NCBI RefSeq assembly: GCF_900106075.1
Contig: NZ_LT629794.1
Coordinates: forward strand, 2,501,501-2,565,500
Length of the DNA: 64,000 bases
Origin: Polaribacter sp. Hel1_33_78
Lineage (GTDB): Bacteria; Bacteroidota; Bacteroidia; Flavobacteriales; Flavobacteriaceae
Direction of reading: 5' to 3'
This document shows positions 1-64,000 of the stretch, piece after piece. Below the pieces are notes generated by a model, which had not been told where the DNA came from, did not search any database, and saw only the letters and a list, made by a program, of their open reading frames with translations. The position numbers were made by a program, and so were the translations under genes. Every line of letters starts with the position of its first letter. The first letter of the stretch is position 1.

Positions 1-1
1 T

Positions 2-586
2 CCTCTTCCAGGAATAAGAGAAACATATAAAAGGAAGGTTATGGTAAAAAGACCCTCGACCTCTATAGTTCAAACTGAACCTGAATATATATCTATTGAA
101 AAAACGATACTGGTAAAAGATGCTTTTACTGAAGAGATAACAATTCCCGCTGTTTATCGATCTATCACAAAACAAATATTAGTTAAACAAGGAGGATTGA
201 CCTCATGGAAAGCAGTGGATTGTAAGTTAGTAAACAACACTCCATTACCTATAAATTGGGATTTTTCTAGTGCTACTTTAAATGAAGGTGCGAAACAAAT
301 TATTGACGCTAGGTTATTACCAATCCTAAACGATGGTGTTGCTGTTTTTATTGAATCTCATACCGACATGAGGGGAACGAAAAGAGAAAACCAAAATTTA
401 TCTGACAGAAGAGCAAAAGCGGTAACTGATTATATTATCTCTAAAGGTATTAATGCTTCGCAGTTATATGCCAAAGGTTTTGGAGAATCTAGATTATTGA
501 ATAAATGTTCTGATGGAATTGTTTGTTCTGAAGCAGAGCACTCCATAAATAGGAGAACAACATTTAGAGTCGTGAATCAAAAATAA
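2..586 (+). CDS. OmpA family protein, C-terminal part (5' end cut by window)
   Basis: C-terminal part of an outer-membrane or periplasmic protein with an OmpA-like peptidoglycan-binding domain. The last ~120 residues carry the family signature (ESHTD, then NLSDRRAKAVTDYI, then YAKGFGESR), which in the family binds peptidoglycan diaminopimelate. Before it are short degenerate repeats of the form EYxxIxKxxLVK, ending in VKQGGLTSWKAVDC, as commonly seen between the barrel and the OmpA domain in flavobacterial members. The frame is open without a stop from base 2 to the first ATG at 41, and the codons look like the same protein. The gene therefore almost certainly starts upstream of the window and the ATG at 41 is internal. 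It ends just before a strong hairpin terminator. Confidence 0.85.
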   Translation, partial: PLPGIRETYKRKVMVKRPSTSIVQTEPEYISIEKTILVKDAFTEEITIPAVYRSITKQILVKQGGLTSWKAVDCKLVNNTPLPINWDFSSATLNEGAKQIIDARLLPILNDGVAVFIESHTDMRGTKRENQNLSDRRAKAVTDYIISKGINASQLYAKGFGESRLLNKCSDGIVCSEAEHSINRRTTFRVVNQK

Positions 587-610
587 ATTATTTTTCATAT
601 CATACAACAA

Positions 611-640
611 AAACGAAGCAGTAATTGCTTCGTTTTTTTT
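611..640. terminator. Bidirectional hairpin terminator
   Basis: AAACGAAGCA (611-620) pairs with TGCTTCGTTT (626-635) around a 5-base loop, followed by a T run on the plus strand and preceded by an A-rich stretch that serves the minus strand. It sits between the convergent OmpA-like gene and thioredoxin gene. Confidence 0.85.
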
Positions 641-652
641 TATTATATAGCT

Positions 653-1150
653 TTAGTATTTATTAATTTCCGATTGTAAAAACTGATAATAGTATACAGT
701 CATAATATAACCTTTTTTCTCTGCAATTTTTTTCCCTCTATGATTAACGATCATTAATGTTGGAAAAGAGTTGACTCTATATTTTTTTTGAATAATTTTA
801 TTTTCTTTCATTCTATCTGGTGAAATAATATCTAATCTTCTAGGAATATCAACTTCTAAAAGAATTAAATCTTCTTCAGCTAATGCTTTAAATTTTTCTG
901 TATGAAATAAATCCTTATCCAAAACCTTGCAAGGTCCACACCAATCTGAACCCGTGAAATAAATTAAAACTGGTTTTTTTTCTCTTTTAGATTTCTTTAA
1001 TGCTTCTTTATAAGTTGGCATCCAATTTAATTTAACCTCATTACTCTTTGCATACTCAGAAACTGATAAAAGGCTGTCCTGTGCAAAATAAACTTGAGTT
1101 GTGAATAGATAAATAATAAAAGCGAAAACCAATTTCCTCATAATAAACAT
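653..1150 (-). CDS. Secreted thioredoxin-family protein
   Basis: 165-residue thioredoxin-fold protein with the redox motif WCGPC (Cys71 and Cys74), preceded by YFTGSDW as in the thioredoxin_7 / DUF255-like group. Residues 1-24 form a signal peptide (hydrophobic core FAFIIYLF), so the domain probably works in the periplasm as a thiol-disulfide reductase or isomerase. The ending (FPTLMIVNHRGKKIAEKKGY) carries the conserved cis-proline region. The ATG at 1150 is used; a second ATG (MRKLV) three codons later is equally possible. CAAAAGTA at 1159-1166 is TACTTTTG on the coding strand, a possible -7 element. The gene appears monocistronic. The substrate is unknown. Confidence 0.85.
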   Translation of the reverse strand: MFIMRKLVFAFIIYLFTTQVYFAQDSLLSVSEYAKSNEVKLNWMPTYKEALKKSKREKKPVLIYFTGSDWCGPCKVLDKDLFHTEKFKALAEEDLILLEVDIPRRLDIISPDRMKENKIIQKKYRVNSFPTLMIVNHRGKKIAEKKGYIMTVYYYQFLQSEINKY

Positions 1151-1269
1151 TGTTTAATCAAAAGTATCAAAAATAATACCAATTATAAAAACTTAAATTG
1201 TGACTTCATAAACTTTATCGTGTCGAAAGAGTGTTCGGTAATCTTAAAAGAATACTTCTAACAACAATC

Positions 1270-1304
1270 AAAAAAGAAAAAACCGATGTTTTTAGCATCG
1301 GTTT
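1270..1304 (-). terminator. Terminator overlapping the lpxK stop codon
   Basis: On the minus strand AAACCGATG (1304-1296) pairs with CATCGGTTT (1288-1280), followed by TTTTCTTTTT. The lpxK stop codon (1292-1294) lies in the 7-base loop, so the terminator overlaps the end of the coding sequence. Confidence 0.85.
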
Positions 1305-2320
1305 TGTTGAATATGGGATTTTATAATTGCATTAAATTTATTTTCTCCATCTAAAAACCGAGTTTTAATTTCTAAAAAAGACAATTCTTTGAGCTTCCTA
1401 GAAAGCCTGGTATAATCCTTTTCTGTTGTTAAAATTAGCTTGTTAGCAGCACTCATCGCCTCAAATTTTTGTTGAATTTCTTCTATTTCTCTGGATGAAA
1501 AATGATGATGATCTGAAAATTTTAAGTGTGTAAACTTGATTTCTTTTTTAGTTAAAAATTCTAATAATGGATTTGGATTCGCAATTCCAGTTATTAGTAA
1601 TACCTCAATATTTTTTAAATCATCTAAAGATAATTGCTGACTTCCTGATGTTTTATCAGCATAAGAAATTGTCGTAAAATAAACCTCCTTTTTATATCGC
1701 TGTAACTTTCTTTTAATCTTATTCTTTTCGACTTCCTTTAAATCAAAAGGACATTTTGTAACTATAATTAAATCTGCTCTTTTCGCTCCTGCTCTACTTT
1801 CTCTTAAATTCCCCATTGGTAATAAAAAATCATCAGTAAATAAATCATCGTGCTTCGTTAGCAGAATATAGAAACTTCCTTTTATTTTTCTGTGCTGATA
1901 TGCATCATCTAACAAGACGACTTCTGGAGCTATCTGCTGTACTAAATTATTGACACCCTCTACTCTATTCTCATCTACAGCAACAGTAATTTGTGAGAAT
2001 TTTTTAAAATATTGTAAAGGTTCATCACCGACATCCTTTGCGGTATGATTCTCATTTAAACGCACAAAACCTTTTGTTTTACGCTTATAACCTCTACTTA
2101 AAACTGAAATATTGTAAACATCTTTTAACAACCTTACTAAATACTCAATTTGAGGCGTTTTCCCGGTCCCTCCTACACTTAAATTACCAACTACTATTAT
2201 TGGCGTCTGAAACGAAGTTTCCTTCAAAAAACCACTATTAAAAAAGAAATTACGAATTGAGGTTATCAAATCATATAAAATTGCAAAAGGAAACAATAAA
2301 AATCTAACAAATTTCATCAA
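1292..2320 (-). CDS. lpxK: Tetraacyldisaccharide 4'-kinase LpxK
   Basis: 342 residues, a normal length for LpxK, the inner-membrane kinase that phosphorylates the 4' position of the lipid A disaccharide. Residues 1-25 are a hydrophobic membrane-associated helix. The P-loop is VGGTGKTP near residue 50, and LLDDAYQHRKI is the family's DDGFQH-type catalytic segment. The start MMKFVRF is the first ATG; the second Met is possible. It is divergent from the Nif3 gene with about 50 bases between them, so the two promoters must lie close together. It shows that the organism makes lipid A. The assignment rests on several conserved motifs. Confidence 0.95.
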   Translation of the reverse strand: MMKFVRFLLFPFAILYDLITSIRNFFFNSGFLKETSFQTPIIVVGNLSVGGTGKTPQIEYLVRLLKDVYNISVLSRGYKRKTKGFVRLNENHTAKDVGDEPLQYFKKFSQITVAVDENRVEGVNNLVQQIAPEVVLLDDAYQHRKIKGSFYILLTKHDDLFTDDFLLPMGNLRESRAGAKRADLIIVTKCPFDLKEVEKNKIKRKLQRYKKEVYFTTISYADKTSGSQQLSLDDLKNIEVLLITGIANPNPLLEFLTKKEIKFTHLKFSDHHHFSSREIEEIQQKFEAMSAANKLILTTEKDYTRLSRKLKELSFLEIKTRFLDGENKFNAIIKSHIQQNRC

Positions 2321-2342
2321 TGTAAAAATACATTAAAATTGT

Positions 2343-2350
2343 TAACTTTG
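2343..2350 (+). promoter_or_regulatory. Bacteroidetes-type -7 element (TAACTTTG)
   Basis: TAACTTTG fits the TAnnTTTG -7 consensus of Bacteroidetes housekeeping promoters and lies 21 bases before the Nif3 ATG. A TTTG -33 element at the usual distance is not clear. Confidence 0.5.
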
Positions 2351-2370
2351 GTTTTCAATACAATCTTAAA

Positions 2371-3465
2371 ATGACCATAAAAGACATCACAAATTATATT
2401 GAAGAATTAGCACCTTTAAACTATGCAGAAGAGTTTGATAATGTTGGTTTGTTAGTCGGTAATTATAACTCAAAAGTTTCTGGTATTTTAGTTACCTTAG
2501 ATACTTTAGAAGAAACTATAGAGGAAGCAATCGCTAAAAAATGCAACTTGATTATTAGTTTTCATCCTATAATTTTTAGCGGATTAAAAAAAATAAATGG
2601 TAATTCTTATGTAGAAAGAGTCGTTTTAAAAGCGATTAAAAATGAGATTGCTGTTTATGCGACTCACACCGCTTTAGACAATTCTAAAAATGGCGTTTCT
2701 GCAAAAATATGTGCAGTTTTAGGACTGCAAAAAACTAAAATCTTAATTCCAAAAAAAGGAATTATAAAAAAGCTCACAACTTACGTTCCTGCAAAAAATG
2801 CAGATGCTTTAAAAAATTCTCTATTTTTAGCGGGTGCAGGAAATATTGGTAATTACGATAATTGTTCGTTTACTATTTTAGGAGAAGGCACTTATAAAGG
2901 GAACGAAGCATCCAATCCTGTTTTAGGTGAAAAAGGAAAACTTCATACAGAAAAAGAAATAAAAATTTCGGTTGTCTTTGAAAGAAAAAATGAAACTGTT
3001 ATTTTAAAAACTTTGAAAGAAAATCATCCTTATGAAGAAGTAGCCTACGAAATTGTAACTACGGAAAATGTACATCAAAATATTGGCATGGGAATGATTG
3101 GTGAATTATCATCAGAAATGGAAGAAAAAGATTTTCTATTATATTTAAAAAAAACCATGAAAACAGACTGTATTAGACATTCTGCCTTGATCCACAAAAA
3201 AATAAAAAAAGTAGCCGTTTTAGGGGGTTCCGGGAGTTTTGCAATTTCTAATGCTAAAAAAGCTGGAGCAGATGCTTATGTAAGTGCAGATTTTAAATAT
3301 CATGAGTTTTTTAAAGCAGAAAATAGCATACTTTTGGCAGATATTGGACATTATGAAAGCGAACAGTTTACAAAAAACCTTTTAGTCGATTATCTTACAA
3401 AAAAAATTAGTAATTTCGCAGTCATTTTATCAGAAAAAAGTACAAATCCTATTTATTACATATAA
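2371..3465 (+). CDS. Nif3-like dinuclear metal centre protein
   Basis: 364-residue member of the NIF3/YbgI/YqfO family, toroidal hexamers with a dinuclear metal site, often labelled GTP cyclohydrolase 1 type 2. Metal-ligand segments are visible in the first third (SFHPIIFSGLK, then ATHTALDNSKNGVS) and near the C-terminus (ADIGHYESEQF). The length and the middle region (about residues 125-240) indicate the longer class with a CutA/PII-like insert. The physiological substrate of this family is not settled, so only the fold and metal site are assigned. The next gene starts two bases after the stop, so the pair is an operon. This neighbourhood is conserved in Bacteroidetes. Confidence 0.92.
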   Translation: MTIKDITNYIEELAPLNYAEEFDNVGLLVGNYNSKVSGILVTLDTLEETIEEAIAKKCNLIISFHPIIFSGLKKINGNSYVERVVLKAIKNEIAVYATHTALDNSKNGVSAKICAVLGLQKTKILIPKKGIIKKLTTYVPAKNADALKNSLFLAGAGNIGNYDNCSFTILGEGTYKGNEASNPVLGEKGKLHTEKEIKISVVFERKNETVILKTLKENHPYEEVAYEIVTTENVHQNIGMGMIGELSSEMEEKDFLLYLKKTMKTDCIRHSALIHKKIKKVAVLGGSGSFAISNAKKAGADAYVSADFKYHEFFKAENSILLADIGHYESEQFTKNLLVDYLTKKISNFAVILSEKSTNPIYYI

Positions 3466-3467
3466 AC

Positions 3468-4241
3468 ATGGCAAAAAAGAAAGAAGTTTCAGTTGAAGAG
3501 AAATTAAGAGCATTATATGATTTACAATTAATTGACTCTAGAATTGACGAAATTAGAAACGTAAGAGGAGAGCTCCCTTTAGAAATTGAAGATTTAGAGG
3601 ATGAAGTTGCCGGTTTAAATACGAGAGTTTCTAATTTAAACGAAGATGCTACAAATTTAGAAACAGACATCAACAACAAAAAATTAGCCATAGAAGAATC
3701 TAAGGTTCTAATGAAAAAGTATGATGAGCAACAACAGAAAGTTAGAAATAACAGAGAGTTTGATTCTTTGTCTAAAGAAATTGAATTTCAAGATTTAGAA
3801 ATTCAATTGGCTGAAAAAAGAATTACTGAATTCAAGGCCAAAATTGCTCAAAAAAATGAAGTAATTGATGCTACTAAAGAGAAGTTAGATCGACAAGAAC
3901 AACATTTAGGTCATAAAAAATCTGAATTAGATGCAATCTTAAAAGAAACAGAAAAAGAAGAGGAACTTTTAATTAAAAAGTCTGCTGAATATTCTGAGTC
4001 TATAGACGCTCATTTATACACAGCTTATAAAAGAATTAGAACTAAAGTTAAAAACGGTTTAGCAGTAGTTGCAATAGAACGTGGAGCTTCTGGAGGATCT
4101 TATTTCACTATTCCACCGCAAGTTCAATTAGAAATTGCAAATAGAAAGAAAATAACTATTGACGAGCATAGTGGTCGTATCTTAGTTGATGCTGCATTAG
4201 CTGCTGAAGAAAAAGAAAAAATCGATAAATTATTTTCTTAA
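3468..4241 (+). CDS. CT398/FlgZ-like coiled-coil protein with degenerate zinc ribbon
   Basis: 257 residues. Residues ~10-175 are a long charged coiled coil. The C-terminal ~65 residues align with the C4 zinc-ribbon domain of the DUF164/CT398/HP0958 family (FTIPPQVQLEI, then EHSGRILVD). In family members the ribbon has CxxC before the PPQ segment and CExC before GRIL. Here these positions read SGGS and DEHS, so all four zinc-ligand cysteines are replaced. The fold may survive without metal. It is co-transcribed with the Nif3 gene (2-base spacing), a common pairing that suggests a joint function, which is unknown. A strong terminator follows. Confidence 0.88.
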   Translation: MAKKKEVSVEEKLRALYDLQLIDSRIDEIRNVRGELPLEIEDLEDEVAGLNTRVSNLNEDATNLETDINNKKLAIEESKVLMKKYDEQQQKVRNNREFDSLSKEIEFQDLEIQLAEKRITEFKAKIAQKNEVIDATKEKLDRQEQHLGHKKSELDAILKETEKEEELLIKKSAEYSESIDAHLYTAYKRIRTKVKNGLAVVAIERGASGGSYFTIPPQVQLEIANRKKITIDEHSGRILVDAALAAEEKEKIDKLFS

Positions 4242-4260
4242 TCTCAGATTATAAATTCAT

Positions 4261-4294
4261 AAAAAAACTCGAAGCTTTAGCTTCGAGTTTTTTT
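4261..4294. terminator. Bidirectional hairpin terminator
   Basis: AAAAAAACTCGAAGCT (4261-4276) pairs perfectly with AGCTTCGAGTTTTTTT (4279-4294). It separates the convergent CT398-like and DUF349 genes and carries A/T tracts for both directions. Confidence 0.9.
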
Positions 4295-4313
4295 ATGTTT
4301 TAAATTAAACGGA

Positions 4314-6299
4314 TTAGTAGTCTAACTTTTTAATATAACTTAATTTTTGCTTCCAAATTAATAAGTCCGCTTTAAATTCATTCACTCTATTTCGAACATT
4401 TAAAACTAAAGGGTTGTCTGCTTTTGCATTCGAGAAGAAGCCCAAGTTATTTTCTAATTGTTGAATTTCTCTAACAACTTCATCAATCTTTTTTCTAACG
4501 AACATTTGTTCTGAGTCTAACTTTCTAAAATCTTCATCTGCAAGGAAACTATCCACAGCATTTGTAAACTTAAGCATCACTATTTCATTTTTATCTAAAG
4601 ATAAACCATCGAACATTCTATCTATTTGCTTATTAAATTTACCTTCCAAATGACGAACATTTCTTGGCAAACTACCTAAGTTTTTCCAGTTATAAACTGC
4701 TTCTAAAATTGCTTCTTTTGTAACTTCTTTGCTTTCTTTTAAAGCTTCTAAAAACTCTTTTTTAGCAACAACCACACCTTCTTGTTCTTTGCTAATCGCA
4801 TTTTTTTGTTGATGGTATCTATCAAAATAATGATTACAAGCTGCTTTAAAACGTTTCCAAATATCATCAGAAAACTTACGAGGAACATGCCCAATATTTT
4901 TCCAATCTGCTTGTACCTTTTTCATCGCATTCGTTGCCATGTCCCAATCGTCAGTATCTTTTAACGATTCTGCATATTCTATTAAAGCAATTTTGTTTTT
5001 TAAATTTTCTTGTTGTTCACCTTTTTCTTCCTTATAGAAAACATTTTTGGCAGCATTAAATTTCTTTGTGGCGTTTTTAAATTTTTGCCAAACTTCCTCA
5101 CTTTTAGAATAAGGCAATTTACCAGCATTAAAATATTTCTGTCTTAGCTCCTCAATATCTTTAATACTTTTCTGCCAATCATTGTGCGTTTTATTTTTAG
5201 ATGTATCATACGCATCAATTGTCGCAATAATCGCTATTTTATCATCAATAATTTCTTGATATTTAGAACGCATTTCTTTGAAATAATCATGTCTTTTGTC
5301 ATGAATTTTTTTAGTAGCTGCACTAAATTTTTTCCAAATTTCTTCACGCATTTCTTTTGCTACAGGACCTACATCTTCTTTCCAAGACTTATGCAGCTCT
5401 TGTAATTCATTAGAAGCGAAATTAATATCACTCTCATTTCCTAAAGCCTCTGCTTTCGCTATGATCTTTAATTTTTCTTCTAAATTATGTTTGAAATCTA
5501 AATCTCTAAAATCGTTACTTAAATGTAATAAATCATAAAAACGTTCTACATGATGATGATAGGTTTTCCAAGTGTCATTATAATGACTTTTTGGCACAGC
5601 ACCAATCGAACGCCAAGTATCCTGAATCACTTTAAATTTATTATACATTGTAGAAGTGTCTGCTTCTTCAATTAAGTGCTTTAAATTATCAATTACTTGA
5701 ACACGTTTTTCTAAGTTTTCCTTTAATTGCTTTTCTATATTATTGTAATAAGCATCTCTGTTTTTCTTATGTTCTGATAATAACTTGTTGTATTCTGATT
5801 TTAAAGGACTAGAAAATTGAAAATCTATAGAATTTCCTCCTTCTTCGAGAAAAGCCGCTTTTTTTTCTGCTAATAATGCTCCAAATTTTAAATTGAATGC
5901 ATTTTTTATGCCGTCTACTTGCGATTTTATTTTCTGAACAGGATTATCAGATAACGTTTTTTCTAATGTTGATACCAATTCTTCTAAAGTACATGCAGCA
6001 TAATCTACAACCGAAACTTCTTCTTCTTTAGATGCTGATTTTTCAGCATTTTCTGCTACAGATTTCTCAATTTCATCAACAGCTTCTGTTATTTCATCTA
6101 CTTTTACGGTTGTTGGTAATTCCTCCTTATCATCCTCTTCTTCTACAACTTCTACATCTTTCACTATCGGATTCTTAATTTCATCAACAACTTCAGAAGG
6201 CTTATCTGTTCCATCCACATCTTTAGTTATAAAGTCTTCTACTTTTTCTTCAGAATTTACTTCGTTTTTCTCAACGTTTTCTTCATTATTATCTAACAT
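4314..6299 (-). CDS. DUF349 repeat protein
   Basis: 661-residue predicted cytoplasmic protein. Residues 1-~110 are highly acidic and low in complexity (runs of E, D, V and K). The rest consists of helical DUF349 repeats; five are visible by their W-x-x-(I/L)-G-x-(V/L)-P cores: WRSIGAVP, WKEDVGPV, YFNAGKLP, WKNIGHVP and WKNLGSLP. Each is followed by an aromatic- and Lys-rich helix such as IWKRFKAACNHYFDRYH. There is no signal peptide. DUF349 proteins are large coiled helical arrays of unknown biochemical role, so no function is assigned. The gene stands alone: aroE, upstream on the same strand, ends about 100 bases before its start. Confidence 0.85.
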   Translation of the reverse strand: MLDNNEENVEKNEVNSEEKVEDFITKDVDGTDKPSEVVDEIKNPIVKDVEVVEEEDDKEELPTTVKVDEITEAVDEIEKSVAENAEKSASKEEEVSVVDYAACTLEELVSTLEKTLSDNPVQKIKSQVDGIKNAFNLKFGALLAEKKAAFLEEGGNSIDFQFSSPLKSEYNKLLSEHKKNRDAYYNNIEKQLKENLEKRVQVIDNLKHLIEEADTSTMYNKFKVIQDTWRSIGAVPKSHYNDTWKTYHHHVERFYDLLHLSNDFRDLDFKHNLEEKLKIIAKAEALGNESDINFASNELQELHKSWKEDVGPVAKEMREEIWKKFSAATKKIHDKRHDYFKEMRSKYQEIIDDKIAIIATIDAYDTSKNKTHNDWQKSIKDIEELRQKYFNAGKLPYSKSEEVWQKFKNATKKFNAAKNVFYKEEKGEQQENLKNKIALIEYAESLKDTDDWDMATNAMKKVQADWKNIGHVPRKFSDDIWKRFKAACNHYFDRYHQQKNAISKEQEGVVVAKKEFLEALKESKEVTKEAILEAVYNWKNLGSLPRNVRHLEGKFNKQIDRMFDGLSLDKNEIVMLKFTNAVDSFLADEDFRKLDSEQMFVRKKIDEVVREIQQLENNLGFFSNAKADNPLVLNVRNRVNEFKADLLIWKQKLSYIKKLDY

Positions 6300-6405
6300 A
6301 TCTACAATGTTTAAGGTCGTTATACTGCTATACTTATATTGCCTATAAAGATACAGACAACTTACAAAAGCTACAAGTTTACTTTATAACAAATTTTATG
6401 ACCTA

Positions 6406-7164
6406 TTAGCGCGCATTATTCCAAATTCTCCAAGATTCTTCTGCCTGTAATTCAAGCATTTCAAATCCGTTTTTGATAGCAGCTCCTTTTTCTTTTCCTT
6501 TGGATAAAAAAGTAGACACTTCTGGATTGTATATCAAATCAAATAACAAATGCTTTTCTGTTAAATATTGATAAGGAATATTAGGACATTTTTCTATATT
6601 TGGTGCAGTTCCTAGAGGTGTACAATTAATAATTACTGAATACTTTTGAAGTACCTCTTGTGTTAAACTATCGTAGGATATTTCTTTTTTTCCTTCGGGG
6701 CTTCTAGAGACAAATTTATATTTAATGTTATTCTTTTTTAACACAAAAGCAATGGCTTTAGAGGCTCCTCCTGTTCCTAAAATCAATGCTTTTTTATGAT
6801 GTTTTTTCAGGAGTGGTTTGATGGAGTTCTCAAAACCGACAACATCAGAATTGTATCCCTTTAAATTTCCTCTTTTCGTAAATTTGATGGTATTTACAGC
6901 TCCTATTTTTTTGGCAGTTGTATCTAATTTATCTAAATATTTTATAACCTCTTCTTTGTAAGGAATTGTTACATTAAGCCCTTTTAAATTTTGTTCTTTA
7001 TTAATTATTGAAGGAAAATCTTCTATCTGCTGAATATCAAAATTTACGTATTTATTTTTTTTAAAATTTAACGCTTTAAACTTATCTGTAAAAAATCCCC
7101 TTGAAAATGAATAGGAAATATTTTTCCCTAACAATCCAAAAACGCTACTTTCTTTTTCTTTCAT
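6406..7164 (-). CDS. aroE: Shikimate dehydrogenase AroE
   Basis: 252 residues. AroE reduces 3-dehydroshikimate to shikimate with NADPH in aromatic amino-acid synthesis. The substrate-binding N-terminal half has SYSFSR, NVTIPYKE with catalytic Lys70, GAVNT and the catalytic Asp107 in GYNSDVVGF. The NADP-binding half has LGTGGASKA. The C-terminal ELQAEESW matches the family's closing QA segment. Its first 20 bases overlap the 3' end of the upstream DUF368 gene, so it is the last gene of a DUF368-DUF368-aroE operon. The length is slightly short but complete. Confidence 0.93.
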   Translation of the reverse strand: MKEKESSVFGLLGKNISYSFSRGFFTDKFKALNFKKNKYVNFDIQQIEDFPSIINKEQNLKGLNVTIPYKEEVIKYLDKLDTTAKKIGAVNTIKFTKRGNLKGYNSDVVGFENSIKPLLKKHHKKALILGTGGASKAIAFVLKKNNIKYKFVSRSPEGKKEISYDSLTQEVLQKYSVIINCTPLGTAPNIEKCPNIPYQYLTEKHLLFDLIYNPEVSTFLSKGKEKGAAIKNGFEMLELQAEESWRIWNNAR

Positions 7165-8152
7165 AATAATCTATTGCTAAAATTAAACCAATACCAAAAA
7201 AGATAAAAAAGATTGCTAAAAGCGTATCTAAACTATTTAATTCGGGTATAAATCGTTCATAATTTTTAATTATTTTATTTCCTTTTTGATCCAATAAGAA
7301 ATTTCCACTACCTGTAACATATATTTTATGTTTCCATGGCCAAACAATGCCTAAAGAACCTGTTATAAAACCAATAATAATTGCATTCACAATTTTATTC
7401 CAACGTTTTAAAACATACCCTAAAATATGTGATAAAGAAACCAAACCAAAAGCAGAACCTCCCGTAAAAACAGCTATAATTTTTAAATATCTTATTTTAA
7501 TAGGATCTGATAAAACCTCAAAATTACCAGAGAGAAGACTTGAAAAAACATTTAGTAATACATTTACCGAGTCTACTAAAAGCAATACATAATTACCTAA
7601 TAAAATTAAGATAAATGACCCAGAAAGCCCAGGAAGTGTCATCCCTGAAACACCGATAATTCCACAAATAAACACAAACCAAAGGTTATCATTTTCTCGA
7701 GCAGGGGTTAAAAAACTAATTCCTAATCCTATCAAAGCACCGATGATTAATGAGATACTATTTCTAGTATTCCAAGTGCCAAAATCTTTACCAATATAAT
7801 AAATGGAACCTATAATCATTCCAAAAAACCAACTCCAAACATAGAGCTCATAATTCTCTAAAAAATAATCCAAAACTAGAGAAACACTAAAGTAACTAAA
7901 AATACTCCCTCCAATTATTAAAAATAAAAATGGACCATTTACATATGCGTAAAAACTCTTAAAACGTCCGTTAAAAAGTAACTTAAAAGCTTTTAAATTT
8001 ATCTTTCTAAAGGAATAAATTAATTCTTCATAAAAACCAAAAACAAAAGATACGGTTCCACCAGAAACTCCGGGAACTTTATTTGCAGCTCCCATTACCA
8101 AACCTTTAAAAAAAAGGCTTAATTTCTGCACAAAAGTTCTTTCTCGATGCAT
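7145..8152 (-). CDS. DUF368 membrane protein (PopT-type), copy 2
   Basis: 335-residue polytopic membrane protein of the DUF368 family. Diagnostic motifs are MGAANKVPGVSGGTVSF near residue 20 and a second PGLSGSFILILLGNY near residue 170, the internal repeat of the family. DUF368 proteins (PopT) have been implicated in returning undecaprenyl phosphate across the inner membrane. That role is inferred here by family. The ATG immediately follows the stop of the previous DUF368 gene (TAA-ATG), so translational coupling is likely, and the 3' end overlaps aroE by 20 bases. A charged tail (YYERKRK) ends the protein. Confidence 0.88.
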   Translation of the reverse strand: MHRERTFVQKLSLFFKGLVMGAANKVPGVSGGTVSFVFGFYEELIYSFRKINLKAFKLLFNGRFKSFYAYVNGPFLFLIIGGSIFSYFSVSLVLDYFLENYELYVWSWFFGMIIGSIYYIGKDFGTWNTRNSISLIIGALIGLGISFLTPARENDNLWFVFICGIIGVSGMTLPGLSGSFILILLGNYVLLLVDSVNVLLNVFSSLLSGNFEVLSDPIKIRYLKIIAVFTGGSAFGLVSLSHILGYVLKRWNKIVNAIIIGFITGSLGIVWPWKHKIYVTGSGNFLLDQKGNKIIKNYERFIPELNSLDTLLAIFFIFFGIGLILAIDYYERKRK

Positions 8153-9076
8153 TTATTGTTTTTTAACTGCCAATTTTTCCATCAATAAAATTAACCCAAA
8201 TCCAATAGTTGCTAAAATTATTGCCATTGTTAATTCCGCTTCTCCAACATAAGAAAAAGGCGAAACACTCTGTTGATTAAATGGCACTTCTACTCCATGA
8301 GAGTTTGTGCGCCAAGTTAACGTTTCTTTCCAAGGCCAAATTTTATTTAAAGAACCAATTATAAACCCTGTTAAAACTGCTAACGTATAATTTTTATAAT
8401 GGGTAAATAGCCATTTCAAGACTTTAGAAAAAGCAAGCAACCCTATTATTGCTCCAAAACCTACAGCAGCAATTGTTTTGTAATCTCTATCATTTACAGC
8501 CGCTAGAACAGGTTTATATGCTCCTAAAAGAACTAAAATAAATGCTCCTGAAATACCAGGTAAAATCATTGCGCAAATTGCAATAGCACCCGCAATAAAC
8601 ATAAATAATATTGAAGAATTTTCTGAGACTAAAGGATTTAAAGTCGTTATATAATACGCTAAAAACGAACCTAAAATGAGTACCAGAATAGCTACAGAAT
8701 TCCATTTTGTAATTTGTTTGGCAATATAAATAACACTAGCTAATACTAAACCAAAAAAGAAAGACCAAAGCAAAACCGGTTCATTTTCTAATAAGTACTT
8801 TATTGCTTTAGCTAAAGAAACAATACTTACAAATATGCCTATAAAAAGAGATAGTAAAAAATTACCATTAACTTCTTTCCAGGCTGCCTTAAACCCATCC
8901 TGTTTTAAGATTTTTAGTAAGTCAAAATTTACATTACTAATAGAACCTAAAAGCTCTTCATAAATGCCAGAAATAAATGCAATTGTACCTCCAGAAACAC
9001 CAGGTACTACATCTGCTGCTCCCATAGCCATTCCTTTTAAGCCAATTACAAAATAATCTTTAAGATTTCTACTCAT
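8153..9076 (-). CDS. DUF368 membrane protein (PopT-type), copy 1
   Basis: 307 residues, paralogous to the next gene downstream. It has MGAADVVPGVSGGTIAF near residue 17 and LPGISGAFILVLLGAY in the second half, with about eight hydrophobic segments. The family is implicated in polyprenyl-phosphate recycling for peptidoglycan and O-antigen synthesis (inferred by family). First gene of a three-gene operon with the second DUF368 gene and aroE. The two copies differ mainly in their extracytoplasmic loops. No clear TAnnTTTG promoter element is visible upstream. Confidence 0.88.
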   Translation of the reverse strand: MSRNLKDYFVIGLKGMAMGAADVVPGVSGGTIAFISGIYEELLGSISNVNFDLLKILKQDGFKAAWKEVNGNFLLSLFIGIFVSIVSLAKAIKYLLENEPVLLWSFFFGLVLASVIYIAKQITKWNSVAILVLILGSFLAYYITTLNPLVSENSSILFMFIAGAIAICAMILPGISGAFILVLLGAYKPVLAAVNDRDYKTIAAVGFGAIIGLLAFSKVLKWLFTHYKNYTLAVLTGFIIGSLNKIWPWKETLTWRTNSHGVEVPFNQQSVSPFSYVGEAELTMAIILATIGFGLILLMEKLAVKKQ

Positions 9077-9247
9077 CGTATGTTCTGTTTTTTTTAAACG
9101 AAGATAGTAGAAATTTGAATAAAAATTGAAATCTCCTTTTTAAATTAGTTCGCTTCTAAACTTATTATCGGATAACTTAGCTACCTTCACTTTTTTAATG
9201 CAAAAACCATCATTTTATTCTAGCCCACATATATTAATTCATATTTT

Positions 9248-9814
9248 ATGATTATTACAAAATTTCTAATAGCAGTAGTACCCTTTTCTGAAGACGAACT
9301 TAAAGATATAATACCTCATTTTGAAAAAGAAAGTGTCAAAAAAAATGAGCTTTTGAGCAAGGAAGGCCAAGTTTGTAATAAGCTCTATTTTATAGAAAAA
9401 GGTATGGGCAGAAGTTATTATATAAAAAAAGATGGAAAAGAAATTACACAATGGTTTTTTGGAGAAGGTCAATTTATGGCAAGTGCTGAAAGTTTTTTTA
9501 AACAAAGTCCGAGTTTTTATTATTTAGAAATTTTAGAAGATGCAACTCTTTATAGCATATCTTATGAAAAAATGGAAATACTCTTAGATAAATATCACAG
9601 AATGGAAAAATTTATCAGATTATTATCTACAGATATATTTATAAAAATTACGAATAAATTGAATGCTATTCAATTTCATACCGCCAAAGAACGCTATAAT
9701 TATATGCTCTCTGAATTTCCAGATATTGCACATCGCATCTCTTTAGGTCATATTGCGTCATACCTTGGAATGACGCAAGAAACACTTAGTCGTATTAGAA
9801 GAAACGATTTTTAA
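9248..9814 (+). CDS. Crp/Fnr-family transcriptional regulator
   Basis: 188 residues. An N-terminal cyclic-nucleotide-binding-like beta roll (residues ~10-125, with KEGQVCNKLYFIEKG and ITQWFFGEGQFM) is followed by a winged HTH with ISLGHIASYLGMTQETLSRIRR as recognition region. The residues that would bind the cAMP phosphate are not clearly conserved, as is usual for flavobacterial Crp-like regulators, so the effector is unknown. There are no Fnr-type N-terminal cysteine clusters. It lies 83 bases before a TolC/HlyD/ABC export operon on the same strand. Bacteroidetes regulators in this position often control the export genes; that is inference. Confidence 0.88.
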   Translation: MIITKFLIAVVPFSEDELKDIIPHFEKESVKKNELLSKEGQVCNKLYFIEKGMGRSYYIKKDGKEITQWFFGEGQFMASAESFFKQSPSFYYLEILEDATLYSISYEKMEILLDKYHRMEKFIRLLSTDIFIKITNKLNAIQFHTAKERYNYMLSEFPDIAHRISLGHIASYLGMTQETLSRIRRNDF

Positions 9815-9844
9815 CTAAAATTAAGTTTCACTTTTTGATCTAAG

Positions 9845-9863
9845 TCAAATGATAATCATTGGA
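9845..9863. promoter_or_regulatory. Fur-box-like palindrome
   Basis: The central 13 bases AATGATAATCATT (9848-9860) are identical to the core of the classical 19-bp Fur box. It lies just upstream of the -7 element of the export operon, where a bound repressor would block RNA polymerase. It could instead be the operator of the adjacent Crp-family regulator. Confidence 0.45.
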
Positions 9864-9869
9864 AACTAA

Positions 9870-9877
9870 TATCTTTG
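9870..9877 (+). promoter_or_regulatory. Bacteroidetes-type -7 element (TATCTTTG)
   Basis: TATCTTTG matches TAnnTTTG and lies 20 bases before the TolC-family ATG. The -33 region overlaps the Fur-box-like palindrome. Confidence 0.55.
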
Positions 9878-9897
9878 CATTTTAAAAAATATTTGCA

Positions 9898-11265
9898 ATG
9901 AACAAAAGTAATCGAAGATTAAGTATCTTCTTAATCGCTGCTATAGGAATTTCATCTTTTTCTTCGGCCCAACAATTAGAACCAATTTTAAAAGAGCTTA
10001 TACAGAAAGGCTTAGAAAAAAGTCATGCTATTAATATCCATAATTTAGATAGTAAACAGGCAAAAGTTGATCAAAAATTAGCAAAAGTAGTTTTCCTTCC
10101 TAAAGTTACTTTTAATTCTAGCTTTACAAGATTAGATAATGATATTACGTTTGATGATGATACTCAAAATTTATTAATTGCTACCCAAAAACTGCTTATA
10201 AAAGAAGCTATTGGTATTCCGTTTAATGATGCTCTTCCAAACAACATTCCTTTATCCGAGATCCCTAACCTACAAAGCAAAAATATATTAAAATCTTCAG
10301 TAGATGTAGATTGGATTCTATTTAGTGGTTTTGAAGCTACTAATGCCTATAAAGCCAGCAAGCACAAAGAAGCTTCATTGAATTATGTTGTTATTGCAAA
10401 AAAAGATAAAATAGCTTTAAAAATAATAGAGACGTACGATAAATTGGCCCTCGTTTGCGCTTCAAAACGAGTATTAATCAGTTCGAAAAAATACTTAGAT
10501 GAACAAGAATATTATGTGAAAAAAGCAATAAAAAACGGTTTAGCAATTCCTTTAAACCGAAAAAAAATTGAATTAGCTAAACAACAATTAGCAGCTAAAC
10601 AATTAGAATACAATCATAATAAATCCTTATTAGTGGAAGTACTCTATCAACTTACTGGTGAAAATAGAAAAAGTTTATCCTTAGTAAATCCAACACTTCG
10701 ATCATTTTCAACTGAATTTTCGAATCCTGAAAAACGAAATGAAATTAAAGCTTTAGAAGAAGCCGAAAAAGCGACAATCTTCAAGGCGAAAATGGAGAAA
10801 AGTAATTTTATTCCTAAAATTGCTTTAAAAGGGCATTATGAATTTATAGAAGAAGATTTATCACTATTAGATCCAAAATGGTATGTTGGGGTAGGCATCC
10901 AATGGAATGCTTTTGATGGCTTTAAATCAAAATTAAAAAGCATAAAAACTAAAATTGAAAGTAAAAAATATAGAGCTCAAATAGAAAATGCGAATGAGAT
11001 GATTGCGCTTAGTATCATGAAAGCAGAATTATCTTATGAAGCTGCTCTTGAAAACACCAAAATAGTTAAAAAAGAAATTGAGCTAGCAAGTGACACTTAT
11101 GAGATGATTAATAAACAATATAAAAATAATCTTACATCCATAAATGATGTTTTAGACGCTTTAAATGATTTAGAAAAAGCCAGTTTTAAATTACAAAATT
11201 CCTATTATAACGAAAGAAGAGCAATTACTAATTTATTGCATGCTAAGGGAATTCTTAAATACTAA
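9898..11265 (+). CDS. TolC-family outer membrane efflux protein
   Basis: 455 residues, normal TolC length. Signal peptide MNKSNRRLSIFLIAAIGISSFSSAQ. Two related coiled-coil halves can be seen (around residues 30-245 and 260-455), the second with KYRAQIENANEMI and the final LNDLEKASFKLQNSYYNERRAIT. It forms the outer-membrane channel of a tripartite exporter. It is followed after 22 bases by an HlyD-family adaptor and then an ABC-2 permease. The exported substrate is unknown; the nearby Fur-like site raises the possibility of metal- or siderophore-linked export. Confidence 0.9.
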   Translation: MNKSNRRLSIFLIAAIGISSFSSAQQLEPILKELIQKGLEKSHAINIHNLDSKQAKVDQKLAKVVFLPKVTFNSSFTRLDNDITFDDDTQNLLIATQKLLIKEAIGIPFNDALPNNIPLSEIPNLQSKNILKSSVDVDWILFSGFEATNAYKASKHKEASLNYVVIAKKDKIALKIIETYDKLALVCASKRVLISSKKYLDEQEYYVKKAIKNGLAIPLNRKKIELAKQQLAAKQLEYNHNKSLLVEVLYQLTGENRKSLSLVNPTLRSFSTEFSNPEKRNEIKALEEAEKATIFKAKMEKSNFIPKIALKGHYEFIEEDLSLLDPKWYVGVGIQWNAFDGFKSKLKSIKTKIESKKYRAQIENANEMIALSIMKAELSYEAALENTKIVKKEIELASDTYEMINKQYKNNLTSINDVLDALNDLEKASFKLQNSYYNERRAITNLLHAKGILKY

Positions 11266-11287
11266 TACAACTTAAAGAAATAAAAAA

Positions 11288-12247
11288 ATGAAATTAATTA
11301 GAAACCTATTTACTATCAGTCTTACAGTGCTAACGATAAGTGCATGCGGTAATGACGAAAAAATAAGTTACAACAGAGGAAAAGTAAAATTTGAAACGAT
11401 TTCTATAAGTGGTAAACTAGCAGGGCGTGTGTCCAAAATATATATAAAAGAAGGAGAATCTGTAAAAAAGGGAGATACCCTGGCTTTATTAGATATTCCA
11501 GAAATAAATGCTAAAATGATGCAAGCAGAGGGTGCCGTAACTGCAGCGACAGGTTTGCTAAATATGGCTTCTAATGGCGCAACGCTAGAGCAAATGGATC
11601 AAATAAATGGAAAAATAGATGCTAGTAAAGCACAATTAAAATTTGCACAAAAATCTTACAATAGATTGCAAAAAATGTATGCCGATTCACTTATTAGTTT
11701 GCAACAATTTGATGAAGTAAAAATGAAACGTGAAATGGCTAAAGCACAAGTTTCTGCTTTAGAAGCAAAACGAAATGAGGTTCATAAAAGTGCAAGAACT
11801 GAGCAATTAGACCAAGCTAAAGGTCAACTAAAAAGAGCTATGGGAGCCAAACAAGAGGTGCTTACTGCAGCCAATGAAAAACTTATAATTGCACCAGCAG
11901 ATATGTCTATTGAAACTATTAGTTTACAAGAAGGAGAATTACTAACACCGGGATACGTTTTATTTAATGGATATAAAAAAAACAGTGTCTTTTTTAGATT
12001 TACAGTGCCTGAATCGAAAGTATATGACTTCGAAGTTGGCAAATCACTCATACTTACAAACCCGTTTACTAAAGAAGAAGTTACTACAAAAATTGCGAGC
12101 ATAAAGCAATTAGCACAATATGCAAACATTACAAGCACTGCGCCATTATACGAATTGTCTGAATCTATTTATGAACTAAAAGTAGTTCCAACTTCAGATA
12201 TTTCTGAACAAAAATTTTATCTAAACGCTACTATTCTTATTAAATAA
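11288..12247 (+). CDS. HlyD-family periplasmic adaptor lipoprotein
   Basis: 319 residues. A lipobox (TISAC, Cys20) marks it as a lipoprotein. The biotinyl-lipoyl-like half motifs (ISGKLAGRVSKIYIKEGESVKKGDTLALLD, then ANEKLIIAPADM) flank a long alpha-helical hairpin (residues ~75-185), followed by a beta-barrel region, the order expected for membrane-fusion proteins. It bridges the ABC-2 permease and the TolC-like channel. It lies 22 bases after the TolC gene and 7 bases before the permease gene. Confidence 0.9.
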   Translation: MKLIRNLFTISLTVLTISACGNDEKISYNRGKVKFETISISGKLAGRVSKIYIKEGESVKKGDTLALLDIPEINAKMMQAEGAVTAATGLLNMASNGATLEQMDQINGKIDASKAQLKFAQKSYNRLQKMYADSLISLQQFDEVKMKREMAKAQVSALEAKRNEVHKSARTEQLDQAKGQLKRAMGAKQEVLTAANEKLIIAPADMSIETISLQEGELLTPGYVLFNGYKKNSVFFRFTVPESKVYDFEVGKSLILTNPFTKEEVTTKIASIKQLAQYANITSTAPLYELSESIYELKVVPTSDISEQKFYLNATILIK

Positions 12248-12254
12248 TATAGGC

Positions 12255-13433
12255 ATGAAAGATTTTTTAAAATTACTACGAATAGAGTTTAAGCGTATAT
12301 TCTCTAATAGTGTTTTGCTTGCTATTTTTATTGGTGCTCCAATATTTTACGGAGTGCTATTTGGTTATGTCTATAAACAAGCAAAAGTTATAAACTTGCC
12401 TATTGTAATTATCGATGAAGATCACAGCCCGATGTCTGATAAAATCATAGAAGCTTTTGAAGACAATGAAGCATTACTTGTTAGCGATATCCGTTACACA
12501 GCAGGCAATATTTTAGATGAAATGCCGGTTAAACAATTTGATGCTGTAATTACCTTACCTACTAATTTTGAAGCAGATATTCTGCAGAAAAGACATCCAG
12601 AAATTAGAGTTGATTTAAATATGGCAAATATATTAAACGCAAATACAGCCAGTAAAAATATTCAAGCAGTTTTAATGACACTAAATGCAGGTATAGAAAT
12701 AGAAGGACTCAAAAAAAGTGGTCTTCATCCAACCCAAGCTGCAGCAAGCTATGAAAGTTTTAAAATCAATTTTAACAAACTATATAATTCTTCAGGAAAT
12801 TATATCAATTTTATGCTGCCAGGCTTGCTTATTGCCATTATGCAGCAAATAATATTTTTGGCAATGGCATTAGTATTTGCAAGGGATTTTGAAGATGGTC
12901 ATTTTGGTGTTCTTGTTAAAAAAAGTAAATCTTCTTTGTATCATATTGCACTTAAATCTACACCATTTATTATAATGATTCCAATAATGTGGTTTTTTAT
13001 AAGTTTATTGTTTGACTATTTTAGGATTAATGCCGACATCTATAATCTACCCATGCTTCTTTTGACAACCACTTTAACCATGGCTTCTATGTGCATTGGT
13101 ATGTTATTTTCAATAGCTATTCCTAGTCAATTAAAAGCAACGGAGTTATTAATGGTAATTTCTACACCAGCTTTTATACTAAGCGGTTTTACTTGGCCCA
13201 CACTTGCTTTCCCAGATGCAATTGCAAATGTTGCTACATACATACCATCGACACAATTTTTAAGTGGTTTTAGAAAAATAGCTTTTTATGGAGGAGATGT
13301 TTCTTCTATTAAATCCGAGATAAATACGTTGTTACTAATATGTTGCGTATCGTTTGTAGTTTTAGTCCTTTTATTGCAATTTAAAATATATTTGTTTTCT
13401 AAAAAGCAAAGAAAGACATCAACTCAATTATAA
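12255..13433 (+). CDS. ABC-2 family transporter permease
   Basis: 392 residues. One N-terminal membrane helix (~20-42) is followed by a large extracytoplasmic domain (~43-185) and five C-terminal helices (from INFMLPGLLIAIMQQ to LLLQFKIYLF), the YhhJ/YbhR-type ABC2_membrane_3 layout. Permeases of this type need an ATPase subunit. None is encoded in this operon, and no second permease follows, although related operons often have two. The gene is the last of the TolC-HlyD-permease operon. Confidence 0.88.
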   Translation: MKDFLKLLRIEFKRIFSNSVLLAIFIGAPIFYGVLFGYVYKQAKVINLPIVIIDEDHSPMSDKIIEAFEDNEALLVSDIRYTAGNILDEMPVKQFDAVITLPTNFEADILQKRHPEIRVDLNMANILNANTASKNIQAVLMTLNAGIEIEGLKKSGLHPTQAAASYESFKINFNKLYNSSGNYINFMLPGLLIAIMQQIIFLAMALVFARDFEDGHFGVLVKKSKSSLYHIALKSTPFIIMIPIMWFFISLLFDYFRINADIYNLPMLLLTTTLTMASMCIGMLFSIAIPSQLKATELLMVISTPAFILSGFTWPTLAFPDAIANVATYIPSTQFLSGFRKIAFYGGDVSSIKSEINTLLLICCVSFVVLVLLLQFKIYLFSKKQRKTSTQL

Positions 13434-13560
13434 AGAGTTTTTAATTTGATTAGTTTCAAGTTTAATACTAAATTATAATTAATGAAAATCCATTAAACGT
13501 ATGTATAAAATTAAAGAACTACAAACTGTGAAATTAAATATATTGAAAATTAAATCTCAA

Positions 13561-13575
13561 AACAGTATTACTGTT
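13561..13575. promoter_or_regulatory. Inverted repeat upstream of pldA
   Basis: AACAGTATTACTGTT is a perfect 7-bp inverted repeat with a 1-base centre, 17 bases before the phospholipase ATG. This is suitable for an operator or a small leader hairpin. No factor is known. Confidence 0.35.
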
Positions 13576-13591
13576 AAACGATTTTAGAAAT

Positions 13592-14506
13592 ATGAAAATA
13601 AGAATCCTACTTAAATTTACTTTTTTAGTCATCTTTTGCAATAATTTATTATCTCAGGACTTATTTGATAAAAAGAAAATTTCGCTAAGTTTACAATGGG
13701 ATTTAAAGGATTCCATAAGCACTGAAAATGGCTTATATAAAATCAATCAATACAAACCTGTATACTTTTTATTAGGGAATTTCACCAATAACATAAATCA
13801 AACACCTTTTAGTGATAACCCCATTAATACGGTTAGTTCTGCAATTCCATTAAATAATAAAGAACTTAAATTTCAAATTAGTTTTAAAATTAAGGTTATA
13901 AACAATCTATTTAATTTGAAGCGTGGTAGTAGTGGTGACTTATGGGTAGGTTATACACAAACGTCTCGCTGGCAGCTATACAATAGTAAACTATCTCGTC
14001 CTTTTCGTGAAACCAATTACGAACCGGAAGTAATGTATATAGTACCTACTAATTATTCCTTTTGGGGTATTAAAAGTGTTTTTGCTGGTATAGGTATCAA
14101 TCATCAGAGTAATGGTCGTAGTAACCCTTCCTCTAGAAGTTGGAACAGAATTATTGCCCAAATTGCTTGGGAAACTAAAAACACAAGCATCATAATTCGT
14201 CCGTGGTGGCGCATAAAGGAAACTGCAGAGAACGATAACAACCCTGGTATTCAAAACTATATGGGTAGAGCTGAAATAATAGTAGCCTATGGAAAAGGCA
14301 AACATGACTTGAGTTTAATAACCCGTCATTCGTTACGTTTTGGTGATAGAAATAGAGGCAGTTTGCAATTAGATTATGGAATCCAGGTATTGGATAATCT
14401 TAAATTTCATACTCAGATATTTCATGGTTATGGAGAAAGTATGATCGACTTTAATCACAATCAATCCACCATCGGTTTTGGACTATCGTTGGTTGAATGG
14501 CGATAA
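13592..14506 (+). CDS. pldA: Outer-membrane phospholipase A (OMPLA)
   Basis: 304 residues with a signal peptide (residues 1-21, LLSQ). The OMPLA active site is intact: INHQSNGRSNPSSRSWNR supplies His171, Ser173 and, 14 residues after the His, Asn185, the same spacing as the His142/Ser144/Asn156 triad of the E. coli enzyme. Amphipathic beta strands run to the C-terminus. The enzyme hydrolyses phospholipids that reach the outer leaflet. It stands alone behind the ABC exporter operon (158-base gap), with its own possible operator. The symbol is based on the family match. Confidence 0.9.
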   Translation: MKIRILLKFTFLVIFCNNLLSQDLFDKKKISLSLQWDLKDSISTENGLYKINQYKPVYFLLGNFTNNINQTPFSDNPINTVSSAIPLNNKELKFQISFKIKVINNLFNLKRGSSGDLWVGYTQTSRWQLYNSKLSRPFRETNYEPEVMYIVPTNYSFWGIKSVFAGIGINHQSNGRSNPSSRSWNRIIAQIAWETKNTSIIIRPWWRIKETAENDNNPGIQNYMGRAEIIVAYGKGKHDLSLITRHSLRFGDRNRGSLQLDYGIQVLDNLKFHTQIFHGYGESMIDFNHNQSTIGFGLSLVEWR

Positions 14507-14647
14507 AAAATATTAGAATCTTGTTATTTCACCTTATAAAAAAATTAAAATAAATTCATTCATATTGACAGAATTACATATTCTGAATTTTGTAATTACT
14601 AAGAATGTTAACAGGAATTAATTTTCTACTAATAGTTTTAAAAAACA

Positions 14648-16018
14648 CTACTCCAAAGCTTTTTTATAATCCGTCAATAGTTTTTGTACTTTTTCATTCT
14701 CGTAAACTATCGGGTATAATTCCTTTAAAAGAACATTAGAATCAAAGTCGATTTTTAAAGCTGCTATTAAATGACTAAATCCATAGTTTTCTTTGTCTAA
14801 AACAAAAAACAACCCTGCCAATCTATATTCTATTTCTGCAAAGTTCTTATGGGTTTTCTGAGCTTTGAATAACACTAAAACGGCATCATTAAAATCGCCT
14901 AAAAAAGATAGCATATCGGTTAATGCTAGATAGATTTCTATGGCATCATCCTTTAAAGCCAGACATTTTTCAAAACCTATAACTGCTTCCTCAAAAAAGT
15001 GAAGCTTCACTTTTATTTCTGAATACCTTCTCCAATATAAAGAATTGCCTTCATCAATTTTTAATGCTTTAGAAATATAATAAGATGCTTTTTGATAATT
15101 GCCTTCGTTGTAATACAGATTAGTAAGTAAAATCCAACCTCTATCTAACAAAGGGTCTTCATGAACTGCTTTTTTATAATAAGAAATTGCAGCTTCATAT
15201 TTTTGTAATCTTTCATAACACTCTCCTATTCTAACATAGGCAAATGCAGTTGGATCATCCAATTCTAAAGTAATTAAATAATTATCTATAGCTTCTTTAT
15301 AACGTTTTAACTCTTCTAAAGTCTTAGCTTTTTCTAAATAGCCACCAATAAAAGATTCATCAATTAAAACCGCATAATCGAAAGAAGATAAAGCTTCTTT
15401 AAATTGCTCCAATATAAAATATTGTCTTCCTAATTGATGCCAAGCAACTTCACAATAAGGATTTATATCAACATAATTATTTAAATAATTAATAGCTGCT
15501 TCATGTTTTTTTTCCATATCAAAACAATACACAACGTTGTAAAGAGCAGAATAATCTTCATAATCTACTTCTAAACATTTTGCAAAATTTACACGTGCAT
15601 TTTCAAAATTGTCTAAATACAAATATTCCATTCCTAATAAAGACCAAACATCGACTTTATCGTCTGTAAAAGTTAATGCTTTTTCTAAATTCATAAGTGC
15701 TTCTTTATGATTTCCCGATTTAGAACTGATGGCAGCTTTCTGTATAAAAACTTCCTCATTATTAGGTTCTAAATATTCAATTTTCCTAAGCAAAACAGAA
15801 GCCTTATCTATTTTATTTTCAAAAATATAAAGCTCTACTTGCAGTAATTTTAAATCTACAGATTGCGGGTGTTGATCTAGTCCAAGCTTCACTGCTTTTT
15901 TTGCTAGTGAGTGTTTGCCAACATCTAAATAATGTACAATAATCTCCTCAAACTCAACTAGGTCAAAAAAATACACGCTGTTGGTTTTTAGCATGGATTC
16001 AAATTTCGTTAAAGACAT
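14648..16018 (-). CDS. Tetratricopeptide repeat protein
   Basis: 456 residues made almost entirely of TPR-like helical pairs; roughly ten to eleven repeats are visible (for example YYKKAVHEDPLLDRGWILLTNLYY and YISKALKIDEGNSLYWRRYSEI). There is no signal peptide or membrane segment, so it is probably cytoplasmic. TPR arrays mediate protein-protein contacts; the partner is unknown. It is monocistronic and divergent from the pyr operon, with about 150-220 bases between them. Confidence 0.85.
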   Translation of the reverse strand: MSLTKFESMLKTNSVYFFDLVEFEEIIVHYLDVGKHSLAKKAVKLGLDQHPQSVDLKLLQVELYIFENKIDKASVLLRKIEYLEPNNEEVFIQKAAISSKSGNHKEALMNLEKALTFTDDKVDVWSLLGMEYLYLDNFENARVNFAKCLEVDYEDYSALYNVVYCFDMEKKHEAAINYLNNYVDINPYCEVAWHQLGRQYFILEQFKEALSSFDYAVLIDESFIGGYLEKAKTLEELKRYKEAIDNYLITLELDDPTAFAYVRIGECYERLQKYEAAISYYKKAVHEDPLLDRGWILLTNLYYNEGNYQKASYYISKALKIDEGNSLYWRRYSEIKVKLHFFEEAVIGFEKCLALKDDAIEIYLALTDMLSFLGDFNDAVLVLFKAQKTHKNFAEIEYRLAGLFFVLDKENYGFSHLIAALKIDFDSNVLLKELYPIVYENEKVQKLLTDYKKALE

Positions 16019-16170
16019 AACTTAAGTATTTGAATTATAAGATAAAAATACTACAACTCTTAAAGGACATTTTAAAAAGCTTTTTTTGTTTTTAACAATT
16101 TAATTAACAAGAAATCTTGCGTAAAAACTGCTAAATAGAAAATAACAACTGCTTATTTATAGTCTTAAAT

Positions 16171-16201
16171 TTTGCATATACGTTTATTTACCCTAATTTT
16201 G
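16171..16201 (+). promoter_or_regulatory. Bacteroidetes-type promoter of the pyrR operon
   Basis: TTTG (16171-16174) and TAATTTTG (16194-16201) are separated by 19 bases, matching the Bacteroidetes -33/-7 consensus. Transcription would start near 16208, which places an upstream ATG at 16172 outside the mRNA and supports the PyrR start at 16241. Confidence 0.65.
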
Positions 16202-16211
16202 ATTTTCAATT

Positions 16212-16240
16212 ACTATCAACTTAAATTTGATAGTTTTCTT
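16212..16240 (+). promoter_or_regulatory. Leader hairpin before pyrR (possible attenuator)
   Basis: ACTATCAA (16212-16219) pairs perfectly with TTGATAGT (16227-16234) around 7 bases, followed by a short T-rich tail up to the pyrR ATG. The stem is AU-rich, so it may be a weak terminator or may sequester the start. The Bacillus PyrR-binding loop sequence is not present. Confidence 0.4.
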
Positions 16241-16780
16241 ATGAGCCGAAAAACCTTACTTAACTCAAAAGATATTGAAATTATTCTTCACAGATTAGCT
16301 TGTCAGTTAATTGAAAATCATAATGATTTTTCGAATACAGTATTTATAGGTTTGCAGCCTAGGGGTTCTTTTTTAGCGCACAGATTGGCCAATTTATTAA
16401 AAAACCACTACAACATTAAAGACTTAAAGTTAGGTTTGTTAGACATTACTTTTTACCGAGATGATTTTAGAAGAAGAGATGCACCTTTGGCTGCAACTTC
16501 AACTGAAATTGATTTTTTAATTGAGGATCAAAAAGTTGTAATTATTGATGATGTACTGTTTTCCGGAAGAAGTATAAGAGCCGCATTAACCGCAATTCAA
16601 TCTTATGGAAGACCAGAAAATATTGAATTATTAGTTTTAATTGATAGACGATTTAGCAGACATTTACCTATCCAGCCTGACTATAGAGGTCGACAGGTAG
16701 ACGCTATTAACGAAGAACGAGTTTTAGTTTCGTGGAAAGAGAATAACAAAAAAGACGCAGTTTATATAGAGCAAACATAG
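16241..16780 (+). CDS. pyrR: PyrR-type pyrimidine regulator / uracil phosphoribosyltransferase
   Basis: 179 residues from MSRKTLL. Type I phosphoribosyltransferase fold with the PRPP loop VVIIDDVLFSGRSIRAA and the PyrR-type segment LGLLDITFYRDDFRRRD. In this family the protein either regulates pyr mRNA or converts uracil to UMP. An in-frame ATG exists at 16172 but lies at the -33 promoter element and would add 23 unrelated residues, so the later start is preferred. pyrB follows after one base. In Bacteroidetes PyrR is often annotated without proof of RNA binding; the leader hairpin here is suggestive only. Confidence 0.9.
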   Translation: MSRKTLLNSKDIEIILHRLACQLIENHNDFSNTVFIGLQPRGSFLAHRLANLLKNHYNIKDLKLGLLDITFYRDDFRRRDAPLAATSTEIDFLIEDQKVVIIDDVLFSGRSIRAALTAIQSYGRPENIELLVLIDRRFSRHLPIQPDYRGRQVDAINEERVLVSWKENNKKDAVYIEQT

Positions 16781-16781
16781 A

Positions 16782-17711
16782 ATGGATAAATTAAGTGTAG
16801 AACATTTATTAGGCATAAAATATCTGAATCCAAATGATATTGATCTTATTTTTAAAACTGCAGATCATTTTAAAGAAGTTATAAACAGACCTATAAAAAA
16901 GGTTCCTTCTTTAAGGGATATAACAATTGCTAATTTATTTTTCGAAAACAGTACCAGAACAAAACTCTCTTTTGAACTAGCTGAAAAAAGACTTTCTGCT
17001 GATGTAATTAATTTTTCCGCTGGACAATCTTCAGTAAAAAAGGGAGAAACTTTAATAGACACTGTTAACAATATTTTATCTATGAAAGTAGATATTGTTG
17101 TTATGAGACATGGAAATGTTGGCGCGGGTGTTTTTTTATCAAAACATGTAGATGCAAAAATTATAAATGCTGGTGATGGCACGCACGAGCATCCTACACA
17201 AGCTTTATTAGATTCTTATTCTATACGAGAAAGATTAGGTTCTGTAAAAGGAAAAAAAATTGTTATTGTAGGTGATATCTTGCATTCAAGAGTTGCTTTA
17301 TCAAACATATTTGCATTGCAACTGCAGGGAGCACAAGTAAAAGTTTGTGGCCCAACAACATTAATCCCTAAACATATTTCTAGCTTAGGTGTTGAAGTAG
17401 AAACTAATCTTAAAAAAGCTTTAGAATGGTGTGATGTTGCCAATGTTTTAAGGGTGCAACATGAAAGAATGGATATTAAATATTTTCCTTCAACAAGAGA
17501 ATACACGCAACTTTTTGGTATCAATAAAGATATTTTAGATAACCTTGGCAAAAAAATTGTAATCATGCATCCTGGACCAATAAATAGAGGTGTTGAAATT
17601 ACAAGTGATGTTGCAGATTCAAATGAATCAATCATTTTAAATCAAGTTGAAAATGGTGTGGCTGTAAGAATGGCTGTTATTTATTTGTTGGCCCAGCAAA
17701 TTAAAAGGTAA
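16782..17711 (+). CDS. pyrB: Aspartate carbamoyltransferase catalytic subunit
   Basis: 309 residues, the standard length. Carbamoyl-phosphate-binding FFENSTRTKLSFELAEKRL and HPTQALLDSYSI are intact, and HPGPINRGVEI near the C-terminus carries the aspartate-site loop. It catalyses the committed step of pyrimidine synthesis. The start is one base after the pyrR stop (TAG-A-ATG), so translation is coupled. No pyrI regulatory subunit is nearby, consistent with a PyrR-associated unregulated trimer or dodecamer. Confidence 0.95.
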   Translation: MDKLSVEHLLGIKYLNPNDIDLIFKTADHFKEVINRPIKKVPSLRDITIANLFFENSTRTKLSFELAEKRLSADVINFSAGQSSVKKGETLIDTVNNILSMKVDIVVMRHGNVGAGVFLSKHVDAKIINAGDGTHEHPTQALLDSYSIRERLGSVKGKKIVIVGDILHSRVALSNIFALQLQGAQVKVCGPTTLIPKHISSLGVEVETNLKKALEWCDVANVLRVQHERMDIKYFPSTREYTQLFGINKDILDNLGKKIVIMHPGPINRGVEITSDVADSNESIILNQVENGVAVRMAVIYLLAQQIKR

Positions 17712-17715
17712 ATCG

Positions 17716-18048
17716 ATGCTCATAGAAAAAAAAGAAAACTACAAACTTATTTATTCGGATGAAAATTCGTTTTCAAAATTTTATTCCTCTTTTCTAAAAA
17801 AAGAAAAAGAATTTGACAAAGAAAATTTAATAGTTCAAATATCTAATGAGATTAACATCACTAAAGAAGATTTTTTACTATTTCTAAGTATTGCAAAACA
17901 AAAAAAGGAAAATAGCACATCACTTGTCATTGTTTACAAGGATATAAATATTGATGATTTTCCTGAAGATTTTAATATTGTACCTACATTAGTTGAAGCA
18001 GAAGATATTATAGAAATGGAAGCAATTGAAAGAGAATTAGGATTCTAA
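17716..18048 (+). CDS. Conserved hypothetical protein in the pyr-rnz operon
   Basis: 110-residue acidic, soluble protein starting 4 bases after pyrB. The pattern (alternating strands and helices, IVQISNEINITKEDFLLFL, SLVIVYKDINIDDFPEDF, then VPTLVEAEDIIEMEAIERELGF) resembles small STAS-like proteins that precede ribonuclease Z in flavobacteria. I cannot assign a function. It is sometimes labelled ribonuclease Z by neighbourhood, but it has no metallo-beta-lactamase motif. Confidence 0.75.
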   Translation: MLIEKKENYKLIYSDENSFSKFYSSFLKKEKEFDKENLIVQISNEINITKEDFLLFLSIAKQKKENSTSLVIVYKDINIDDFPEDFNIVPTLVEAEDIIEMEAIERELGF

Positions 18049-18051
18049 AAA

Positions 18052-18309
18052 ATGATAAGAAAATTACTTTCTGTTTTTACGTTAACAATTTTCTCAAATA
18101 GCTTTTCTAATGGAAAATCAATTGAAAACATATCGATTGCTTCAAATCTGTTTCATAATTCAACCAAAATCACTTGTAAATTTATTACCAATTCAAATAT
18201 GAATTTTGCAGTAAAACACATTTTGAAAGTAACCGTTTTCAAGGATTTTTTAAGAACTGGAATATACCTGCAAAATAAAGAGATCATTATTTCTAAATTC
18301 CGTAATTAA
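18052..18309 (+). CDS. Small hypothetical protein, doubtful
   Basis: 85-residue frame that starts 3 bases after the previous stop and whose own stop directly abuts the rnz ATG (TAA-ATG). This perfect fit in the operon argues that it is translated. The sequence (possible N-terminal signal-like segment MIRKLLSVFTLTIFSNSFSN, then an unremarkable basic tail) matches no family I recognise. It could be a chance open frame in a leader for rnz. Confidence 0.4.
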   Translation: MIRKLLSVFTLTIFSNSFSNGKSIENISIASNLFHNSTKITCKFITNSNMNFAVKHILKVTVFKDFLRTGIYLQNKEIIISKFRN

Positions 18310-19224
18310 ATGAGTTTAAGCTTAACAATTCTAGGTTGTCATTCCGCAACTCCTCGTGTAAATGCATTTCCTACTGCCCAGTATTTAGAGATTAATAACA
18401 GTCATTTTTTAATTGATTGCGGTGAAGGTACTCAGCGTCAAATGAGAAAATATAAAGTTGGGTTTTCTAAAATTAACCACATATTTATTTCTCATTTACA
18501 TGGAGACCACTTTTTTGGCTTAGTTGGTTTGCTATCTACTTATGGCATTTTAAGTAGAGAAAAAGAATTGCATATTTATGGACCAAAAGGCATCAAAGAA
18601 GTGACTCTTTTACAGTTGAAAATTTCACAATCTCATGCGCAATATCCTTTAATTTTTCACGAATTAACATCTAAAGAAAGCGAGCTTATTTTTGAAGATG
18701 ATAAAGTCTCCGTCAGAACAATCCCTTTAAATCATAGAGTCTACACGAATGGATATTTATTTACCGAAAAAGAAAGACCTAGAAAATTGCACATGCAAAA
18801 CATCAGCAATTATGAAGAAATTGATAAAGCTGATTACTTAAATATTAAAGCTGGTAAAGATGTTATTTTATCCTCTGGCGAAATGATACCAAACTCTGAA
18901 TTAACATTACCTCGAGATAAAAACTTAAGTTTTGCTTTTTGCAGTGATACTAAATACAAACCAGATATCATTCCTATTATTAAAAATGTTGATTTATTGT
19001 ATCATGAAGCTACTTTTTTATCTGACAGAGAAGATTTAGCAAAAAAAACAAAACATGCAACTTCTAAACAAGCAGCTCAAATTGCTAAGGATGCTGAAGT
19101 TGGTCAACTAATTATCGGTCATTATTCCGGCAGATATAAAGACATTTCTTTATTTCAAAAGGAAGCGAAGGAGATTTTTGAAAACACCAACTTAGCTGAG
19201 CCAGGAAAAATATTCAAAATTTAA
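18310..19224 (+). CDS. rnz: Ribonuclease Z
   Basis: 304 residues of the metallo-beta-lactamase fold. The zinc motif SHLHGDHFFGL (HxHxDH) is intact, LIDCGEGTQRQM near the N-terminus and PLNHRVYTNGYLF are typical of short-form RNase Z, and CSDTKY and HATSKQAAQIA provide the remaining metal region. It matures tRNA 3' ends. Last gene of the pyrR-pyrB operon. The short inverted repeat GGTTAT-N8-ATAACC just after the stop may aid termination but lacks a T run. Confidence 0.95.
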   Translation: MSLSLTILGCHSATPRVNAFPTAQYLEINNSHFLIDCGEGTQRQMRKYKVGFSKINHIFISHLHGDHFFGLVGLLSTYGILSREKELHIYGPKGIKEVTLLQLKISQSHAQYPLIFHELTSKESELIFEDDKVSVRTIPLNHRVYTNGYLFTEKERPRKLHMQNISNYEEIDKADYLNIKAGKDVILSSGEMIPNSELTLPRDKNLSFAFCSDTKYKPDIIPIIKNVDLLYHEATFLSDREDLAKKTKHATSKQAAQIAKDAEVGQLIIGHYSGRYKDISLFQKEAKEIFENTNLAEPGKIFKI

Positions 19225-19295
19225 GGGTTATTAAAATTGATAACCTAGACTTTATTTGTGTAGAAATTTTTAAACCAATTCAATTTGCAACTTTT

Positions 19296-19658
19296 TTAGT
19301 ATTGATTTGTAGATAACAAAACCAGAGTGCATGCAATTTCAGCTTCAATATTATTTTCTTGCAATAGTTTTGTAAACTCCATGTTTTCTGTTCCAGGATT
19401 AAAAATTACTCTTTTAGGATTTAGATTGATTATATAATCGTAGTATTCTTCTTGCCTTTTAGGGTTGAGATATAAAGTAACTGTGCCTATATTATCATAA
19501 TCTTGCTTTTTATCCTCAATAGTAACATTTAAAACTTTTCCTTTTCTTAGCCCTAAAGCTAAAGTTGGTAATTCTTTATCTACCAATCTTTTAATTGCAA
19601 TGTTAGAATATCTATTAGGATTCGTAGATGCCCCAATAACTAATGTCACATTTTTCAT
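19296..19658 (-). CDS. CoA-binding domain protein (YccU-like)
   Basis: 120-residue single-domain Rossmann protein. GASTNPNRYSNIAIKRL is the nucleotide-binding loop and NPGTENMEF a conserved late segment of the CoA_binding_2 family. No catalytic domain is attached, so only the binding fold is assigned; a regulatory or carrier role is possible. It is convergent with rnz and monocistronic. Confidence 0.85.
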   Translation of the reverse strand: MKNVTLVIGASTNPNRYSNIAIKRLVDKELPTLALGLRKGKVLNVTIEDKKQDYDNIGTVTLYLNPKRQEEYYDYIINLNPKRVIFNPGTENMEFTKLLQENNIEAEIACTLVLLSTNQY

Positions 19659-19930
19659 ATATTCAAAATAAATTAAAGAATGTTGATGATAGCAACATCA
19701 TATTAAGACTTGTTTGTTTGTGAATTTTTGTTTCGGAATAAAAAATATTAAAGACCAATAAAAACTTTAAAACCTATCTAGGTTCTTGACCAATTATTTT
19801 CCTCTAAAAGTATTAAATGAAGAATAAGCTCTTTATCCATAAATAGCACTTCATTAATGTATTATAAAAAACAAATAGAGGAATGAAGCTATTGAGCCAG
19901 ACCAAAAATTGTTATTAAAAAAATAGGGTA

Positions 19931-20746
19931 TTAACCTCTTCTTCCCATTCTATTATTTCTCATTTCAACCATTTTCTCACGAACAGTCATAGTATAGTCA
20001 CTTTTAGTAATTTCTGTTCCCTTACTAGGAGCTTCTATATCAGTGTTTTCTTCTTGATTTATAACAATCTCAGTGCATAACAAGGTAGTATTATCTACAC
20101 TCACCTCTAAAATTAAACCCGGTAAGCCCCAATACTCAGCAGGACCTTGACTCACAGGTATTTGAGGAGTATACCATGCTTCCACCACCGTAAGTTTTTC
20201 CTCTATTTCTTTATCCTCGGAATCTTTATTTGTTTTAGGTCTTAAATCGCTCCAAGAAAAGTTATACCAACTTAATTCTGCCGATGGTACAAAAGCTTTT
20301 GCTCTATAACAAGTATACTGTCCTATTTTTTTAGTTTCGGTTCCCATACTCCATTCTACACGATATAAAGCATCTTTTACCAAAAACCGTTTACCATAGA
20401 ACTCTTGGCTTTGAACTATTTTATTTTCTTTTATATTTTTATAATGGTCTCCCCTTGAGAAATAACCTCCCCAAGAATCTGTGGCACCAGAAATAGCATC
20501 TATTTTTTCTTCTTCTAAAAAAGTAGACTCTTGGTTATTAAAACTTAACACATAGGTCTTTTCTAATCTATTTTTAAGACGAGCTGCAACTTGTTTTTTC
20601 CGAGCTTCACTTAATTTCGCTCCCCAATTACCAAGTTCCATTTTTGATTTCGAAATATAAGTTGCATTTCCACTGAATTTTTGCGCATTTAAACACATTG
20701 TGAATAGTACAAAAAATAGGAAAAGCTTGTAAGTATTTGACTTCAT
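19931..20746 (-). CDS. GLPGLI family protein
   Basis: 271 residues with an N-terminal signal peptide (YKLFLFFVLFTMCLNAQ). The family-naming motif GLPGLILEVS is present near residue 200, after the YTPQIPVSQGPAEYWG segment. The first part is a predominantly beta region with Trp-rich strands. GLPGLI proteins are secreted or outer-membrane-associated Bacteroidetes proteins of unknown role. The C-terminus is short and basic (MRNNRMGRRG). The gene is monocistronic. The region upstream of it (20747-21002) contains an unusual C-run/A-run patch near 20930. Confidence 0.88.
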   Translation of the reverse strand: MKSNTYKLFLFFVLFTMCLNAQKFSGNATYISKSKMELGNWGAKLSEARKKQVAARLKNRLEKTYVLSFNNQESTFLEEEKIDAISGATDSWGGYFSRGDHYKNIKENKIVQSQEFYGKRFLVKDALYRVEWSMGTETKKIGQYTCYRAKAFVPSAELSWYNFSWSDLRPKTNKDSEDKEIEEKLTVVEAWYTPQIPVSQGPAEYWGLPGLILEVSVDNTTLLCTEIVINQEENTDIEAPSKGTEITKSDYTMTVREKMVEMRNNRMGRRG

Positions 20747-21002
20747 GTTTAATATTTTTGTTTAGCTAAACTAATGAAATTTTAAACAAAAAAATTGATC
20801 TTGCTTACAATTTAACAATATTTTAAATTTATTATACAACTTTACCTTCACAAATTCTCTAGGGACTAAAAGTTAAAATTAAGTGTTTATATCTGTTCTT
20901 AAACTATAATTTAAACTCTTTTTGTAAGGTCCCCCCGAAAAAAAACCGTTTGAAAGACCCCTAATTTATGGATACTTTTTTTAGATTGTATTATTTCGAA
21001 AA

Positions 21003-22010
21003 TTACCAACGAATCACTACAGAACCCCAGGTAAATCCACTTCCAAAAGCAGCTAAAAGTACCAAATCATTTTCTTTAATTTTGCCTTGTTCCCAGGCCT
21101 CGGTTAAAGCAATAATTACCGATGCAGCCGTTGTATTACCATATTTCATAATATTATTATGCACCTTATCATCTGTTAAGCTAAATTTCTTTTGAATGAA
21201 TTGCGCAATACGTAAATTCGCTTGATGAGGAATTAACATATCTATATCTTCTTTCCCTAAATTATTCGCAGCTAAACCTTCTACAATTGCTTCAGAAAAG
21301 CGTGTAACAGCATGTTTAAAAACAAACTGTCCATTCATATAAGGATAATAAGAAACATCATCAGGATCGTTATTTTCTATAATTTCAGGCACCCATCGTT
21401 GTGTTGACGGTCCCTCTAATACGAGCTCTTTGGCATGTTTTCCTTCAAAATGTAAATGAGAAGATAAAATTCCTTTTCCTTTTTCTTCACATCTAGATAA
21501 AACTGCAGCTCCTGCTCCATCACCAAAAATAACAGTAACACCTCTACCTCTTGTCGATTTTTCCAAACCTCCAGAATGATTTTCAGAACCAATTACCAAA
21601 ATATTTTTATACATTCCTGTTTTTATAAACTGGTCTGCCACAGACAAGGCATAAATAAAACCAGAACATTGGTTACGCACATCTAAAGCACCTATAGTGG
21701 GCATATCTAACATATCTTGCACTTGCACACCGCCTCCAGGAAAATACATATCAGGACTTAAAGTTGCAAACACAATAAAATCGATATCATCTTTAGTTAG
21801 GCCAGCTCTTTCGATAGCAATTCTAGATGCTTTTGCGCCCATAACTGCTGTGGTATCTCCAGATTTAGGATCAATCCAACGTCTTTCTTTAATTCCGGTT
21901 CTTTCTTGGATCCATTCGTCCGATGTTTCCATAAATTCCTTTAAATCATCGTTGGTAACCACATTATCTGGAACATAATAACCAAGGCCAGTTATTTTAG
22001 AATTGTACAT
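21003..22010 (-). CDS. 3-oxoacyl-ACP synthase III family protein (FabH-like)
   Basis: 335 residues with a complete Cys-His-Asn triad: Cys115 in RNQCSGFIYAL, His262 in IPHQANLRIA and Asn292 in YGNTTAAS. It condenses an acyl-CoA starter with malonyl-ACP. It stands alone rather than in the plsX/accB context of the housekeeping fabH, so it may be a second KAS III with another starter preference; I therefore leave the symbol empty. The downstream gene on this strand (19931) is about 256 bases away. Confidence 0.9.
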   Translation of the reverse strand: MYNSKITGLGYYVPDNVVTNDDLKEFMETSDEWIQERTGIKERRWIDPKSGDTTAVMGAKASRIAIERAGLTKDDIDFIVFATLSPDMYFPGGGVQVQDMLDMPTIGALDVRNQCSGFIYALSVADQFIKTGMYKNILVIGSENHSGGLEKSTRGRGVTVIFGDGAGAAVLSRCEEKGKGILSSHLHFEGKHAKELVLEGPSTQRWVPEIIENNDPDDVSYYPYMNGQFVFKHAVTRFSEAIVEGLAANNLGKEDIDMLIPHQANLRIAQFIQKKFSLTDDKVHNNIMKYGNTTAASVIIALTEAWEQGKIKENDLVLLAAFGSGFTWGSVVIRW

Positions 22011-22122
22011 ATGTTGATGTTTTTATTTAATTCTTATTTATATTAAGCTAAAATAGGGATAAATTTGCATGTTTACAAAATGGCTAATTGTGGTAGCAAA
22101 TCATAAACATAAAACAGAAATG

Positions 22123-23703
22123 TTAAGAGGTATTTAATTCTTTATGAGGAATTTTACTCATTGCATATTCCGATATTGCTGTGATAGATAATGAAGGATT
22201 TACTCCTGGATTTGCAGATATCATAGAACCATCACAAATCATCATGTTTTTGTAACCAAAAACATTACAATCTTTATCTATTACGCCAGATTCAATGTCA
22301 TGCCCCATAACAGAACCTCCTAAAATATGAGCTGTTGTTGTTGTTCCTAATAGAACATCTGTAAAACTTGAATAAGGAATTCCCTTTATTTTTTCTCCAA
22401 CTTTTTTCCCGAAAGTAATTGCCTCAGGAATAAAAGCATTTGGTTTTTCTCCATTCTTCGCAATTGTTTTCATTTTTGTAAACCTACCTCTTTTTATTTC
22501 CAGAGTGCTATCTAGGGTCTGCATAAAGAGTAGAACGGCAGTTTTCTGTGCGTATTTACTAGTAAAAAACGTTTTTAAAATATAAAAAGGTTTGGTTATT
22601 AAAACTCCTAAAACTCCTAAAATTCTAAATATTCCGTATTTCCCTTTCACCGTTGGTATGGTCATCAGTTTAAAAAAACCAGATCCTTTTGCATATCTAA
22701 CGGGTTCTATATGAGTATTCTTATCTGTATGTAAAATAGAACCAATTGCGATTCCTTTGGAGTAATCTTTATCCTCATCTTTTGCAGATGTGATAGATAA
22801 TAAAGATTCATTATTTGTTCTAATATCTTTACCAACAAAGTTTGATAAATTGGGTAAGGAAGTTTCTTTTAACTTCAATAATAAAGGAATCGTGCCCATA
22901 ACTCCTCCCGAAAAAATAATCCCTTTTGCAGTAACACTTTCTTTCTTTTTTCTACCAATACTCGATTTATAACTTACATGGTATCCTTTCGAAGTATCAC
23001 TACTATCTATAGCTTCAACATTAAAAACTTCTTTTTCTGCAATTATTTTAGCACCTAACTTTTGTGCTAAATACAAGTAGTTTTTATCTAATGTATTTTT
23101 AGCATTATATCTACAACCAGTCATACATGCACCACAATGTGTGCATCCTTTTCTATCGGGGCCTTTTCCATTAAAATAAGGGTCTTTAGCAGTTTTGCCT
23201 GGTTCCCCAAAAAACACCGCTACTTTTGCGGCTTCAAAATCATTTTCTTTCCCCAAGTCTTTTGCAATCTCTTTTATCAATATATCGGCGTCATGCAACT
23301 TTGGATTAACTGCAGCACCTAACATTTTATAAGCTGTTTTATAAAAAGGATTTAATATTTCTTGCCAAGAATTTAAACTTGCCCAACTACCTGTTTTAAA
23401 AAAATCTTCTTTAGGAATTGGTAAAGTGTTTGCATATGTTAGAGAACCACCACCAACTCCAACTCCAGAGAGCACAGTAACATGATTTAAAAATGTCATT
23501 TTAAAAATACCGTGCAAACCAAATTTAGGAAACCACATCCATTTTTTTAAATTCCAATTTGTTTTTGGAAAATCTTCTGCTCCAAACCATTTTCCTTTTT
23601 CGATGACTAAAACTTTATACCCTTTTTCAGATAAACGCAGCGCACTCACAGAACCTCCAAAACCACTTCCTACAATTACATAATCATACTCCAAATCTAT
23701 CAT
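22123..23703 (-). CDS. GMC oxidoreductase, cholesterol-oxidase-like, with Cys cluster
   Basis: 526 residues. FAD-binding YVIVGSGFGGSVSALRL (residues 8-24) and the second FAD segment VLSGVGVGGGSLTYANTL place it in the GMC family near bacterial cholesterol oxidases. The late motif LGGSVMGHD and the closing DGSMISANPGVNPSLSITA match the GMC C-terminal region. Residues 187-197 hold a ferredoxin-like CxxCxxCxxxC that could bind an Fe-S cluster. There is no signal peptide. Substrate unknown; a sterol or other hydrophobic alcohol is possible. It is separated from FabH by ~110 bases and may be co-transcribed with it. Confidence 0.88.
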   Translation of the reverse strand: MIDLEYDYVIVGSGFGGSVSALRLSEKGYKVLVIEKGKWFGAEDFPKTNWNLKKWMWFPKFGLHGIFKMTFLNHVTVLSGVGVGGGSLTYANTLPIPKEDFFKTGSWASLNSWQEILNPFYKTAYKMLGAAVNPKLHDADILIKEIAKDLGKENDFEAAKVAVFFGEPGKTAKDPYFNGKGPDRKGCTHCGACMTGCRYNAKNTLDKNYLYLAQKLGAKIIAEKEVFNVEAIDSSDTSKGYHVSYKSSIGRKKKESVTAKGIIFSGGVMGTIPLLLKLKETSLPNLSNFVGKDIRTNNESLLSITSAKDEDKDYSKGIAIGSILHTDKNTHIEPVRYAKGSGFFKLMTIPTVKGKYGIFRILGVLGVLITKPFYILKTFFTSKYAQKTAVLLFMQTLDSTLEIKRGRFTKMKTIAKNGEKPNAFIPEAITFGKKVGEKIKGIPYSSFTDVLLGTTTTAHILGGSVMGHDIESGVIDKDCNVFGYKNMMICDGSMISANPGVNPSLSITAISEYAMSKIPHKELNTS

Positions 23704-23851
23704 AAAACAAGAACTACATTGCTAGATGATAAAAATAGCGAAAAATCAGTTGTAAAAATAATTTATGTCATCTTGTCATAATAAAATGTTTGGTATTTTT
23801 TTTGACTAAGGTTAATTCATAAATAATAAAGTCAAACAAAATATACATAAA

Positions 23852-25762
23852 ATGGCAAAAGGAAATATCAATGTATCAGTAGAAAATATTTTTCCACTGA
23901 TTAAAAAATTCTTGTATTCTGATCACGAAATCTTTTTACGTGAACTAATTTCTAACGGAACAGACGCAACTACAAAATTAAAGCACTTAATTTCTATAGG
24001 CGAAGCCAAAACAGAATTAGGTGATGCTAAGATTGAAATAAGCATAAATAAAGAAGCTAAAACCCTAACAATTAAAGATCAAGGACTAGGAATGACTGCA
24101 GATGAAGTTGAAAAATACATCAACCAAATTGCATTTTCTGGAGCTGAAGAATTTTTAGAAAAATATAAAGACGATAAAAACGAAACTGGTGTAATTGGTC
24201 ATTTTGGTTTAGGATTTTACTCAGCTTTTATGGTTGCAGATAAAGTTGACTTAATTACAAAGTCTTTTAAAGATGAACCAGCAGCTCACTGGAATTGTGA
24301 TGGCTCTCCAGAATATACTTTAGTTGAACACGACAAATCTGACAGAGGAACAGAAATCATTTTACATATTGCAGAAGATTCTTTAGAATTTTTAGAAGAA
24401 GGTAAAATTGAAGGTTTATTATCTAAGTACAATCGTTTTAATCAAGTACCAATTAAATTTGGAACTAAAGAAATTAACGATCCTGAATTTACCCCAGCAA
24501 CTACTAAAGATGCAGAAGGTAAAGAAACTACCGAGCCGCATAAGCAAATTACTGTTGATAAGATCATCAACAACACAGAACCTGCCTGGACAAAAGCTCC
24601 TGCAGATTTAAACGATGAAGATTATAATAATTTCTACAGAGAATTGTATCCAATGCAATTTGAAGAGTCATTATTTCACATTCATTTAAATGTAGATTAT
24701 CCTTTTAACTTAACAGGAATTTTATTCTTCCCTAAGTTAAGTCCTTCAATGGATATGCAAAAGGATAAGATTCAGTTGTATCAAAACCAAGTATATGTAA
24801 CTGATAATGTTGAAGGAATTGTACCAGACTTTTTACAAATGTTAAAAGGTGTTATCGATTCTCCAGACATTCCATTAAACGTTTCTCGTTCAGGTTTGCA
24901 AGCAGATGGAGCTGTTAAGAAAATATCTGGTTACATTACTAAAAAAGTTGCTGATAAATTAAGTTCTTTATTCAAAAAAGACAGAGCAGATTTTGAAACA
25001 AAATGGAATGATATTAAAGTAATTATTGAATACGGAATGTTGTCTGAAGATAAATTCTTTGACAAAGCGAAGAAGTTTGCTTTGTACCCAACAGTATCAA
25101 ATGCTTATTTTACGTTTGATGAATTGATTGAAAAAACAAAAGATACTCAAACGGATAAAGACGGAAATCAAGTTATTTTATATACTTCTAATAAAGAGGC
25201 ACAACACAGTTATATTCAAGAGGCAACAGCAAAAGGGTATGAAGTGCTAATTTTAGACTCTCCAATTATTTCTCACTTAATGCAGAAATTAGAAGGTGGA
25301 GACGGAAAAGTGAAGTTTACTCGAATAGATTCTGATCATGTTGATAATTTAATTAAAAAAGACGAAAACGTAATTTCTAAATTATCTGATGAAGAAAAAG
25401 AAACTTTAAAGCCGATTATTGAAGGTGCTTTAGATTCTAAAACCTACACCGTTCAATTAGAAGCTATGGATTCTGCTTCTTCTCCATTTATGATTACTGT
25501 ACCAGAATTTATGCGTAGAATGAAAGAAATGCAAGCTTCTGGTGGTGGAGGAATGATGGGAATGGGCAATTTCCCGGACATGTACAACTTGGTTGTAAAT
25601 ACAAACAGTCCATTAGTTTCTGACATTTTAAATAATAAAGATGAAGCAGCACAGAAACACTTAATCTCTCAGGCTTTTGATTTAGCAAAATTATCTCAAA
25701 ACCTTTTACATGGAGAAGAGTTAACAAACTTTATTAAACGTTCTTACGAACTAATTAAATAG
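23852..25762 (+). CDS. htpG: Molecular chaperone HtpG (Hsp90)
   Basis: 636 residues, the full bacterial Hsp90 length. The GHKL ATPase domain has RELISNGTDATTKL, DQGLGM and VIGHFGLGFYSAFMVA; the middle domain has NVSRSGLQAD. The segment ASGGGGMMGMG near residue 570 is a glycine- and methionine-rich linker. A charged linker typical of eukaryotic Hsp90 is absent. It is monocistronic and divergent from the GMC gene. A strong terminator follows. Confidence 0.97.
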   Translation: MAKGNINVSVENIFPLIKKFLYSDHEIFLRELISNGTDATTKLKHLISIGEAKTELGDAKIEISINKEAKTLTIKDQGLGMTADEVEKYINQIAFSGAEEFLEKYKDDKNETGVIGHFGLGFYSAFMVADKVDLITKSFKDEPAAHWNCDGSPEYTLVEHDKSDRGTEIILHIAEDSLEFLEEGKIEGLLSKYNRFNQVPIKFGTKEINDPEFTPATTKDAEGKETTEPHKQITVDKIINNTEPAWTKAPADLNDEDYNNFYRELYPMQFEESLFHIHLNVDYPFNLTGILFFPKLSPSMDMQKDKIQLYQNQVYVTDNVEGIVPDFLQMLKGVIDSPDIPLNVSRSGLQADGAVKKISGYITKKVADKLSSLFKKDRADFETKWNDIKVIIEYGMLSEDKFFDKAKKFALYPTVSNAYFTFDELIEKTKDTQTDKDGNQVILYTSNKEAQHSYIQEATAKGYEVLILDSPIISHLMQKLEGGDGKVKFTRIDSDHVDNLIKKDENVISKLSDEEKETLKPIIEGALDSKTYTVQLEAMDSASSPFMITVPEFMRRMKEMQASGGGGMMGMGNFPDMYNLVVNTNSPLVSDILNNKDEAAQKHLISQAFDLAKLSQNLLHGEELTNFIKRSYELIK

Positions 25763-25843
25763 TAAAACCTTAATACGACAAACAGTGAGGCAATCTGTTG
25801 ATTAAAAAATCTGACTACCATCTCACTCTTCTAAATATTAATT

Positions 25844-25877
25844 AAAAACCTCTTTATTTTCATAAAGAGGTTTTTTT
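25844..25877 (+). terminator. htpG terminator
   Basis: AAAAACCTCTTTAT (25844-25857) pairs perfectly with ATAAAGAGGTTTTT (25862-25875) around a TTTC loop, followed by further T. Confidence 0.9.
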
Positions 25878-26018
25878 ATGGATTTTTTTTTAGTACGAAA
25901 GTAAGGCTGCACTTAACAAAATGTATCGTGGAGCAAGTATTAAAAAAGCGACTTAAAAGAACTAAGTTGTTTTTTTTTTGAAATCTAAACTAGATTTATT
26001 GAAAACATATCAAAAGTT

Positions 26019-28031
26019 CTAATCGTTTATTTTATCCAAATTTCTATGTCCTGGATTATCTTTATACCAATCTGAAAAATTGGCTCCTCCGGATTCAGCC
26101 CAAGTACTAAAAAAATTGTAAGCTTCTGTTATCGCCACTTTCTCTTTTGGAACTTTAAAATCATGAATAATACTTATTGCCCACGGAAATCCATTATCTG
26201 AAATAAAGTTACCATCAGAGTCTTTATTTACACCAATAAAATCAAGACTTTGAACACCTAAGTTAGTGATATTCTTATAGGGTAAATGAATTTCTTTTTC
26301 TCTTTCTTTATTTACTATAATAAATGGATTGAAAGGTGCAACACCCAAGTCAGCTGAGCTTATTGGCTGCGTAAACCTTATAGAAATAGTAGTTTCTGTT
26401 AGTATATTATCAACATCATCTGCTAAAATAATAACTGCATTATCTTGATTTGCCTCTGTACCATTTGCATTTACATTGATAAAGTTTTGTGTTAAAACAG
26501 GGCCAGTAACACTTTCGATTTGAGCTGGAGCTAAACCTTCAATTTCAAATCCAATTCCATTTGTATATCCAGCACCATTTGCTTTAATATTACAGACGAA
26601 ATCTAATCCAACAGCTAAATTTTCAGCATTTAGAAATGCAATAGCTTGATAACTTAAAGCTGCATCATTAAAATCATAATCTCCTTTTGATGGCCATAAA
26701 TCTTCGAAAGCAATTGTTCCTTTACCGTATTTACTTGGTGTAAAAAACTCAAAGGCAACCTCCGGATCTTCAGGATAAGCATCATCAGAATCTAAAATAC
26801 CATCTCCATCGGTATCAGTTTGATCTATATTATCAGCATATACTCTAAAGGTTGTTAAATCGTTTATAGCTCTACCGAAGTCTGTATTATTAGCCGCATT
26901 TGCTCCATAATTGTATTTCCAACCACCGGTCTGAGTATCCATTATAATTAAATCTGAACTACTAGAATTGTCTGCTAACCATAACTCCTGGTTAGAATCA
27001 AAAGTCATAGACGTTGGTTTAAAAGGCAGGTTATCTGCACTTATTCTAGTACTTTGATAGTTATTACTTCCATCTAACTCTAAACGATATAAACCAGAAA
27101 ATGAGCATAAAAATAGGGTACCATCTTCTGCAAAGGCCAAATCTCCTCCACTCGTATTATGAAGTCCAACAATATTCCAAGTATTTAAATTGGCTCCTGT
27201 GGAAGGATCAAACGTATAGAGTTTATCCGTTTTACTGAAATATAATAAACCATCAGTTACATTAAAATCTAATCTAGGGCCTCCTATTCCAAGATTTGCA
27301 ACAGTTTCCCATGTATTATTCATTATTGAATATTTCATTAAGGGATGGGGACTACTTCTTCCTATTGAATACAATTCTTTCTTTTCTTGATCTATAGCAC
27401 AAGTATAACTACCCATTGGCATACTAGACAAATCGGTAAGCGCTCCAGATAAAGGATCTACTTGAAATAATTGTCCAGATCCGTTTACACAATATAAATA
27501 ATCAGTTACATTATTAGCTGATTTAGATTTTGTAGCGCTTTTACCTTCAGAAGAATTATAATTTACTTCTTGATTGACAATGTACTTAATTGATGAAGAA
27601 AAACCTTGTTGTTCACTTCTACGTATGTACACTTTATTGTAGAATTTAGGTAAGTTAATTGTTTGTTTTAAGACTCCGTTACTAGGTACACCAGAAAAAA
27701 TTAACTTATCTAAAACATCTGATTTATAAACAGTTTCAGTGACTGTTTCACCAGATTCATTTTCAAAAGTTTCAGTTCCTGCATCATATAATTCCTCTGA
27801 ATATGCGTAAACATCATATTTAGCATAGTTTAAATTATCTATTATATTAATAGTTACCTCGTGATGAGTACTAAAATCAAATCCGGTGGGTATCTCCAAT
27901 TTATTTGAAGTTTCATCTATAACATCAATTTTATCTATTACATTAATCTCTTCTGGTGAGGAAAAATTACAACCATAAAGTAATAGTACCGTAAAACTAA
28001 AATTAAAAAAATTCCTAATTGCATTTTCCAT
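26019..28031 (-). CDS. LruC domain-containing lipoprotein
   Basis: 670 residues. A lipobox ending in Cys21 (LLYGC) makes it a lipoprotein. Residues ~165-400 contain beta-propeller-like repeats (CVNGSGQLFQVDPLSGALTD, then LYRLELDG). A calcium-binding DTDGDGILDSDDAYPEDP motif near residue 405 leads into the LruC domain (WPSKGDYDFNDAALSYQ), which runs to the C-terminus (GNFISDNGFPWAISI). LruC proteins are Bacteroidetes surface or secreted proteins of unknown function. It is monocistronic, between htpG (convergent) and the GMC dehydrogenase operon. Confidence 0.85.
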   Translation of the reverse strand: MENAIRNFFNFSFTVLLLYGCNFSSPEEINVIDKIDVIDETSNKLEIPTGFDFSTHHEVTINIIDNLNYAKYDVYAYSEELYDAGTETFENESGETVTETVYKSDVLDKLIFSGVPSNGVLKQTINLPKFYNKVYIRRSEQQGFSSSIKYIVNQEVNYNSSEGKSATKSKSANNVTDYLYCVNGSGQLFQVDPLSGALTDLSSMPMGSYTCAIDQEKKELYSIGRSSPHPLMKYSIMNNTWETVANLGIGGPRLDFNVTDGLLYFSKTDKLYTFDPSTGANLNTWNIVGLHNTSGGDLAFAEDGTLFLCSFSGLYRLELDGSNNYQSTRISADNLPFKPTSMTFDSNQELWLADNSSSSDLIIMDTQTGGWKYNYGANAANNTDFGRAINDLTTFRVYADNIDQTDTDGDGILDSDDAYPEDPEVAFEFFTPSKYGKGTIAFEDLWPSKGDYDFNDAALSYQAIAFLNAENLAVGLDFVCNIKANGAGYTNGIGFEIEGLAPAQIESVTGPVLTQNFINVNANGTEANQDNAVIILADDVDNILTETTISIRFTQPISSADLGVAPFNPFIIVNKEREKEIHLPYKNITNLGVQSLDFIGVNKDSDGNFISDNGFPWAISIIHDFKVPKEKVAITEAYNFFSTWAESGGANFSDWYKDNPGHRNLDKIND

Positions 28032-28471
28032 TATATTGGGGTCTTAATATTATGTGAATAGTGATTAAATATTTATTTTATTCAATGATCTTTCGAACTA
28101 AACTGGTTTATAAATCAAACTTGTTAATGCGGTTCTGATCAATTACTGCATTAATTAAAGCTACAAATATACCGTTAGACAAAAACTTATATCACTAAAA
28201 TTAGATAATATCATTTTAACTATCGTTTAATGAGACAAAGGTGAGGATGAAAGAAGTTAAAACTATTTTGTAAAACTGAATTATTATCCGAAGAGTCTAA
28301 TTATTATATTTTAAAACTGGTTAAAATTAAATTTATTGAAAAGCATTTTTCTATTTTAATTAAGTTAAAATTTCATAAAAGGCATATCTAATTAATCTAA
28401 CTATTTTAATGAAATTTCATTAATTTTAACCCAAAATTAAAGTATAAAATTTAATTTGTAGTCTAAAAATT
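28032..28471. other. 440-base AT-rich intergenic region
   Basis: This is the upstream region of the LruC gene and the downstream region of the YncE-like gene. It has no convincing gene. The only structure I see is an 18-bp perfect palindrome TTAATGAAATTTCATTAA at 28406-28423. No clear terminator or TAnnTTTG promoter is visible. Confidence 0.6.
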
Positions 28472-29521
28472 CTATTCTATAAATGCCAAACCATCTGGCA
28501 CCCTTCCTGTTCCAATCGTACTAATTAAAGTAAACGTTTTCATGTCAATGACTTCAATTTTATCTGCATTTGAATTCGCGACAAAAGCATACAATCCATT
28601 CGGATGCATCAAAATTCCAACAGGACGCGGCGTATGGTAGAGTACTTTTTCAAAAAGATTTTTTTTACCTGGAATACTTATTGTTTTAATTTGTTCTTTT
28701 AGATATCTATCAAACACTGAAATAGTACCATCCCTAGAATTAGGAACCATACAAATCTTACCATCAATAGAGAACTTAAGTCTTAAAGGCTCTTCTCCAG
28801 TAGCCAAAACATCTGTAATTTGGTAAGTCTCAGTATTAATAACAGAGATCGATTCTTTTTTATTATTCGTCACCCAAACTTCCTTTCCATCGGGTGTAAT
28901 ATCAATACCCTCCGTTCCTTTTCCACAAGGAATAATTTTAATAACCCTTTCTTCTTCAAGGTCAATAACGCTTACTGAACCAGAATTAATATTAGTCGCA
29001 TACGCTATTGGTTTATGAGGGTCAAGAACCAGTAAATGACTCACCACTTGTTCTGTCGATATCCTTTTTTCAACAATACCAGTTTCTACATTCACCACTA
29101 CTAAATCATTACCTCCATCAGTGACCACCCCAACATTATTAGAATTCGGAAAATCAACAATACCATGCGGTCTAATACTCTCTTCAAGATCAATAATTTT
29201 TTCTATTTTATTAGTTTTTGTATTGATTACCGATATACTTTTACCAACAATAGTCTGGTCTCCATAGTTTGTAATGACCACCCTTTCGTAATTATCTAAT
29301 GCTGTAGCCTCATGCGGTAGCACTTCGATTGGAAATTCTGCAAGCTTTTCACCTTTAAACAAATCAAAAACGGTAATACTGCTACTAAGCTTATTTACAA
29401 TGTATAATTTTCCATTCGTTTGAATTGTGTAAGAAGGTCTTCTTATTACAAAAAGTGATATCATGAATATTACTAACAAAATGACACTAACAAACACAAG
29501 CTGTTTTATTCTCTTCATCAT
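28472..29521 (-). CDS. YncE-like beta-propeller protein (YVTN repeats)
   Basis: About 349 residues from MMKRIKQLVF. One N-terminal membrane anchor or signal segment (LVFVSVILLVIFMISLFVI) is followed by a seven-bladed-type propeller with repeats such as ITVFDLFKGEKLAEFP, SVIDLEEERVIKIIPCG and ISVINTETYQITDVLATG. The longer frame up to 29620 runs inside the upstream gene. The chosen ATG overlaps the stop of the GMC gene by one base (TAATG), the typical coupled arrangement. It is the last gene of the GMC dehydrogenase operon and probably acts in the periplasm, perhaps binding the enzyme or its substrate. Confidence 0.87.
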   Translation of the reverse strand: MMKRIKQLVFVSVILLVIFMISLFVIRRPSYTIQTNGKLYIVNKLSSSITVFDLFKGEKLAEFPIEVLPHEATALDNYERVVITNYGDQTIVGKSISVINTKTNKIEKIIDLEESIRPHGIVDFPNSNNVGVVTDGGNDLVVVNVETGIVEKRISTEQVVSHLLVLDPHKPIAYATNINSGSVSVIDLEEERVIKIIPCGKGTEGIDITPDGKEVWVTNNKKESISVINTETYQITDVLATGEEPLRLKFSIDGKICMVPNSRDGTISVFDRYLKEQIKTISIPGKKNLFEKVLYHTPRPVGILMHPNGLYAFVANSNADKIEVIDMKTFTLISTIGTGRVPDGLAFIE

Positions 29522-31200
29522 TAATTTGAAAAATATTGTTTTAGAGCAAACTGACATGCTCTTGCGGTTATTGCCATATAAGTTAGTGATGGGTTTTGAC
29601 TTCCTGAAGAGGTCATACAACTCCCGTCTGTTATAAATACATTTTTAACATCATGCATTTGATTGTGTTTATTTAAAACTGATGTTTTCGGGTCTTTACC
29701 CATTCTTGCCGTTCCCATTTCATGAACTGCTGAACCGGGAGCAGGACTTGTTCTATAACTTCCAACATTTTTAAATCCAGCTTTTCTCAACATTTCTTCA
29801 CTAGATTTAGTCATATGTTCCATCATCGCTAATTCATTAGGGCCATATTCAAAATCAACCTTAACAAGAGGTAAACCCCACTGGTCTTTATTTTCATTAT
29901 CTAAAGAAATCTTGTTATCATAATTAGGTAATGTTTCTCCACGACCACCTAAAGAAATTTTCCATTCTCCAGGTGTTGCCAATTGTTCTTTTAAGCCCAC
30001 CCCTATTCCTGAAGTTGCTTTTGATTGCCAATTCTCTCTGTGTCCTTTTCCTTGAATACCATATCCCCTTATAAAATCAACGTCTTTAGTTTCATTCTTT
30101 AAATTTTGAAATCTTGGAATATAAATTGTACCAGGAGATTTCCCCTCGTAATATTTATCTTTCAATCCTTCATAAGTTCCAAAAGCACCCTCATTCACTA
30201 CATGATCCATTAAATTATGACCCAATTGTCCGCTAGTATTTCCCAATCCATTTGGAAAAGAAGGTGAAGTAGAATTTAATAAAATGGCCGTAGTAGCAAT
30301 TGTTGAAGCATTTAGGAAAATTACTTTCGCATAATAACGAATCTCTTCTTTCGTAATAGCATCAATTATTACAACGCCTATTGCTTTTTTTTGCAGGTCA
30401 TCATAAATAACTTCTTTTACTACAGAATTTGCTCTCATGGTTAAATTACCGGTTTCATGAGCATCTAATAAGGTGGATGAATTACTACTAAAATAACCTC
30501 CAAAAGGACATCCTCTACTACATAAATTTCTATATTGACAAGGTCCTCTTCCTTTTTTAGCCTCCGTTAAATTAGCAACTCTACCATTAATTACAATACG
30601 ATCTGAGTACTCCTTACTTACCGTTTCTTTTAAATGTTGTTCAATCGCATTCATAGGTATTGGAGGCAAAAAAATACCATCTGGCAACTGAGAAAGGGAT
30701 TCAGAACTTCCACTAATTCCGACATAATCCTCAACATAATCGTACCATTTAGCTAAATCATTATATCTAATTGGCCAATCAACCCCATAACCATCGTTTT
30801 TATTTGCTTCAAAATCCATTTGAGAAAAGCGATAACTTTGTCGACCCCAAGTTAATGAACGGCCTCCTACCTGATAGCCTCTTATCCATTTATAAGGCTT
30901 AACTTGTACATAAGGATGTTCACTGTCCTTGACGAAAAAATGTTTGTTCCCAGCATCACTATGACTGCTTTGTATTGGTCTTTCCTCTAATTCTTTATTC
31001 GTTAAATGGGATCTATATTTGAAATCCCATGGATTTTTCCAAGCTGTGGGATAATCGACAATATGCGTTACATTTCGACCTCTTTCTAATACCAATGTTT
31101 TTAGGCCTCCTTGAGTCAGTTCTTTTGCGGCCCAACCACCACTTATACCCGAACCTACAACTATAGCATCAAAAGTATTTTCTTGTTTTTGATTTGTCAT
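29521..31200 (-). CDS. GMC-family dehydrogenase, large subunit
   Basis: 559 residues. FAD site AIVVGSGISGGWAAKEL (residues 12-28), a second FAD segment VGGRSLTWGRQSYRF, and the GMC ending MGTARMGKDP followed by DGSCMTSSGSQNPSLTYMA. Cys221, Cys227 and Cys231 (CQYRNLCSRGC) match the iron-sulfur cysteine region of FAD-dependent sugar dehydrogenases (gluconate 2-dehydrogenase / FAD-GDH type). The upstream gene encodes the matching small subunit, so the pair should form a periplasmic dehydrogenase passing electrons to the respiratory chain. The sugar or alcohol substrate is unknown. The gene ends overlapping the YncE-like start by one base. Confidence 0.9.
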   Translation of the reverse strand: MTNQKQENTFDAIVVGSGISGGWAAKELTQGGLKTLVLERGRNVTHIVDYPTAWKNPWDFKYRSHLTNKELEERPIQSSHSDAGNKHFFVKDSEHPYVQVKPYKWIRGYQVGGRSLTWGRQSYRFSQMDFEANKNDGYGVDWPIRYNDLAKWYDYVEDYVGISGSSESLSQLPDGIFLPPIPMNAIEQHLKETVSKEYSDRIVINGRVANLTEAKKGRGPCQYRNLCSRGCPFGGYFSSNSSTLLDAHETGNLTMRANSVVKEVIYDDLQKKAIGVVIIDAITKEEIRYYAKVIFLNASTIATTAILLNSTSPSFPNGLGNTSGQLGHNLMDHVVNEGAFGTYEGLKDKYYEGKSPGTIYIPRFQNLKNETKDVDFIRGYGIQGKGHRENWQSKATSGIGVGLKEQLATPGEWKISLGGRGETLPNYDNKISLDNENKDQWGLPLVKVDFEYGPNELAMMEHMTKSSEEMLRKAGFKNVGSYRTSPAPGSAVHEMGTARMGKDPKTSVLNKHNQMHDVKNVFITDGSCMTSSGSQNPSLTYMAITARACQFALKQYFSN

Positions 31201-31208
31201 TGTTTAGT

Positions 31209-31784
31209 TTATTTTGTTGCCCAGGATTTCTGATTAGGACTTAACTCTGTAATAGCCTTATACCTGCCAGGAACGGGCAAGTATGTTAGGTGTTTTGTAG
31301 CTCCAATCGAAGAAGTGCAATAACCTTCTATAGTTAACGTTTTTATAATATTAAAAAAAGAACGACCAAGTAGCTTGTTACGAATTTTTGTAAATAGGCT
31401 GTTCGAACTTGAGTTGTTGTCTAAGTTTTCTACTTGTTTTATTTTTTGATCTATCGTACAGTTTTCAAAATTACGCCCGTAGGCATCCAAACAATGCTCT
31501 TGCAAATCCTTCAATCCATTTAAAAAATTATGATATTCTTTTTTGGAGGAGCAATCTTCCATATAATAGATTATATAATCCTGCACACCTGCTGACTTTG
31601 CACCTGGAGAAGCCGCAGTAGTAGGTATAATGACATCAACCAATTCTGAAATCACATCGAAATAAACTTTTATTTCTTCTTTATTTTTATTTAAGTCTTC
31701 TAAAAAATATTTGTAACCTCCAAAGGAAGCCAACCCAACTCCTGTAAAACCTAAAATACCTCCGAGAGCTTTTCTTCTATTCAT
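31209..31784 (-). CDS. Gluconate 2-dehydrogenase subunit 3 family protein
   Basis: 191 residues. The N-terminus MNRRKALGGILGFTGVG has a twin-arginine-like signal, so it can carry the folded GMC subunit to the periplasm by hitchhiking, as known for the family. The rest fits the gluconate_2-dh3 family (IPTTAASPGAKSAGVQDYI). First gene of the three-gene operon (8-base gap to the GMC gene). A candidate sigma-54 promoter and paired inverted repeats lie directly upstream. Confidence 0.88.
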   Translation of the reverse strand: MNRRKALGGILGFTGVGLASFGGYKYFLEDLNKNKEEIKVYFDVISELVDVIIPTTAASPGAKSAGVQDYIIYYMEDCSSKKEYHNFLNGLKDLQEHCLDAYGRNFENCTIDQKIKQVENLDNNSSSNSLFTKIRNKLLGRSFFNIIKTLTIEGYCTSSIGATKHLTYLPVPGRYKAITELSPNQKSWATK

Positions 31785-31835
31785 CTATGCAGTCTTTAGT
31801 GATAAATACCCTTTTTGTACTTGGAAATTTAATGC

Positions 31836-31853
31836 TAGCCTAAACAAGACCAA
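31836..31853 (-). promoter_or_regulatory. Candidate sigma-54 promoter for the GMC dehydrogenase operon
   Basis: On the minus strand TTGGTCTTGTTTAGGCTA has GG (31851-31850) and GC (31839-31838) exactly 12 bases apart, as required for -24/-12 promoters. The -12 element AGGC is weaker than TTGC. Predicted start about 31826, leader about 41 bases. Confidence 0.5.
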
Positions 31854-31926
31854 AGTTATGCCAAAAACACAATTGAAATAAAGTGTTAAATATCAATTAA
31901 TTAAAATCAATATTAATTATCAGATA

Positions 31927-31961
31927 TTCCGAATATCGGAATTGTATTCCTAAAAACGGAA
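31927..31961. promoter_or_regulatory. Paired inverted repeats (candidate sigma-54 enhancer sites)
   Basis: TTCCGAATATCGGAA (31927-31941) and TTCCTAAAAACGGAA (31947-31961), start-to-start 20 bp, fit TTCCG-N5-CGGAA. They lie ~76 bp upstream of the candidate sigma-54 promoter. The same kind of pair precedes the FIST gene. Confidence 0.55.
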
Positions 31962-31982
31962 CTGTAAGCTTTTAAAAAAATA

Positions 31983-33173
31983 TTAAACTGCTCTTTTAGC
32001 CCTTTCCCAATTTACTGATTGTGATTTTTTTATATATCTAAAAAACCCTAATATCACGGAAAGATTCATTATAAAAAAATAATACGGAACAAATAAAGCT
32101 TTTACTCTTGTAGATCTATTTTCTAGGAACCAACCTAATAAAGCAGCACAATAAAACAAAACTTGTAGCCAAAATAAAACTGAATACAATCCGACATTAA
32201 ACACTCCTACATTGTAAGATAATATAAATGAAACCGGAATTAACAAAACAAGGCAAAGTGGTGTTAAAGTCCATCTCAGAACACGGTGAGAAATATACTG
32301 AAAAGACAGTGTACCATATTTAAATACATTAAGCAAAGACCTAAGTCTTACAATGGCTTGAATTCCTCCTGCGGAAATTCTAACTTTACGTTTTAATTCT
32401 TCCTTCACATTTGCTGAGGCGGTTTCAATAGCGTAAGCTTCAGGATCGTATTGAATGGTATAGCCATCTTGAGCTACTCGCAGCGAGATAATGAAATCAT
32501 CTAATAAGGTGTCTTTTTCAACATGTCGGTATAGTGGAGTTCTTATTGCAAATAGTTCTCCTGCCGCACCCACAACGGAATACAATTCGGCATCCCACTT
32601 TTTTAAAGCTGACTCGTATTTCCAATATAAACCCTCACCTGCTCCAGAGGCGACATCACTTTCTTTAGTTACTATTCGTTTTTCACCAGATACACAGCCT
32701 ACTTTAGGATTACTAAATAAATTAACAATACGTCTAATCGATTCCTTTCCTAAATTGGTATTTGCGTCACTAAAAATAACGATCGGAGTTTTTACAAAAT
32801 CCATACCTCTGTTCATCGCACCAATTTTACCATTGCGCTCGTCTAAATGATGCACAGTTGTATTTGGATAGCCTTTTAACAAATCTGGTGTGCCGTCGTC
32901 AGAACCATCAGTAACCCAAACAATGTTTATTTTTTCTTTAGGATATTCGAGTTCTAAACTATTTTTCATTTTGGCTGATACATAATCTTTTTCATTATAA
33001 GCCGTAATAAATAAGGTTACTTCTGGCTCATAAGATGGGTTTATTTCAACTTTATTTCCAATCTTAAAAAATCGTCTTATTTTAATAATGACAAATAATA
33101 AAATACCATAGCCTACATAAGTGTAAACAATAATAAATAATAATGACCAAAAAGTAATTTTTAATGTTTCCAT
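31983..33173 (-). CDS. Glycosyltransferase family 2, membrane processive-type
   Basis: 396 residues. N-terminal membrane helix, GT-A domain with FITAYNEKDY, WVTDGSDDGT, IFSDANTN and DDFIISLRV, the acceptor-side motif RKVRISAGG, then three to four C-terminal membrane helices. This is the cellulose-synthase-like or EpsF-like architecture of inner-membrane polysaccharide glycosyltransferases. It uses a nucleotide sugar to extend a lipid-linked glycan. Last gene of the EPS operon, after the acyltransferase (9-base gap). No clear terminator follows. Confidence 0.9.
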   Translation of the reverse strand: METLKITFWSLLFIIVYTYVGYGILLFVIIKIRRFFKIGNKVEINPSYEPEVTLFITAYNEKDYVSAKMKNSLELEYPKEKINIVWVTDGSDDGTPDLLKGYPNTTVHHLDERNGKIGAMNRGMDFVKTPIVIFSDANTNLGKESIRRIVNLFSNPKVGCVSGEKRIVTKESDVASGAGEGLYWKYESALKKWDAELYSVVGAAGELFAIRTPLYRHVEKDTLLDDFIISLRVAQDGYTIQYDPEAYAIETASANVKEELKRKVRISAGGIQAIVRLRSLLNVFKYGTLSFQYISHRVLRWTLTPLCLVLLIPVSFILSYNVGVFNVGLYSVLFWLQVLFYCAALLGWFLENRSTRVKALFVPYYFFIMNLSVILGFFRYIKKSQSVNWERAKRAV

Positions 33174-33182
33174 AATATATTC

Positions 33183-33782
33183 TTAAGGTCTTTCCCACTT
33201 TTTAGTTTGGTGATTATATTGTCTTAATACTCTTGCAGGATTTCCACCAACCACAGAATAATCTGGGACATCTTTTGTAACGACACTTCCGGATGCAATT
33301 ATGCAATGCGTACCAATGGTTAATCCTTGTATTATAACCGAATTACCTCCTATCCAAACATTATCTTTAACAACAGTTAAATCGGCAGTAACCCCTTGCA
33401 ATTTTATAGGTCTATCAACGTCCATAAAATTGTGAGTCAATCCAGTAATTTGTGCACCGCTTCCAATTGTAACATAATTCCCCAGTGTTACCGGACCTAC
33501 TAATTTTACTCTTGAAGTAACACTACTGAAATCTCCTATTACAATATCTCCCATACCATTATTTATGATAGAATAATCTTCAATAATTGTTCTATATCCA
33601 ATCTGAAATTTTTTTGTAGGAATAAGGTCAAGTCTAGCCTTTCTTTTAATTATCGCTCCCCTTCCTTTTTTGATAATAAAAGGATAGCCTAATATCCTAA
33701 ACCAAAGTCTAGGTCTTGTAGCATAAGAATGAACCATTAAGTAGTGTAAAATTTTCTTTAATTTTGGTTTGTCGTTTAACAT
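33183..33782 (-). CDS. Hexapeptide-repeat acyltransferase
   Basis: 199 residues with left-handed beta-helix repeats from about residue 75 (VIGDFSSVTSRVKLVG, then VTIGSGAQITG, NVWIGGNSVIIQGLTIGTHC, ASGSVVTKDVPDYSVVGGNPARVL). This fits O-acetyltransferases that decorate exopolysaccharide repeat units. The imidazole catalytic region is GLTHNFMD. The start overlaps the previous glycosyltransferase by 7 bases. Confidence 0.88.
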   Translation of the reverse strand: MLNDKPKLKKILHYLMVHSYATRPRLWFRILGYPFIIKKGRGAIIKRKARLDLIPTKKFQIGYRTIIEDYSIINNGMGDIVIGDFSSVTSRVKLVGPVTLGNYVTIGSGAQITGLTHNFMDVDRPIKLQGVTADLTVVKDNVWIGGNSVIIQGLTIGTHCIIASGSVVTKDVPDYSVVGGNPARVLRQYNHQTKKWERP

Positions 33783-35005
33783 TTTATTTTATTTTTTAAA
33801 TTAATTAACTCTGTGGACTCCAATGCGTGTCCAATTTTTTTTATATTATTTTCCCATGAATGCGTAAGTGCGTATTCGCGTCTAGAATTCTCTAAAACTA
33901 TAGAATTGGATTTATTCGCCTTCTCTATAAGCAATAAATAGTCCTCTTTTGTTTCTGCTAAAAAGACCCAGTCTTTAAAATATCCCATAGCAATTGTTTT
34001 AGTAGCAACTACTGGTTTTCCCATTGCTAAATACTCATCAATTTTCCTAGGATAGTTTCCTTTGGTGGTCTCATTCATCAACTGTGGGTTTATACACACA
34101 TCAAACCCTTTAATATAATTAGGAAGATTAGTGCCTTCTTTTGCTCCTAAAAAATGAACATTATCATAACTATGCAGATTAGAATTAGCAAAAGTACTAT
34201 CCTCTGGCCCAACAAGTACGATACTCCAATCTGCTCTACTCTTAGCTATAAACTCTAATAAATCTATATCTAACCTAATACTAGCCAAGTATCCAACATA
34301 CCCAATAATTGGCCCTTTGATAGCGGTTAATTCTTTTGCCGTTATTATTTCTCGTAATTTAAAATCAAAGAGCGAAACATCGCATCCTTGCCCTACCATA
34401 TGGCTATTAGTGTTAAAATTACGCGCATATTCCGTATAATATATAGAATTGGTAACCACTACGTCAGCGGCCTTAATTAGCAAAGCTTCATACCTTTTAC
34501 CATGTAAATTCCAATATGAAAATGGACTATTAACTAAATTATCTCTAATATAATAGATAAATGAACTAGGATTCAAAAGAATTCTAAGTTGTTCTCCTAA
34601 AAACATTGAACTATCATTGAATAGAATGTAATCCTTAAATTCTAAATCTGTGAGCGCTCGCAGTATCTCTTTAAATAATTTTTTAGCATTGTATCGGGTT
34701 AATCGATCAAAAATAAAATTTTGTTTAATACGGTTTGTCGGCGCAAAAACAGTTTTAGGATTAAACTCCCATAAATTACTGGAAACCTGTTTAAGTCCAT
34801 TCTCTTTGCCAAAAACAACTCGTTTTCTTTTCTCTAGCGGTTCTGATTTTTTTGCTTTAAAAAAGTCGATGATACTTAAAGGATTGTTTACATATATCAC
34901 CCTATTATACTTTGCGAATTCCGTTGCAATATTTTTACAATTACTACCAATTTCTATATCCCATGCTTGCATGCCAATTATGACGATATCTTTACCTTTA
35001 ATCAT
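33776..35005 (-). CDS. Glycosyltransferase family 1/4-like
   Basis: 409 residues with a GT-B fold. The N-terminal domain starts DIVIIGMQAWDIEIGSN, and the C-terminal domain has GPIIGYVGYLASIRLDIDLL and IDEYLAMGKPVVATKTIAMGYF (the EX7E-type donor region). Similar proteins occur in capsular and teichuronic-type clusters. Sugar specificity unknown. A 7-base overlap with the acyltransferase gene supports the operon. Confidence 0.87.
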   Translation of the reverse strand: MIKGKDIVIIGMQAWDIEIGSNCKNIATEFAKYNRVIYVNNPLSIIDFFKAKKSEPLEKRKRVVFGKENGLKQVSSNLWEFNPKTVFAPTNRIKQNFIFDRLTRYNAKKLFKEILRALTDLEFKDYILFNDSSMFLGEQLRILLNPSSFIYYIRDNLVNSPFSYWNLHGKRYEALLIKAADVVVTNSIYYTEYARNFNTNSHMVGQGCDVSLFDFKLREIITAKELTAIKGPIIGYVGYLASIRLDIDLLEFIAKSRADWSIVLVGPEDSTFANSNLHSYDNVHFLGAKEGTNLPNYIKGFDVCINPQLMNETTKGNYPRKIDEYLAMGKPVVATKTIAMGYFKDWVFLAETKEDYLLLIEKANKSNSIVLENSRREYALTHSWENNIKKIGHALESTELINLKNKIKC

Positions 35006-35065
35006 GATTTCTTATTTTTTAATGTTATCAATTCATTTTTTGATGTGATTTAAATGCTCCCGTAA

Positions 35066-36253
35066 TTAATTTTTGTCTTCTACTTTAACATAAGTATGAG
35101 GCGTATGAATAAAAGTTTTATTAGCACCTTTCATTTTAAATAAACCAATAAAAACACCAAAGAAAGCTTTTGGTAATTGCATAAATGCAAAGATCATTTC
35201 TACAGAGTAAAACTTGCGTGGTATCGAAATTGCAAAGGATAATATATTGGCGAAAAAGATTACTGTCCATATATAAAAATAAAAATCTGGACTTAAAAAA
35301 AAAGCAATAAATACCGAAGCAAGTAAAATACCTGGTAAAATTAACCTTGGTGGTAACATCATTTGAAATGCTCTATCATAATAATCTACATTCCCTCTTG
35401 TAATTAGGTGCCAAACAGCTGTTAGAAAGTGTTTTTTTAAATAATGGTATTGAGCCGATATCCATCTGATTCTTTGATTTTTGAATACTTCAGCCTGACT
35501 CACTTTTTCATCATAACAGATGGCATCATCTCTATATTCGAACTTATAACCTTGTTTTAATAATTTTAATTCTAGTTCTTTATCAAAACCACCTACCGCA
35601 TCAATATTCTTCATAGTATTCTTGAATAATTGATAAGAAAATGCCATTCCCGAACCCACTAACCTAGAAGACAAACCAATAGTACGATGGCCTTTACCAT
35701 AGATATTGTTATTAATTTCTTCACTCATAGCATCTAACATAGCAAAAGCGCCTTTAGTATTTTTAGCGGCTCTATGTCCTTGTACCACCTGATAACCTGC
35801 ATTAAATGAATCATTTATTTTCGCAATAAAATCAGGAGCCAAAACATTATCTGCATCTAGTATTAGGGCTATATCATATAAATTTTCAGGCAATTCTGCC
35901 ATTGTTTTATTTAATGCCTTTGCTTTAGTGCTCTTATCAAAAGAAACTTCTTTTACAATTATTGGTAATGAATTTAAATCGTCTAACGTTTTTTGTTGAA
36001 ACGAATCCGCAATAACAATTACATCAAATAATTTTTTTGGGTACGATTGATTTAAAACCTCTTTAGCAACCTCAAGAATAACAGCATCTTCCTTATATCC
36101 TGGTATAAATACTACAAATTTATGCTGTTTATTTTTTGCTGATTTTTTTATTTTCCGCGGTAAGTTGCCAAGGATGGCATAAGTTATTAAAAACAAAACG
36201 GATGCTCCTAGATAAATTAATAGAAGATAATGTAATATTTCAAGTAGTATCAT
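35066..36253 (-). CDS. Glycosyltransferase family 2, membrane-bound
   Basis: 395 residues. N-terminal membrane helix, GT-A motifs FIPGYKEDAV, ALILDADNVLAPDF and GGFDKELELKLL, the QxxRW-like QRIRWISAQYHYL, then several C-terminal membrane helices. Processive-type inner-membrane glycosyltransferase. Its start overlaps the stop of the upstream gene by 4 bases (ATGA). Confidence 0.9.
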   Translation of the reverse strand: MILLEILHYLLLIYLGASVLFLITYAILGNLPRKIKKSAKNKQHKFVVFIPGYKEDAVILEVAKEVLNQSYPKKLFDVIVIADSFQQKTLDDLNSLPIIVKEVSFDKSTKAKALNKTMAELPENLYDIALILDADNVLAPDFIAKINDSFNAGYQVVQGHRAAKNTKGAFAMLDAMSEEINNNIYGKGHRTIGLSSRLVGSGMAFSYQLFKNTMKNIDAVGGFDKELELKLLKQGYKFEYRDDAICYDEKVSQAEVFKNQRIRWISAQYHYLKKHFLTAVWHLITRGNVDYYDRAFQMMLPPRLILPGILLASVFIAFFLSPDFYFYIWTVIFFANILSFAISIPRKFYSVEMIFAFMQLPKAFFGVFIGLFKMKGANKTFIHTPHTYVKVEDKN

Positions 36254-37161
36254 AACTGTTGGTTTTTGTTAATATTAAAATTTCTAATGTTCCAGGCTAC
36301 ACCTCTATATAAAGCAGATAAATGCTTTTTAACAAATAAATACTTAATCGTATTTTTTAGAAGTGGAATCAGAAAGAAATAAATCACCCCTAAGAATAAA
36401 GTAATTCCGCTACTATTTCTTCTTACAAACAACAACCTATTTCTATTCATATAATAGGTTTTTAGAGGACTATTTTTCCCAGTAGAAATAGATTCTTTAT
36501 GAAGGATGGAAGAGTTTGGCTGGAAATAAATTTTATATCCTGCTCGCTTAACGCGTTCTGCAAAATCAAGTTCTTCATAATAAAGAAAGTAACCTTCATA
36601 TAACAACCCTAATTCTTCTAAAACACTCTTTCGTATCATCATGCAAGCACCATGAGGATAAGCTGTCTCTGTCACTTCATCAAGTTGTCCATTATCTATT
36701 TCTTTATATCCGTAATGACTTCCTCGAGAGGTAATGGGGTTTATAGGGGATGCTCCGGCATATTGTATGACATTATCTTCATAGAAATAAAGAATTTTTG
36801 AGCTCACAATTCCTATTTTTTTATCGGACTCCATCAACTCCACTAAACTCTCTAAAAAGTCTGGTTTCACCTCAGTATCATTGTTTAACAATAAGACATA
36901 ATCTCCCTTTGCTTGTTTTAAGGCAATGTTATTACCTCCTGCAAAACCCAAGTTTTTTTTACTTATTATTAATTGAATTTCCGGATATTTTTCTTTAATA
37001 ATATTTGGAGATTTTGTAGGAGAGGCGTTATCTACAATTAACGTTTCAAAATTAGGATATGTAACTTTTTCTAAAGAAGCCAGCATTTCGCAAGTTACTT
37101 CGGGTTGGTCGTAGTTTACACTTACGATTGAGACCAAAGGCTGTTGAGATTTTATATTCAT
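36250..37161 (-). CDS. Glycosyltransferase family 2 (rhamnosyltransferase-like)
   Basis: 303 residues. SIVSVNYDQPEVTCEML, LIVDNASPTKS, NLGFAGGNNIAL and LLLNNDTEV are the hallmark motifs of the WbbL/RfbF-like GT2 group. A single C-terminal hydrophobic stretch may anchor it. Sugar specificity cannot be read from the sequence. It lies 6 bases after the preceding GT4 gene and overlaps the next by 4. Confidence 0.9.
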   Translation of the reverse strand: MNIKSQQPLVSIVSVNYDQPEVTCEMLASLEKVTYPNFETLIVDNASPTKSPNIIKEKYPEIQLIISKKNLGFAGGNNIALKQAKGDYVLLLNNDTEVKPDFLESLVELMESDKKIGIVSSKILYFYEDNVIQYAGASPINPITSRGSHYGYKEIDNGQLDEVTETAYPHGACMMIRKSVLEELGLLYEGYFLYYEELDFAERVKRAGYKIYFQPNSSILHKESISTGKNSPLKTYYMNRNRLLFVRRNSSGITLFLGVIYFFLIPLLKNTIKYLFVKKHLSALYRGVAWNIRNFNINKNQQL

Positions 37162-37167
37162 AATCTA

Positions 37168-38328
37168 TTATTTTCTCAAATTTTCTAAATGAATTAATTC
37201 ATATTGTTTCAAATACTCTTTTGCCATATTTTTCCAAGAAAATTGTTTACTGCGTTCTAAACCTTTTTCACAAAGCGATTTTCGATACGCATCATCATTT
37301 AAAATTTTAACAATGGCTTCTGTAATTTCTTCGGATTTAAACGGATCTATAATATGAGCTGCATTACCAGAAACTTCTGGCATTGACGAGGTATTTGAGG
37401 TTATAACGGGCACATTACAAGACATGGCTTCTAACATCGGAATTCCAAAACTTTCTCGAAGCGAAGGATATAAAAAGATATCGCATTGTGCGTAAATAGC
37501 TGGTAAATCTTTATTAATAACGTAACCTGTTAAAACGATATTATTAATAAGCTTTGTGTCATTAATTTCAACTAACAGTTTATTAAGCTCAATTTTATCA
37601 TAATCTAAGATTACAAGTTTGTGACTTAAACCTGTTTGTTTTAAAAAGTCTGAAAATGCTTTTAAAGTTCCTTTTGTGTTTTTTTTAGGATCAGTATTTC
37701 CTATGAAAAAGAAATAGTTGTCTGGTAAATTATAAACCTCCTTTACCCGCTTCAGTTCATCTTTATTGGTAACAGGTTTAAAGTGCTCACTTACGCCATT
37801 ATAAATAGCATCCAATTTATTGTCACCTTTAATACCAAAAAAATCTCCTATTCTATTTTTCTCAAAAAGAGATACTGTAATTACTTTTTTGCTCTTTTTT
37901 ACAACGCAAGGCACGACCAATTTCCGGTAGATACTTCCAAATTTTTGATAGGTGCTTGCGCTACTTTTTAGTGTTTTCAAATAACTTCTTTCCATATATA
38001 TAATATCATGAAGAATCGTGATTAATGGAATATCTGTAAAAAATGGAACGGTATTACTTGTGCAATGTAAAATATCGCATTCATATTCTTTTGCTGCTTT
38101 TGGCAATGCAATTTGCTCCCAAGTTGGGTAAGAACAACCATTTAATTTTATGATTTTAAAATTTGATGTTTCTTGCAACACAGAATTATCTTCATCTGGC
38201 TTTACAAAGATGAAGTATTCATTTTTATGGTCTATAAGTTGAAGGTTTTTAATAAGCTCCAAAGCAACCATGTCCATTCCATGCTTCTTTTTACGAAAAA
38301 TACGTTGACCTTCTATTCCTATTCTCAT
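37168..38328 (-). CDS. Glycosyltransferase family 4
   Basis: 386 residues with a GT-B fold. MRIGIEGQRIFRKKKHGMD at the N-terminus, donor-site FFIGNTDPKKNTKGTLKAF and the EX7E motif in ESFGIPMLEAMSCNVPVITS. It belongs to the mannosyltransferase-like GT4 group common in EPS clusters. About 405 bases separate it from the upstream polymerase gene, the only sizeable gap in the operon. Confidence 0.92.
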   Translation of the reverse strand: MRIGIEGQRIFRKKKHGMDMVALELIKNLQLIDHKNEYFIFVKPDEDNSVLQETSNFKIIKLNGCSYPTWEQIALPKAAKEYECDILHCTSNTVPFFTDIPLITILHDIIYMERSYLKTLKSSASTYQKFGSIYRKLVVPCVVKKSKKVITVSLFEKNRIGDFFGIKGDNKLDAIYNGVSEHFKPVTNKDELKRVKEVYNLPDNYFFFIGNTDPKKNTKGTLKAFSDFLKQTGLSHKLVILDYDKIELNKLLVEINDTKLINNIVLTGYVINKDLPAIYAQCDIFLYPSLRESFGIPMLEAMSCNVPVITSNTSSMPEVSGNAAHIIDPFKSEEITEAIVKILNDDAYRKSLCEKGLERSKQFSWKNMAKEYLKQYELIHLENLRK

Positions 38329-38381
38329 GATATATTGTGTTTCAAAAGGTACTTGTTTACTAAGTTAAGCTTGATGTCGTT

Positions 38382-38672
38382 TCACAATTTTATTTCTATA
38401 TTTAGAGCAGGGCTCTGAAAAAACAGAGCGTGTTTCTCGCTTGTTAAAGTATTCTTGAAAGATTCTGATTCTAAAAACATTTTATAATTTTCTTGACAGA
38501 GCGGAGGCTGTTCTGATATTCTAGCAGCAGCAACAGCAAGCTGATTGTATGCAGTTCCTAAGCAGAACACATCGGATTTAGAAATGTATGCTTTTGCTCT
38601 ATAATTGCGATTGTTAATACTCGAATTTTGAAGTATTACAGTATTTAAGTCCTTTATATTTCTATAATTCAT
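38382..38672 (-). CDS. Small hypothetical protein in EPS operon, doubtful
   Basis: 96-residue frame filling the gap between the polymerase and GT4 genes. The middle (DVFCLGTAYNQLAVAAARISEQ then PLCQENYKMF) is encoded by DNA visibly richer in G and C than its neighbours. I recognise no family, signal or membrane segment. The 3' part contains repeated AGAGC/GCTCT hairpins, so the region may instead be a structured RNA. Coding status is uncertain. Confidence 0.35.
   Translation of the reverse strand: MNYRNIKDLNTVILQNSSINNRNYRAKAYISKSDVFCLGTAYNQLAVAAARISEQPPLCQENYKMFLESESFKNTLTSEKHALFFQSPALNIEIKL
38404..38430. repeat. Alternating GCTCT/AGAGC hairpin
   Basis: GCTCTG (38412-38417) pairs with CAGAGC (38424-38429) around an A6 loop (U6 on the transcribed minus-strand RNA). 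A further AGAGC at 38404-38408 can pair with the same GCTCT, giving two mutually exclusive hairpins inside the EPS operon. Confidence 0.45.
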
Positions 38673-38734
38673 GGAGTAGATTTAAGGATATTTATTATTA
38701 TATTTTTAATACTAAATATAGTATTAGGTATATG

Positions 38735-40216
38735 CTATGTAGCAATTAATTCAGGTTCTTTCTCTATAATAGGCTCTTCAAAAATTTGTGGATTTGACAT
38801 GAGCGCCATGGATGCATATATTAATAAACCGGTAGGCATACCACCTAATACACCATTTCCATAGGACGCCAACATAACTCCTACCATCCCTGAAATTAAC
38901 GCACTCATTTTTAACTTTGTTATTGGATCTCGAATTCTGAACATGACTTTAAAAGAAGCCACTCCAATAACGTAAAACAAAATACATAGATGCAATATCA
39001 AGCCAATTATACCCATCTCTGCCCAAATCATAACGTACCAGCTATCTGTGGCGACATGTGAAAGAAATGCATTTGGTAAAAAACGCAGTGCCTTATCGCC
39101 CGCATGACCAATACCGCCTCCAAATGGTCTTGAGGCAAGATACCCTTTTAGGATTTGCTGATTTGCTTTTCTGATTAGTAAAGATGGATTATTAGGATCA
39201 AAGCCAGTTCTCATTCTTCTTATTTGGGCATTACCATTGGCGATCATCGTAAATTTAAAAAACACAAATAAGAGTACGACAAGTAATATACCAGTGCCAA
39301 GCAACCTAATATTTCTCCTTAAAACAAAAAATGTCATAAAACCTGCGAAAGGAACTGCTATAGAACCTCTTGTGCCTGATATCATCATTCCATATAAGCC
39401 CAATATTCCGGCGATAAGAAAAAAGATTCTAGGAAACCCCTTTTTAGCCATGGAGAATATAATAAATACGACTCCGGAATATCCTTGATTACCTCCAAAT
39501 TGGCCTGCATCACTAAAAAATGAAAACACTCTTAATTTACCAAATAATATATGCGTTACGGCACCTCCTCTATCCAACCATGCTTGCTCTGCAGTGTCAA
39601 CCCCAAAAACCATTTGTCCGATTCCTTTAAGCGTTGCAAGTATAGAAAAAGCACCCCAAAGATATAAAAATGTATCTAGCCTTTTATTAGTGTTTATAAG
39701 CATGAACGTAAGAATAATAAAGAAAAAGAAATAAAATCCAGTACCTCTGCCAGCAATCCAGGGTTCTATCATTCTAGCTTCAGGGTTTGCGAGTTGTAAT
39801 ATAAAATATACTAACCAAACCGCAGCTAAAATTGTAATATCCTTATTTGCCGGGGACCAATCAACCCGATCTCTAAATCTAGAAAAAATAAGCGCTAAAA
39901 AGGTTAAAATCATAAGCCCATCTATACCAAAACCTAATGGCAGATCTTTTACATAGCGTCCAATGCCAAGCACTATAAAATTGTAACCAATCGCCGTATA
40001 AAAACCAATAATGGGATTTTTAAATACTGTATAGATGTAAATGCTACCACAGAAGAGAGCCAACACCAAACCTATACCTGCAATCCCCATTTTAGCAAGT
40101 AATAATGCTATTAAAGCTATGCTTCCAAATAATAATAGAATAACCCTTGGTTTAGCTAAACTAGCAGAACCTGATATCTTGTCAAAAGGGTTTATATGGT
40201 TATTATTTGTGGTCAA
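38735..40216 (-). CDS. Wzy/O-antigen ligase-like polysaccharide polymerase
   Basis: 493 residues with about twelve hydrophobic segments. The Wzy_C (O-antigen ligase/polymerase) region includes the periplasmic segment GYLASRPFGGGIGHAGDK before the last helices. In Wzx/Wzy-dependent EPS systems this protein polymerises lipid-linked repeat units in the periplasm. The next gene upstream is the flippase, one base away. Whether it is polymerase or ligase cannot be told from sequence alone; the context favours polymerase. Confidence 0.85.
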   Translation of the reverse strand: MTTNNNHINPFDKISGSASLAKPRVILLLFGSIALIALLLAKMGIAGIGLVLALFCGSIYIYTVFKNPIIGFYTAIGYNFIVLGIGRYVKDLPLGFGIDGLMILTFLALIFSRFRDRVDWSPANKDITILAAVWLVYFILQLANPEARMIEPWIAGRGTGFYFFFFIILTFMLINTNKRLDTFLYLWGAFSILATLKGIGQMVFGVDTAEQAWLDRGGAVTHILFGKLRVFSFFSDAGQFGGNQGYSGVVFIIFSMAKKGFPRIFFLIAGILGLYGMMISGTRGSIAVPFAGFMTFFVLRRNIRLLGTGILLVVLLFVFFKFTMIANGNAQIRRMRTGFDPNNPSLLIRKANQQILKGYLASRPFGGGIGHAGDKALRFLPNAFLSHVATDSWYVMIWAEMGIIGLILHLCILFYVIGVASFKVMFRIRDPITKLKMSALISGMVGVMLASYGNGVLGGMPTGLLIYASMALMSNPQIFEEPIIEKEPELIAT

Positions 40217-40217
40217 C

Positions 40218-41594
40218 CTAATTTGTTTTATTAAATGTGATAAAGCGATTCTGAGTTACTTTATTAAAAAGAGTTTTATAAAATTTAATTCCACTAGAAA
40301 AGATTTCTTGATAAGACAAGGTTAATTCCTTATTTAAAAAGTACATGCCCATCCATATGCCTATTATTGTAAATAGGATAGAGGTAACTGCAACAAGAAT
40401 TAAGGATTTAAAAACAAAAATTGCTATAAAATCTCCTATTAAATTAGCCGCTACCATAATAAATACTTTTACGGCGTTAATGTTAGGCTTATTGATACTA
40501 TCCAACCCAATACCTGTCATTCGATCTATTGGCAGTAAGAGTCCATAAATAGAAAACACACGCACGATATCTACAACATTAAACCCTGTAATTGGATCAA
40601 CTTTTAAATATTGTTCACCTGAAAGAATTAAAACTAAATAATCTGCAAAAACAAAAGTTACTAAACTGATAATTACAAATAAATACGTGAGTGCACCAGA
40701 ATAGGTGTAAAATAAATCTTTCACTTCTTGAACTCTGCCTTGAACACTAGCTTTAGACATTTTTGGGAAAGCGGTAGCAACAAAACTTCGCAAAGGTATT
40801 TGTTGCAATTCGGTAAGTTTTAAAGGAATACTATAAAGTGCTACGGCGGCGCTTCCCATCGGGCTCAAACTAATAATTACGGTATCTGCACTTCTTAATA
40901 AGTTAGTGCCTATTAAGGTAAACGTCGTATATTTTCCAAAATTTAATAATGTTTTATTGGTATCGGAACTTGCTTGTGTAATATATTTTGTTCCATCCCA
41001 GCCTAAAGTAATAGACACTAGAGATGTAATAGCATTAATAATAAGTAGGGCAATAACCAATTCGTTTAATTCCATTTCGATAAAAAAGAAATGAACTAAA
41101 ACCACTAAAAAAAAGAGTCCACTATTTATTGATTTTATAATTAAAATTTTATCATATTTTTGGTCTGCCTGCAATACAACAAGCGCATTATTCCAAGGAA
41201 GATTTAAAAAAGCTAATAATGGATACCATTTGAAAAAAAGATTATAACCAGAATTACTAATGGCATCATTAAAGAAAGAGTAGCAAAACACTAAGATAAT
41301 TGCTACAAGAACAGTGGCTCCTAAACCAATTAAAGCATTTGACCCTATTAGTTTAATTCTAGAGTCTTCATCTGCTCCAGATAAAAAACGAATTAAACCT
41401 GTATTTGTAATTCCAAATCGAAACATTTCGACAAAAGAACCTCCCGTTATAAATAATACCCATTCACCAAAAACATCTAATGATAAACTTCTGGCCAGTA
41501 AAGCGAAGCCTCCAATACCTAAAATAGCAATAACAAGATTTCCTGTTAATGACAGAAAGTTATCTTCTCGAGCTATTTTTTTAATCATTTTCAT
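40218..41594 (-). CDS. Wzx-type polysaccharide flippase
   Basis: 458 residues with about 12 membrane helices. The start (EDNFLSLTGNLVIAILGIGGFALLARSLS) and the segment LLRSADTVIISLSPMGSAAVALYSIPLKL are typical of the MATE/MOP-superfamily Wzx flippases. It moves undecaprenyl-pyrophosphate-linked repeat units to the periplasmic side. It sits between the Wzz-like and Wzy-like genes, completing a Wzx/Wzy system. Confidence 0.9.
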   Translation of the reverse strand: MKMIKKIAREDNFLSLTGNLVIAILGIGGFALLARSLSLDVFGEWVLFITGGSFVEMFRFGITNTGLIRFLSGADEDSRIKLIGSNALIGLGATVLVAIILVFCYSFFNDAISNSGYNLFFKWYPLLAFLNLPWNNALVVLQADQKYDKILIIKSINSGLFFLVVLVHFFFIEMELNELVIALLIINAITSLVSITLGWDGTKYITQASSDTNKTLLNFGKYTTFTLIGTNLLRSADTVIISLSPMGSAAVALYSIPLKLTELQQIPLRSFVATAFPKMSKASVQGRVQEVKDLFYTYSGALTYLFVIISLVTFVFADYLVLILSGEQYLKVDPITGFNVVDIVRVFSIYGLLLPIDRMTGIGLDSINKPNINAVKVFIMVAANLIGDFIAIFVFKSLILVAVTSILFTIIGIWMGMYFLNKELTLSYQEIFSSGIKFYKTLFNKVTQNRFITFNKTN

Positions 41595-41606
41595 CAGTTC
41601 TTTTTT

Positions 41607-43985
41607 TTAAATTTGATTTTTTGATAAAAACTGAAACTGAAATACTGATTTTATTTTTTTTCTGAACTTGGTACGCTTTTTTGGTAAATCTCCTAACACG
41701 GATTCGATTTCATTTAAATTAACTCCATTTACAATAATTTTAAGATTTGAACCGCAAGCTTCTCTTAAATTAATAATTGCAGATTCATCAGCATCTGACC
41801 AAGTTCTATTAGAACGACACACTAGAATATCTAAATCAGCATTCGCAATTAATTCTGCAGGATAATTAGAATAGATTAAAGCAGGTATTTCTATAATGAC
41901 AAACTCTGGTTTAAAATCCAAAGTAATATTATTTGACTCCAAAATATCAGTATAAGTTCTAGCTCCGTAAAACTTGCTATTCATAGCATAAGAATAGTGT
42001 TCTGAAAAATCAAGATAAGTAGATGCATCTGCCAAGAATAAATTATCTAGATCTATACGAGGATCTGGATAACCTAAAATTTTATTTATGATAGGAGATT
42101 TTCGTTTGTGTGTTATTGACTCTTGTTTATTATCATGATTGAGCAGTAATACTTTTTTACCCTCTTGTTTTAAAGTCTTCGCAATATTACTAGCTAAAAC
42201 CGTTTTACCCTCTAATTTTTGATTACTCAATACGATGATAGTTTTTATCTTTTGTTTTGAATTGTGCACACCAATATGTTGTAATATGTTTTGTGTGATA
42301 ATCTCAATTAATCTTTTTTGAATAAAAGGCAAATTGAGACCTCCTGCATCTAATACTATCTTAGGCATCATTCCTAAGGAGGTAAGTCCTGTTTCTTTAC
42401 TAGCTTTGATAGAATTTCTAAGGGTGTCATCAAAATACTCCATGACAAAAATAATCCCTAGAGTAAAAAGTCCTCCTAAAAAAGCCGCCGCAATAATAAG
42501 AATCAATCTTTTTGTTGGATTTGGGGATAAGGGATAAAATGGAGCATCAACAGTTTTTAAACTAGATGACAAGTCACTGTCTTGTAATTTTAGCTTGGCT
42601 AAATTCAATCCATGTAAGATTTCTAAGTAACCCTGTTCTGAAATAGAAATTTCACGTTCTAATCTTTTCATATTAGCCCCAGCAGGAGCATAATTTGCAA
42701 ATGTTTTCTGAAAAGCGTTACTCTGACCTCCTTTAATTTTAATTTTTGCTTTTAGCTCCTCAGACTCAACCACATTATTTATCCAATCTGGAAGTACTTT
42801 AGAAATTGGCAGACCGTCAATAGTATTTTGATATGAATATAATTCGTCAACATCTTTTTTTATTTCGTTAATTAAAAAATCGGCCTGTTTTTGTAAGTCC
42901 GTAATTTTTAAAAAATTCATTTCTGTATTACTTGTCTCGAGCTCAGCTTGCACTAGAGCTATTTTAAAATTCAAATTTCCTAAGACTTTCTTTTTATCAA
43001 GAATGCCATTATTCTTTGACTGAATAACTTCTTGCAACTGTAACTTCTCTTCTAATGCCTTTGTACCTGCCTCAAGTCCAGCCAACTCTGCTATATTATT
43101 CTTATAATCAACCTCCATATCTTCTTTTACCAAAGCAACAGCTCTACTCTGCTCATAATAATTTATAATATTGGTGCTTTTATTGAACTCAAGTAATTCC
43201 TCTTCTGCTAGTTTTAATTTTTTTTTGGCCTTATCTAGTTCATTTTGAAAATATTTAACCACGCCATCTGAACTATTTTCCTTTATATGTTTATAATTAA
43301 TTAAACTAACACGATTATAGATAGCTAATGTTTGCTGACAAATTCCTGGGTCATCAACCGTATAACTTAATTTTAGTAAGTCACTATTGTTAATTCTTTG
43401 AACCTCTATTTTAGATATTGCGTTAAGAGAATAATGATTATCATCTTCATAATTTAACAGTTCATATATAAAGTTATCACTGCCACTTCTCATTAATGTC
43501 AATAAATTTTGAACAGTTTTTTCGTAATTGTGCCTGTCTATTTCTTCTGGAAACGGATCACTAACAGCTAATATTTCGTCTGTCATAACATTGCCATTGG
43601 TTCCATTTTCAATATAATTGTATATTTCTTCAGGAACTTTACTCTTTAGCTTCTCATATAATTCCTTTGAAATATATTTGGGATTTGCTTCTGGCAACAT
43701 AAGATGAATCGCTAATAATCTGACAGCAACCTCTTCTTGAGTCTCCCTTGATTTAATAATATTAATTAAATTATCAAAAGCCGAATTAGTTGCTTGATAA
43801 TTATACTTTTTATCCATTTCAATAGATGAACCTGTAGCCAAGCCTGTATATAAAATGGTTTGAGAAGAAAATTCATAAGATGGGTTCATTGTAAGCAAAA
43901 TAACCATCAAACCAAGAAACAATGGAACTACAATTAATAGAACCAAATGCTTTAAAATTAACCTTACAAATTCAATTATAGTCAT
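41607..43985 (-). CDS. Wzz-type polysaccharide co-polymerase with degenerate BY-kinase-like domain
   Basis: 792 residues. A membrane helix near residue 15-35 is followed by a Wzz periplasmic region with long coiled coils (~230-480), a second helix (~500-520, RLILIIAAAFLGGLFTLGIIF), and a cytoplasmic ATPase-like domain from about residue 580. The P-loop-like SNQKLEGKTVLASNIA is present. The Walker A' aspartates appear as LLNHDN, the Walker B as IIEIP instead of IIDTP, and the C-terminus lacks a tyrosine cluster. It probably controls chain length and export without being a classical tyrosine autokinase. It lies 4 bases after the TolC-like gene. Confidence 0.87.
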   Translation of the reverse strand: MTIIEFVRLILKHLVLLIVVPLFLGLMVILLTMNPSYEFSSQTILYTGLATGSSIEMDKKYNYQATNSAFDNLINIIKSRETQEEVAVRLLAIHLMLPEANPKYISKELYEKLKSKVPEEIYNYIENGTNGNVMTDEILAVSDPFPEEIDRHNYEKTVQNLLTLMRSGSDNFIYELLNYEDDNHYSLNAISKIEVQRINNSDLLKLSYTVDDPGICQQTLAIYNRVSLINYKHIKENSSDGVVKYFQNELDKAKKKLKLAEEELLEFNKSTNIINYYEQSRAVALVKEDMEVDYKNNIAELAGLEAGTKALEEKLQLQEVIQSKNNGILDKKKVLGNLNFKIALVQAELETSNTEMNFLKITDLQKQADFLINEIKKDVDELYSYQNTIDGLPISKVLPDWINNVVESEELKAKIKIKGGQSNAFQKTFANYAPAGANMKRLEREISISEQGYLEILHGLNLAKLKLQDSDLSSSLKTVDAPFYPLSPNPTKRLILIIAAAFLGGLFTLGIIFVMEYFDDTLRNSIKASKETGLTSLGMMPKIVLDAGGLNLPFIQKRLIEIITQNILQHIGVHNSKQKIKTIIVLSNQKLEGKTVLASNIAKTLKQEGKKVLLLNHDNKQESITHKRKSPIINKILGYPDPRIDLDNLFLADASTYLDFSEHYSYAMNSKFYGARTYTDILESNNITLDFKPEFVIIEIPALIYSNYPAELIANADLDILVCRSNRTWSDADESAIINLREACGSNLKIIVNGVNLNEIESVLGDLPKKRTKFRKKIKSVFQFQFLSKNQI

Positions 43986-43989
43986 CTCT

Positions 43990-44739
43990 TTAATTTAAGC
44001 GTGTTAAACCAAGTACAAACCCAGCCATATCTTCTAACAATAGCTTGGTGGTAATAAATTCAGACATTGCTTTTGCGTAATCTGCTTCCATACTTTCTGT
44101 TATTCCAGCTATCCTTACGTACTCGGCTATTGGTACTATTCCATTTCTAAATTCTTTTTCAACCATTTGCATATTTACACGACCGTCACCTAAACTTCTC
44201 GATTTTATTTGAAGTATTTTTTGCTTTAATATTAAGTCTTGATATAGGACTATTACCCTTTTTCTTAATTGTTCCTTTTCAAATTCTAACATATCTTTTG
44301 CCGCATCAACTTCGAATTTCGCCAATCTAATTTGATTTTTGCGATTAAGACCATCAAACAAAGGAAACTTCACAAAAAAACCGACACTATAATTAAACTG
44401 TTTGCTTGTTGTTAAAGCTGCTGTATTAGAAAAACCATCTTCACTGGTCGCAAAATTGCTTAAATTTCCATATCTAGTATCAGCTTGAACTCCTAAATTT
44501 TTAGACCAATATATACGCTCCGAGGCTAATGCAGATTTCGTAACTCCAATATTATTCTTCCGGAAACGCACCATAGCACTTCGTTTCAATACAGAATCTA
44601 TAACAACTTCAAGTGAAGGGAATTTAAATTCATCTTTTATAATAGACACACCTTCTGGTTCGGGTGTTTGAGCCATTAATGAAGGCATGAAGCAACTAAG
44701 CACTATAACGATAATTATAAATTTTAAAAAAAAACTCAT
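43990..44739 (-). CDS. Short TolC-like protein in EPS operon
   Basis: 249 residues, about half the length of a normal TolC subunit. Signal peptide ending LMAQ. One TolC-type unit is visible: LEVVIDSVLKRSAMVRF, a beta hairpin (FNYSVGFFVKFPLFDG) and the long helices RLAKFEVDAAKDMLEFEKEQ and VEKEFRNGIVPIAEYVRIAG. A trimer would need to dimerise to make a barrel, or the protein assists export otherwise. No polysaccharide outer-membrane Wza-type protein is in the window. Confidence 0.8.
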   Translation of the reverse strand: MSFFLKFIIIVIVLSCFMPSLMAQTPEPEGVSIIKDEFKFPSLEVVIDSVLKRSAMVRFRKNNIGVTKSALASERIYWSKNLGVQADTRYGNLSNFATSEDGFSNTAALTTSKQFNYSVGFFVKFPLFDGLNRKNQIRLAKFEVDAAKDMLEFEKEQLRKRVIVLYQDLILKQKILQIKSRSLGDGRVNMQMVEKEFRNGIVPIAEYVRIAGITESMEADYAKAMSEFITTKLLLEDMAGFVLGLTRLN

Positions 44740-44765
44740 TGTTAAAATCTTTTATATATTTAATA

Positions 44766-45965
44766 TCACACTGCTGACTTTTGCAATAGTGCTGGAATTG
44801 TTCGTAAAATTAGCTTTACATCGTACCAAAATGAAAAATTATTATCGATGAAGTGATGTGCATACTCATTATCTAATTCTATTCTTTCAAGCTCTGACAT
44901 CGAACCACCTTTTCCTCTTAACTCAACCTGCCATAAACCAGTAATACCAGCAGGAGCCAAAAATCTTTTTGATAAGGTATCGGCTGTAAGCATTTCTGCT
45001 TCGTAAACTGGTAAAGGACGGTTACCAACAATAGACATGTCACCTTTTAAAACATTTATAAGTTGTGGTAGTTCGTCTATACTCGTATTTCTGATAAACT
45101 TACCTACCTTAGTTACGCGAGGATCATCAAGAATTTTTACAAAAGTAGAATTGTTCTTGGAGGTTTCGTTCTTTTGAACATTGTGCCAATAGTCACAAAT
45201 ATGATACTTATCTACATACATCATTGGAGAACATGTTTCTCCCATTGCTAATTTAAAGCACTTAGGGCATTGGGTATTCATAGAATCAGTTGTTGAACTG
45301 GAAGCTGTGTTGTACTGGTTTTTTTCTTTTGCTAGTTTTTTTAGCATCGCATCAGAACCTGTTCGCATGGAACGTAGTTTATAAAAATTGAACGTTTTAC
45401 GTCCAACTCTTTTTGAAGTATAATAAACTTTACCTTTAGATTCCAATCGGATAGCAATAATTACTACTAAAAGAAAAGGAGCCGCCACCACTAAAACACT
45501 AGATGCAACAAAAACATCAAAAATGCGTTTTGAAAATGGCATTTTATACCCTTTCTTCTTTCCATTTTTAACGGGTGAATAAAATGTCTTTCTCTTCAAA
45601 TCACGAAGGAATTTGATCCGCTTCACTAAGCTTTCGGGTGAAACAGAAGTAGAAATAAAATAATCATCCACTCTTTTGCTAAACGCAAGCTTAAATACTT
45701 CGCTATTAAACTTTTTATCCAAAAGAATAAATGGAACTTCATCGTAAATATTTTGTTTTTTTACCCAATCAAACAAAAACATACCATTAGTCTCTGGTAA
45801 ATCAAAATCGCAAATAATTGCGTCTAGTTTCCTCGTATTATTAAGGAAATTTTCTGCTAACAAATTATTATTCATAACTTTAATAGAAATAGACTCTTGT
45901 TTCTGAAGGTTTTCCAAAAACTGTTGCTCATTTCCTACATATAATATATTTAAATAAGATTTCAT
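44766..45965 (-). CDS. Initiating sugar transferase with receiver-like N-terminus
   Basis: 399 residues. Residues 1-~120 resemble a two-component receiver: Asp53 in CDFDLPETNGMFLFDW is at the phosphoacceptor position, but the acidic pair is replaced (YVGNEQ) and the conserved Lys is missing (DDYFIS). Residues ~143-399 are a polyprenol-phosphate sugar-1-phosphate transferase (WcaJ/WbaP family): FSKRIFDVFVA, membrane helix, YYTSKRVGR, KLRSM, then SIDELPQLINVLKGDMSIVGNRP and GITGLWQV. An insertion with four cysteines (233, 236, 245, 257) interrupts the transferase and looks like a zinc knuckle. It starts repeat-unit assembly on undecaprenyl phosphate. Confidence 0.9.
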   Translation of the reverse strand: MKSYLNILYVGNEQQFLENLQKQESISIKVMNNNLLAENFLNNTRKLDAIICDFDLPETNGMFLFDWVKKQNIYDEVPFILLDKKFNSEVFKLAFSKRVDDYFISTSVSPESLVKRIKFLRDLKRKTFYSPVKNGKKKGYKMPFSKRIFDVFVASSVLVVAAPFLLVVIIAIRLESKGKVYYTSKRVGRKTFNFYKLRSMRTGSDAMLKKLAKEKNQYNTASSSTTDSMNTQCPKCFKLAMGETCSPMMYVDKYHICDYWHNVQKNETSKNNSTFVKILDDPRVTKVGKFIRNTSIDELPQLINVLKGDMSIVGNRPLPVYEAEMLTADTLSKRFLAPAGITGLWQVELRGKGGSMSELERIELDNEYAHHFIDNNFSFWYDVKLILRTIPALLQKSAV

Positions 45966-45999
45966 TAATAGGTATTATTTATTATATATTTTTGAATCA

Positions 46000-46401
46000 C
46001 TACCAATTTATAGTATAATGAATTGGAAAAAGATTCTTTTTTACCAATTCTTCAAGCTCTTCAGGATTAAACGGTTTTGTTAGATAATCTTGTGCTCCAA
46101 GTTTATAGCACTTTATACGCTCTTTACTTTCAGATTTTGCCGACAACATGATAATGGGTGTATGCTTTGTAAAGCCTCTATCACGAACTTGAACTAAAAA
46201 TTCATATCCATCCATATTAGGCATTTCAATATCACTGATAATAAGATCAGGAAGATTGCCTTCCAACCATTCGAGGGCGTTTATACCATCATTAAACGAA
46301 ATAACATCATACTCTTCAGAAAGAAAATTCTCTAACAAAAGGCATATCGTTATTTCATCATCAACCACTAGTATTTTTTTTCTCATAACTTTAATTAACA
46401 T
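46000..46401 (-). CDS. Single-domain response regulator
   Basis: 133 residues: a complete receiver with VVDDE, phosphoacceptor Asp57 in ISDIEMPNMDGYEF, MLSAK and the Lys of YLTKPF. There is no output domain, so it probably works by protein contact or as a phosphorelay intermediate. Its ATG overlaps the stop of the HPt gene by one base (TAATG); a Met at position 6 is an alternative start. It is at the head of the EPS operon, between the HPt and sugar transferase genes. Confidence 0.92.
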   Translation of the reverse strand: MLIKVMRKKILVVDDEITICLLLENFLSEEYDVISFNDGINALEWLEGNLPDLIISDIEMPNMDGYEFLVQVRDRGFTKHTPIIMLSAKSESKERIKCYKLGAQDYLTKPFNPEELEELVKKNLFPIHYTINW

Positions 46402-46775
46402 TACAGTTTAAAATCATTTTTCATTTTAGATATTACTTGATGAACTAAATCCATCAAAATATCAATTCTGGATTGTAAATTAACGATTTCAAGTTCCCCT
46501 AAAAATAAAGCTTCTATTACTTTTACTTCATTTTCTAATTTAACCGAGCCAAAATATGTAAAAGACGGTTTTATTTTATGAACTATTGCTCTTATTTTTA
46601 AAAAATCATTTTCAGCACTTGCAAACTTTAATTCTAAAATTGACCTTGAAGTTTGACGCATAAAAGCTTGAATCATTTTTTCAATCTGTTTCTCATTTCC
46701 TCTGCACATTTTTTTTATTAGGGATAAATTATATAATTGCCCTTCATGTTTATTTTTGTTTGTTTTTAATTTCAT
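46401..46775 (-). CDS. Stand-alone histidine phosphotransfer (HPt) protein
   Basis: 124 residues. His66 in AIVHKIKPSF is the phosphorylated residue of the HPt four-helix bundle. The region LYNLSLIKKMCRGNEKQIEK and what follows closely resembles the C-terminal HPt of the hybrid kinase at 49866-53339 (LYNLSKLKKIARGNKEFIHK, AIAHRIKPSI), so the two are paralogues and probably share a receiver partner. First gene of the EPS operon. Confidence 0.88.
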   Translation of the reverse strand: MKLKTNKNKHEGQLYNLSLIKKMCRGNEKQIEKMIQAFMRQTSRSILELKFASAENDFLKIRAIVHKIKPSFTYFGSVKLENEVKVIEALFLGELEIVNLQSRIDILMDLVHQVISKMKNDFKL

Positions 46776-47362
46776 AATTCATTGCAATTGAAATAATGGC
46801 ACAAAACCATTTTTAAATATAGTAATAAAGAAAAACCTGATTTGAAAAATCTATGATTCATTTCAAAAGCAGCATGTAGTATTACCTTTAACAATATTAA
46901 AAATCAAAAAAAATGAAATGATTTTAAACTATTTTAAAATTCTAAATGCTTTTTGTATTTCTTACACTTACCAAATAGACAAAACCAATGCCAAAACGTA
47001 AACAGCTCATTACTAAGGATTAACAATTTCACTGAAAGCATTTTATTCTATAAAATGGAATAAACCCAATTATTGGAGTGAATATAAAACTTTTTTTTAT
47101 TAAACTATTTAAAAAATAAAGACTTGTTTTTATTCGACCATTTTAGTTTTTAAGAATGAATAATTGATATTAATTCTTTTTTCAGTGCTTTAAAATCCTA
47201 CGAAACCAAAAAAATAAAGAAACCTCTTTTTGAGATTAATCTTGAAAGGATAATCGAGAGGTTATCGTGGATTTAAAAAAAAATCTACATTCCGGAAAAT
47301 ATTTTATATTTTGGAAAATTTCTTTATATTGCAATAAACAAGTTAAACAATGAACTTTTTTA
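46776..47362. other. 587-base divergent regulatory region
   Basis: Control region between the leftward EPS operon and the rightward sigma-54 regulator. No gene is seen. It contains an inverted repeat AACCTCT (47221-47227) / AGAGGTT (47257-47263) around a 29-base loop with an internal GATTAATC, and a degenerate tandem repeat at 47290-47323. I find no -24/-12 promoter with correct spacing for the EPS direction. Confidence 0.6.
47290..47323. promoter_or_regulatory. Degenerate 19-bp tandem repeat before the sigma-54 regulator
   Basis: TTCCGGAAAATATTT (from 47290) is echoed 19 bases later by TTTTGGAAAATTTCT (from 47309). The left halves fit the TTCCG half of the enhancer motif seen elsewhere; the right halves do not. 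The position, about 40-70 bases before the ATG, would suit autoregulation. Confidence 0.35.
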
Positions 47363-48715
47363 ATGAATAAATATACTATTTTTATTGTAGAAGACGATCC
47401 TTGGTATAGCCAAATATTACAATACCACCTTAGCTTAAATCCGGATTATGAAGTAACTCTTTTTAGTTCAGGTCAGGAATGTCTTTCTAAAATGTCCTTA
47501 AAACCAGATTTAATAACATTAGACTTTTTATTACCCGATTTAAGAGGTGATAAAATCTATAAAAAGATAAGAGAGGTTAATCCAAATGTCCCAGTAATCA
47601 TGATTAGCTCTCAAGAGGATATTGCGGTTGCAGTGAAATTACTTAAAATGGGAGTTAGTGATTATATCATAAAAGATGAGGCAACAAAAGATTTATTATG
47701 GAATAGCATTATAAGAATACGAGAAACTCAAAATTTAAAAAAAGAAGTAGCGTATTTAAAAGAAGAATTAGGGCAAAAGTATTCATTTGAAAATACCATT
47801 ATCGGAAAAAGTGATTCAATAAAAAGAATTTATGGGATGATGGGAAAGGCTATTAAAACAAATATTAATATTTCAATTACAGGAGAAACCGGAACTGGTA
47901 AAGAATTAGTTGCAAAGGCTATTCATTATAATAGTTCTAGAAATAAAAAGAATTTTATTGCTGTTAATATGGCTGCCATTCCTTTCGAATTGATTGAAAG
48001 CGATCTATTTGGACATGAAAGAGGAGCTTTTACCGGAGCTATTAAACAAAAAATAGGGAAATTTGAAGAAGCTAATGGAGGGACTTTGTTTTTAGACGAA
48101 ATTGCAGAACTTAATCTGAGCATCCAAGCTAAACTGCTCCGAGTATTACAGGAGCGAGAATTCGTTAGAGTTGGCGGAAATAAAAACATTAAATTAGATG
48201 TTCGCTTAATTATTGCCACCCATAAAGATCTTGCAGAAGAGGTACGCAAAGGAACTTTTAGAGAAGACTTGTTTTTTCGTGTTATGGGTTTACCCATAAA
48301 ACTTCCTCCATTGCGTGAAAGGAGTGAAGATATTTTAATCCTCGCAAAATATTTTGTAGATGATTTTGCCAAAGAAAACAATATGGGAATTATTCATTTT
48401 GCTCAAGAAGCAAAAACTAAATTATTGCATTATTATTTCCCAGGTAACGTAAGAGAGTTAAAAGCAATTATCGACTTAGCAGCCGTTTTGTGCGAGAACA
48501 ATAAAATAACCGCAAATGACATCACTTTTACAACTTCCAAGAACAAAGAAGTTTTTATGAACGAGCAAAAAACTTTAAAACAATATACTCGTGAGATTAT
48601 AAAATATTATCTTAAGAAAAACAATAATGACGTCATAGCCGCTGCTAAAGATTTAGACATAGGTAAAAGCACAATTTACAAAATGTTGAAAAACGGAGAG
48701 TTAGACTCAGATTAA
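47363..48715 (+). CDS. Sigma-54-dependent response regulator (NtrC family)
   Basis: 450 residues. Receiver (residues 1-120) with EDD at 10-12 and phosphoacceptor Asp54 in LDFLLPD. AAA+ sigma-54 interaction domain (~145-375) with GETGTGKE, the intact sigma-54 contact ESDLFGHERGAFTGA, LFLDEIAEL and the arginine-finger region RVMGLPIKLPPLRERSEDI. C-terminal Fis-type HTH (NNNDVIAAAKDLDIGKSTIYKML). It should bind tandem inverted repeats and activate sigma-54 promoters when phosphorylated. It is transcribed away from the EPS operon. The paired TTCCG-N5-CGGAA sites nearby are its likely targets (inference). Confidence 0.95.
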   Translation: MNKYTIFIVEDDPWYSQILQYHLSLNPDYEVTLFSSGQECLSKMSLKPDLITLDFLLPDLRGDKIYKKIREVNPNVPVIMISSQEDIAVAVKLLKMGVSDYIIKDEATKDLLWNSIIRIRETQNLKKEVAYLKEELGQKYSFENTIIGKSDSIKRIYGMMGKAIKTNINISITGETGTGKELVAKAIHYNSSRNKKNFIAVNMAAIPFELIESDLFGHERGAFTGAIKQKIGKFEEANGGTLFLDEIAELNLSIQAKLLRVLQEREFVRVGGNKNIKLDVRLIIATHKDLAEEVRKGTFREDLFFRVMGLPIKLPPLRERSEDILILAKYFVDDFAKENNMGIIHFAQEAKTKLLHYYFPGNVRELKAIIDLAAVLCENNKITANDITFTTSKNKEVFMNEQKTLKQYTREIIKYYLKKNNNDVIAAAKDLDIGKSTIYKMLKNGELDSD

Positions 48716-48723
48716 GAGCCTTT

Positions 48724-48757
48724 TTCCGAAAAATGGAACAATTTCCGGAAATCGGAT
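48724..48757. promoter_or_regulatory. Paired inverted repeats upstream of the FIST gene
   Basis: TTCCGAAAAATGGAA (48724-48738) and TTCCGGAAATCGGAT (48743-48757), start-to-start 19 bp, fit TTCCG-N5-CGGAA with one mismatch each. They end 65 bp before the GG of a -24/-12 promoter, a normal enhancer distance for an NtrC-family activator. Confidence 0.6.
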
Positions 48758-48819
48758 TAAATAACCACCTAAGCAACACACAATAAATTGAACTACAGGT
48801 TATTACAGAAATATTTCAT

Positions 48820-48836
48820 ATGGTATGATTTTAGCC
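48820..48836 (+). promoter_or_regulatory. Sigma-54 (-24/-12) promoter of the FIST-kinase genes
   Basis: ATGGTATGATTTTAGCC has GG at 48822-48823 and GC at 48834-48835, exactly 12 bases apart, and resembles TGGYAYG-N4-TTGC. Predicted start about 48847, 26 bases before the FIST ATG. Confidence 0.65.
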
Positions 48837-48872
48837 CTATAAATGAAAACATCTTAGTTCAATTTTATTTTA

Positions 48873-49745
48873 ATGAATACATCTCTTTATAAATTTACGG
48901 AAAAAGCTTGGGGAAATAATCCCAATATCCAATTAATTGATGATAAGAAGTTTCAGCTGGCTTTGTGTTTTGCTTCAAAATCAATACTGGAAAAAGAGAC
49001 TATTTACAGCAACATTAAATTAAAATTTCTAATCACTGAAGTAGCGATGTCTATTACGACAACTGAAATTTATCATTATTACGAGAGGGATGATTCACTT
49101 ATTTGTACCGCAATTCAATTTGACAAAACAACAATTGAAGCAACTACTGTTCATATTAAAAACTATCAAAACTCCTATGCCAAAACAGTCAGACTAGCTA
49201 AAAAATTACCGAAAAAAAATCTCTTTCATATATTGATACTCCCTGACAGTAGCTTAGTAGGTAGAAGCGACCTTGTAAAAGGATTAACAGCACAAATAGA
49301 TAAAAATGTACCCGTTACAAGAGGCTTAACTGGTGATGACGCAAATTTCAACGGCACATTAACAGGGTTAAATAAACAACCAAAAGACGGTGAAATTATT
49401 CCCATCAGTTTTTATGGCAACTATTTAACAATGACACATCAATCTTTGGGAATCTGGGATACTTTTGGTTTGAAAAAAAAATTTACAAACTCTTGCGAAA
49501 ATAAATTATTAAAATTGGAAAATCAAAATGCATTAGCATTGCAAAAAAAATATTTAGACTCTGAATCAAAAAAACTACCAGAATCTGGACTATTATTTCC
49601 ATTATCAGTAATCATTCCTGGAGATACAAAACCAATTATACAAACCATTCTTTCAACTAATAAGAAAGATAGTAGTATGTCTTTTGCCAGGGATGTTCCT
49701 ATAGGATCTAAGGTTAGATTTATGAAAGCAAATTTCACCTTCTAA
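48873..49745 (+). CDS. FIST-domain sensor protein, C-terminally short
   Basis: 290 residues. FIST_N-like region (~15-185; LALCFASKSIL, then VTRGLTGDDANFNGTLTGL) followed by the first part of FIST_C (SFYGNYLTMTHQSLGIWDTFG to DVPIGSKVRFMKANF). FIST proteins are soluble sensory domains; some, named NosP, bind heme and sense nitric oxide beside a histidine kinase. Here the usual last ~80-100 residues of FIST_C (GFYSYGE-type region) are missing and not found in other frames downstream. The heme or ligand residues cannot be assigned by eye. It precedes an HNOBA-type kinase by 120 bases and has a sigma-54 promoter. Confidence 0.8.
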   Translation: MNTSLYKFTEKAWGNNPNIQLIDDKKFQLALCFASKSILEKETIYSNIKLKFLITEVAMSITTTEIYHYYERDDSLICTAIQFDKTTIEATTVHIKNYQNSYAKTVRLAKKLPKKNLFHILILPDSSLVGRSDLVKGLTAQIDKNVPVTRGLTGDDANFNGTLTGLNKQPKDGEIIPISFYGNYLTMTHQSLGIWDTFGLKKKFTNSCENKLLKLENQNALALQKKYLDSESKKLPESGLLFPLSVIIPGDTKPIIQTILSTNKKDSSMSFARDVPIGSKVRFMKANFTF

Positions 49746-49865
49746 TGAAGTCGGGAGTTGTCAATTAAACAATCAAATCTTTCCAATTACTTCATTTTAT
49801 GAAAATTAATTGAAAGTCGTGATAACGGAAATACTCAAGAAATATTTAAAGTAAGCTGATAACCT

Positions 49866-52800
49866 ATGACCCATCCTTTTTCATTTAACACAGAACAATT
49901 AAATCGTCTATTTCCCTTCTATATATTAATAAACCGAGATTTAAAGGTTATTGCTCTAGGAAAATCTCTGAGTAAAATATGTGATTTGAAAAATGTACAA
50001 CAATTCAATCATTATTTTAACATTCCAAAACCTCTTACACCTATTAACTCCATCGATGATTTAATAAAATTAAATAATCAATTAGTAGTTTTGGAACCAA
50101 CAACCTACGCTAATTATAAGCTAAGAGGCCAGTTTGAATATTTGAAAGATACAAATCAAGTATTGTTTGCAGGATCTCCTTGGTTTAGTTCTATGGAACA
50201 AGTAAAAGAAAACAATCTTGTAATTGATGATTTTGCCAAGCATGATCCTCTTATTGATTTGCTTCATGTGATGAAATCTCAAGAAACTACTAATCATGAC
50301 CTTAAACAGTTAATTTCTACTATCAATAAGCAGAAGAAGGATTTAAAAAATGTAAGCAAGAAGGTGCGTGATATCGCTTTATTTCCTCAGCAAAACCCAG
50401 ATCCATTATTTAGGATTAACTATCAAGGAGATATTATACAAAATAACCCTGTAGCAGAAAAACTTAATTTTATTGAATATGAAGGAAAAACTTACAGAAA
50501 TGATGTTTTTTTTAAATTAATTTTATCTCTTAACTTCAAAAATGCGACAAGGTGGACTATTGAAGCCGATTCAAACAATATTAATTATTCATTTGCATTT
50601 ATTGCAATGCCTCATGAAGGGTATATTAATATTTACGGAAGAGACATTACTCAACGAAAAAAATATTCTCAGGAATTAGAAAAATTATCACTTATTGTTC
50701 AGCAAACAATAAATGCTGTTGTTATTACCGATCCAACAGGAAAGGTAGAATGGGTTAATAAAGCCTTTGAAAAAGTGACTGGCTATACTTTATCTGAAGC
50801 CAAAGGCCAAACTCCTGGAAGTTTTTTACAAGGAGAGGAAACCAAACAAGAAACCAAGGCTTATATGAAACAACAGATTCTAAAATCTGAACCCTTTTCT
50901 TGTGAAGTTTTTAATTACAAAAAATCAGGTGAAGGATATTGGATAAGAATAAATGGTCAGCCCATTTTTGATAAACAAGGAAAAGTAATTAATTTTTTCG
51001 CTATTGAAGAAGATATTACATTCGAAAAACAAGCACAACAAAAACTTAAAGATCACGGAATTTTCTACGAACAGATCTTAGACAATATCCCTGCAGAAAT
51101 CGTCGTATTTAATAAAAAACATGAATTTCTCTATTTGAACCCGCAAGCAATTATTGATTCAACTCTTCGAAAATGGCTTATTGGTAAGAAAGATGAAGAC
51201 TATATGCGAAAACAAAATAAACCTTTAGCTCTTCTTGAGAGCAGAAGAAAATTATTTAATACCATTCTAGAATCTAAAAAGCTAAAAAGTTGGGAAGAAG
51301 AATTGAAACAACCAGACGGGACAATCAAATATATCTTGCGATATTTTTACCCTGTACTTAATAGTATTAATGAGGTAGCTTTAGTAATTGGCTATGGTGT
51401 TGATATTACTCAAAGTAGAAAAATTCAACAACAAATAATACAAAGTGAAAAAAGGTACAGAGACGTAATTGACAACTGTATGGCATTAGTAACCACACAC
51501 GATTTGGGTGGGAGATTATTAACAGCAAACCCGATGATCACTAAACTATATGGGTACAAAGAAGATGAAGTAATCGGTCGTTCATTAAAAGATTTTACGC
51601 TATCTGAGGACAAAATTAAGTTCAATGAAAATTATTTAAATAAAATAAAACAAAAAAAAGAAGCTTCAGGAATATTTAGAGTTGTTCACAAGAACGGCAA
51701 TATTACATATTGTCTATACAATAATTACCTGAAAGAAGAAAAAGGAGAAGAGCCTTATGTAATTGGTTTTGCAGTTGATATTACTGGTCGAATTTTAGCA
51801 GAAAAAGAACTAAAAATTGCTAAAAAAATCACAGAAGAACTAGCACAAACTAAACAAACTTTTTTAACTAACATGAGCCATGAAATTAGAACACCAATGA
51901 ATGCTATTATTGGTATGAGCCGCCAATTACATAAAACAGATTTAAATAAAGAACAACATATTTATTTAGATACTATTTCAAATGCTTCTGAAAGTCTCCT
52001 GGTGATTATTAACGACATACTCGACCTTTCAAAATTAGAATCAGGCAAACTATTATTTGAGAAAATTGGCTTTGAACCAAAGAGTGTAGTAGAAAGAGTA
52101 ATTCAGGTAATGAGCCATAAAGCTAAAAAAAAGGGACTTAAATTGACTAATTCTTTATGTGATAGAAGATTATTTTCTATATTAATTGGCGACCCCTTTA
52201 GAATTAACCAAATATTACTCAACCTTGTTTCAAATGCAATTAAATTCACAGCTATTGGTAGCGTAGATATCCGTTGTAAAGTTTTAGAGGAAAATGATGC
52301 AATGCAACAGATAGAATTCGCAGTCACGGATACTGGTATTGGAATGGAGCCTATATTTTTAAAAAATTTATTTAAAAAATTTATTCAGGAAGACGCATCA
52401 GTTGCTCGACGTTTTGGAGGTACTGGTTTAGGAATGAGCATAACAAAATTCTTAGTTGATGGTATGGATGGTGATATTTTAGTAGAAAGTCAAAAGAATA
52501 AGGGAACGACTATCAAAATCATATTTAATTTTGAAAAAGGAACAGAATTTGATCTGATAGAAAAGAGTATTACTTCTGTAAATACCAAAATTTTAAAAGG
52601 TAAAAAAATATTGGTTGTTGATGATAATGAGATGAATAGGATGGTTGTAGATCTAATTCTAGATGAATATGAAGTAGAAGTTACAGAAGTTGAAAATGGT
52701 TCATATGCCTTAGAGCAGATAAAAAATAATACATTTGATCTAGTACTTATGGACCTGCAAATGCCAATTTTAAATGGATATGAGGCCACAAAAATAATTA

Positions 52801-53339
52801 GAGAAGAATTGAAAATGAATATTCCTGTTATCGCATTAACAGCAAATGCAATAAAAGGTGAGCAGGAAAAATGCATCAACCTAGGAATGAATGATTACTT
52901 GTCAAAGCCATTTGAAGAAGAAGAATTCCTTAAAGCCATTTGTAATTCGTTAGAGAGACCTCAAAAGCTCATTCTAGAAAATTTTAAAAATGAAAAGCAA
53001 CTGTCATTATATAATCTAAGTAAATTAAAAAAAATTGCAAGAGGAAACAAAGAATTTATCCATAAAATGATTCTAATATTTATTAATCACACACCTAAAT
53101 CGCTTAATGAATTAAAGGCTGCATATGATATCGGGGATTATGACAAAGTTAAAGCTATAGCGCATAGAATTAAGCCATCTATAAACACAATGGGAATAGA
53201 TGTCTTAAGAGATGAAATTAAAGCGCTTGAAAAGAACGCAGAAAAGCATCAATCTTCAGGAGATCTAAATAAACTTATTTCTAAAATTTCTTATGTTATT
53301 GAAAAAGTCGTTGATGAACTAAGAAAGCAATACTTATAA
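49866..53339 (+). CDS. Hybrid histidine kinase with HNOBA-like N-terminus, PAS repeats, receiver and HPt
   Basis: 1157 residues, no membrane segment. In order: an HNOBA-like domain (~1-150; LFPFYILINRDLKVIALG, then LFAGSPWFSSMEQV and DFAKHDPLIDLL), a coiled coil, about four PAS domains (~170-645; for example VVITDPTGKVEWVNKAFEKV), HisKA with His672 in MSHEIRTPMNAI, HATPase (LLNLVSNAIKFT, DTGIGM, FGGTGLGMSI), a receiver with Asp963 in LMDLQMPILNGYEA, and an HPt with His1100 in AIAHRIKPSI. HNOBA domains associate with heme-NO-binding partners. With the FIST protein it probably forms a cytoplasmic sensory phosphorelay, passing phosphate to the regulators at 46000 or 47363. The gene has no clear promoter of its own and is probably transcribed with the FIST gene. 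Confidence 0.92.
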   Translation: MTHPFSFNTEQLNRLFPFYILINRDLKVIALGKSLSKICDLKNVQQFNHYFNIPKPLTPINSIDDLIKLNNQLVVLEPTTYANYKLRGQFEYLKDTNQVLFAGSPWFSSMEQVKENNLVIDDFAKHDPLIDLLHVMKSQETTNHDLKQLISTINKQKKDLKNVSKKVRDIALFPQQNPDPLFRINYQGDIIQNNPVAEKLNFIEYEGKTYRNDVFFKLILSLNFKNATRWTIEADSNNINYSFAFIAMPHEGYINIYGRDITQRKKYSQELEKLSLIVQQTINAVVITDPTGKVEWVNKAFEKVTGYTLSEAKGQTPGSFLQGEETKQETKAYMKQQILKSEPFSCEVFNYKKSGEGYWIRINGQPIFDKQGKVINFFAIEEDITFEKQAQQKLKDHGIFYEQILDNIPAEIVVFNKKHEFLYLNPQAIIDSTLRKWLIGKKDEDYMRKQNKPLALLESRRKLFNTILESKKLKSWEEELKQPDGTIKYILRYFYPVLNSINEVALVIGYGVDITQSRKIQQQIIQSEKRYRDVIDNCMALVTTHDLGGRLLTANPMITKLYGYKEDEVIGRSLKDFTLSEDKIKFNENYLNKIKQKKEASGIFRVVHKNGNITYCLYNNYLKEEKGEEPYVIGFAVDITGRILAEKELKIAKKITEELAQTKQTFLTNMSHEIRTPMNAIIGMSRQLHKTDLNKEQHIYLDTISNASESLLVIINDILDLSKLESGKLLFEKIGFEPKSVVERVIQVMSHKAKKKGLKLTNSLCDRRLFSILIGDPFRINQILLNLVSNAIKFTAIGSVDIRCKVLEENDAMQQIEFAVTDTGIGMEPIFLKNLFKKFIQEDASVARRFGGTGLGMSITKFLVDGMDGDILVESQKNKGTTIKIIFNFEKGTEFDLIEKSITSVNTKILKGKKILVVDDNEMNRMVVDLILDEYEVEVTEVENGSYALEQIKNNTFDLVLMDLQMPILNGYEATKIIREELKMNIPVIALTANAIKGEQEKCINLGMNDYLSKPFEEEEFLKAICNSLERPQKLILENFKNEKQLSLYNLSKLKKIARGNKEFIHKMILIFINHTPKSLNELKAAYDIGDYDKVKAIAHRIKPSINTMGIDVLRDEIKALEKNAEKHQSSGDLNKLISKISYVIEKVVDELRKQYL

Positions 53340-54060
53340 TTCAATTCAATACTAATCTAAATAATTTTTATTAAATTTTTATTTAATTGCGCTTTCATCG
53401 TGATGAAAACCTTTCTTAAAAAGAAACCTTCGTCTGTATGCTATAACTAGAATTCTGTTTCTGTTTACACGTATTATAAAACAAGCTTTATGATTATTTA
53501 TTAGTTCTTCCAATTGACAATATTTCTACAAAACTGTAACAATCTTTTATTGTTACTTACTTCTAAGCCGAATTGTTTGTTTGCATCAAATCATTTCATT
53601 ATTCGTTTATTTTGGCACAAACCTATATCTATTAGTCTCGCAGTGCAGTTAATAGAGCATATTAACTATTTGCAATATTAAAAACACCTTACTACGAATT
53701 ATGAATATTAAATCAGTTTATAAGTTATATAAAACTTATGTTTTAAGTCATTTTCATAAAGTTATTTTTTAATTAATCCTGACGGAATATTATGGTTAAA
53801 AAGCGCCTTGGAGCAAAATAGTGTTTAATCATTGTAAACAGTAAGTACAATTAATTATAATATTACTCGACTATACAAAAGACTACTAAACAAACTACTG
53901 ATTAAAAAACAACATTGCCTCTTACCTATTGTTAACAAAGAGAAAAACTTCAAATCGCTATGTGAAAAATATTATTTTATAATTAGATTTATAAAAAAAA
54001 ATAAGTAAATTTGTTTAACTATATAGTATGACAAATTAAACATTTTACATTACTAATTAT
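53340..54060. other. 721-base intergenic region
   Basis: No supportable gene. An inverted repeat TTTCATC-GT-GATGAAA at 53393-53408 and an adjacent TTTCTT/AAGAAA repeat lie shortly after the kinase gene and may form the transcript end, but no T run follows. The right end carries a TAnnTTTG element for the DUF3050 gene. No tRNA, IS or long ORF is seen. Confidence 0.55.
54006..54013 (+). promoter_or_regulatory. Bacteroidetes-type -7 element (TAAATTTG)
   Basis: TAAATTTG matches TAnnTTTG and lies 47 bases before the DUF3050 ATG. A clear TTTG -33 element is not seen. Confidence 0.45.
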
Positions 54061-54876
54061 ATGGAAGCAAAAAACGCTGCACAAAGACTGCAATACATAG
54101 AAAATGAAATTATTGAATTGAGAACTCAATTGCAGAATCATAAACTTTATGAAAATTTAAAAACGATAATTGACATTAAAACTTTCATGGAGAATCACGT
54201 GTTTTCTGTTTGGGATTTTATGTCACTCTTAAAGAGTCTTCAAATAAGTCTTACTAGCGTTCAAATCCCATGGACTCCTTCAAAAAAACCAAAGTTATCA
54301 AGATTTATAAATGAAATTGTTTTTGGAGAAGAGAGTGATATTAATGAAATAGGAGAGCCAAAGAGTCACTTTGAAATGTATTTAGATGCTATGTCTCAAT
54401 TAAGCGCAAACACTAATGAAATCAATGATTTTATAGAACTTATAGCATCGGGAAATTCGGTTCAATATTCTTTAAGTGAAATTAATATAGACAGTAAAGT
54501 AGCTGATTTCGTAAAGTATTCATTTTCAATCATTGAAACAAACAAACCACACCTAATTGCTTCTGCATTTACATTTGGACGAGAAGATATAATTCCTGAT
54601 ATGTTTATAGGAATTCTCAAAAATTCTGATTCCAAAAACAAACTTTACAACAAACTTACTTATTATCTAGAGCGTCATATAGAACTTGATGGAGATGAAC
54701 ACGGACCTCTTGCGCTTGAAATGATTTCTGAATTATGTGAAAATGATGACCAAAAATGGCATGAAGTATTATTAGTTGCGAAGGAATCTTTAAAAAAGAG
54801 AATTTCTCTTTGGGATGCAATCAATGATCTCATTCAAAAAAGAAACCAACATATAAAAATTGTTAATTTTAGCTAA
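54061..54876 (+). CDS. DUF3050 family protein (heme-oxygenase-like fold)
   Basis: 271 residues. The DUF3050 signature is clear: [23 protein letters not shown]-like [35 protein letters not shown] and the late [18 protein letters not shown]. The spaced His and Glu residues (HVF, EES, HxxxDxxEHG) resemble the metal-binding helices of heme-oxygenase-like diiron proteins. The family's reaction is unknown, so a metal-dependent oxidase or oxygenase role is only inference. It stands alone between long non-coding stretches. Confidence 0.85.
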
Positions 54877-55044
54877 AAAAAAATTCTCCCATACCAACCA
54901 ATTATTACCATTTACAGTAGCCCCTGTCAAAATAAATTGGCTTTAAGGATGGTGATAAAGTACTGCCTTCACTTCTTAATAAAAAAAAACAGTAAAAAAT
55001 TGTAATAATCATTAACTTCTGCCACTAATAGTAAAAAACAATTA

Positions 55045-55539
55045 TTGAGCAGCGATTTTTATACAACATCAATTTTACCCTATTCCGGAATTATTATAAA
55101 AATTTGCAGGGCATATACTGATTCTCAAGAAGACTTTGAGGATTATTACCAGGAAGTCTGTTTGCAAATCTGGAGAAGTAAAGACAAGTTTCGTGGTGAC
55201 TCAAAATGGTCTACTTGGATCTATAGACTCTCTTTAAACATATGTTTAACCTTAATTAAGAAAAAGAAAAAAACGCGTCAATACTTTAATAATGATGCTG
55301 TAAATCAATATGAAGAAGGTGAAGAAAACTCTGCTTTTTCTAATGAAAATCTAAATTTCTTATATGAAGCTATTAAACGACTATCAGAAATTGATAGAGC
55401 TATTATTTTACTCTATTTAGAAGAAAAACCAAACAAAGAAATTGCAGAAATAATTGGAACGACACCAAATAACATTGGTGTACGAGTAAACAGGATTAAA
55501 GAACGATTAAAAAAATTATTAGATGGAAAAATCAATTGA
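55045..55539 (+). CDS. ECF-type RNA polymerase sigma factor
   Basis: 164 residues. Region 2 (EDFEDYYQEVCLQIWRSKDKFRGDSKWSTWIYRLSLNICL) and region 4 (IKRLSEIDRAIILLYLEEKPNKEIAEIIGTTPNNIGVRVNRIKERL) are complete. No in-frame ATG exists between the upstream stop (55006) and region 2, so the start is the TTG at 55045 or another non-ATG codon. The 3' end overlaps the next gene, a membrane protein, by 17 bases, which suggests a sigma/anti-sigma-like pair. The target promoters are unknown. Confidence 0.9.
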   Translation: MSSDFYTTSILPYSGIIIKICRAYTDSQEDFEDYYQEVCLQIWRSKDKFRGDSKWSTWIYRLSLNICLTLIKKKKKTRQYFNNDAVNQYEEGEENSAFSNENLNFLYEAIKRLSEIDRAIILLYLEEKPNKEIAEIIGTTPNNIGVRVNRIKERLKKLLDGKIN

Positions 55540-56164
55540 ATCAATTTGGAAAGAAGGTTTTTTACAAAAAAATGCGCTGGTTGTTCCAAAGCTAAATAAC
55601 CTATACGATAAAAAATCTATTCATATAATCGATAAATTTAAAAGAATGTTTAAAATTAACTTAAATGCTCTTGTTGTATTTTCTTTTGTACTATTACCTG
55701 TTTCATTTTTTGTAAAAATTCCAGTCATGGGTGTACTTATGTTCATTCTATTTAATGTCTTGGTTTTCGTAAATAAACGGTTATTTAAAGGTTTAAACAA
55801 AATAGACACAAATGTTAGCAGTTATCAATACTTAAAATCTTTCGATGTTTGGATGCAAGAACAAATTACTGTTAACATGAAAATGTCTCGTTACATTTAT
55901 CCTTACATTTTTATTGCTATGGTTTCTGGATTCTGGTTTTCCAATGATTTTAACAACTCTTTAAATAAAATATTAGGGGATTACCAACCTGATATGATAT
56001 ATGGAATTCCGGTTTATTGGATACTTTCAATGTTACTAATTATAATATTATTTGCCATTTTTGGCGAACGAATTTATAAATGGGATTTAAATTTAGTTTA
56101 CGGTGGTGTCTTAAAAAAACTAGCGGAATTAATTTCTGACATGGAAGATTTACAAGCTGAATAA
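55523..56164 (+). CDS. Membrane protein coupled to ECF sigma factor (putative anti-sigma)
   Basis: 213 residues. A soluble N-terminus (~1-45) is followed by four hydrophobic segments (LNALVVFSFVLLPVSFF, VLMFILFNVLVFV, YIYPYIFIAMVSGFWF, WILSMLLIIILFAIFG) and a short cytoplasmic tail. No zinc-type anti-sigma HxxxCxxC motif is seen. The 17-base overlap with the sigma gene and the cytosolic N-terminus suggest an anti-sigma or signalling role (inference from position). Confidence 0.8.
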   Translation: MEKSIESIWKEGFLQKNALVVPKLNNLYDKKSIHIIDKFKRMFKINLNALVVFSFVLLPVSFFVKIPVMGVLMFILFNVLVFVNKRLFKGLNKIDTNVSSYQYLKSFDVWMQEQITVNMKMSRYIYPYIFIAMVSGFWFSNDFNNSLNKILGDYQPDMIYGIPVYWILSMLLIIILFAIFGERIYKWDLNLVYGGVLKKLAELISDMEDLQAE

Positions 56165-56264
56165 AATAATAGAGAAAAACCCAAACAACGGCTCAAATAA
56201 TTATTTTTCTATTAAAGTGTAATATTATCTGATTTTAGACACTAATTAAATAAAGATTAAAATT

Positions 56265-56723
56265 ATGACAATTACAGAAACAAGTCAGTTTTTTGAAAAA
56301 TTATTAAAACAAACAGATCGTAAACGAGAAATACGAGTTTATAAAGGGTATATTACTATTCTGACGAATTTAAAAAATAGGGATTTATCAAAAGGACAAA
56401 TATCACTAATTGAAGATGAACTTAAATCTTTTAAATTAAAGTCCAATGCCAAAAATAAAAGAAGATATTATAGCAAAAAGCTGCAAATTTTAAAACAATT
56501 TTTAAAAGATAAATTTTCATTAATATCAGAAGGTTACTATACTGCAATAGGCATGAGTCTAGGCATGTGTTTTGGAGTAGCTATTGGCACTACTTTTGGA
56601 GCTTCTGGAAATTCAATTGGTTTAGCATTAGGAATGTTTATAGGATTGGTAATTGGTCGATATAAAGATATGGAAGCTGAAAAGGAAAATAGAGTATTAA
56701 AAACAAAAGGTTCTAGTTTATAA
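56265..56723 (+). CDS. Hypothetical protein with glycine-zipper membrane hairpin
   Basis: 152 residues. A basic helical N-terminal part (~1-90) is followed by two Gly-rich hydrophobic segments (AIGMSLGMCFGVAIGTTFGASG and SIGLALGMFIGLVIGRY) that form a glycine-zipper membrane hairpin, then a charged tail. Similar small proteins occur behind ECF sigma genes in flavobacteria. Function unknown. It is 100 bases downstream of the sigma-factor operon on the same strand. Confidence 0.7.
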   Translation: MTITETSQFFEKLLKQTDRKREIRVYKGYITILTNLKNRDLSKGQISLIEDELKSFKLKSNAKNKRRYYSKKLQILKQFLKDKFSLISEGYYTAIGMSLGMCFGVAIGTTFGASGNSIGLALGMFIGLVIGRYKDMEAEKENRVLKTKGSSL

Positions 56724-56841
56724 ATTGGTAGCCACGTTCTTTTAAAGCGTGAAAAAACAGACAGTAAACCTAAGTATCTATTCAGAACAAAGCCTATTTT
56801 TTAAATACATAATTCCTCAAAAACCATAGATGCATTTAAAC

Positions 56842-56849
56842 TACCTTTG
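56842..56849 (+). promoter_or_regulatory. Bacteroidetes-type -7 element (TACCTTTG)
   Basis: TACCTTTG matches TAnnTTTG and lies 15 bases before the helicase ATG, implying a very short leader. Confidence 0.5.
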
Positions 56850-56864
56850 CATTAAAAATATTCA

Positions 56865-58103
56865 ATGCAGTTTTCTGAATTTCCTTTCCATAAATCTATC
56901 TTAAAAGCAGTTGCTGAAGAAAGATATCACACACCAACTTTAGTACAAGAACAAGCAATACCAAAGGTGTTAGCAAAAAAGAATGTAATTGTTTCTGCGC
57001 AAACGGGTACAGGTAAAACAGCTGCTTTTGCGTTGCCTATTATTCAAATATTGTTTGATAAACAAGGTCTAAAAGAAGAAGAAGGTAAAGAGATAAAATC
57101 ATTGATTGTTACTCCTACTCGTGAGTTAGCAATACAAATTTTAGAAAACTTTAAAACCTACAGCAAATACACAAATTTAACAACTGCAGCAGTTTTTGGT
57201 GGTGTTTCTCTAGAACCTCAAAAAGACATTTTAGCACATGGTGTAGATATTTTAATTGCAACTCCTGGAAGGTTAATTGACCTTTATTTACAAGGATTCA
57301 TAGATTTAAGTGCTATTAAAATCTTTGTGTTAGATGAAGCTGATTTAATGCTTGATATGGGCTTTATAACCGACGTAAAAAAAATAGAACGTTTATGTCC
57401 TAAGAAAAAACAAACCTTACTTTTTTCTGCAACCATACCCGAAAAAATAGATGATTTGGCTAAAACCATGTTAAAAAAATCTGTTAAGATTGAAATAAAT
57501 CCAGAGGAAACTACTGCAAAAAATATTGGACAGCTATTATATTATCTTCCTAAAAAGAATAAAACAGATTTGTGCTTAGATTTATTGAGAAACACGATAA
57601 ATGGAAAAATCATCATTTTTAGACGTACGAAAATTGGTGTTGATAAGCTAGAACAGACTTTACTAAAAAATGACTACGACGTAGTAAGTATTCATGGAGA
57701 TAAATCGCAAGCTATTAGAAATAAAGCTATCGAAGATTTTAGAAATAAAAAAGCAACTATTTTAATTGCTACAGATGTAGCTGCACGTGGAATTGATATT
57801 ACAAATGTAGATGCTATTATAAATTTTGATATTCCGAATATACCAGAAACCTATGTACACAGAATAGGCAGAACTGGTAGAGCGGGTAAGTCTGGAATTG
57901 CGTTTTCTTTTTGTTCTCCTGACGAAAATAGCTACATCAAAACTATTGAAGCTTTAATTGAAAAAACTATTAAAATTATTGTTGACCATCCATACATCAT
58001 CAATAAACCAAAACACAAAAAATTACAGCCAAATACTGTTAGTAAAAATAAAAAAGGCAGAAAATCTGAAGCCTCTAAAAAAAATAAGAAACGTTGGTAT
58101 TAA
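56865..58103 (+). CDS. DEAD-box RNA helicase
   Basis: 412 residues. Q motif (FPFHKSILKAVAEERYHTPTLVQEQAIP), motif I AQTGTGKT, PTRELA, DEAD, SAT, and C-terminal RGIDITNVDAIINFDIPN with HRIGRTGR. A lysine-rich tail (NKKGRKSEASKKNKKRWY) follows, as in RhlE-type helicases. It unwinds structured RNA in cold adaptation, ribosome assembly or decay; which one cannot be told here. Monocistronic. Confidence 0.93.
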   Translation: MQFSEFPFHKSILKAVAEERYHTPTLVQEQAIPKVLAKKNVIVSAQTGTGKTAAFALPIIQILFDKQGLKEEEGKEIKSLIVTPTRELAIQILENFKTYSKYTNLTTAAVFGGVSLEPQKDILAHGVDILIATPGRLIDLYLQGFIDLSAIKIFVLDEADLMLDMGFITDVKKIERLCPKKKQTLLFSATIPEKIDDLAKTMLKKSVKIEINPEETTAKNIGQLLYYLPKKNKTDLCLDLLRNTINGKIIIFRRTKIGVDKLEQTLLKNDYDVVSIHGDKSQAIRNKAIEDFRNKKATILIATDVAARGIDITNVDAIINFDIPNIPETYVHRIGRTGRAGKSGIAFSFCSPDENSYIKTIEALIEKTIKIIVDHPYIINKPKHKKLQPNTVSKNKKGRKSEASKKNKKRWY

Positions 58104-58184
58104 TTTTTCTTTATTTAACAAAACCTAAAATATCAAGTCATAAAAAATTGATTGAAAAGGAAAATATAATCAAAATTCCAACAA

Positions 58185-58700
58185 ATGTTTCGCATACAAA
58201 AAGGAACAATTAAAGATGCTGAAATTTTATCAAAAATTAGCAAAAAATCTTTCCTAGTGGCCCATGGTCATTCGGCACATAAAAAAGATATCGACAATTA
58301 TACTGCCAAAAATTTTAGCAAAGATAACTTTACAAAAGAATTAGTAAATAAAGAAAACTTATACTTTTTAATTTATTCTAAAGATAAAATTGCCGGATAT
58401 TCTAAAATAATTTTAAATAAAACAAATGCAAATATATCTGCTAAAAACATTACTTTAATGAGTAGATTGTATTTATTAAAAGAATTCTTTGGACTAAATT
58501 TAGGCAAAGAATTATTCAATTTTAATCTGAACTTATCTAAAGAAAATAATCAACAAGGAATTTGGTTGGCTGTTTGGATTGAAAACAAAAGAGCCATCAA
58601 TTTTTACAATAAAATGGGATTTCAAAAAGTTGGAAGTTTCGATTTTGAAATTTCAAAGACACATTATAATCCTAACCATATTTTATACTTAGAATTCTAA
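58185..58700 (+). CDS. GNAT-family N-acetyltransferase
   Basis: 171 residues. The GNAT core includes the acetyl-CoA-binding region LNLGKELFNFNLNLSKEN and the closing AVWIENKRAINFYNKMGFQKVGSFDF. The N-terminal IQKGTIKDAEILSKISKKSF is typical. Substrate unknown. It follows the helicase by 81 bases and may be co-transcribed. Confidence 0.88.
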   Translation: MFRIQKGTIKDAEILSKISKKSFLVAHGHSAHKKDIDNYTAKNFSKDNFTKELVNKENLYFLIYSKDKIAGYSKIILNKTNANISAKNITLMSRLYLLKEFFGLNLGKELFNFNLNLSKENNQQGIWLAVWIENKRAINFYNKMGFQKVGSFDFEISKTHYNPNHILYLEF

Positions 58701-58925
58701 TAGTTATTTATGTAAATACGGCTTATTTTCTAATTAATTTGATTCTTTTAGGTAACCAATACTTCCCGTATTTCAAATCGAACGTAGAAATTAATGGCAT
58801 TCTTTATAAACCAATACAAAAGTAAAATATAGAAGTTTTTAAATCCAGACCAAATTGTGGTTTGTTTGTTCACTTTAAAATCCTTTTAATTTATTATCTT
58901 ACAATCCTTTAATTATAAATTTTAA

Positions 58926-59750
58926 ATGGAAAACTTTTTAAACTTTTTTGAAACCATGCCTTCTTGGCAAAAATTAGTATGGATTTTTATCTGTATTTCT
59001 GCTAATTGGATTGTAGAATTAATAATTCCTTTAGTAAAATTTGATTATAAAAAATTGAAGCATGCAGCAGTAAATATGTTTTTTTTATCCATGGATGTAA
59101 GCCTGAATTTAATTTTCGGAATTCTATCTGTGGGTGTTTTTATTTGGCTATCTGCAAATCAATTTGGTGTTTTAAACATAATAGACTTGCCAATTTGGAT
59201 AGAGTTACTCATCGCCATCGCAGTATTAGATTTTTCCGCACAATATGTAGTGCATTATTTATTACACAAAATACCTTTCATGTGGCGTTTTCATATGATT
59301 CATCATTCAGATACAACAGTAGATGCAACAAGTGCAACAAGACACCATCCAGGAGATTATGCTTTTAGAGAAATCTTCGCATTAATTGTTATTGTAATTT
59401 TCGGAATTCCTTTAGCATATTATCTTTTTTATAGAATGGCAACGGTATTTTTTGGCTATTTTACGCATGCAAACATTTATCTACCCAAGACACTTGATAA
59501 AGTTATAAGTTTTGTTTTTGTAACTCCAAATATGCATAAATTCCATCATCATTTTGAATTACCTTGGACAGATTCTAACTTTGGAAATATCTTTTCTATA
59601 TGGGATAGAATTTTTGGAACATTAACATACGATGATCCTAAAAAAGTAAAGTTTGGATTGGATTTGTTAGACGGAACTAAAGATCAAGATATTTTATATC
59701 AATTAAAAATTCCCTTTAATAAAAGTATTATATTGAAAACTAATAAATAA
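58926..59750 (+). CDS. Sterol desaturase / fatty acid hydroxylase family protein
   Basis: 274 residues with about four to five membrane segments. The three histidine boxes of the di-iron hydroxylases are intact: HYLLHK, HMIHH and HKFHHH, with the additional HH of TRHHPGD. It acts on a membrane lipid; the substrate is not deducible. It is monocistronic, with 225 bases upstream that contain a short coding-like remnant on the other strand (58723-58800). Confidence 0.9.
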   Translation: MENFLNFFETMPSWQKLVWIFICISANWIVELIIPLVKFDYKKLKHAAVNMFFLSMDVSLNLIFGILSVGVFIWLSANQFGVLNIIDLPIWIELLIAIAVLDFSAQYVVHYLLHKIPFMWRFHMIHHSDTTVDATSATRHHPGDYAFREIFALIVIVIFGIPLAYYLFYRMATVFFGYFTHANIYLPKTLDKVISFVFVTPNMHKFHHHFELPWTDSNFGNIFSIWDRIFGTLTYDDPKKVKFGLDLLDGTKDQDILYQLKIPFNKSIILKTNK

Positions 59751-59958
59751 AAAGTTCTAGAGTTACTTATATAGAAATTATTCAAATTATTATTTAAGAA
59801 AACATTTGTATTACTATCAATGATTCAAAAAAAATTATGCCAAATACAAGGGCATTACATACTTAAAAATTCGTTATTTAAATTTTATTTTAGAACGACA
59901 AATTAAGGAAAATGATGACCATATAAGTATCACTTTTCATCTTTTAATTAAAAACATA

Positions 59959-61284
59959 ATGAAAATAATCAAAATAGCTTTCTTATTCACCCTAGTATCT
60001 ATTTCTGCGCAAACAGATGTAAAAATATATGATATTATAAATGATGTTTCCGCTAATAGAATTAAAGCAGATATAAAAACATTAACGGAATTTGGAACAA
60101 GAAATACGTTTTCCGATACCACTTCTACTACCCATGGAATTGGCGCTGCCAGAAGATGGATAAAATCTGAATTTGAAACTATTTCTAAAAGTTGTGATAA
60201 TTGTATTGATGTATTCTATCAAAAGGATTTTGTCACAAAAAAAGGTAATAGAAGAGTTCCTCATGATGCTTGGATTGTTAATGTTGTAGCCATTCAAAAA
60301 GGAACAAAATACCCAAATAGATACGTTATTATGAGTGGCGATATTGATTCTCGAGCGAGTGATACTATGGATTTTAAAACAGATGCTCCAGGTGCAAATG
60401 ATAATGCTTCAGGAATGGCAGGAACAATGGAAGCTGCCAGAGTTTTAAGTAACTATAAATTTGAAAATAGTATTATTTATGTTGGCCTTTCTGGCGAAGA
60501 ACAAGGACTTTTTGGCGGAGCAGGTTTGGCAAAATATGCGAAGGAAAAAGGATGGGAAATTATCGGAATCTTAAATAATGATATGATTGGAAATATTACG
60601 GGTGTAGATGGTGTTATAGACAATCGTGCTTTTCGAATTTTTTCTGAACCGGTACCGGCAAATGAAACAGAAAAACAAAGAAAAATGCGTCGTTTTTATG
60701 GCGGTGAAGTTGATGGAATTTCACGTCAACTGGCAAGATATACTCATAAAATGACAAAAACATATATGCCAGAAATGAATCCGATGATGATTTATAGATT
60801 GGATAGATTTGGAAGAGGAGGGCATCACAGACCCTTTAATGATTTGGGTTTTCCAGGAATTAGAATTATGGAAGCTCATGAAAATTATACGCAGCAGCAT
60901 CAGGATATTAGAGTTGAAAATGGGATTAAATATGGAGATACTTTTGAGCACGTAAATTTTGAATATGCCAAAAAATTAACTAGCGTTAACTCTATCACAA
61001 TGGCTGGTTTAGCTTCTGCTCCACCAAGTCCTAAAGAGGTCGCAATTGGCGGAATTGTGCAAGCTTCAGCAAAATTAAAGTGGAATAAAGTTGATGGTGC
61101 TAAAGGTTATAAAATTTATTGGAGAGATACAACTTCTCCTACTTGGGATAATTCCAGGTATGTAGAAACTACCGAATTTACTTTAGAAGGAATTGTAATT
61201 GATAATTTCTTTTTTGGAGTTGCTGCAGTTGGAGAAAATAATCATGAAAGTGTGGTGGTTTTTCCAAATAAAATCATAAGGTAA
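59959..61284 (+). CDS. M28-family metallopeptidase with fibronectin-like C-terminus
   Basis: 441 residues with signal peptide MKIIKIAFLFTLVSISAQ. M28 core: GDIDS (127-131), DAPGANDNASG, LSGEEQGLFGGAG and NNDMIGN. In the usual family motif the first zinc ligand is the His of GHxDS; here it is Asp128. The C-terminal ~85 residues (KLKWNKVDGAKGYKIYWRDT) form a fibronectin type III-like domain. It is a secreted aminopeptidase-like enzyme, probably for peptide nutrition. Monocistronic, followed by a strong terminator. Confidence 0.9.
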   Translation: MKIIKIAFLFTLVSISAQTDVKIYDIINDVSANRIKADIKTLTEFGTRNTFSDTTSTTHGIGAARRWIKSEFETISKSCDNCIDVFYQKDFVTKKGNRRVPHDAWIVNVVAIQKGTKYPNRYVIMSGDIDSRASDTMDFKTDAPGANDNASGMAGTMEAARVLSNYKFENSIIYVGLSGEEQGLFGGAGLAKYAKEKGWEIIGILNNDMIGNITGVDGVIDNRAFRIFSEPVPANETEKQRKMRRFYGGEVDGISRQLARYTHKMTKTYMPEMNPMMIYRLDRFGRGGHHRPFNDLGFPGIRIMEAHENYTQQHQDIRVENGIKYGDTFEHVNFEYAKKLTSVNSITMAGLASAPPSPKEVAIGGIVQASAKLKWNKVDGAKGYKIYWRDTTSPTWDNSRYVETTEFTLEGIVIDNFFFGVAAVGENNHESVVVFPNKIIR

Positions 61285-61467
61285 TATCCCATTTTGTAAC
61301 TTCTTATTCAATTTATTTTCCAATCATTTCCTACACAAGAAATGACAATATAATTAACAAGAAGAATATTAAAACATAAAATTGCTTTTAATAACTGTCA
61401 AATTCTTGCAAAATATAGAATACAGGAGTTTTTATTGAAAGATTTAATAAAAAATAAACTTTCTAAA

Positions 61468-61497
61468 AAAACCGAATTATAGAAATAATTCGGTTTT
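61468..61497. terminator. Bidirectional hairpin terminator
   Basis: AAAACCGAATTAT (61468-61480) pairs perfectly with ATAATTCGGTTTT (61485-61497) around AGAA. It lies between the convergent M28 peptidase and AAA ATPase genes, with A/T tracts on both sides. Confidence 0.9.
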
Positions 61498-61536
61498 GTG
61501 ATAAGTATATTAAATCTCGAAGCAATTAGTAAGTAA

Positions 61537-63003
61537 CTACAATCCAGCTATGAAATTACCATAAGGATCTTTAAATTGAGTTCCTTCTGCAAATCTAAAT
61601 TTACTTAGCTTTTTAAATTCAGCTAAGGCCCAAAGAATAAACTCTTTTACAAAATAAGCATCAGCGGTATTCATATTAGGTTGGTATTTCACTAAGAAAT
61701 CATCTAAAGGTTGTACCTTATCTAACTCATTTTTGTATTGTAACTCTGCAAATTCATCTAATAACTCGAAATCATCATCAGCATTAAAAAACCACGAAAT
61801 AATGTCATCATAAGGTGTTTCAGTCTCTTGCTTTTCTAACTTTTTAATTTCAGGAAAATAGGTTGGAAATAATGTTTTAATGGCATTTTTAATCAATTTT
61901 TCCGCAACTACCTCAGCTCCTTCTTGCTCTCCTTCATAGACCAATTCTACTTTACCGGTAATTGCCGGAATTATTCCATCAAAATCACTTAAACGAATCA
62001 TGGTTTTTTCATCACCAGAAATTAAAGCCCTTCTTTCTGCTGTGCTTAACAAGTTTTCGAAAGCAGTAATACTTAAACGCGCACTTACTCCACTTTTTGC
62101 ATCTATATATTCACTTTCTCTCGCTTCAAAAACTATTTGTTCTAACAAATCTTTTGCTAATTCTGGAACTTGAATAAATTCCTTCTGAGAATTATTTTTA
62201 TTCGCTTCTTGTTGCGTAATCGTTTTTGCTGTTTCTATATCCTCCGGATAATGGGTTAAAATCTGTGAGCCAATTCTATCCTTTAAAGGTGTTACAATAC
62301 TTCCTCTATTTGTATAATCTTCAGGGTTTGCTGTAAATACAAATTGAATATCTAATGGCAAACGTAATTTAAATCCTCTAATTTGAATATCTCCTTCTTG
62401 TAAAATATTAAACAATGCAACTTGAATTCTCGCCTGCAAATCTGGTAATTCATTAATCACAAAAATACAACGGTTTGCTCTAGGAATCATTCCGTAATGA
62501 ATAACCCGATCATCTGCATAACTTAATTTTAAGTTAGCTGCTTTTATGGGATCTACATCACCTATAATATCAGCAACAGTAACATCTGGCGTCGCTAATT
62601 TTTCTGCAAAACGATCATTTCTATGCAACCAAAAAATAGGGGTTTTATCACCTTTTTCCCTAATAGTTTCAACTGCAAATCTCGAAATAGGATTCAAAGG
62701 ATCATCATTAATTTCAGAACCTTCAACGACAGGAATATATTCATCCAATAAATTTACCATCAATCTTGCTAAACGGGTTTTTGCTTGTCCTCGTAAACCT
62801 AATAAATTAATATTATGTCTGCTTAGAATTGCTCTTTCCAACTCTGGAATTACGGTGTTCTCATAACCATGAACCCCCGTAAAGACATTCTCTTTGCTCA
62901 TTATTTTACTAATAAGGTTTTCTCTTAACTCATCTTTAATCGATTTAGACTTATAACCTCGTTCTTTTAATGCGCCTAATGTTTTTAAATCTTGTATTCT
63001 CAT
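61537..63003 (-). CDS. MoxR/ChlI-like AAA+ ATPase (magnesium-chelatase type)
   Basis: 488 residues. Walker A LLGLRGQAKTRLARL (~52-66), Walker B-like CIFVINELPDL and the sensor FVFTANPEDYTNRGSIVTPLKDRIGSQI place it among ChlI/MoxR AAA+ ATPases. The helical lid carries SARLSITAFENLLS. Together with the directly upstream VWA protein (TAA-ATG junction) it makes the typical AAA-VWA remodelling pair. No porphyrin or chlorophyll genes are present, so it is not a genuine magnesium chelatase in all likelihood. The target is unknown. Confidence 0.9.
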   Translation of the reverse strand: MRIQDLKTLGALKERGYKSKSIKDELRENLISKIMSKENVFTGVHGYENTVIPELERAILSRHNINLLGLRGQAKTRLARLMVNLLDEYIPVVEGSEINDDPLNPISRFAVETIREKGDKTPIFWLHRNDRFAEKLATPDVTVADIIGDVDPIKAANLKLSYADDRVIHYGMIPRANRCIFVINELPDLQARIQVALFNILQEGDIQIRGFKLRLPLDIQFVFTANPEDYTNRGSIVTPLKDRIGSQILTHYPEDIETAKTITQQEANKNNSQKEFIQVPELAKDLLEQIVFEARESEYIDAKSGVSARLSITAFENLLSTAERRALISGDEKTMIRLSDFDGIIPAITGKVELVYEGEQEGAEVVAEKLIKNAIKTLFPTYFPEIKKLEKQETETPYDDIISWFFNADDDFELLDEFAELQYKNELDKVQPLDDFLVKYQPNMNTADAYFVKEFILWALAEFKKLSKFRFAEGTQFKDPYGNFIAGL

Positions 63004-63999
63004 TTATCCTTTAATTCGTTTTTTTCTATTTGTTTCATAATCTTCAAAAATCATTTCTCCCAATCCTTTTAATCCTGTGTAAAATGCTTTTCCTTGATTT
63101 GCTTGTGTAAACGCTTTTACAAATTGCATTAAATATGGGTCTTGGGCAATCATAAAAGTAGTAATCGGAATGTGTAATTTTCTGGCTTGCTGCGCCATTG
63201 CGTAGCACTTATTTACAATATACTTGTCCAAACCATTACTATTTTTGTAATATTGACCATCTGGCAAGAGTAAACAACTTGGCTTACCATCGGTAATCAT
63301 AAAGATTTGTTTGTTTGTATTTCTTTTTCTTCGCAATAAATCCATCGCTAATTTCAAACCTGCAACAGTATTTGTATGATAAGGACCCACTTGCAAATAA
63401 GGCAAATCTTTAATTTTAATAGACCAAGCATCATTTCCAAAAACAATGATATCTAGAGTGTCTTTTGGATACCGAGTGGTAATTAATTCCGCCAAAGCCA
63501 TCGCTACTTTTTTAGCTGGTGTAATTCGATCCTCTCCATATAGAATCATAGAATGACTAATATCAATCATTAACACGGTGCTCATTTGGCTTTTATGAAG
63601 TGTGTCTTCCACAACCAAATCGTTTTCTGTTAAATTAAAATTATCAATGCCATTGTTAATTTGAGCATTTCTAATACTTTCTGTAATAGAAACTTTATCT
63701 AATCCATCTCCAAATTGATAGGCTCTAAAGTCTCCTGTGTGTTCATCTCCAATTCCTGCAGATTTACTTTTATGATTTCCAGAACCACTTCTTTTAATCT
63801 TACCAAAAATGTGATTTAAAGCTTGCTGACGAATCGCGCGTTCTGTTTTTGGAGTAATTTTTGTACCTCCTGTTCCATCAGCTTTTACTTCTTCTCTTAT
63901 GTAACCTTTTTTCTTTAAATCTTCAATAAAATCGTCAATAGTGTAATTTTCATCCGTCAATTTATATTCTTTATCTAAAGAACGTAACCAATCAATAGC
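63004..63999 (-). CDS. VWA-domain protein (5' end cut by window)
   Basis: The VWA domain has a complete MIDAS: MIDISHSM (DxSxS), the Thr of GPYHTNTVAGL and MITDGKPS. An N-terminal basic, helical part precedes it. The frame is open through the right edge: residues before the TTG at 63960 read AIDWLRSLDKEYK and look like the same protein. The TTG is thus not the start and the true start lies beyond base 64000. It is probably the partner of the AAA ATPase that follows without any gap. Confidence 0.88.
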   Translation of the reverse strand, partial: AIDWLRSLDKEYKLTDENYTIDDFIEDLKKKGYIREEVKADGTGGTKITPKTERAIRQQALNHIFGKIKRSGSGNHKSKSAGIGDEHTGDFRAYQFGDGLDKVSITESIRNAQINNGIDNFNLTENDLVVEDTLHKSQMSTVLMIDISHSMILYGEDRITPAKKVAMALAELITTRYPKDTLDIIVFGNDAWSIKIKDLPYLQVGPYHTNTVAGLKLAMDLLRRKRNTNKQIFMITDGKPSCLLLPDGQYYKNSNGLDKYIVNKCYAMAQQARKLHIPITTFMIAQDPYLMQFVKAFTQANQGKAFYTGLKGLGEMIFEDYETNRKKRIKG

Positions 64000-64000
64000 T

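Follow-up and report, generated by a model that had tools for sequence, protein, structure and literature searches.

The segment at positions 48,724 to 48,836 of the window (the whole 64,000-nucleotide stretch of the Polaribacter sp. Hel1_33_78 genome analyzed here) is best explained as a sigma-54 promoter whose paired enhancer is bound by the activator encoded next to it (47363–48715), within one local regulon. We put the probability of this reading at about 0.86. The architecture of the element is not random, is conserved in another genus, and is associated with the activator gene. The original prediction had correctly recognized a real-looking regulatory switch, with its letters slightly off. 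Its reading as a sigma-54 promoter with paired enhancer sites is supported by the sequence and extends beyond the FIST gene to a second and a probable third copy.

Two dyads, TTCCGAAAAATGGAA (48724–48738) and TTCCGGAAATCGGAT (48743–48757), are located on the plus strand upstream of the FIST gene and were identified by direct reading, a dyad search, and matrices. Each is 15 bp long, and their starts are 19 bp apart. A pair with this spacing had been predicted, and the exact formula given for it, TTCCG-N5-CGGAA, was not found, since each dyad deviates from it by one mismatch. The pair ends 63 bp ahead of the T in TGG of TGGTATGATTTTAGCC (48821–48836, plus strand; direct reading and matrices), the -24/-12-like sigma-54 promoter of the FIST–kinase operon. 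GG and GC separated by 12 bases, as anticipated, are read directly in TGGTATGATTTTAGCC, and the ATG of FIST follows at 48873. Compared with the 16-base pattern TGGYAY-N5-TTGCW, the promoter keeps GG-N10-GC and has two mismatches. An IHF-like element with seven of nine consensus bases is found at 48781–48793 (plus strand), a position common to other promoters.

The neighboring gene (47363–48715, plus strand) was expected to encode an NtrC-family regulator bearing GAFTGA, and it does. Its product contains a receiver, a GAFTGA-bearing AAA+ domain that is complete in Pfam (Sigma54_activat, 1.8e-68), and a C-terminal HTH, and it thus fits an NtrC-family bEBP with receiver. No HTH model in Pfam matched this protein; the HTH is assigned from the ortholog alignment and from full-length matches to NtrC-type NCBIfam models below their cut-offs. 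In the alignment, the HTH helix reads LDIGKSTIY in six of the seven activator orthologs and LDVGKTKIY in that of G492, and GSFTGA replaces GAFTGA in the G451 and G224 orthologs. The G224 ortholog (L097:2428–3783) retains the AAA+ and HTH parts, and by eye its receiver is without the acidic residues of the others. Ahead of the activator gene, half-sites of the form TTCCGG...TTTTGGAAAA were noticed by eye at 47283–47320, as was a TTGG...TTGCAA block common to the window and G397. The 47283–47320 sites are possible elements of autoregulation or of a housekeeping promoter.

The other copies in the window were scored with matrices derived from a single relative, G397 (10 dyads and 6 promoters). The second copy is on the minus strand, upstream of the GMC operon. 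It comprises dyad 1, TTCCGTTTTTAGGAA (31947–31961), and a perfect dyad 2, TTCCGATATTCGGAA (31927–31941), both found by the dyad search and matrices; an IHF-like element matching all nine consensus bases (31891–31903); and, 63 bp from the pair, the -24/-12-like promoter TGGCATAACTTTGGTC (31848–31863; matrices and pattern). The first guess for this promoter, TTGGTCTTGTTTAGGC, was rejected because the comparison with G397 favored TGGCATAACTTTGGTC at the conserved distance. The operon consists of a gene of the gluconate 2-dehydrogenase subunit 3 family (31209–31784, minus strand; PF13618, 2.3e-28) and a GMC oxidoreductase gene (29521–31200, minus strand; PF05199 3e-24, PF00732 5.1e-12). The probable third copy (46978–47078, minus strand) precedes the exopolysaccharide operon and has a single good dyad. 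Matrices gave a degenerate dyad 1, CTCCAATAATTGGGT (47064–47078, 2.0 bits), dyad 2, TTCCATTTTATAGAA (47046–47060, 15.4 bits), and, 52 bp from dyad 2, the -24/-12-like promoter TGGCATTGGTTTTGTC (46978–46993). The GMC and exopolysaccharide promoters carry GG-N10-GT, so they follow in part the -24 GG/-12 GC rule stated in the available text of PMC1569441.

The exopolysaccharide cluster itself (31983–46775, minus strand) was delineated from ORFs, Pfam, and translations, and its gene order suggests a single transcription unit. It starts with an Hpt-like gene at 46775. A sugar transferase, a receiver, OEP, and Wzy_C (an O-antigen ligase-type protein) were matched above the Pfam cut-offs, and the Hpt-like product and a 792-aa protein below them. 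The latter was read as a putative protein of the chain-length/tyrosine-kinase type, and translations of other genes were read as translocase-like and glycosyltransferase candidates. The arrangement, with two strong copies plus a probable one around a single exopolysaccharide cluster, indicates a regulon and not a lone FIST promoter, and one neighboring activator probably turns on the whole cluster. No copy was found upstream of the DUF4842-type gene of the window, nor any pair upstream of its remnant of a phosphoribosyltransferase-like gene. At 38382–38672, a 96-aa ORF is similar to the beginning of the 314-aa phosphoribosyltransferase-like gene of G397, which has its own promoter copy.

Orthologs of the activator at E ≤ 1e-100 are present in 7 of the 397 family genomes, this one included. 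The identities are 79% (G397), 62% (G257), 60% (G227), 59% (G451), 51% (G492), and 47% (G224). Among the 146 genomes of the genus, the matches listed reach at most 42% when its own is excluded. Conservation of the paired motif before orthologous FIST genes had been set beforehand as a test, and the motif is present in the nearest ortholog genome, G397, which belongs to a different genus. There the pair is located between the activator and FIST genes, with TGGCACAATTTTGGCC at the same distance as in the window, and the order is activator, pair, FIST (379 aa), H-NOX gene, and HNOBA kinase. The H-NOX gene of G397 (L085:7630–8172; PF07700, 1.8e-46), between FIST and the kinase, is absent at the equivalent place in the window. 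A second pair in G397 precedes the GMC operon, past the exopolysaccharide cluster, and further copies precede UDP-sugar dehydrogenase (UGD), Hpt-like, phosphoribosyltransferase-like, and DUF4842 genes. G227 has copies before UGD (47.5 bits) and an Hpt-like gene (44.9 bits); the name UGD was assigned in this analysis, and Pfam backs it for G397. A scan of named genomes covered 67 loci with best-segment identities of 51% or lower and revealed no close ortholog.

The association with the activator was analyzed in a case–control sample of 80 genomes, composed of the seven with the activator, G006, and 72 activator-less family genomes taken in list order. The dyad-plus-promoter pattern had 10 matches in five of the seven activator genomes and one match each in 8 of the 73 others. 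A partner dyad 18–21 bp upstream (9.2–16.8 bits) accompanied 8 of these 18 matches, all in activator genomes: two in the genome under study (G000), three in G397, two in G227, and one in G224. The remaining 10 were rejected as promoters, as they are without the partner dyad and score -4.4 or lower at its place. With each genome counted as independent, the full architecture is present in 4/7 genomes with the activator versus 0/73 without it (p = 2.2e-5), and in 3/6 versus 0/73 when the training genome G397 is left out (p = 2.5e-4). The other three activator genomes (G257, G451, and G492) gave no full pattern match; G257 is 64% complete with a contig of 7.4 kb, and weaker matrix matches reach 36.3 bits in G451 and 31.5 bits in G492. 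A dyad pair is found in G492 (L094:10695–10797) just upstream of the activator gene, facing a divergently oriented gene whose product matches a receiver weakly. Strict pairs in G151, G384, and G535 were rejected as enhancers; they represent one conserved site in a long opposite-strand open frame and have no -24 element.

These data bear on an unlikely alternative, in which a different regulator of the genome, either a repressor or a further bEBP, binds to the dyads and the 47363 protein has its targets at other sites. RpoN is encoded in the genome (PF04552, 8.2e-51) and was found in all eight genomes examined, and some related bEBP (E ≤ 1e-60) is present in 143 of the 146 genus genomes. Despite this wide distribution, the full architecture tracks the orthologs of the 47363 protein. 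Moreover, G006, a member of the same genus whose best activator match is 40%, keeps the FIST–kinase pair and the exopolysaccharide genes and shows no dyad with one mismatch or fewer in its 20-kb stretch. The alternative draws on two further full-length sigma-54 activation domains in the genome, which were weighed as dyad binders through co-occurrence only, and on the 47363 protein being a predicted dyad binder.

The geometry was compared in 14 promoters, which were chosen among several candidates per stretch. Dyad 2 is separated from TGG by 52–55 bp in seven and by 62–63 bp in seven, and the two classes are approximately one helical turn apart. In the eight full matches of the case–control search, the gaps are 52, 55, 62, 62, 62, 63, 63, and 64 bp, and those of the ten rejected matches spread over 52–65 bp. 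An IHF-like element 22–24 bp after the pair was observed in many of the 14 promoters of either spacer class, with nine of nine consensus bases in three promoters and eight of nine in four at those offsets. The match summed over offsets 21–23 was 95 compared with a maximum of 82 in 5000 shuffles, which keep single-base composition only, for a consensus chosen after viewing the sequences. Proteins of the HU/IHF family are encoded by at least two genes in each of eight genomes, and IHF-assisted looping is established for sigma-54 promoters according to the available part of PMC7057263.

The base following the -12 G is C in 2 of the 14 promoters (both FIST), T in nine, and A in three; the -12 G itself is not independent evidence because the search pattern required it. 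The -24 consensus is TGGCAC/T, and 3 of the 14 promoters have a poor -24 element (TGGCAG, AGGTTC, and TGGGTT). The absence of the canonical -12 C in 12 of the 14 is what speaks for a still less probable alternative, in which the promoter is real and sigma-54 is uninvolved, TGGYAY-N7-G being part of another factor's site and transcription starting from a sigma-A or ECF promoter. This explanation would leave aside the agreement with the -24 consensus, the GAFTGA motif in the proposed activator, and the two helically spaced spacer classes. It also conflicts with GG-N10-GC, which is kept by both FIST promoters and by three candidates from Hymenobacter described below. Based on GG-N10-GC in the FIST and Hymenobacter sites, sigma-54 is the best reading, with the relaxed last base of the -12 element as an oddity of these promoters.

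The components of the element taken singly are common. With up to two mismatches, the window contains 12 single dyads compared with 9.6 expected, which is ordinary, and 61 single -24/-12-like sites compared with 46.6 expected, a mild excess (4 of 100 shuffles reach 61). In the 3.23-Mb genome, 40 dyads have one mismatch or fewer, and they form only two close pairs, both in the window and 17 kb apart. A degenerate paired pattern matched twice in the genome and in none of the 145 other genomes searched in the genus. Scored with the G397 matrices alone, the full two-dyad composite ranked the GMC copy first (48.7 bits) and the FIST copy second (38.9 bits), and the maximum in 3 Mb of random sequence generated as a first-order Markov chain was 25.0 bits. 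In a search with the G397 matrices for dyad 2 plus promoter (spacers of 52–54 or 62–64), exactly three matches of at least 15 bits were obtained in the window: GMC (34.4), exopolysaccharide (28.9), and FIST (22.4). Random sequence of the same kind (6.4 Mb) gave 17 matches of at least 15 bits, one of at least 22 bits, and a maximum of 23.0 bits. A loose composite pattern was useless as a test because it matched 162 of the 397 genomes; its reversed control also matched in many, and five of its eight matches in G397 are inside the exopolysaccharide cluster. That an AT-rich intergenic region was over-read by chance agrees with the frequencies of single dyads and -24/-12-like sites and is barely credible in view of the composite scores and the cross-genus conservation at the same genes.

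The FIST-domain protein (48873–49745, plus strand) has 290 residues compared with 379 in both nearest homologs, and its shortened FIST_C match in Pfam spans 67 of 131 positions. Across 28 other homologs, 110 columns are conserved; the protein departs from 53 of these and has lost 11 of 16 glycines, whereas its two nearest relatives show 31 and 30 departures and three and two lost glycines in the same columns. A stretch resembling the C terminus of the 379-aa homologs is found in a different frame at 49690–49810, downstream of the shortened FIST. The FIST coding sequence also contains a 29.1-bit composite match (49576–49688) with AG instead of the -24 GG, which exceeds the random maximum and is probably due to chance. 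The next gene (49866–53339, plus strand) encodes a 1157-aa hybrid histidine kinase with HNOBA, PAS, HisKA, HATPase, receiver, and Hpt domains in Pfam. It is the probable sensor kinase of the activator, a pairing suggested by the HNOBA kinases that adjoin the bEBP orthologs in G227 and G451. Since FIST is shortened and eroded, the kinase is probably the main product of the FIST promoter, which probably matters chiefly for this downstream gene, and a feedback loop onto the activator would thereby be closed. The sole H-NOX match of the genome is at another locus, beside a second FIST gene, and none is found at the window locus. That second FIST and H-NOX pair (L221:2486–6042; G000:C1 ~1.940–1.944 Mb) has an Hpt-like gene (just below the cut-off) and a receiver-like gene (from its translation) nearby.

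We propose the following mechanism for the sigma-54 promoter and its activator. Upon phosphorylation, the 47363–48715 protein would bind to the two dyads, which are two helical turns apart, and an IHF/HU-type protein may bend the DNA between the dyads and the promoter. The AAA+ ring of the activator would then contact the RpoN polymerase waiting at TGGYAY-N7-G and open the promoter, which would make transcription RpoN-dependent. The FIST promoter would feed back on the HNOBA-PAS hybrid kinase, the probable source of the phosphoryl group. The like architecture before the GMC operon and, half-degenerate, before the exopolysaccharide operon suggests that the activator runs one local regulon. As to the input, the neighboring genes and the available part of the NosP work (PMC12570481) hint weakly at nitric oxide or a related haem ligand.

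Plasmids of Hymenobacter swuensis and Aureispira anguillae (L223 and L224) also carry activator orthologs, in or near polysaccharide gene clusters. The Hymenobacter protein is 58.7% identical and is encoded amid glycosyltransferase genes. Its locus has three GG-N10-GC promoter candidates. With a dyad consensus fixed after viewing the sequences, pairs of dyads spaced by 19 bp were recognized 64 and 66 bp upstream of two candidates (0/2000 shuffles each, single-base composition kept), and the third has a weak pair (p = 0.06). The G397 matrices match the Hymenobacter locus weakly (25.5 bits; maximum in 1 Mb of first-order Markov random sequence, 20.7 bits). In the Aureispira locus, nothing reached 18 bits, and no -24-like site was found before the 13 genes examined.

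A wider reading is tentative, and we hold it at somewhat less than even odds: a sigma-54 exopolysaccharide switch may be distributed across Bacteroidota, in many cases tied to its locus, and may combine a specific operator code with a haem-associated input (FIST, H-NOX, and HNOBA kinase). The code would consist of two TTCC/CTCC dyads 18–21 bp apart, an IHF-like site phased with the dyads, two alternative promoter distances that differ by roughly one helical turn, and a -12 element relaxed to permit T, A, or C after the G. In the window, the activator, operator code, and target genes are found together, in connection with the synthesis of exopolysaccharide. The two helically spaced promoter distances, along with the third element in phase, allow the geometry of DNA looping to be tested directly.

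Among known systems, the control of PEP-CTERM genes by PrsK/PrsR and RpoN in Proteobacteria comes closest. The available text of PMC1569441 describes an enhancer (motif 1), a spacer averaging 62.8 bp (SD 10.6), and a -24/-12 motif 2. Like the window activator, PrsR is an NtrC-type response regulator, generally encoded close to exopolysaccharide genes, and the order of enhancer, spacer, and promoter is shared. However, motif 1 of PrsR is 17 nt long, ends in TTTACA, and is sometimes repeated, whereas the window has a pair of TTCC-N7-GGAA dyads. The PrsR motifs are reported there in Proteobacteria only, and the window is from Flavobacteriaceae; PrsK is described as transmembrane, and the kinase of the window carries HNOBA and PAS. 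The activator scores 364.6 bits with the PrsR model TIGR02915, below the cut-off of 502.6. TTTACA, the sole hexamer sought, is absent from all 14 stretches between dyad 1 and the promoter and occurs in two when 60 bp upstream are added. The window system thus appears to work like PrsK/PrsR and, as judged by sequence, is not of the same family. In Aquincola, PEP-CTERM genes are the targets and exopolysaccharide genes are seemingly not RpoN-regulated, according to the available part of PMC9850573.

Within the family, sigma-54 of Flavobacterium psychrophilum (SM4) has been characterized through -24/-12 promoters derived from mapped 5' ends, one of which was mutagenized (available text of PMC9723704). 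Three Sigma54_activat proteins are given for that species, and likewise three are encoded in the genome here. The targets there are envelope stress, protein quality control, and gliding, and no enhancer motif is described in that text. A cross-phylum comparison has linked exopolysaccharide genes to sigma-54 as a controller of the bacterial exterior (PMC3162934, in part), so the general connection with the cell exterior is already known; its main text, as available, mentions neither Bacteroid- nor Flavobacter- names and describes no such activator code. A phylum-wide prediction study of sigma-54 names targets in Flavobacteriia, and its available part contains no exopolysaccharide regulon of the window type (PMC12316311). 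The search of the open-access literature, with most subscription papers outside its scope, found no paper on the dyad motif or the regulon, and the Bacteroidota sigma-54 activators described in the accessible parts of the literature found lack such operator codes.

On the input side, the locus resembles those of the NosP (FIST) and H-NOX sensors. The genes for FIST, H-NOX (in G397), and the kinase are adjacent, and the kinase has an HNOBA domain, as compared with the available text on NosP (PMC12570481). Unlike in these systems, the FIST of the window is eroded and not the intact form expected of NosP, though a kinase gene adjoins it, and H-NOX is encoded elsewhere; haem binding here is putative. 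The NosP output described in that text is an HD-GYP regulator tied to cyclic-di-GMP, whereas the neighbor in the window is a sigma-54 activator. From the presence of FIST, H-NOX, and HNOBA-kinase genes in a relative, it is predicted that a haem ligand such as NO alters transcription of the polysaccharide genes. If this is true, the sensing of a gas would act on polysaccharide synthesis directly at the level of transcription and not via cyclic-di-GMP.
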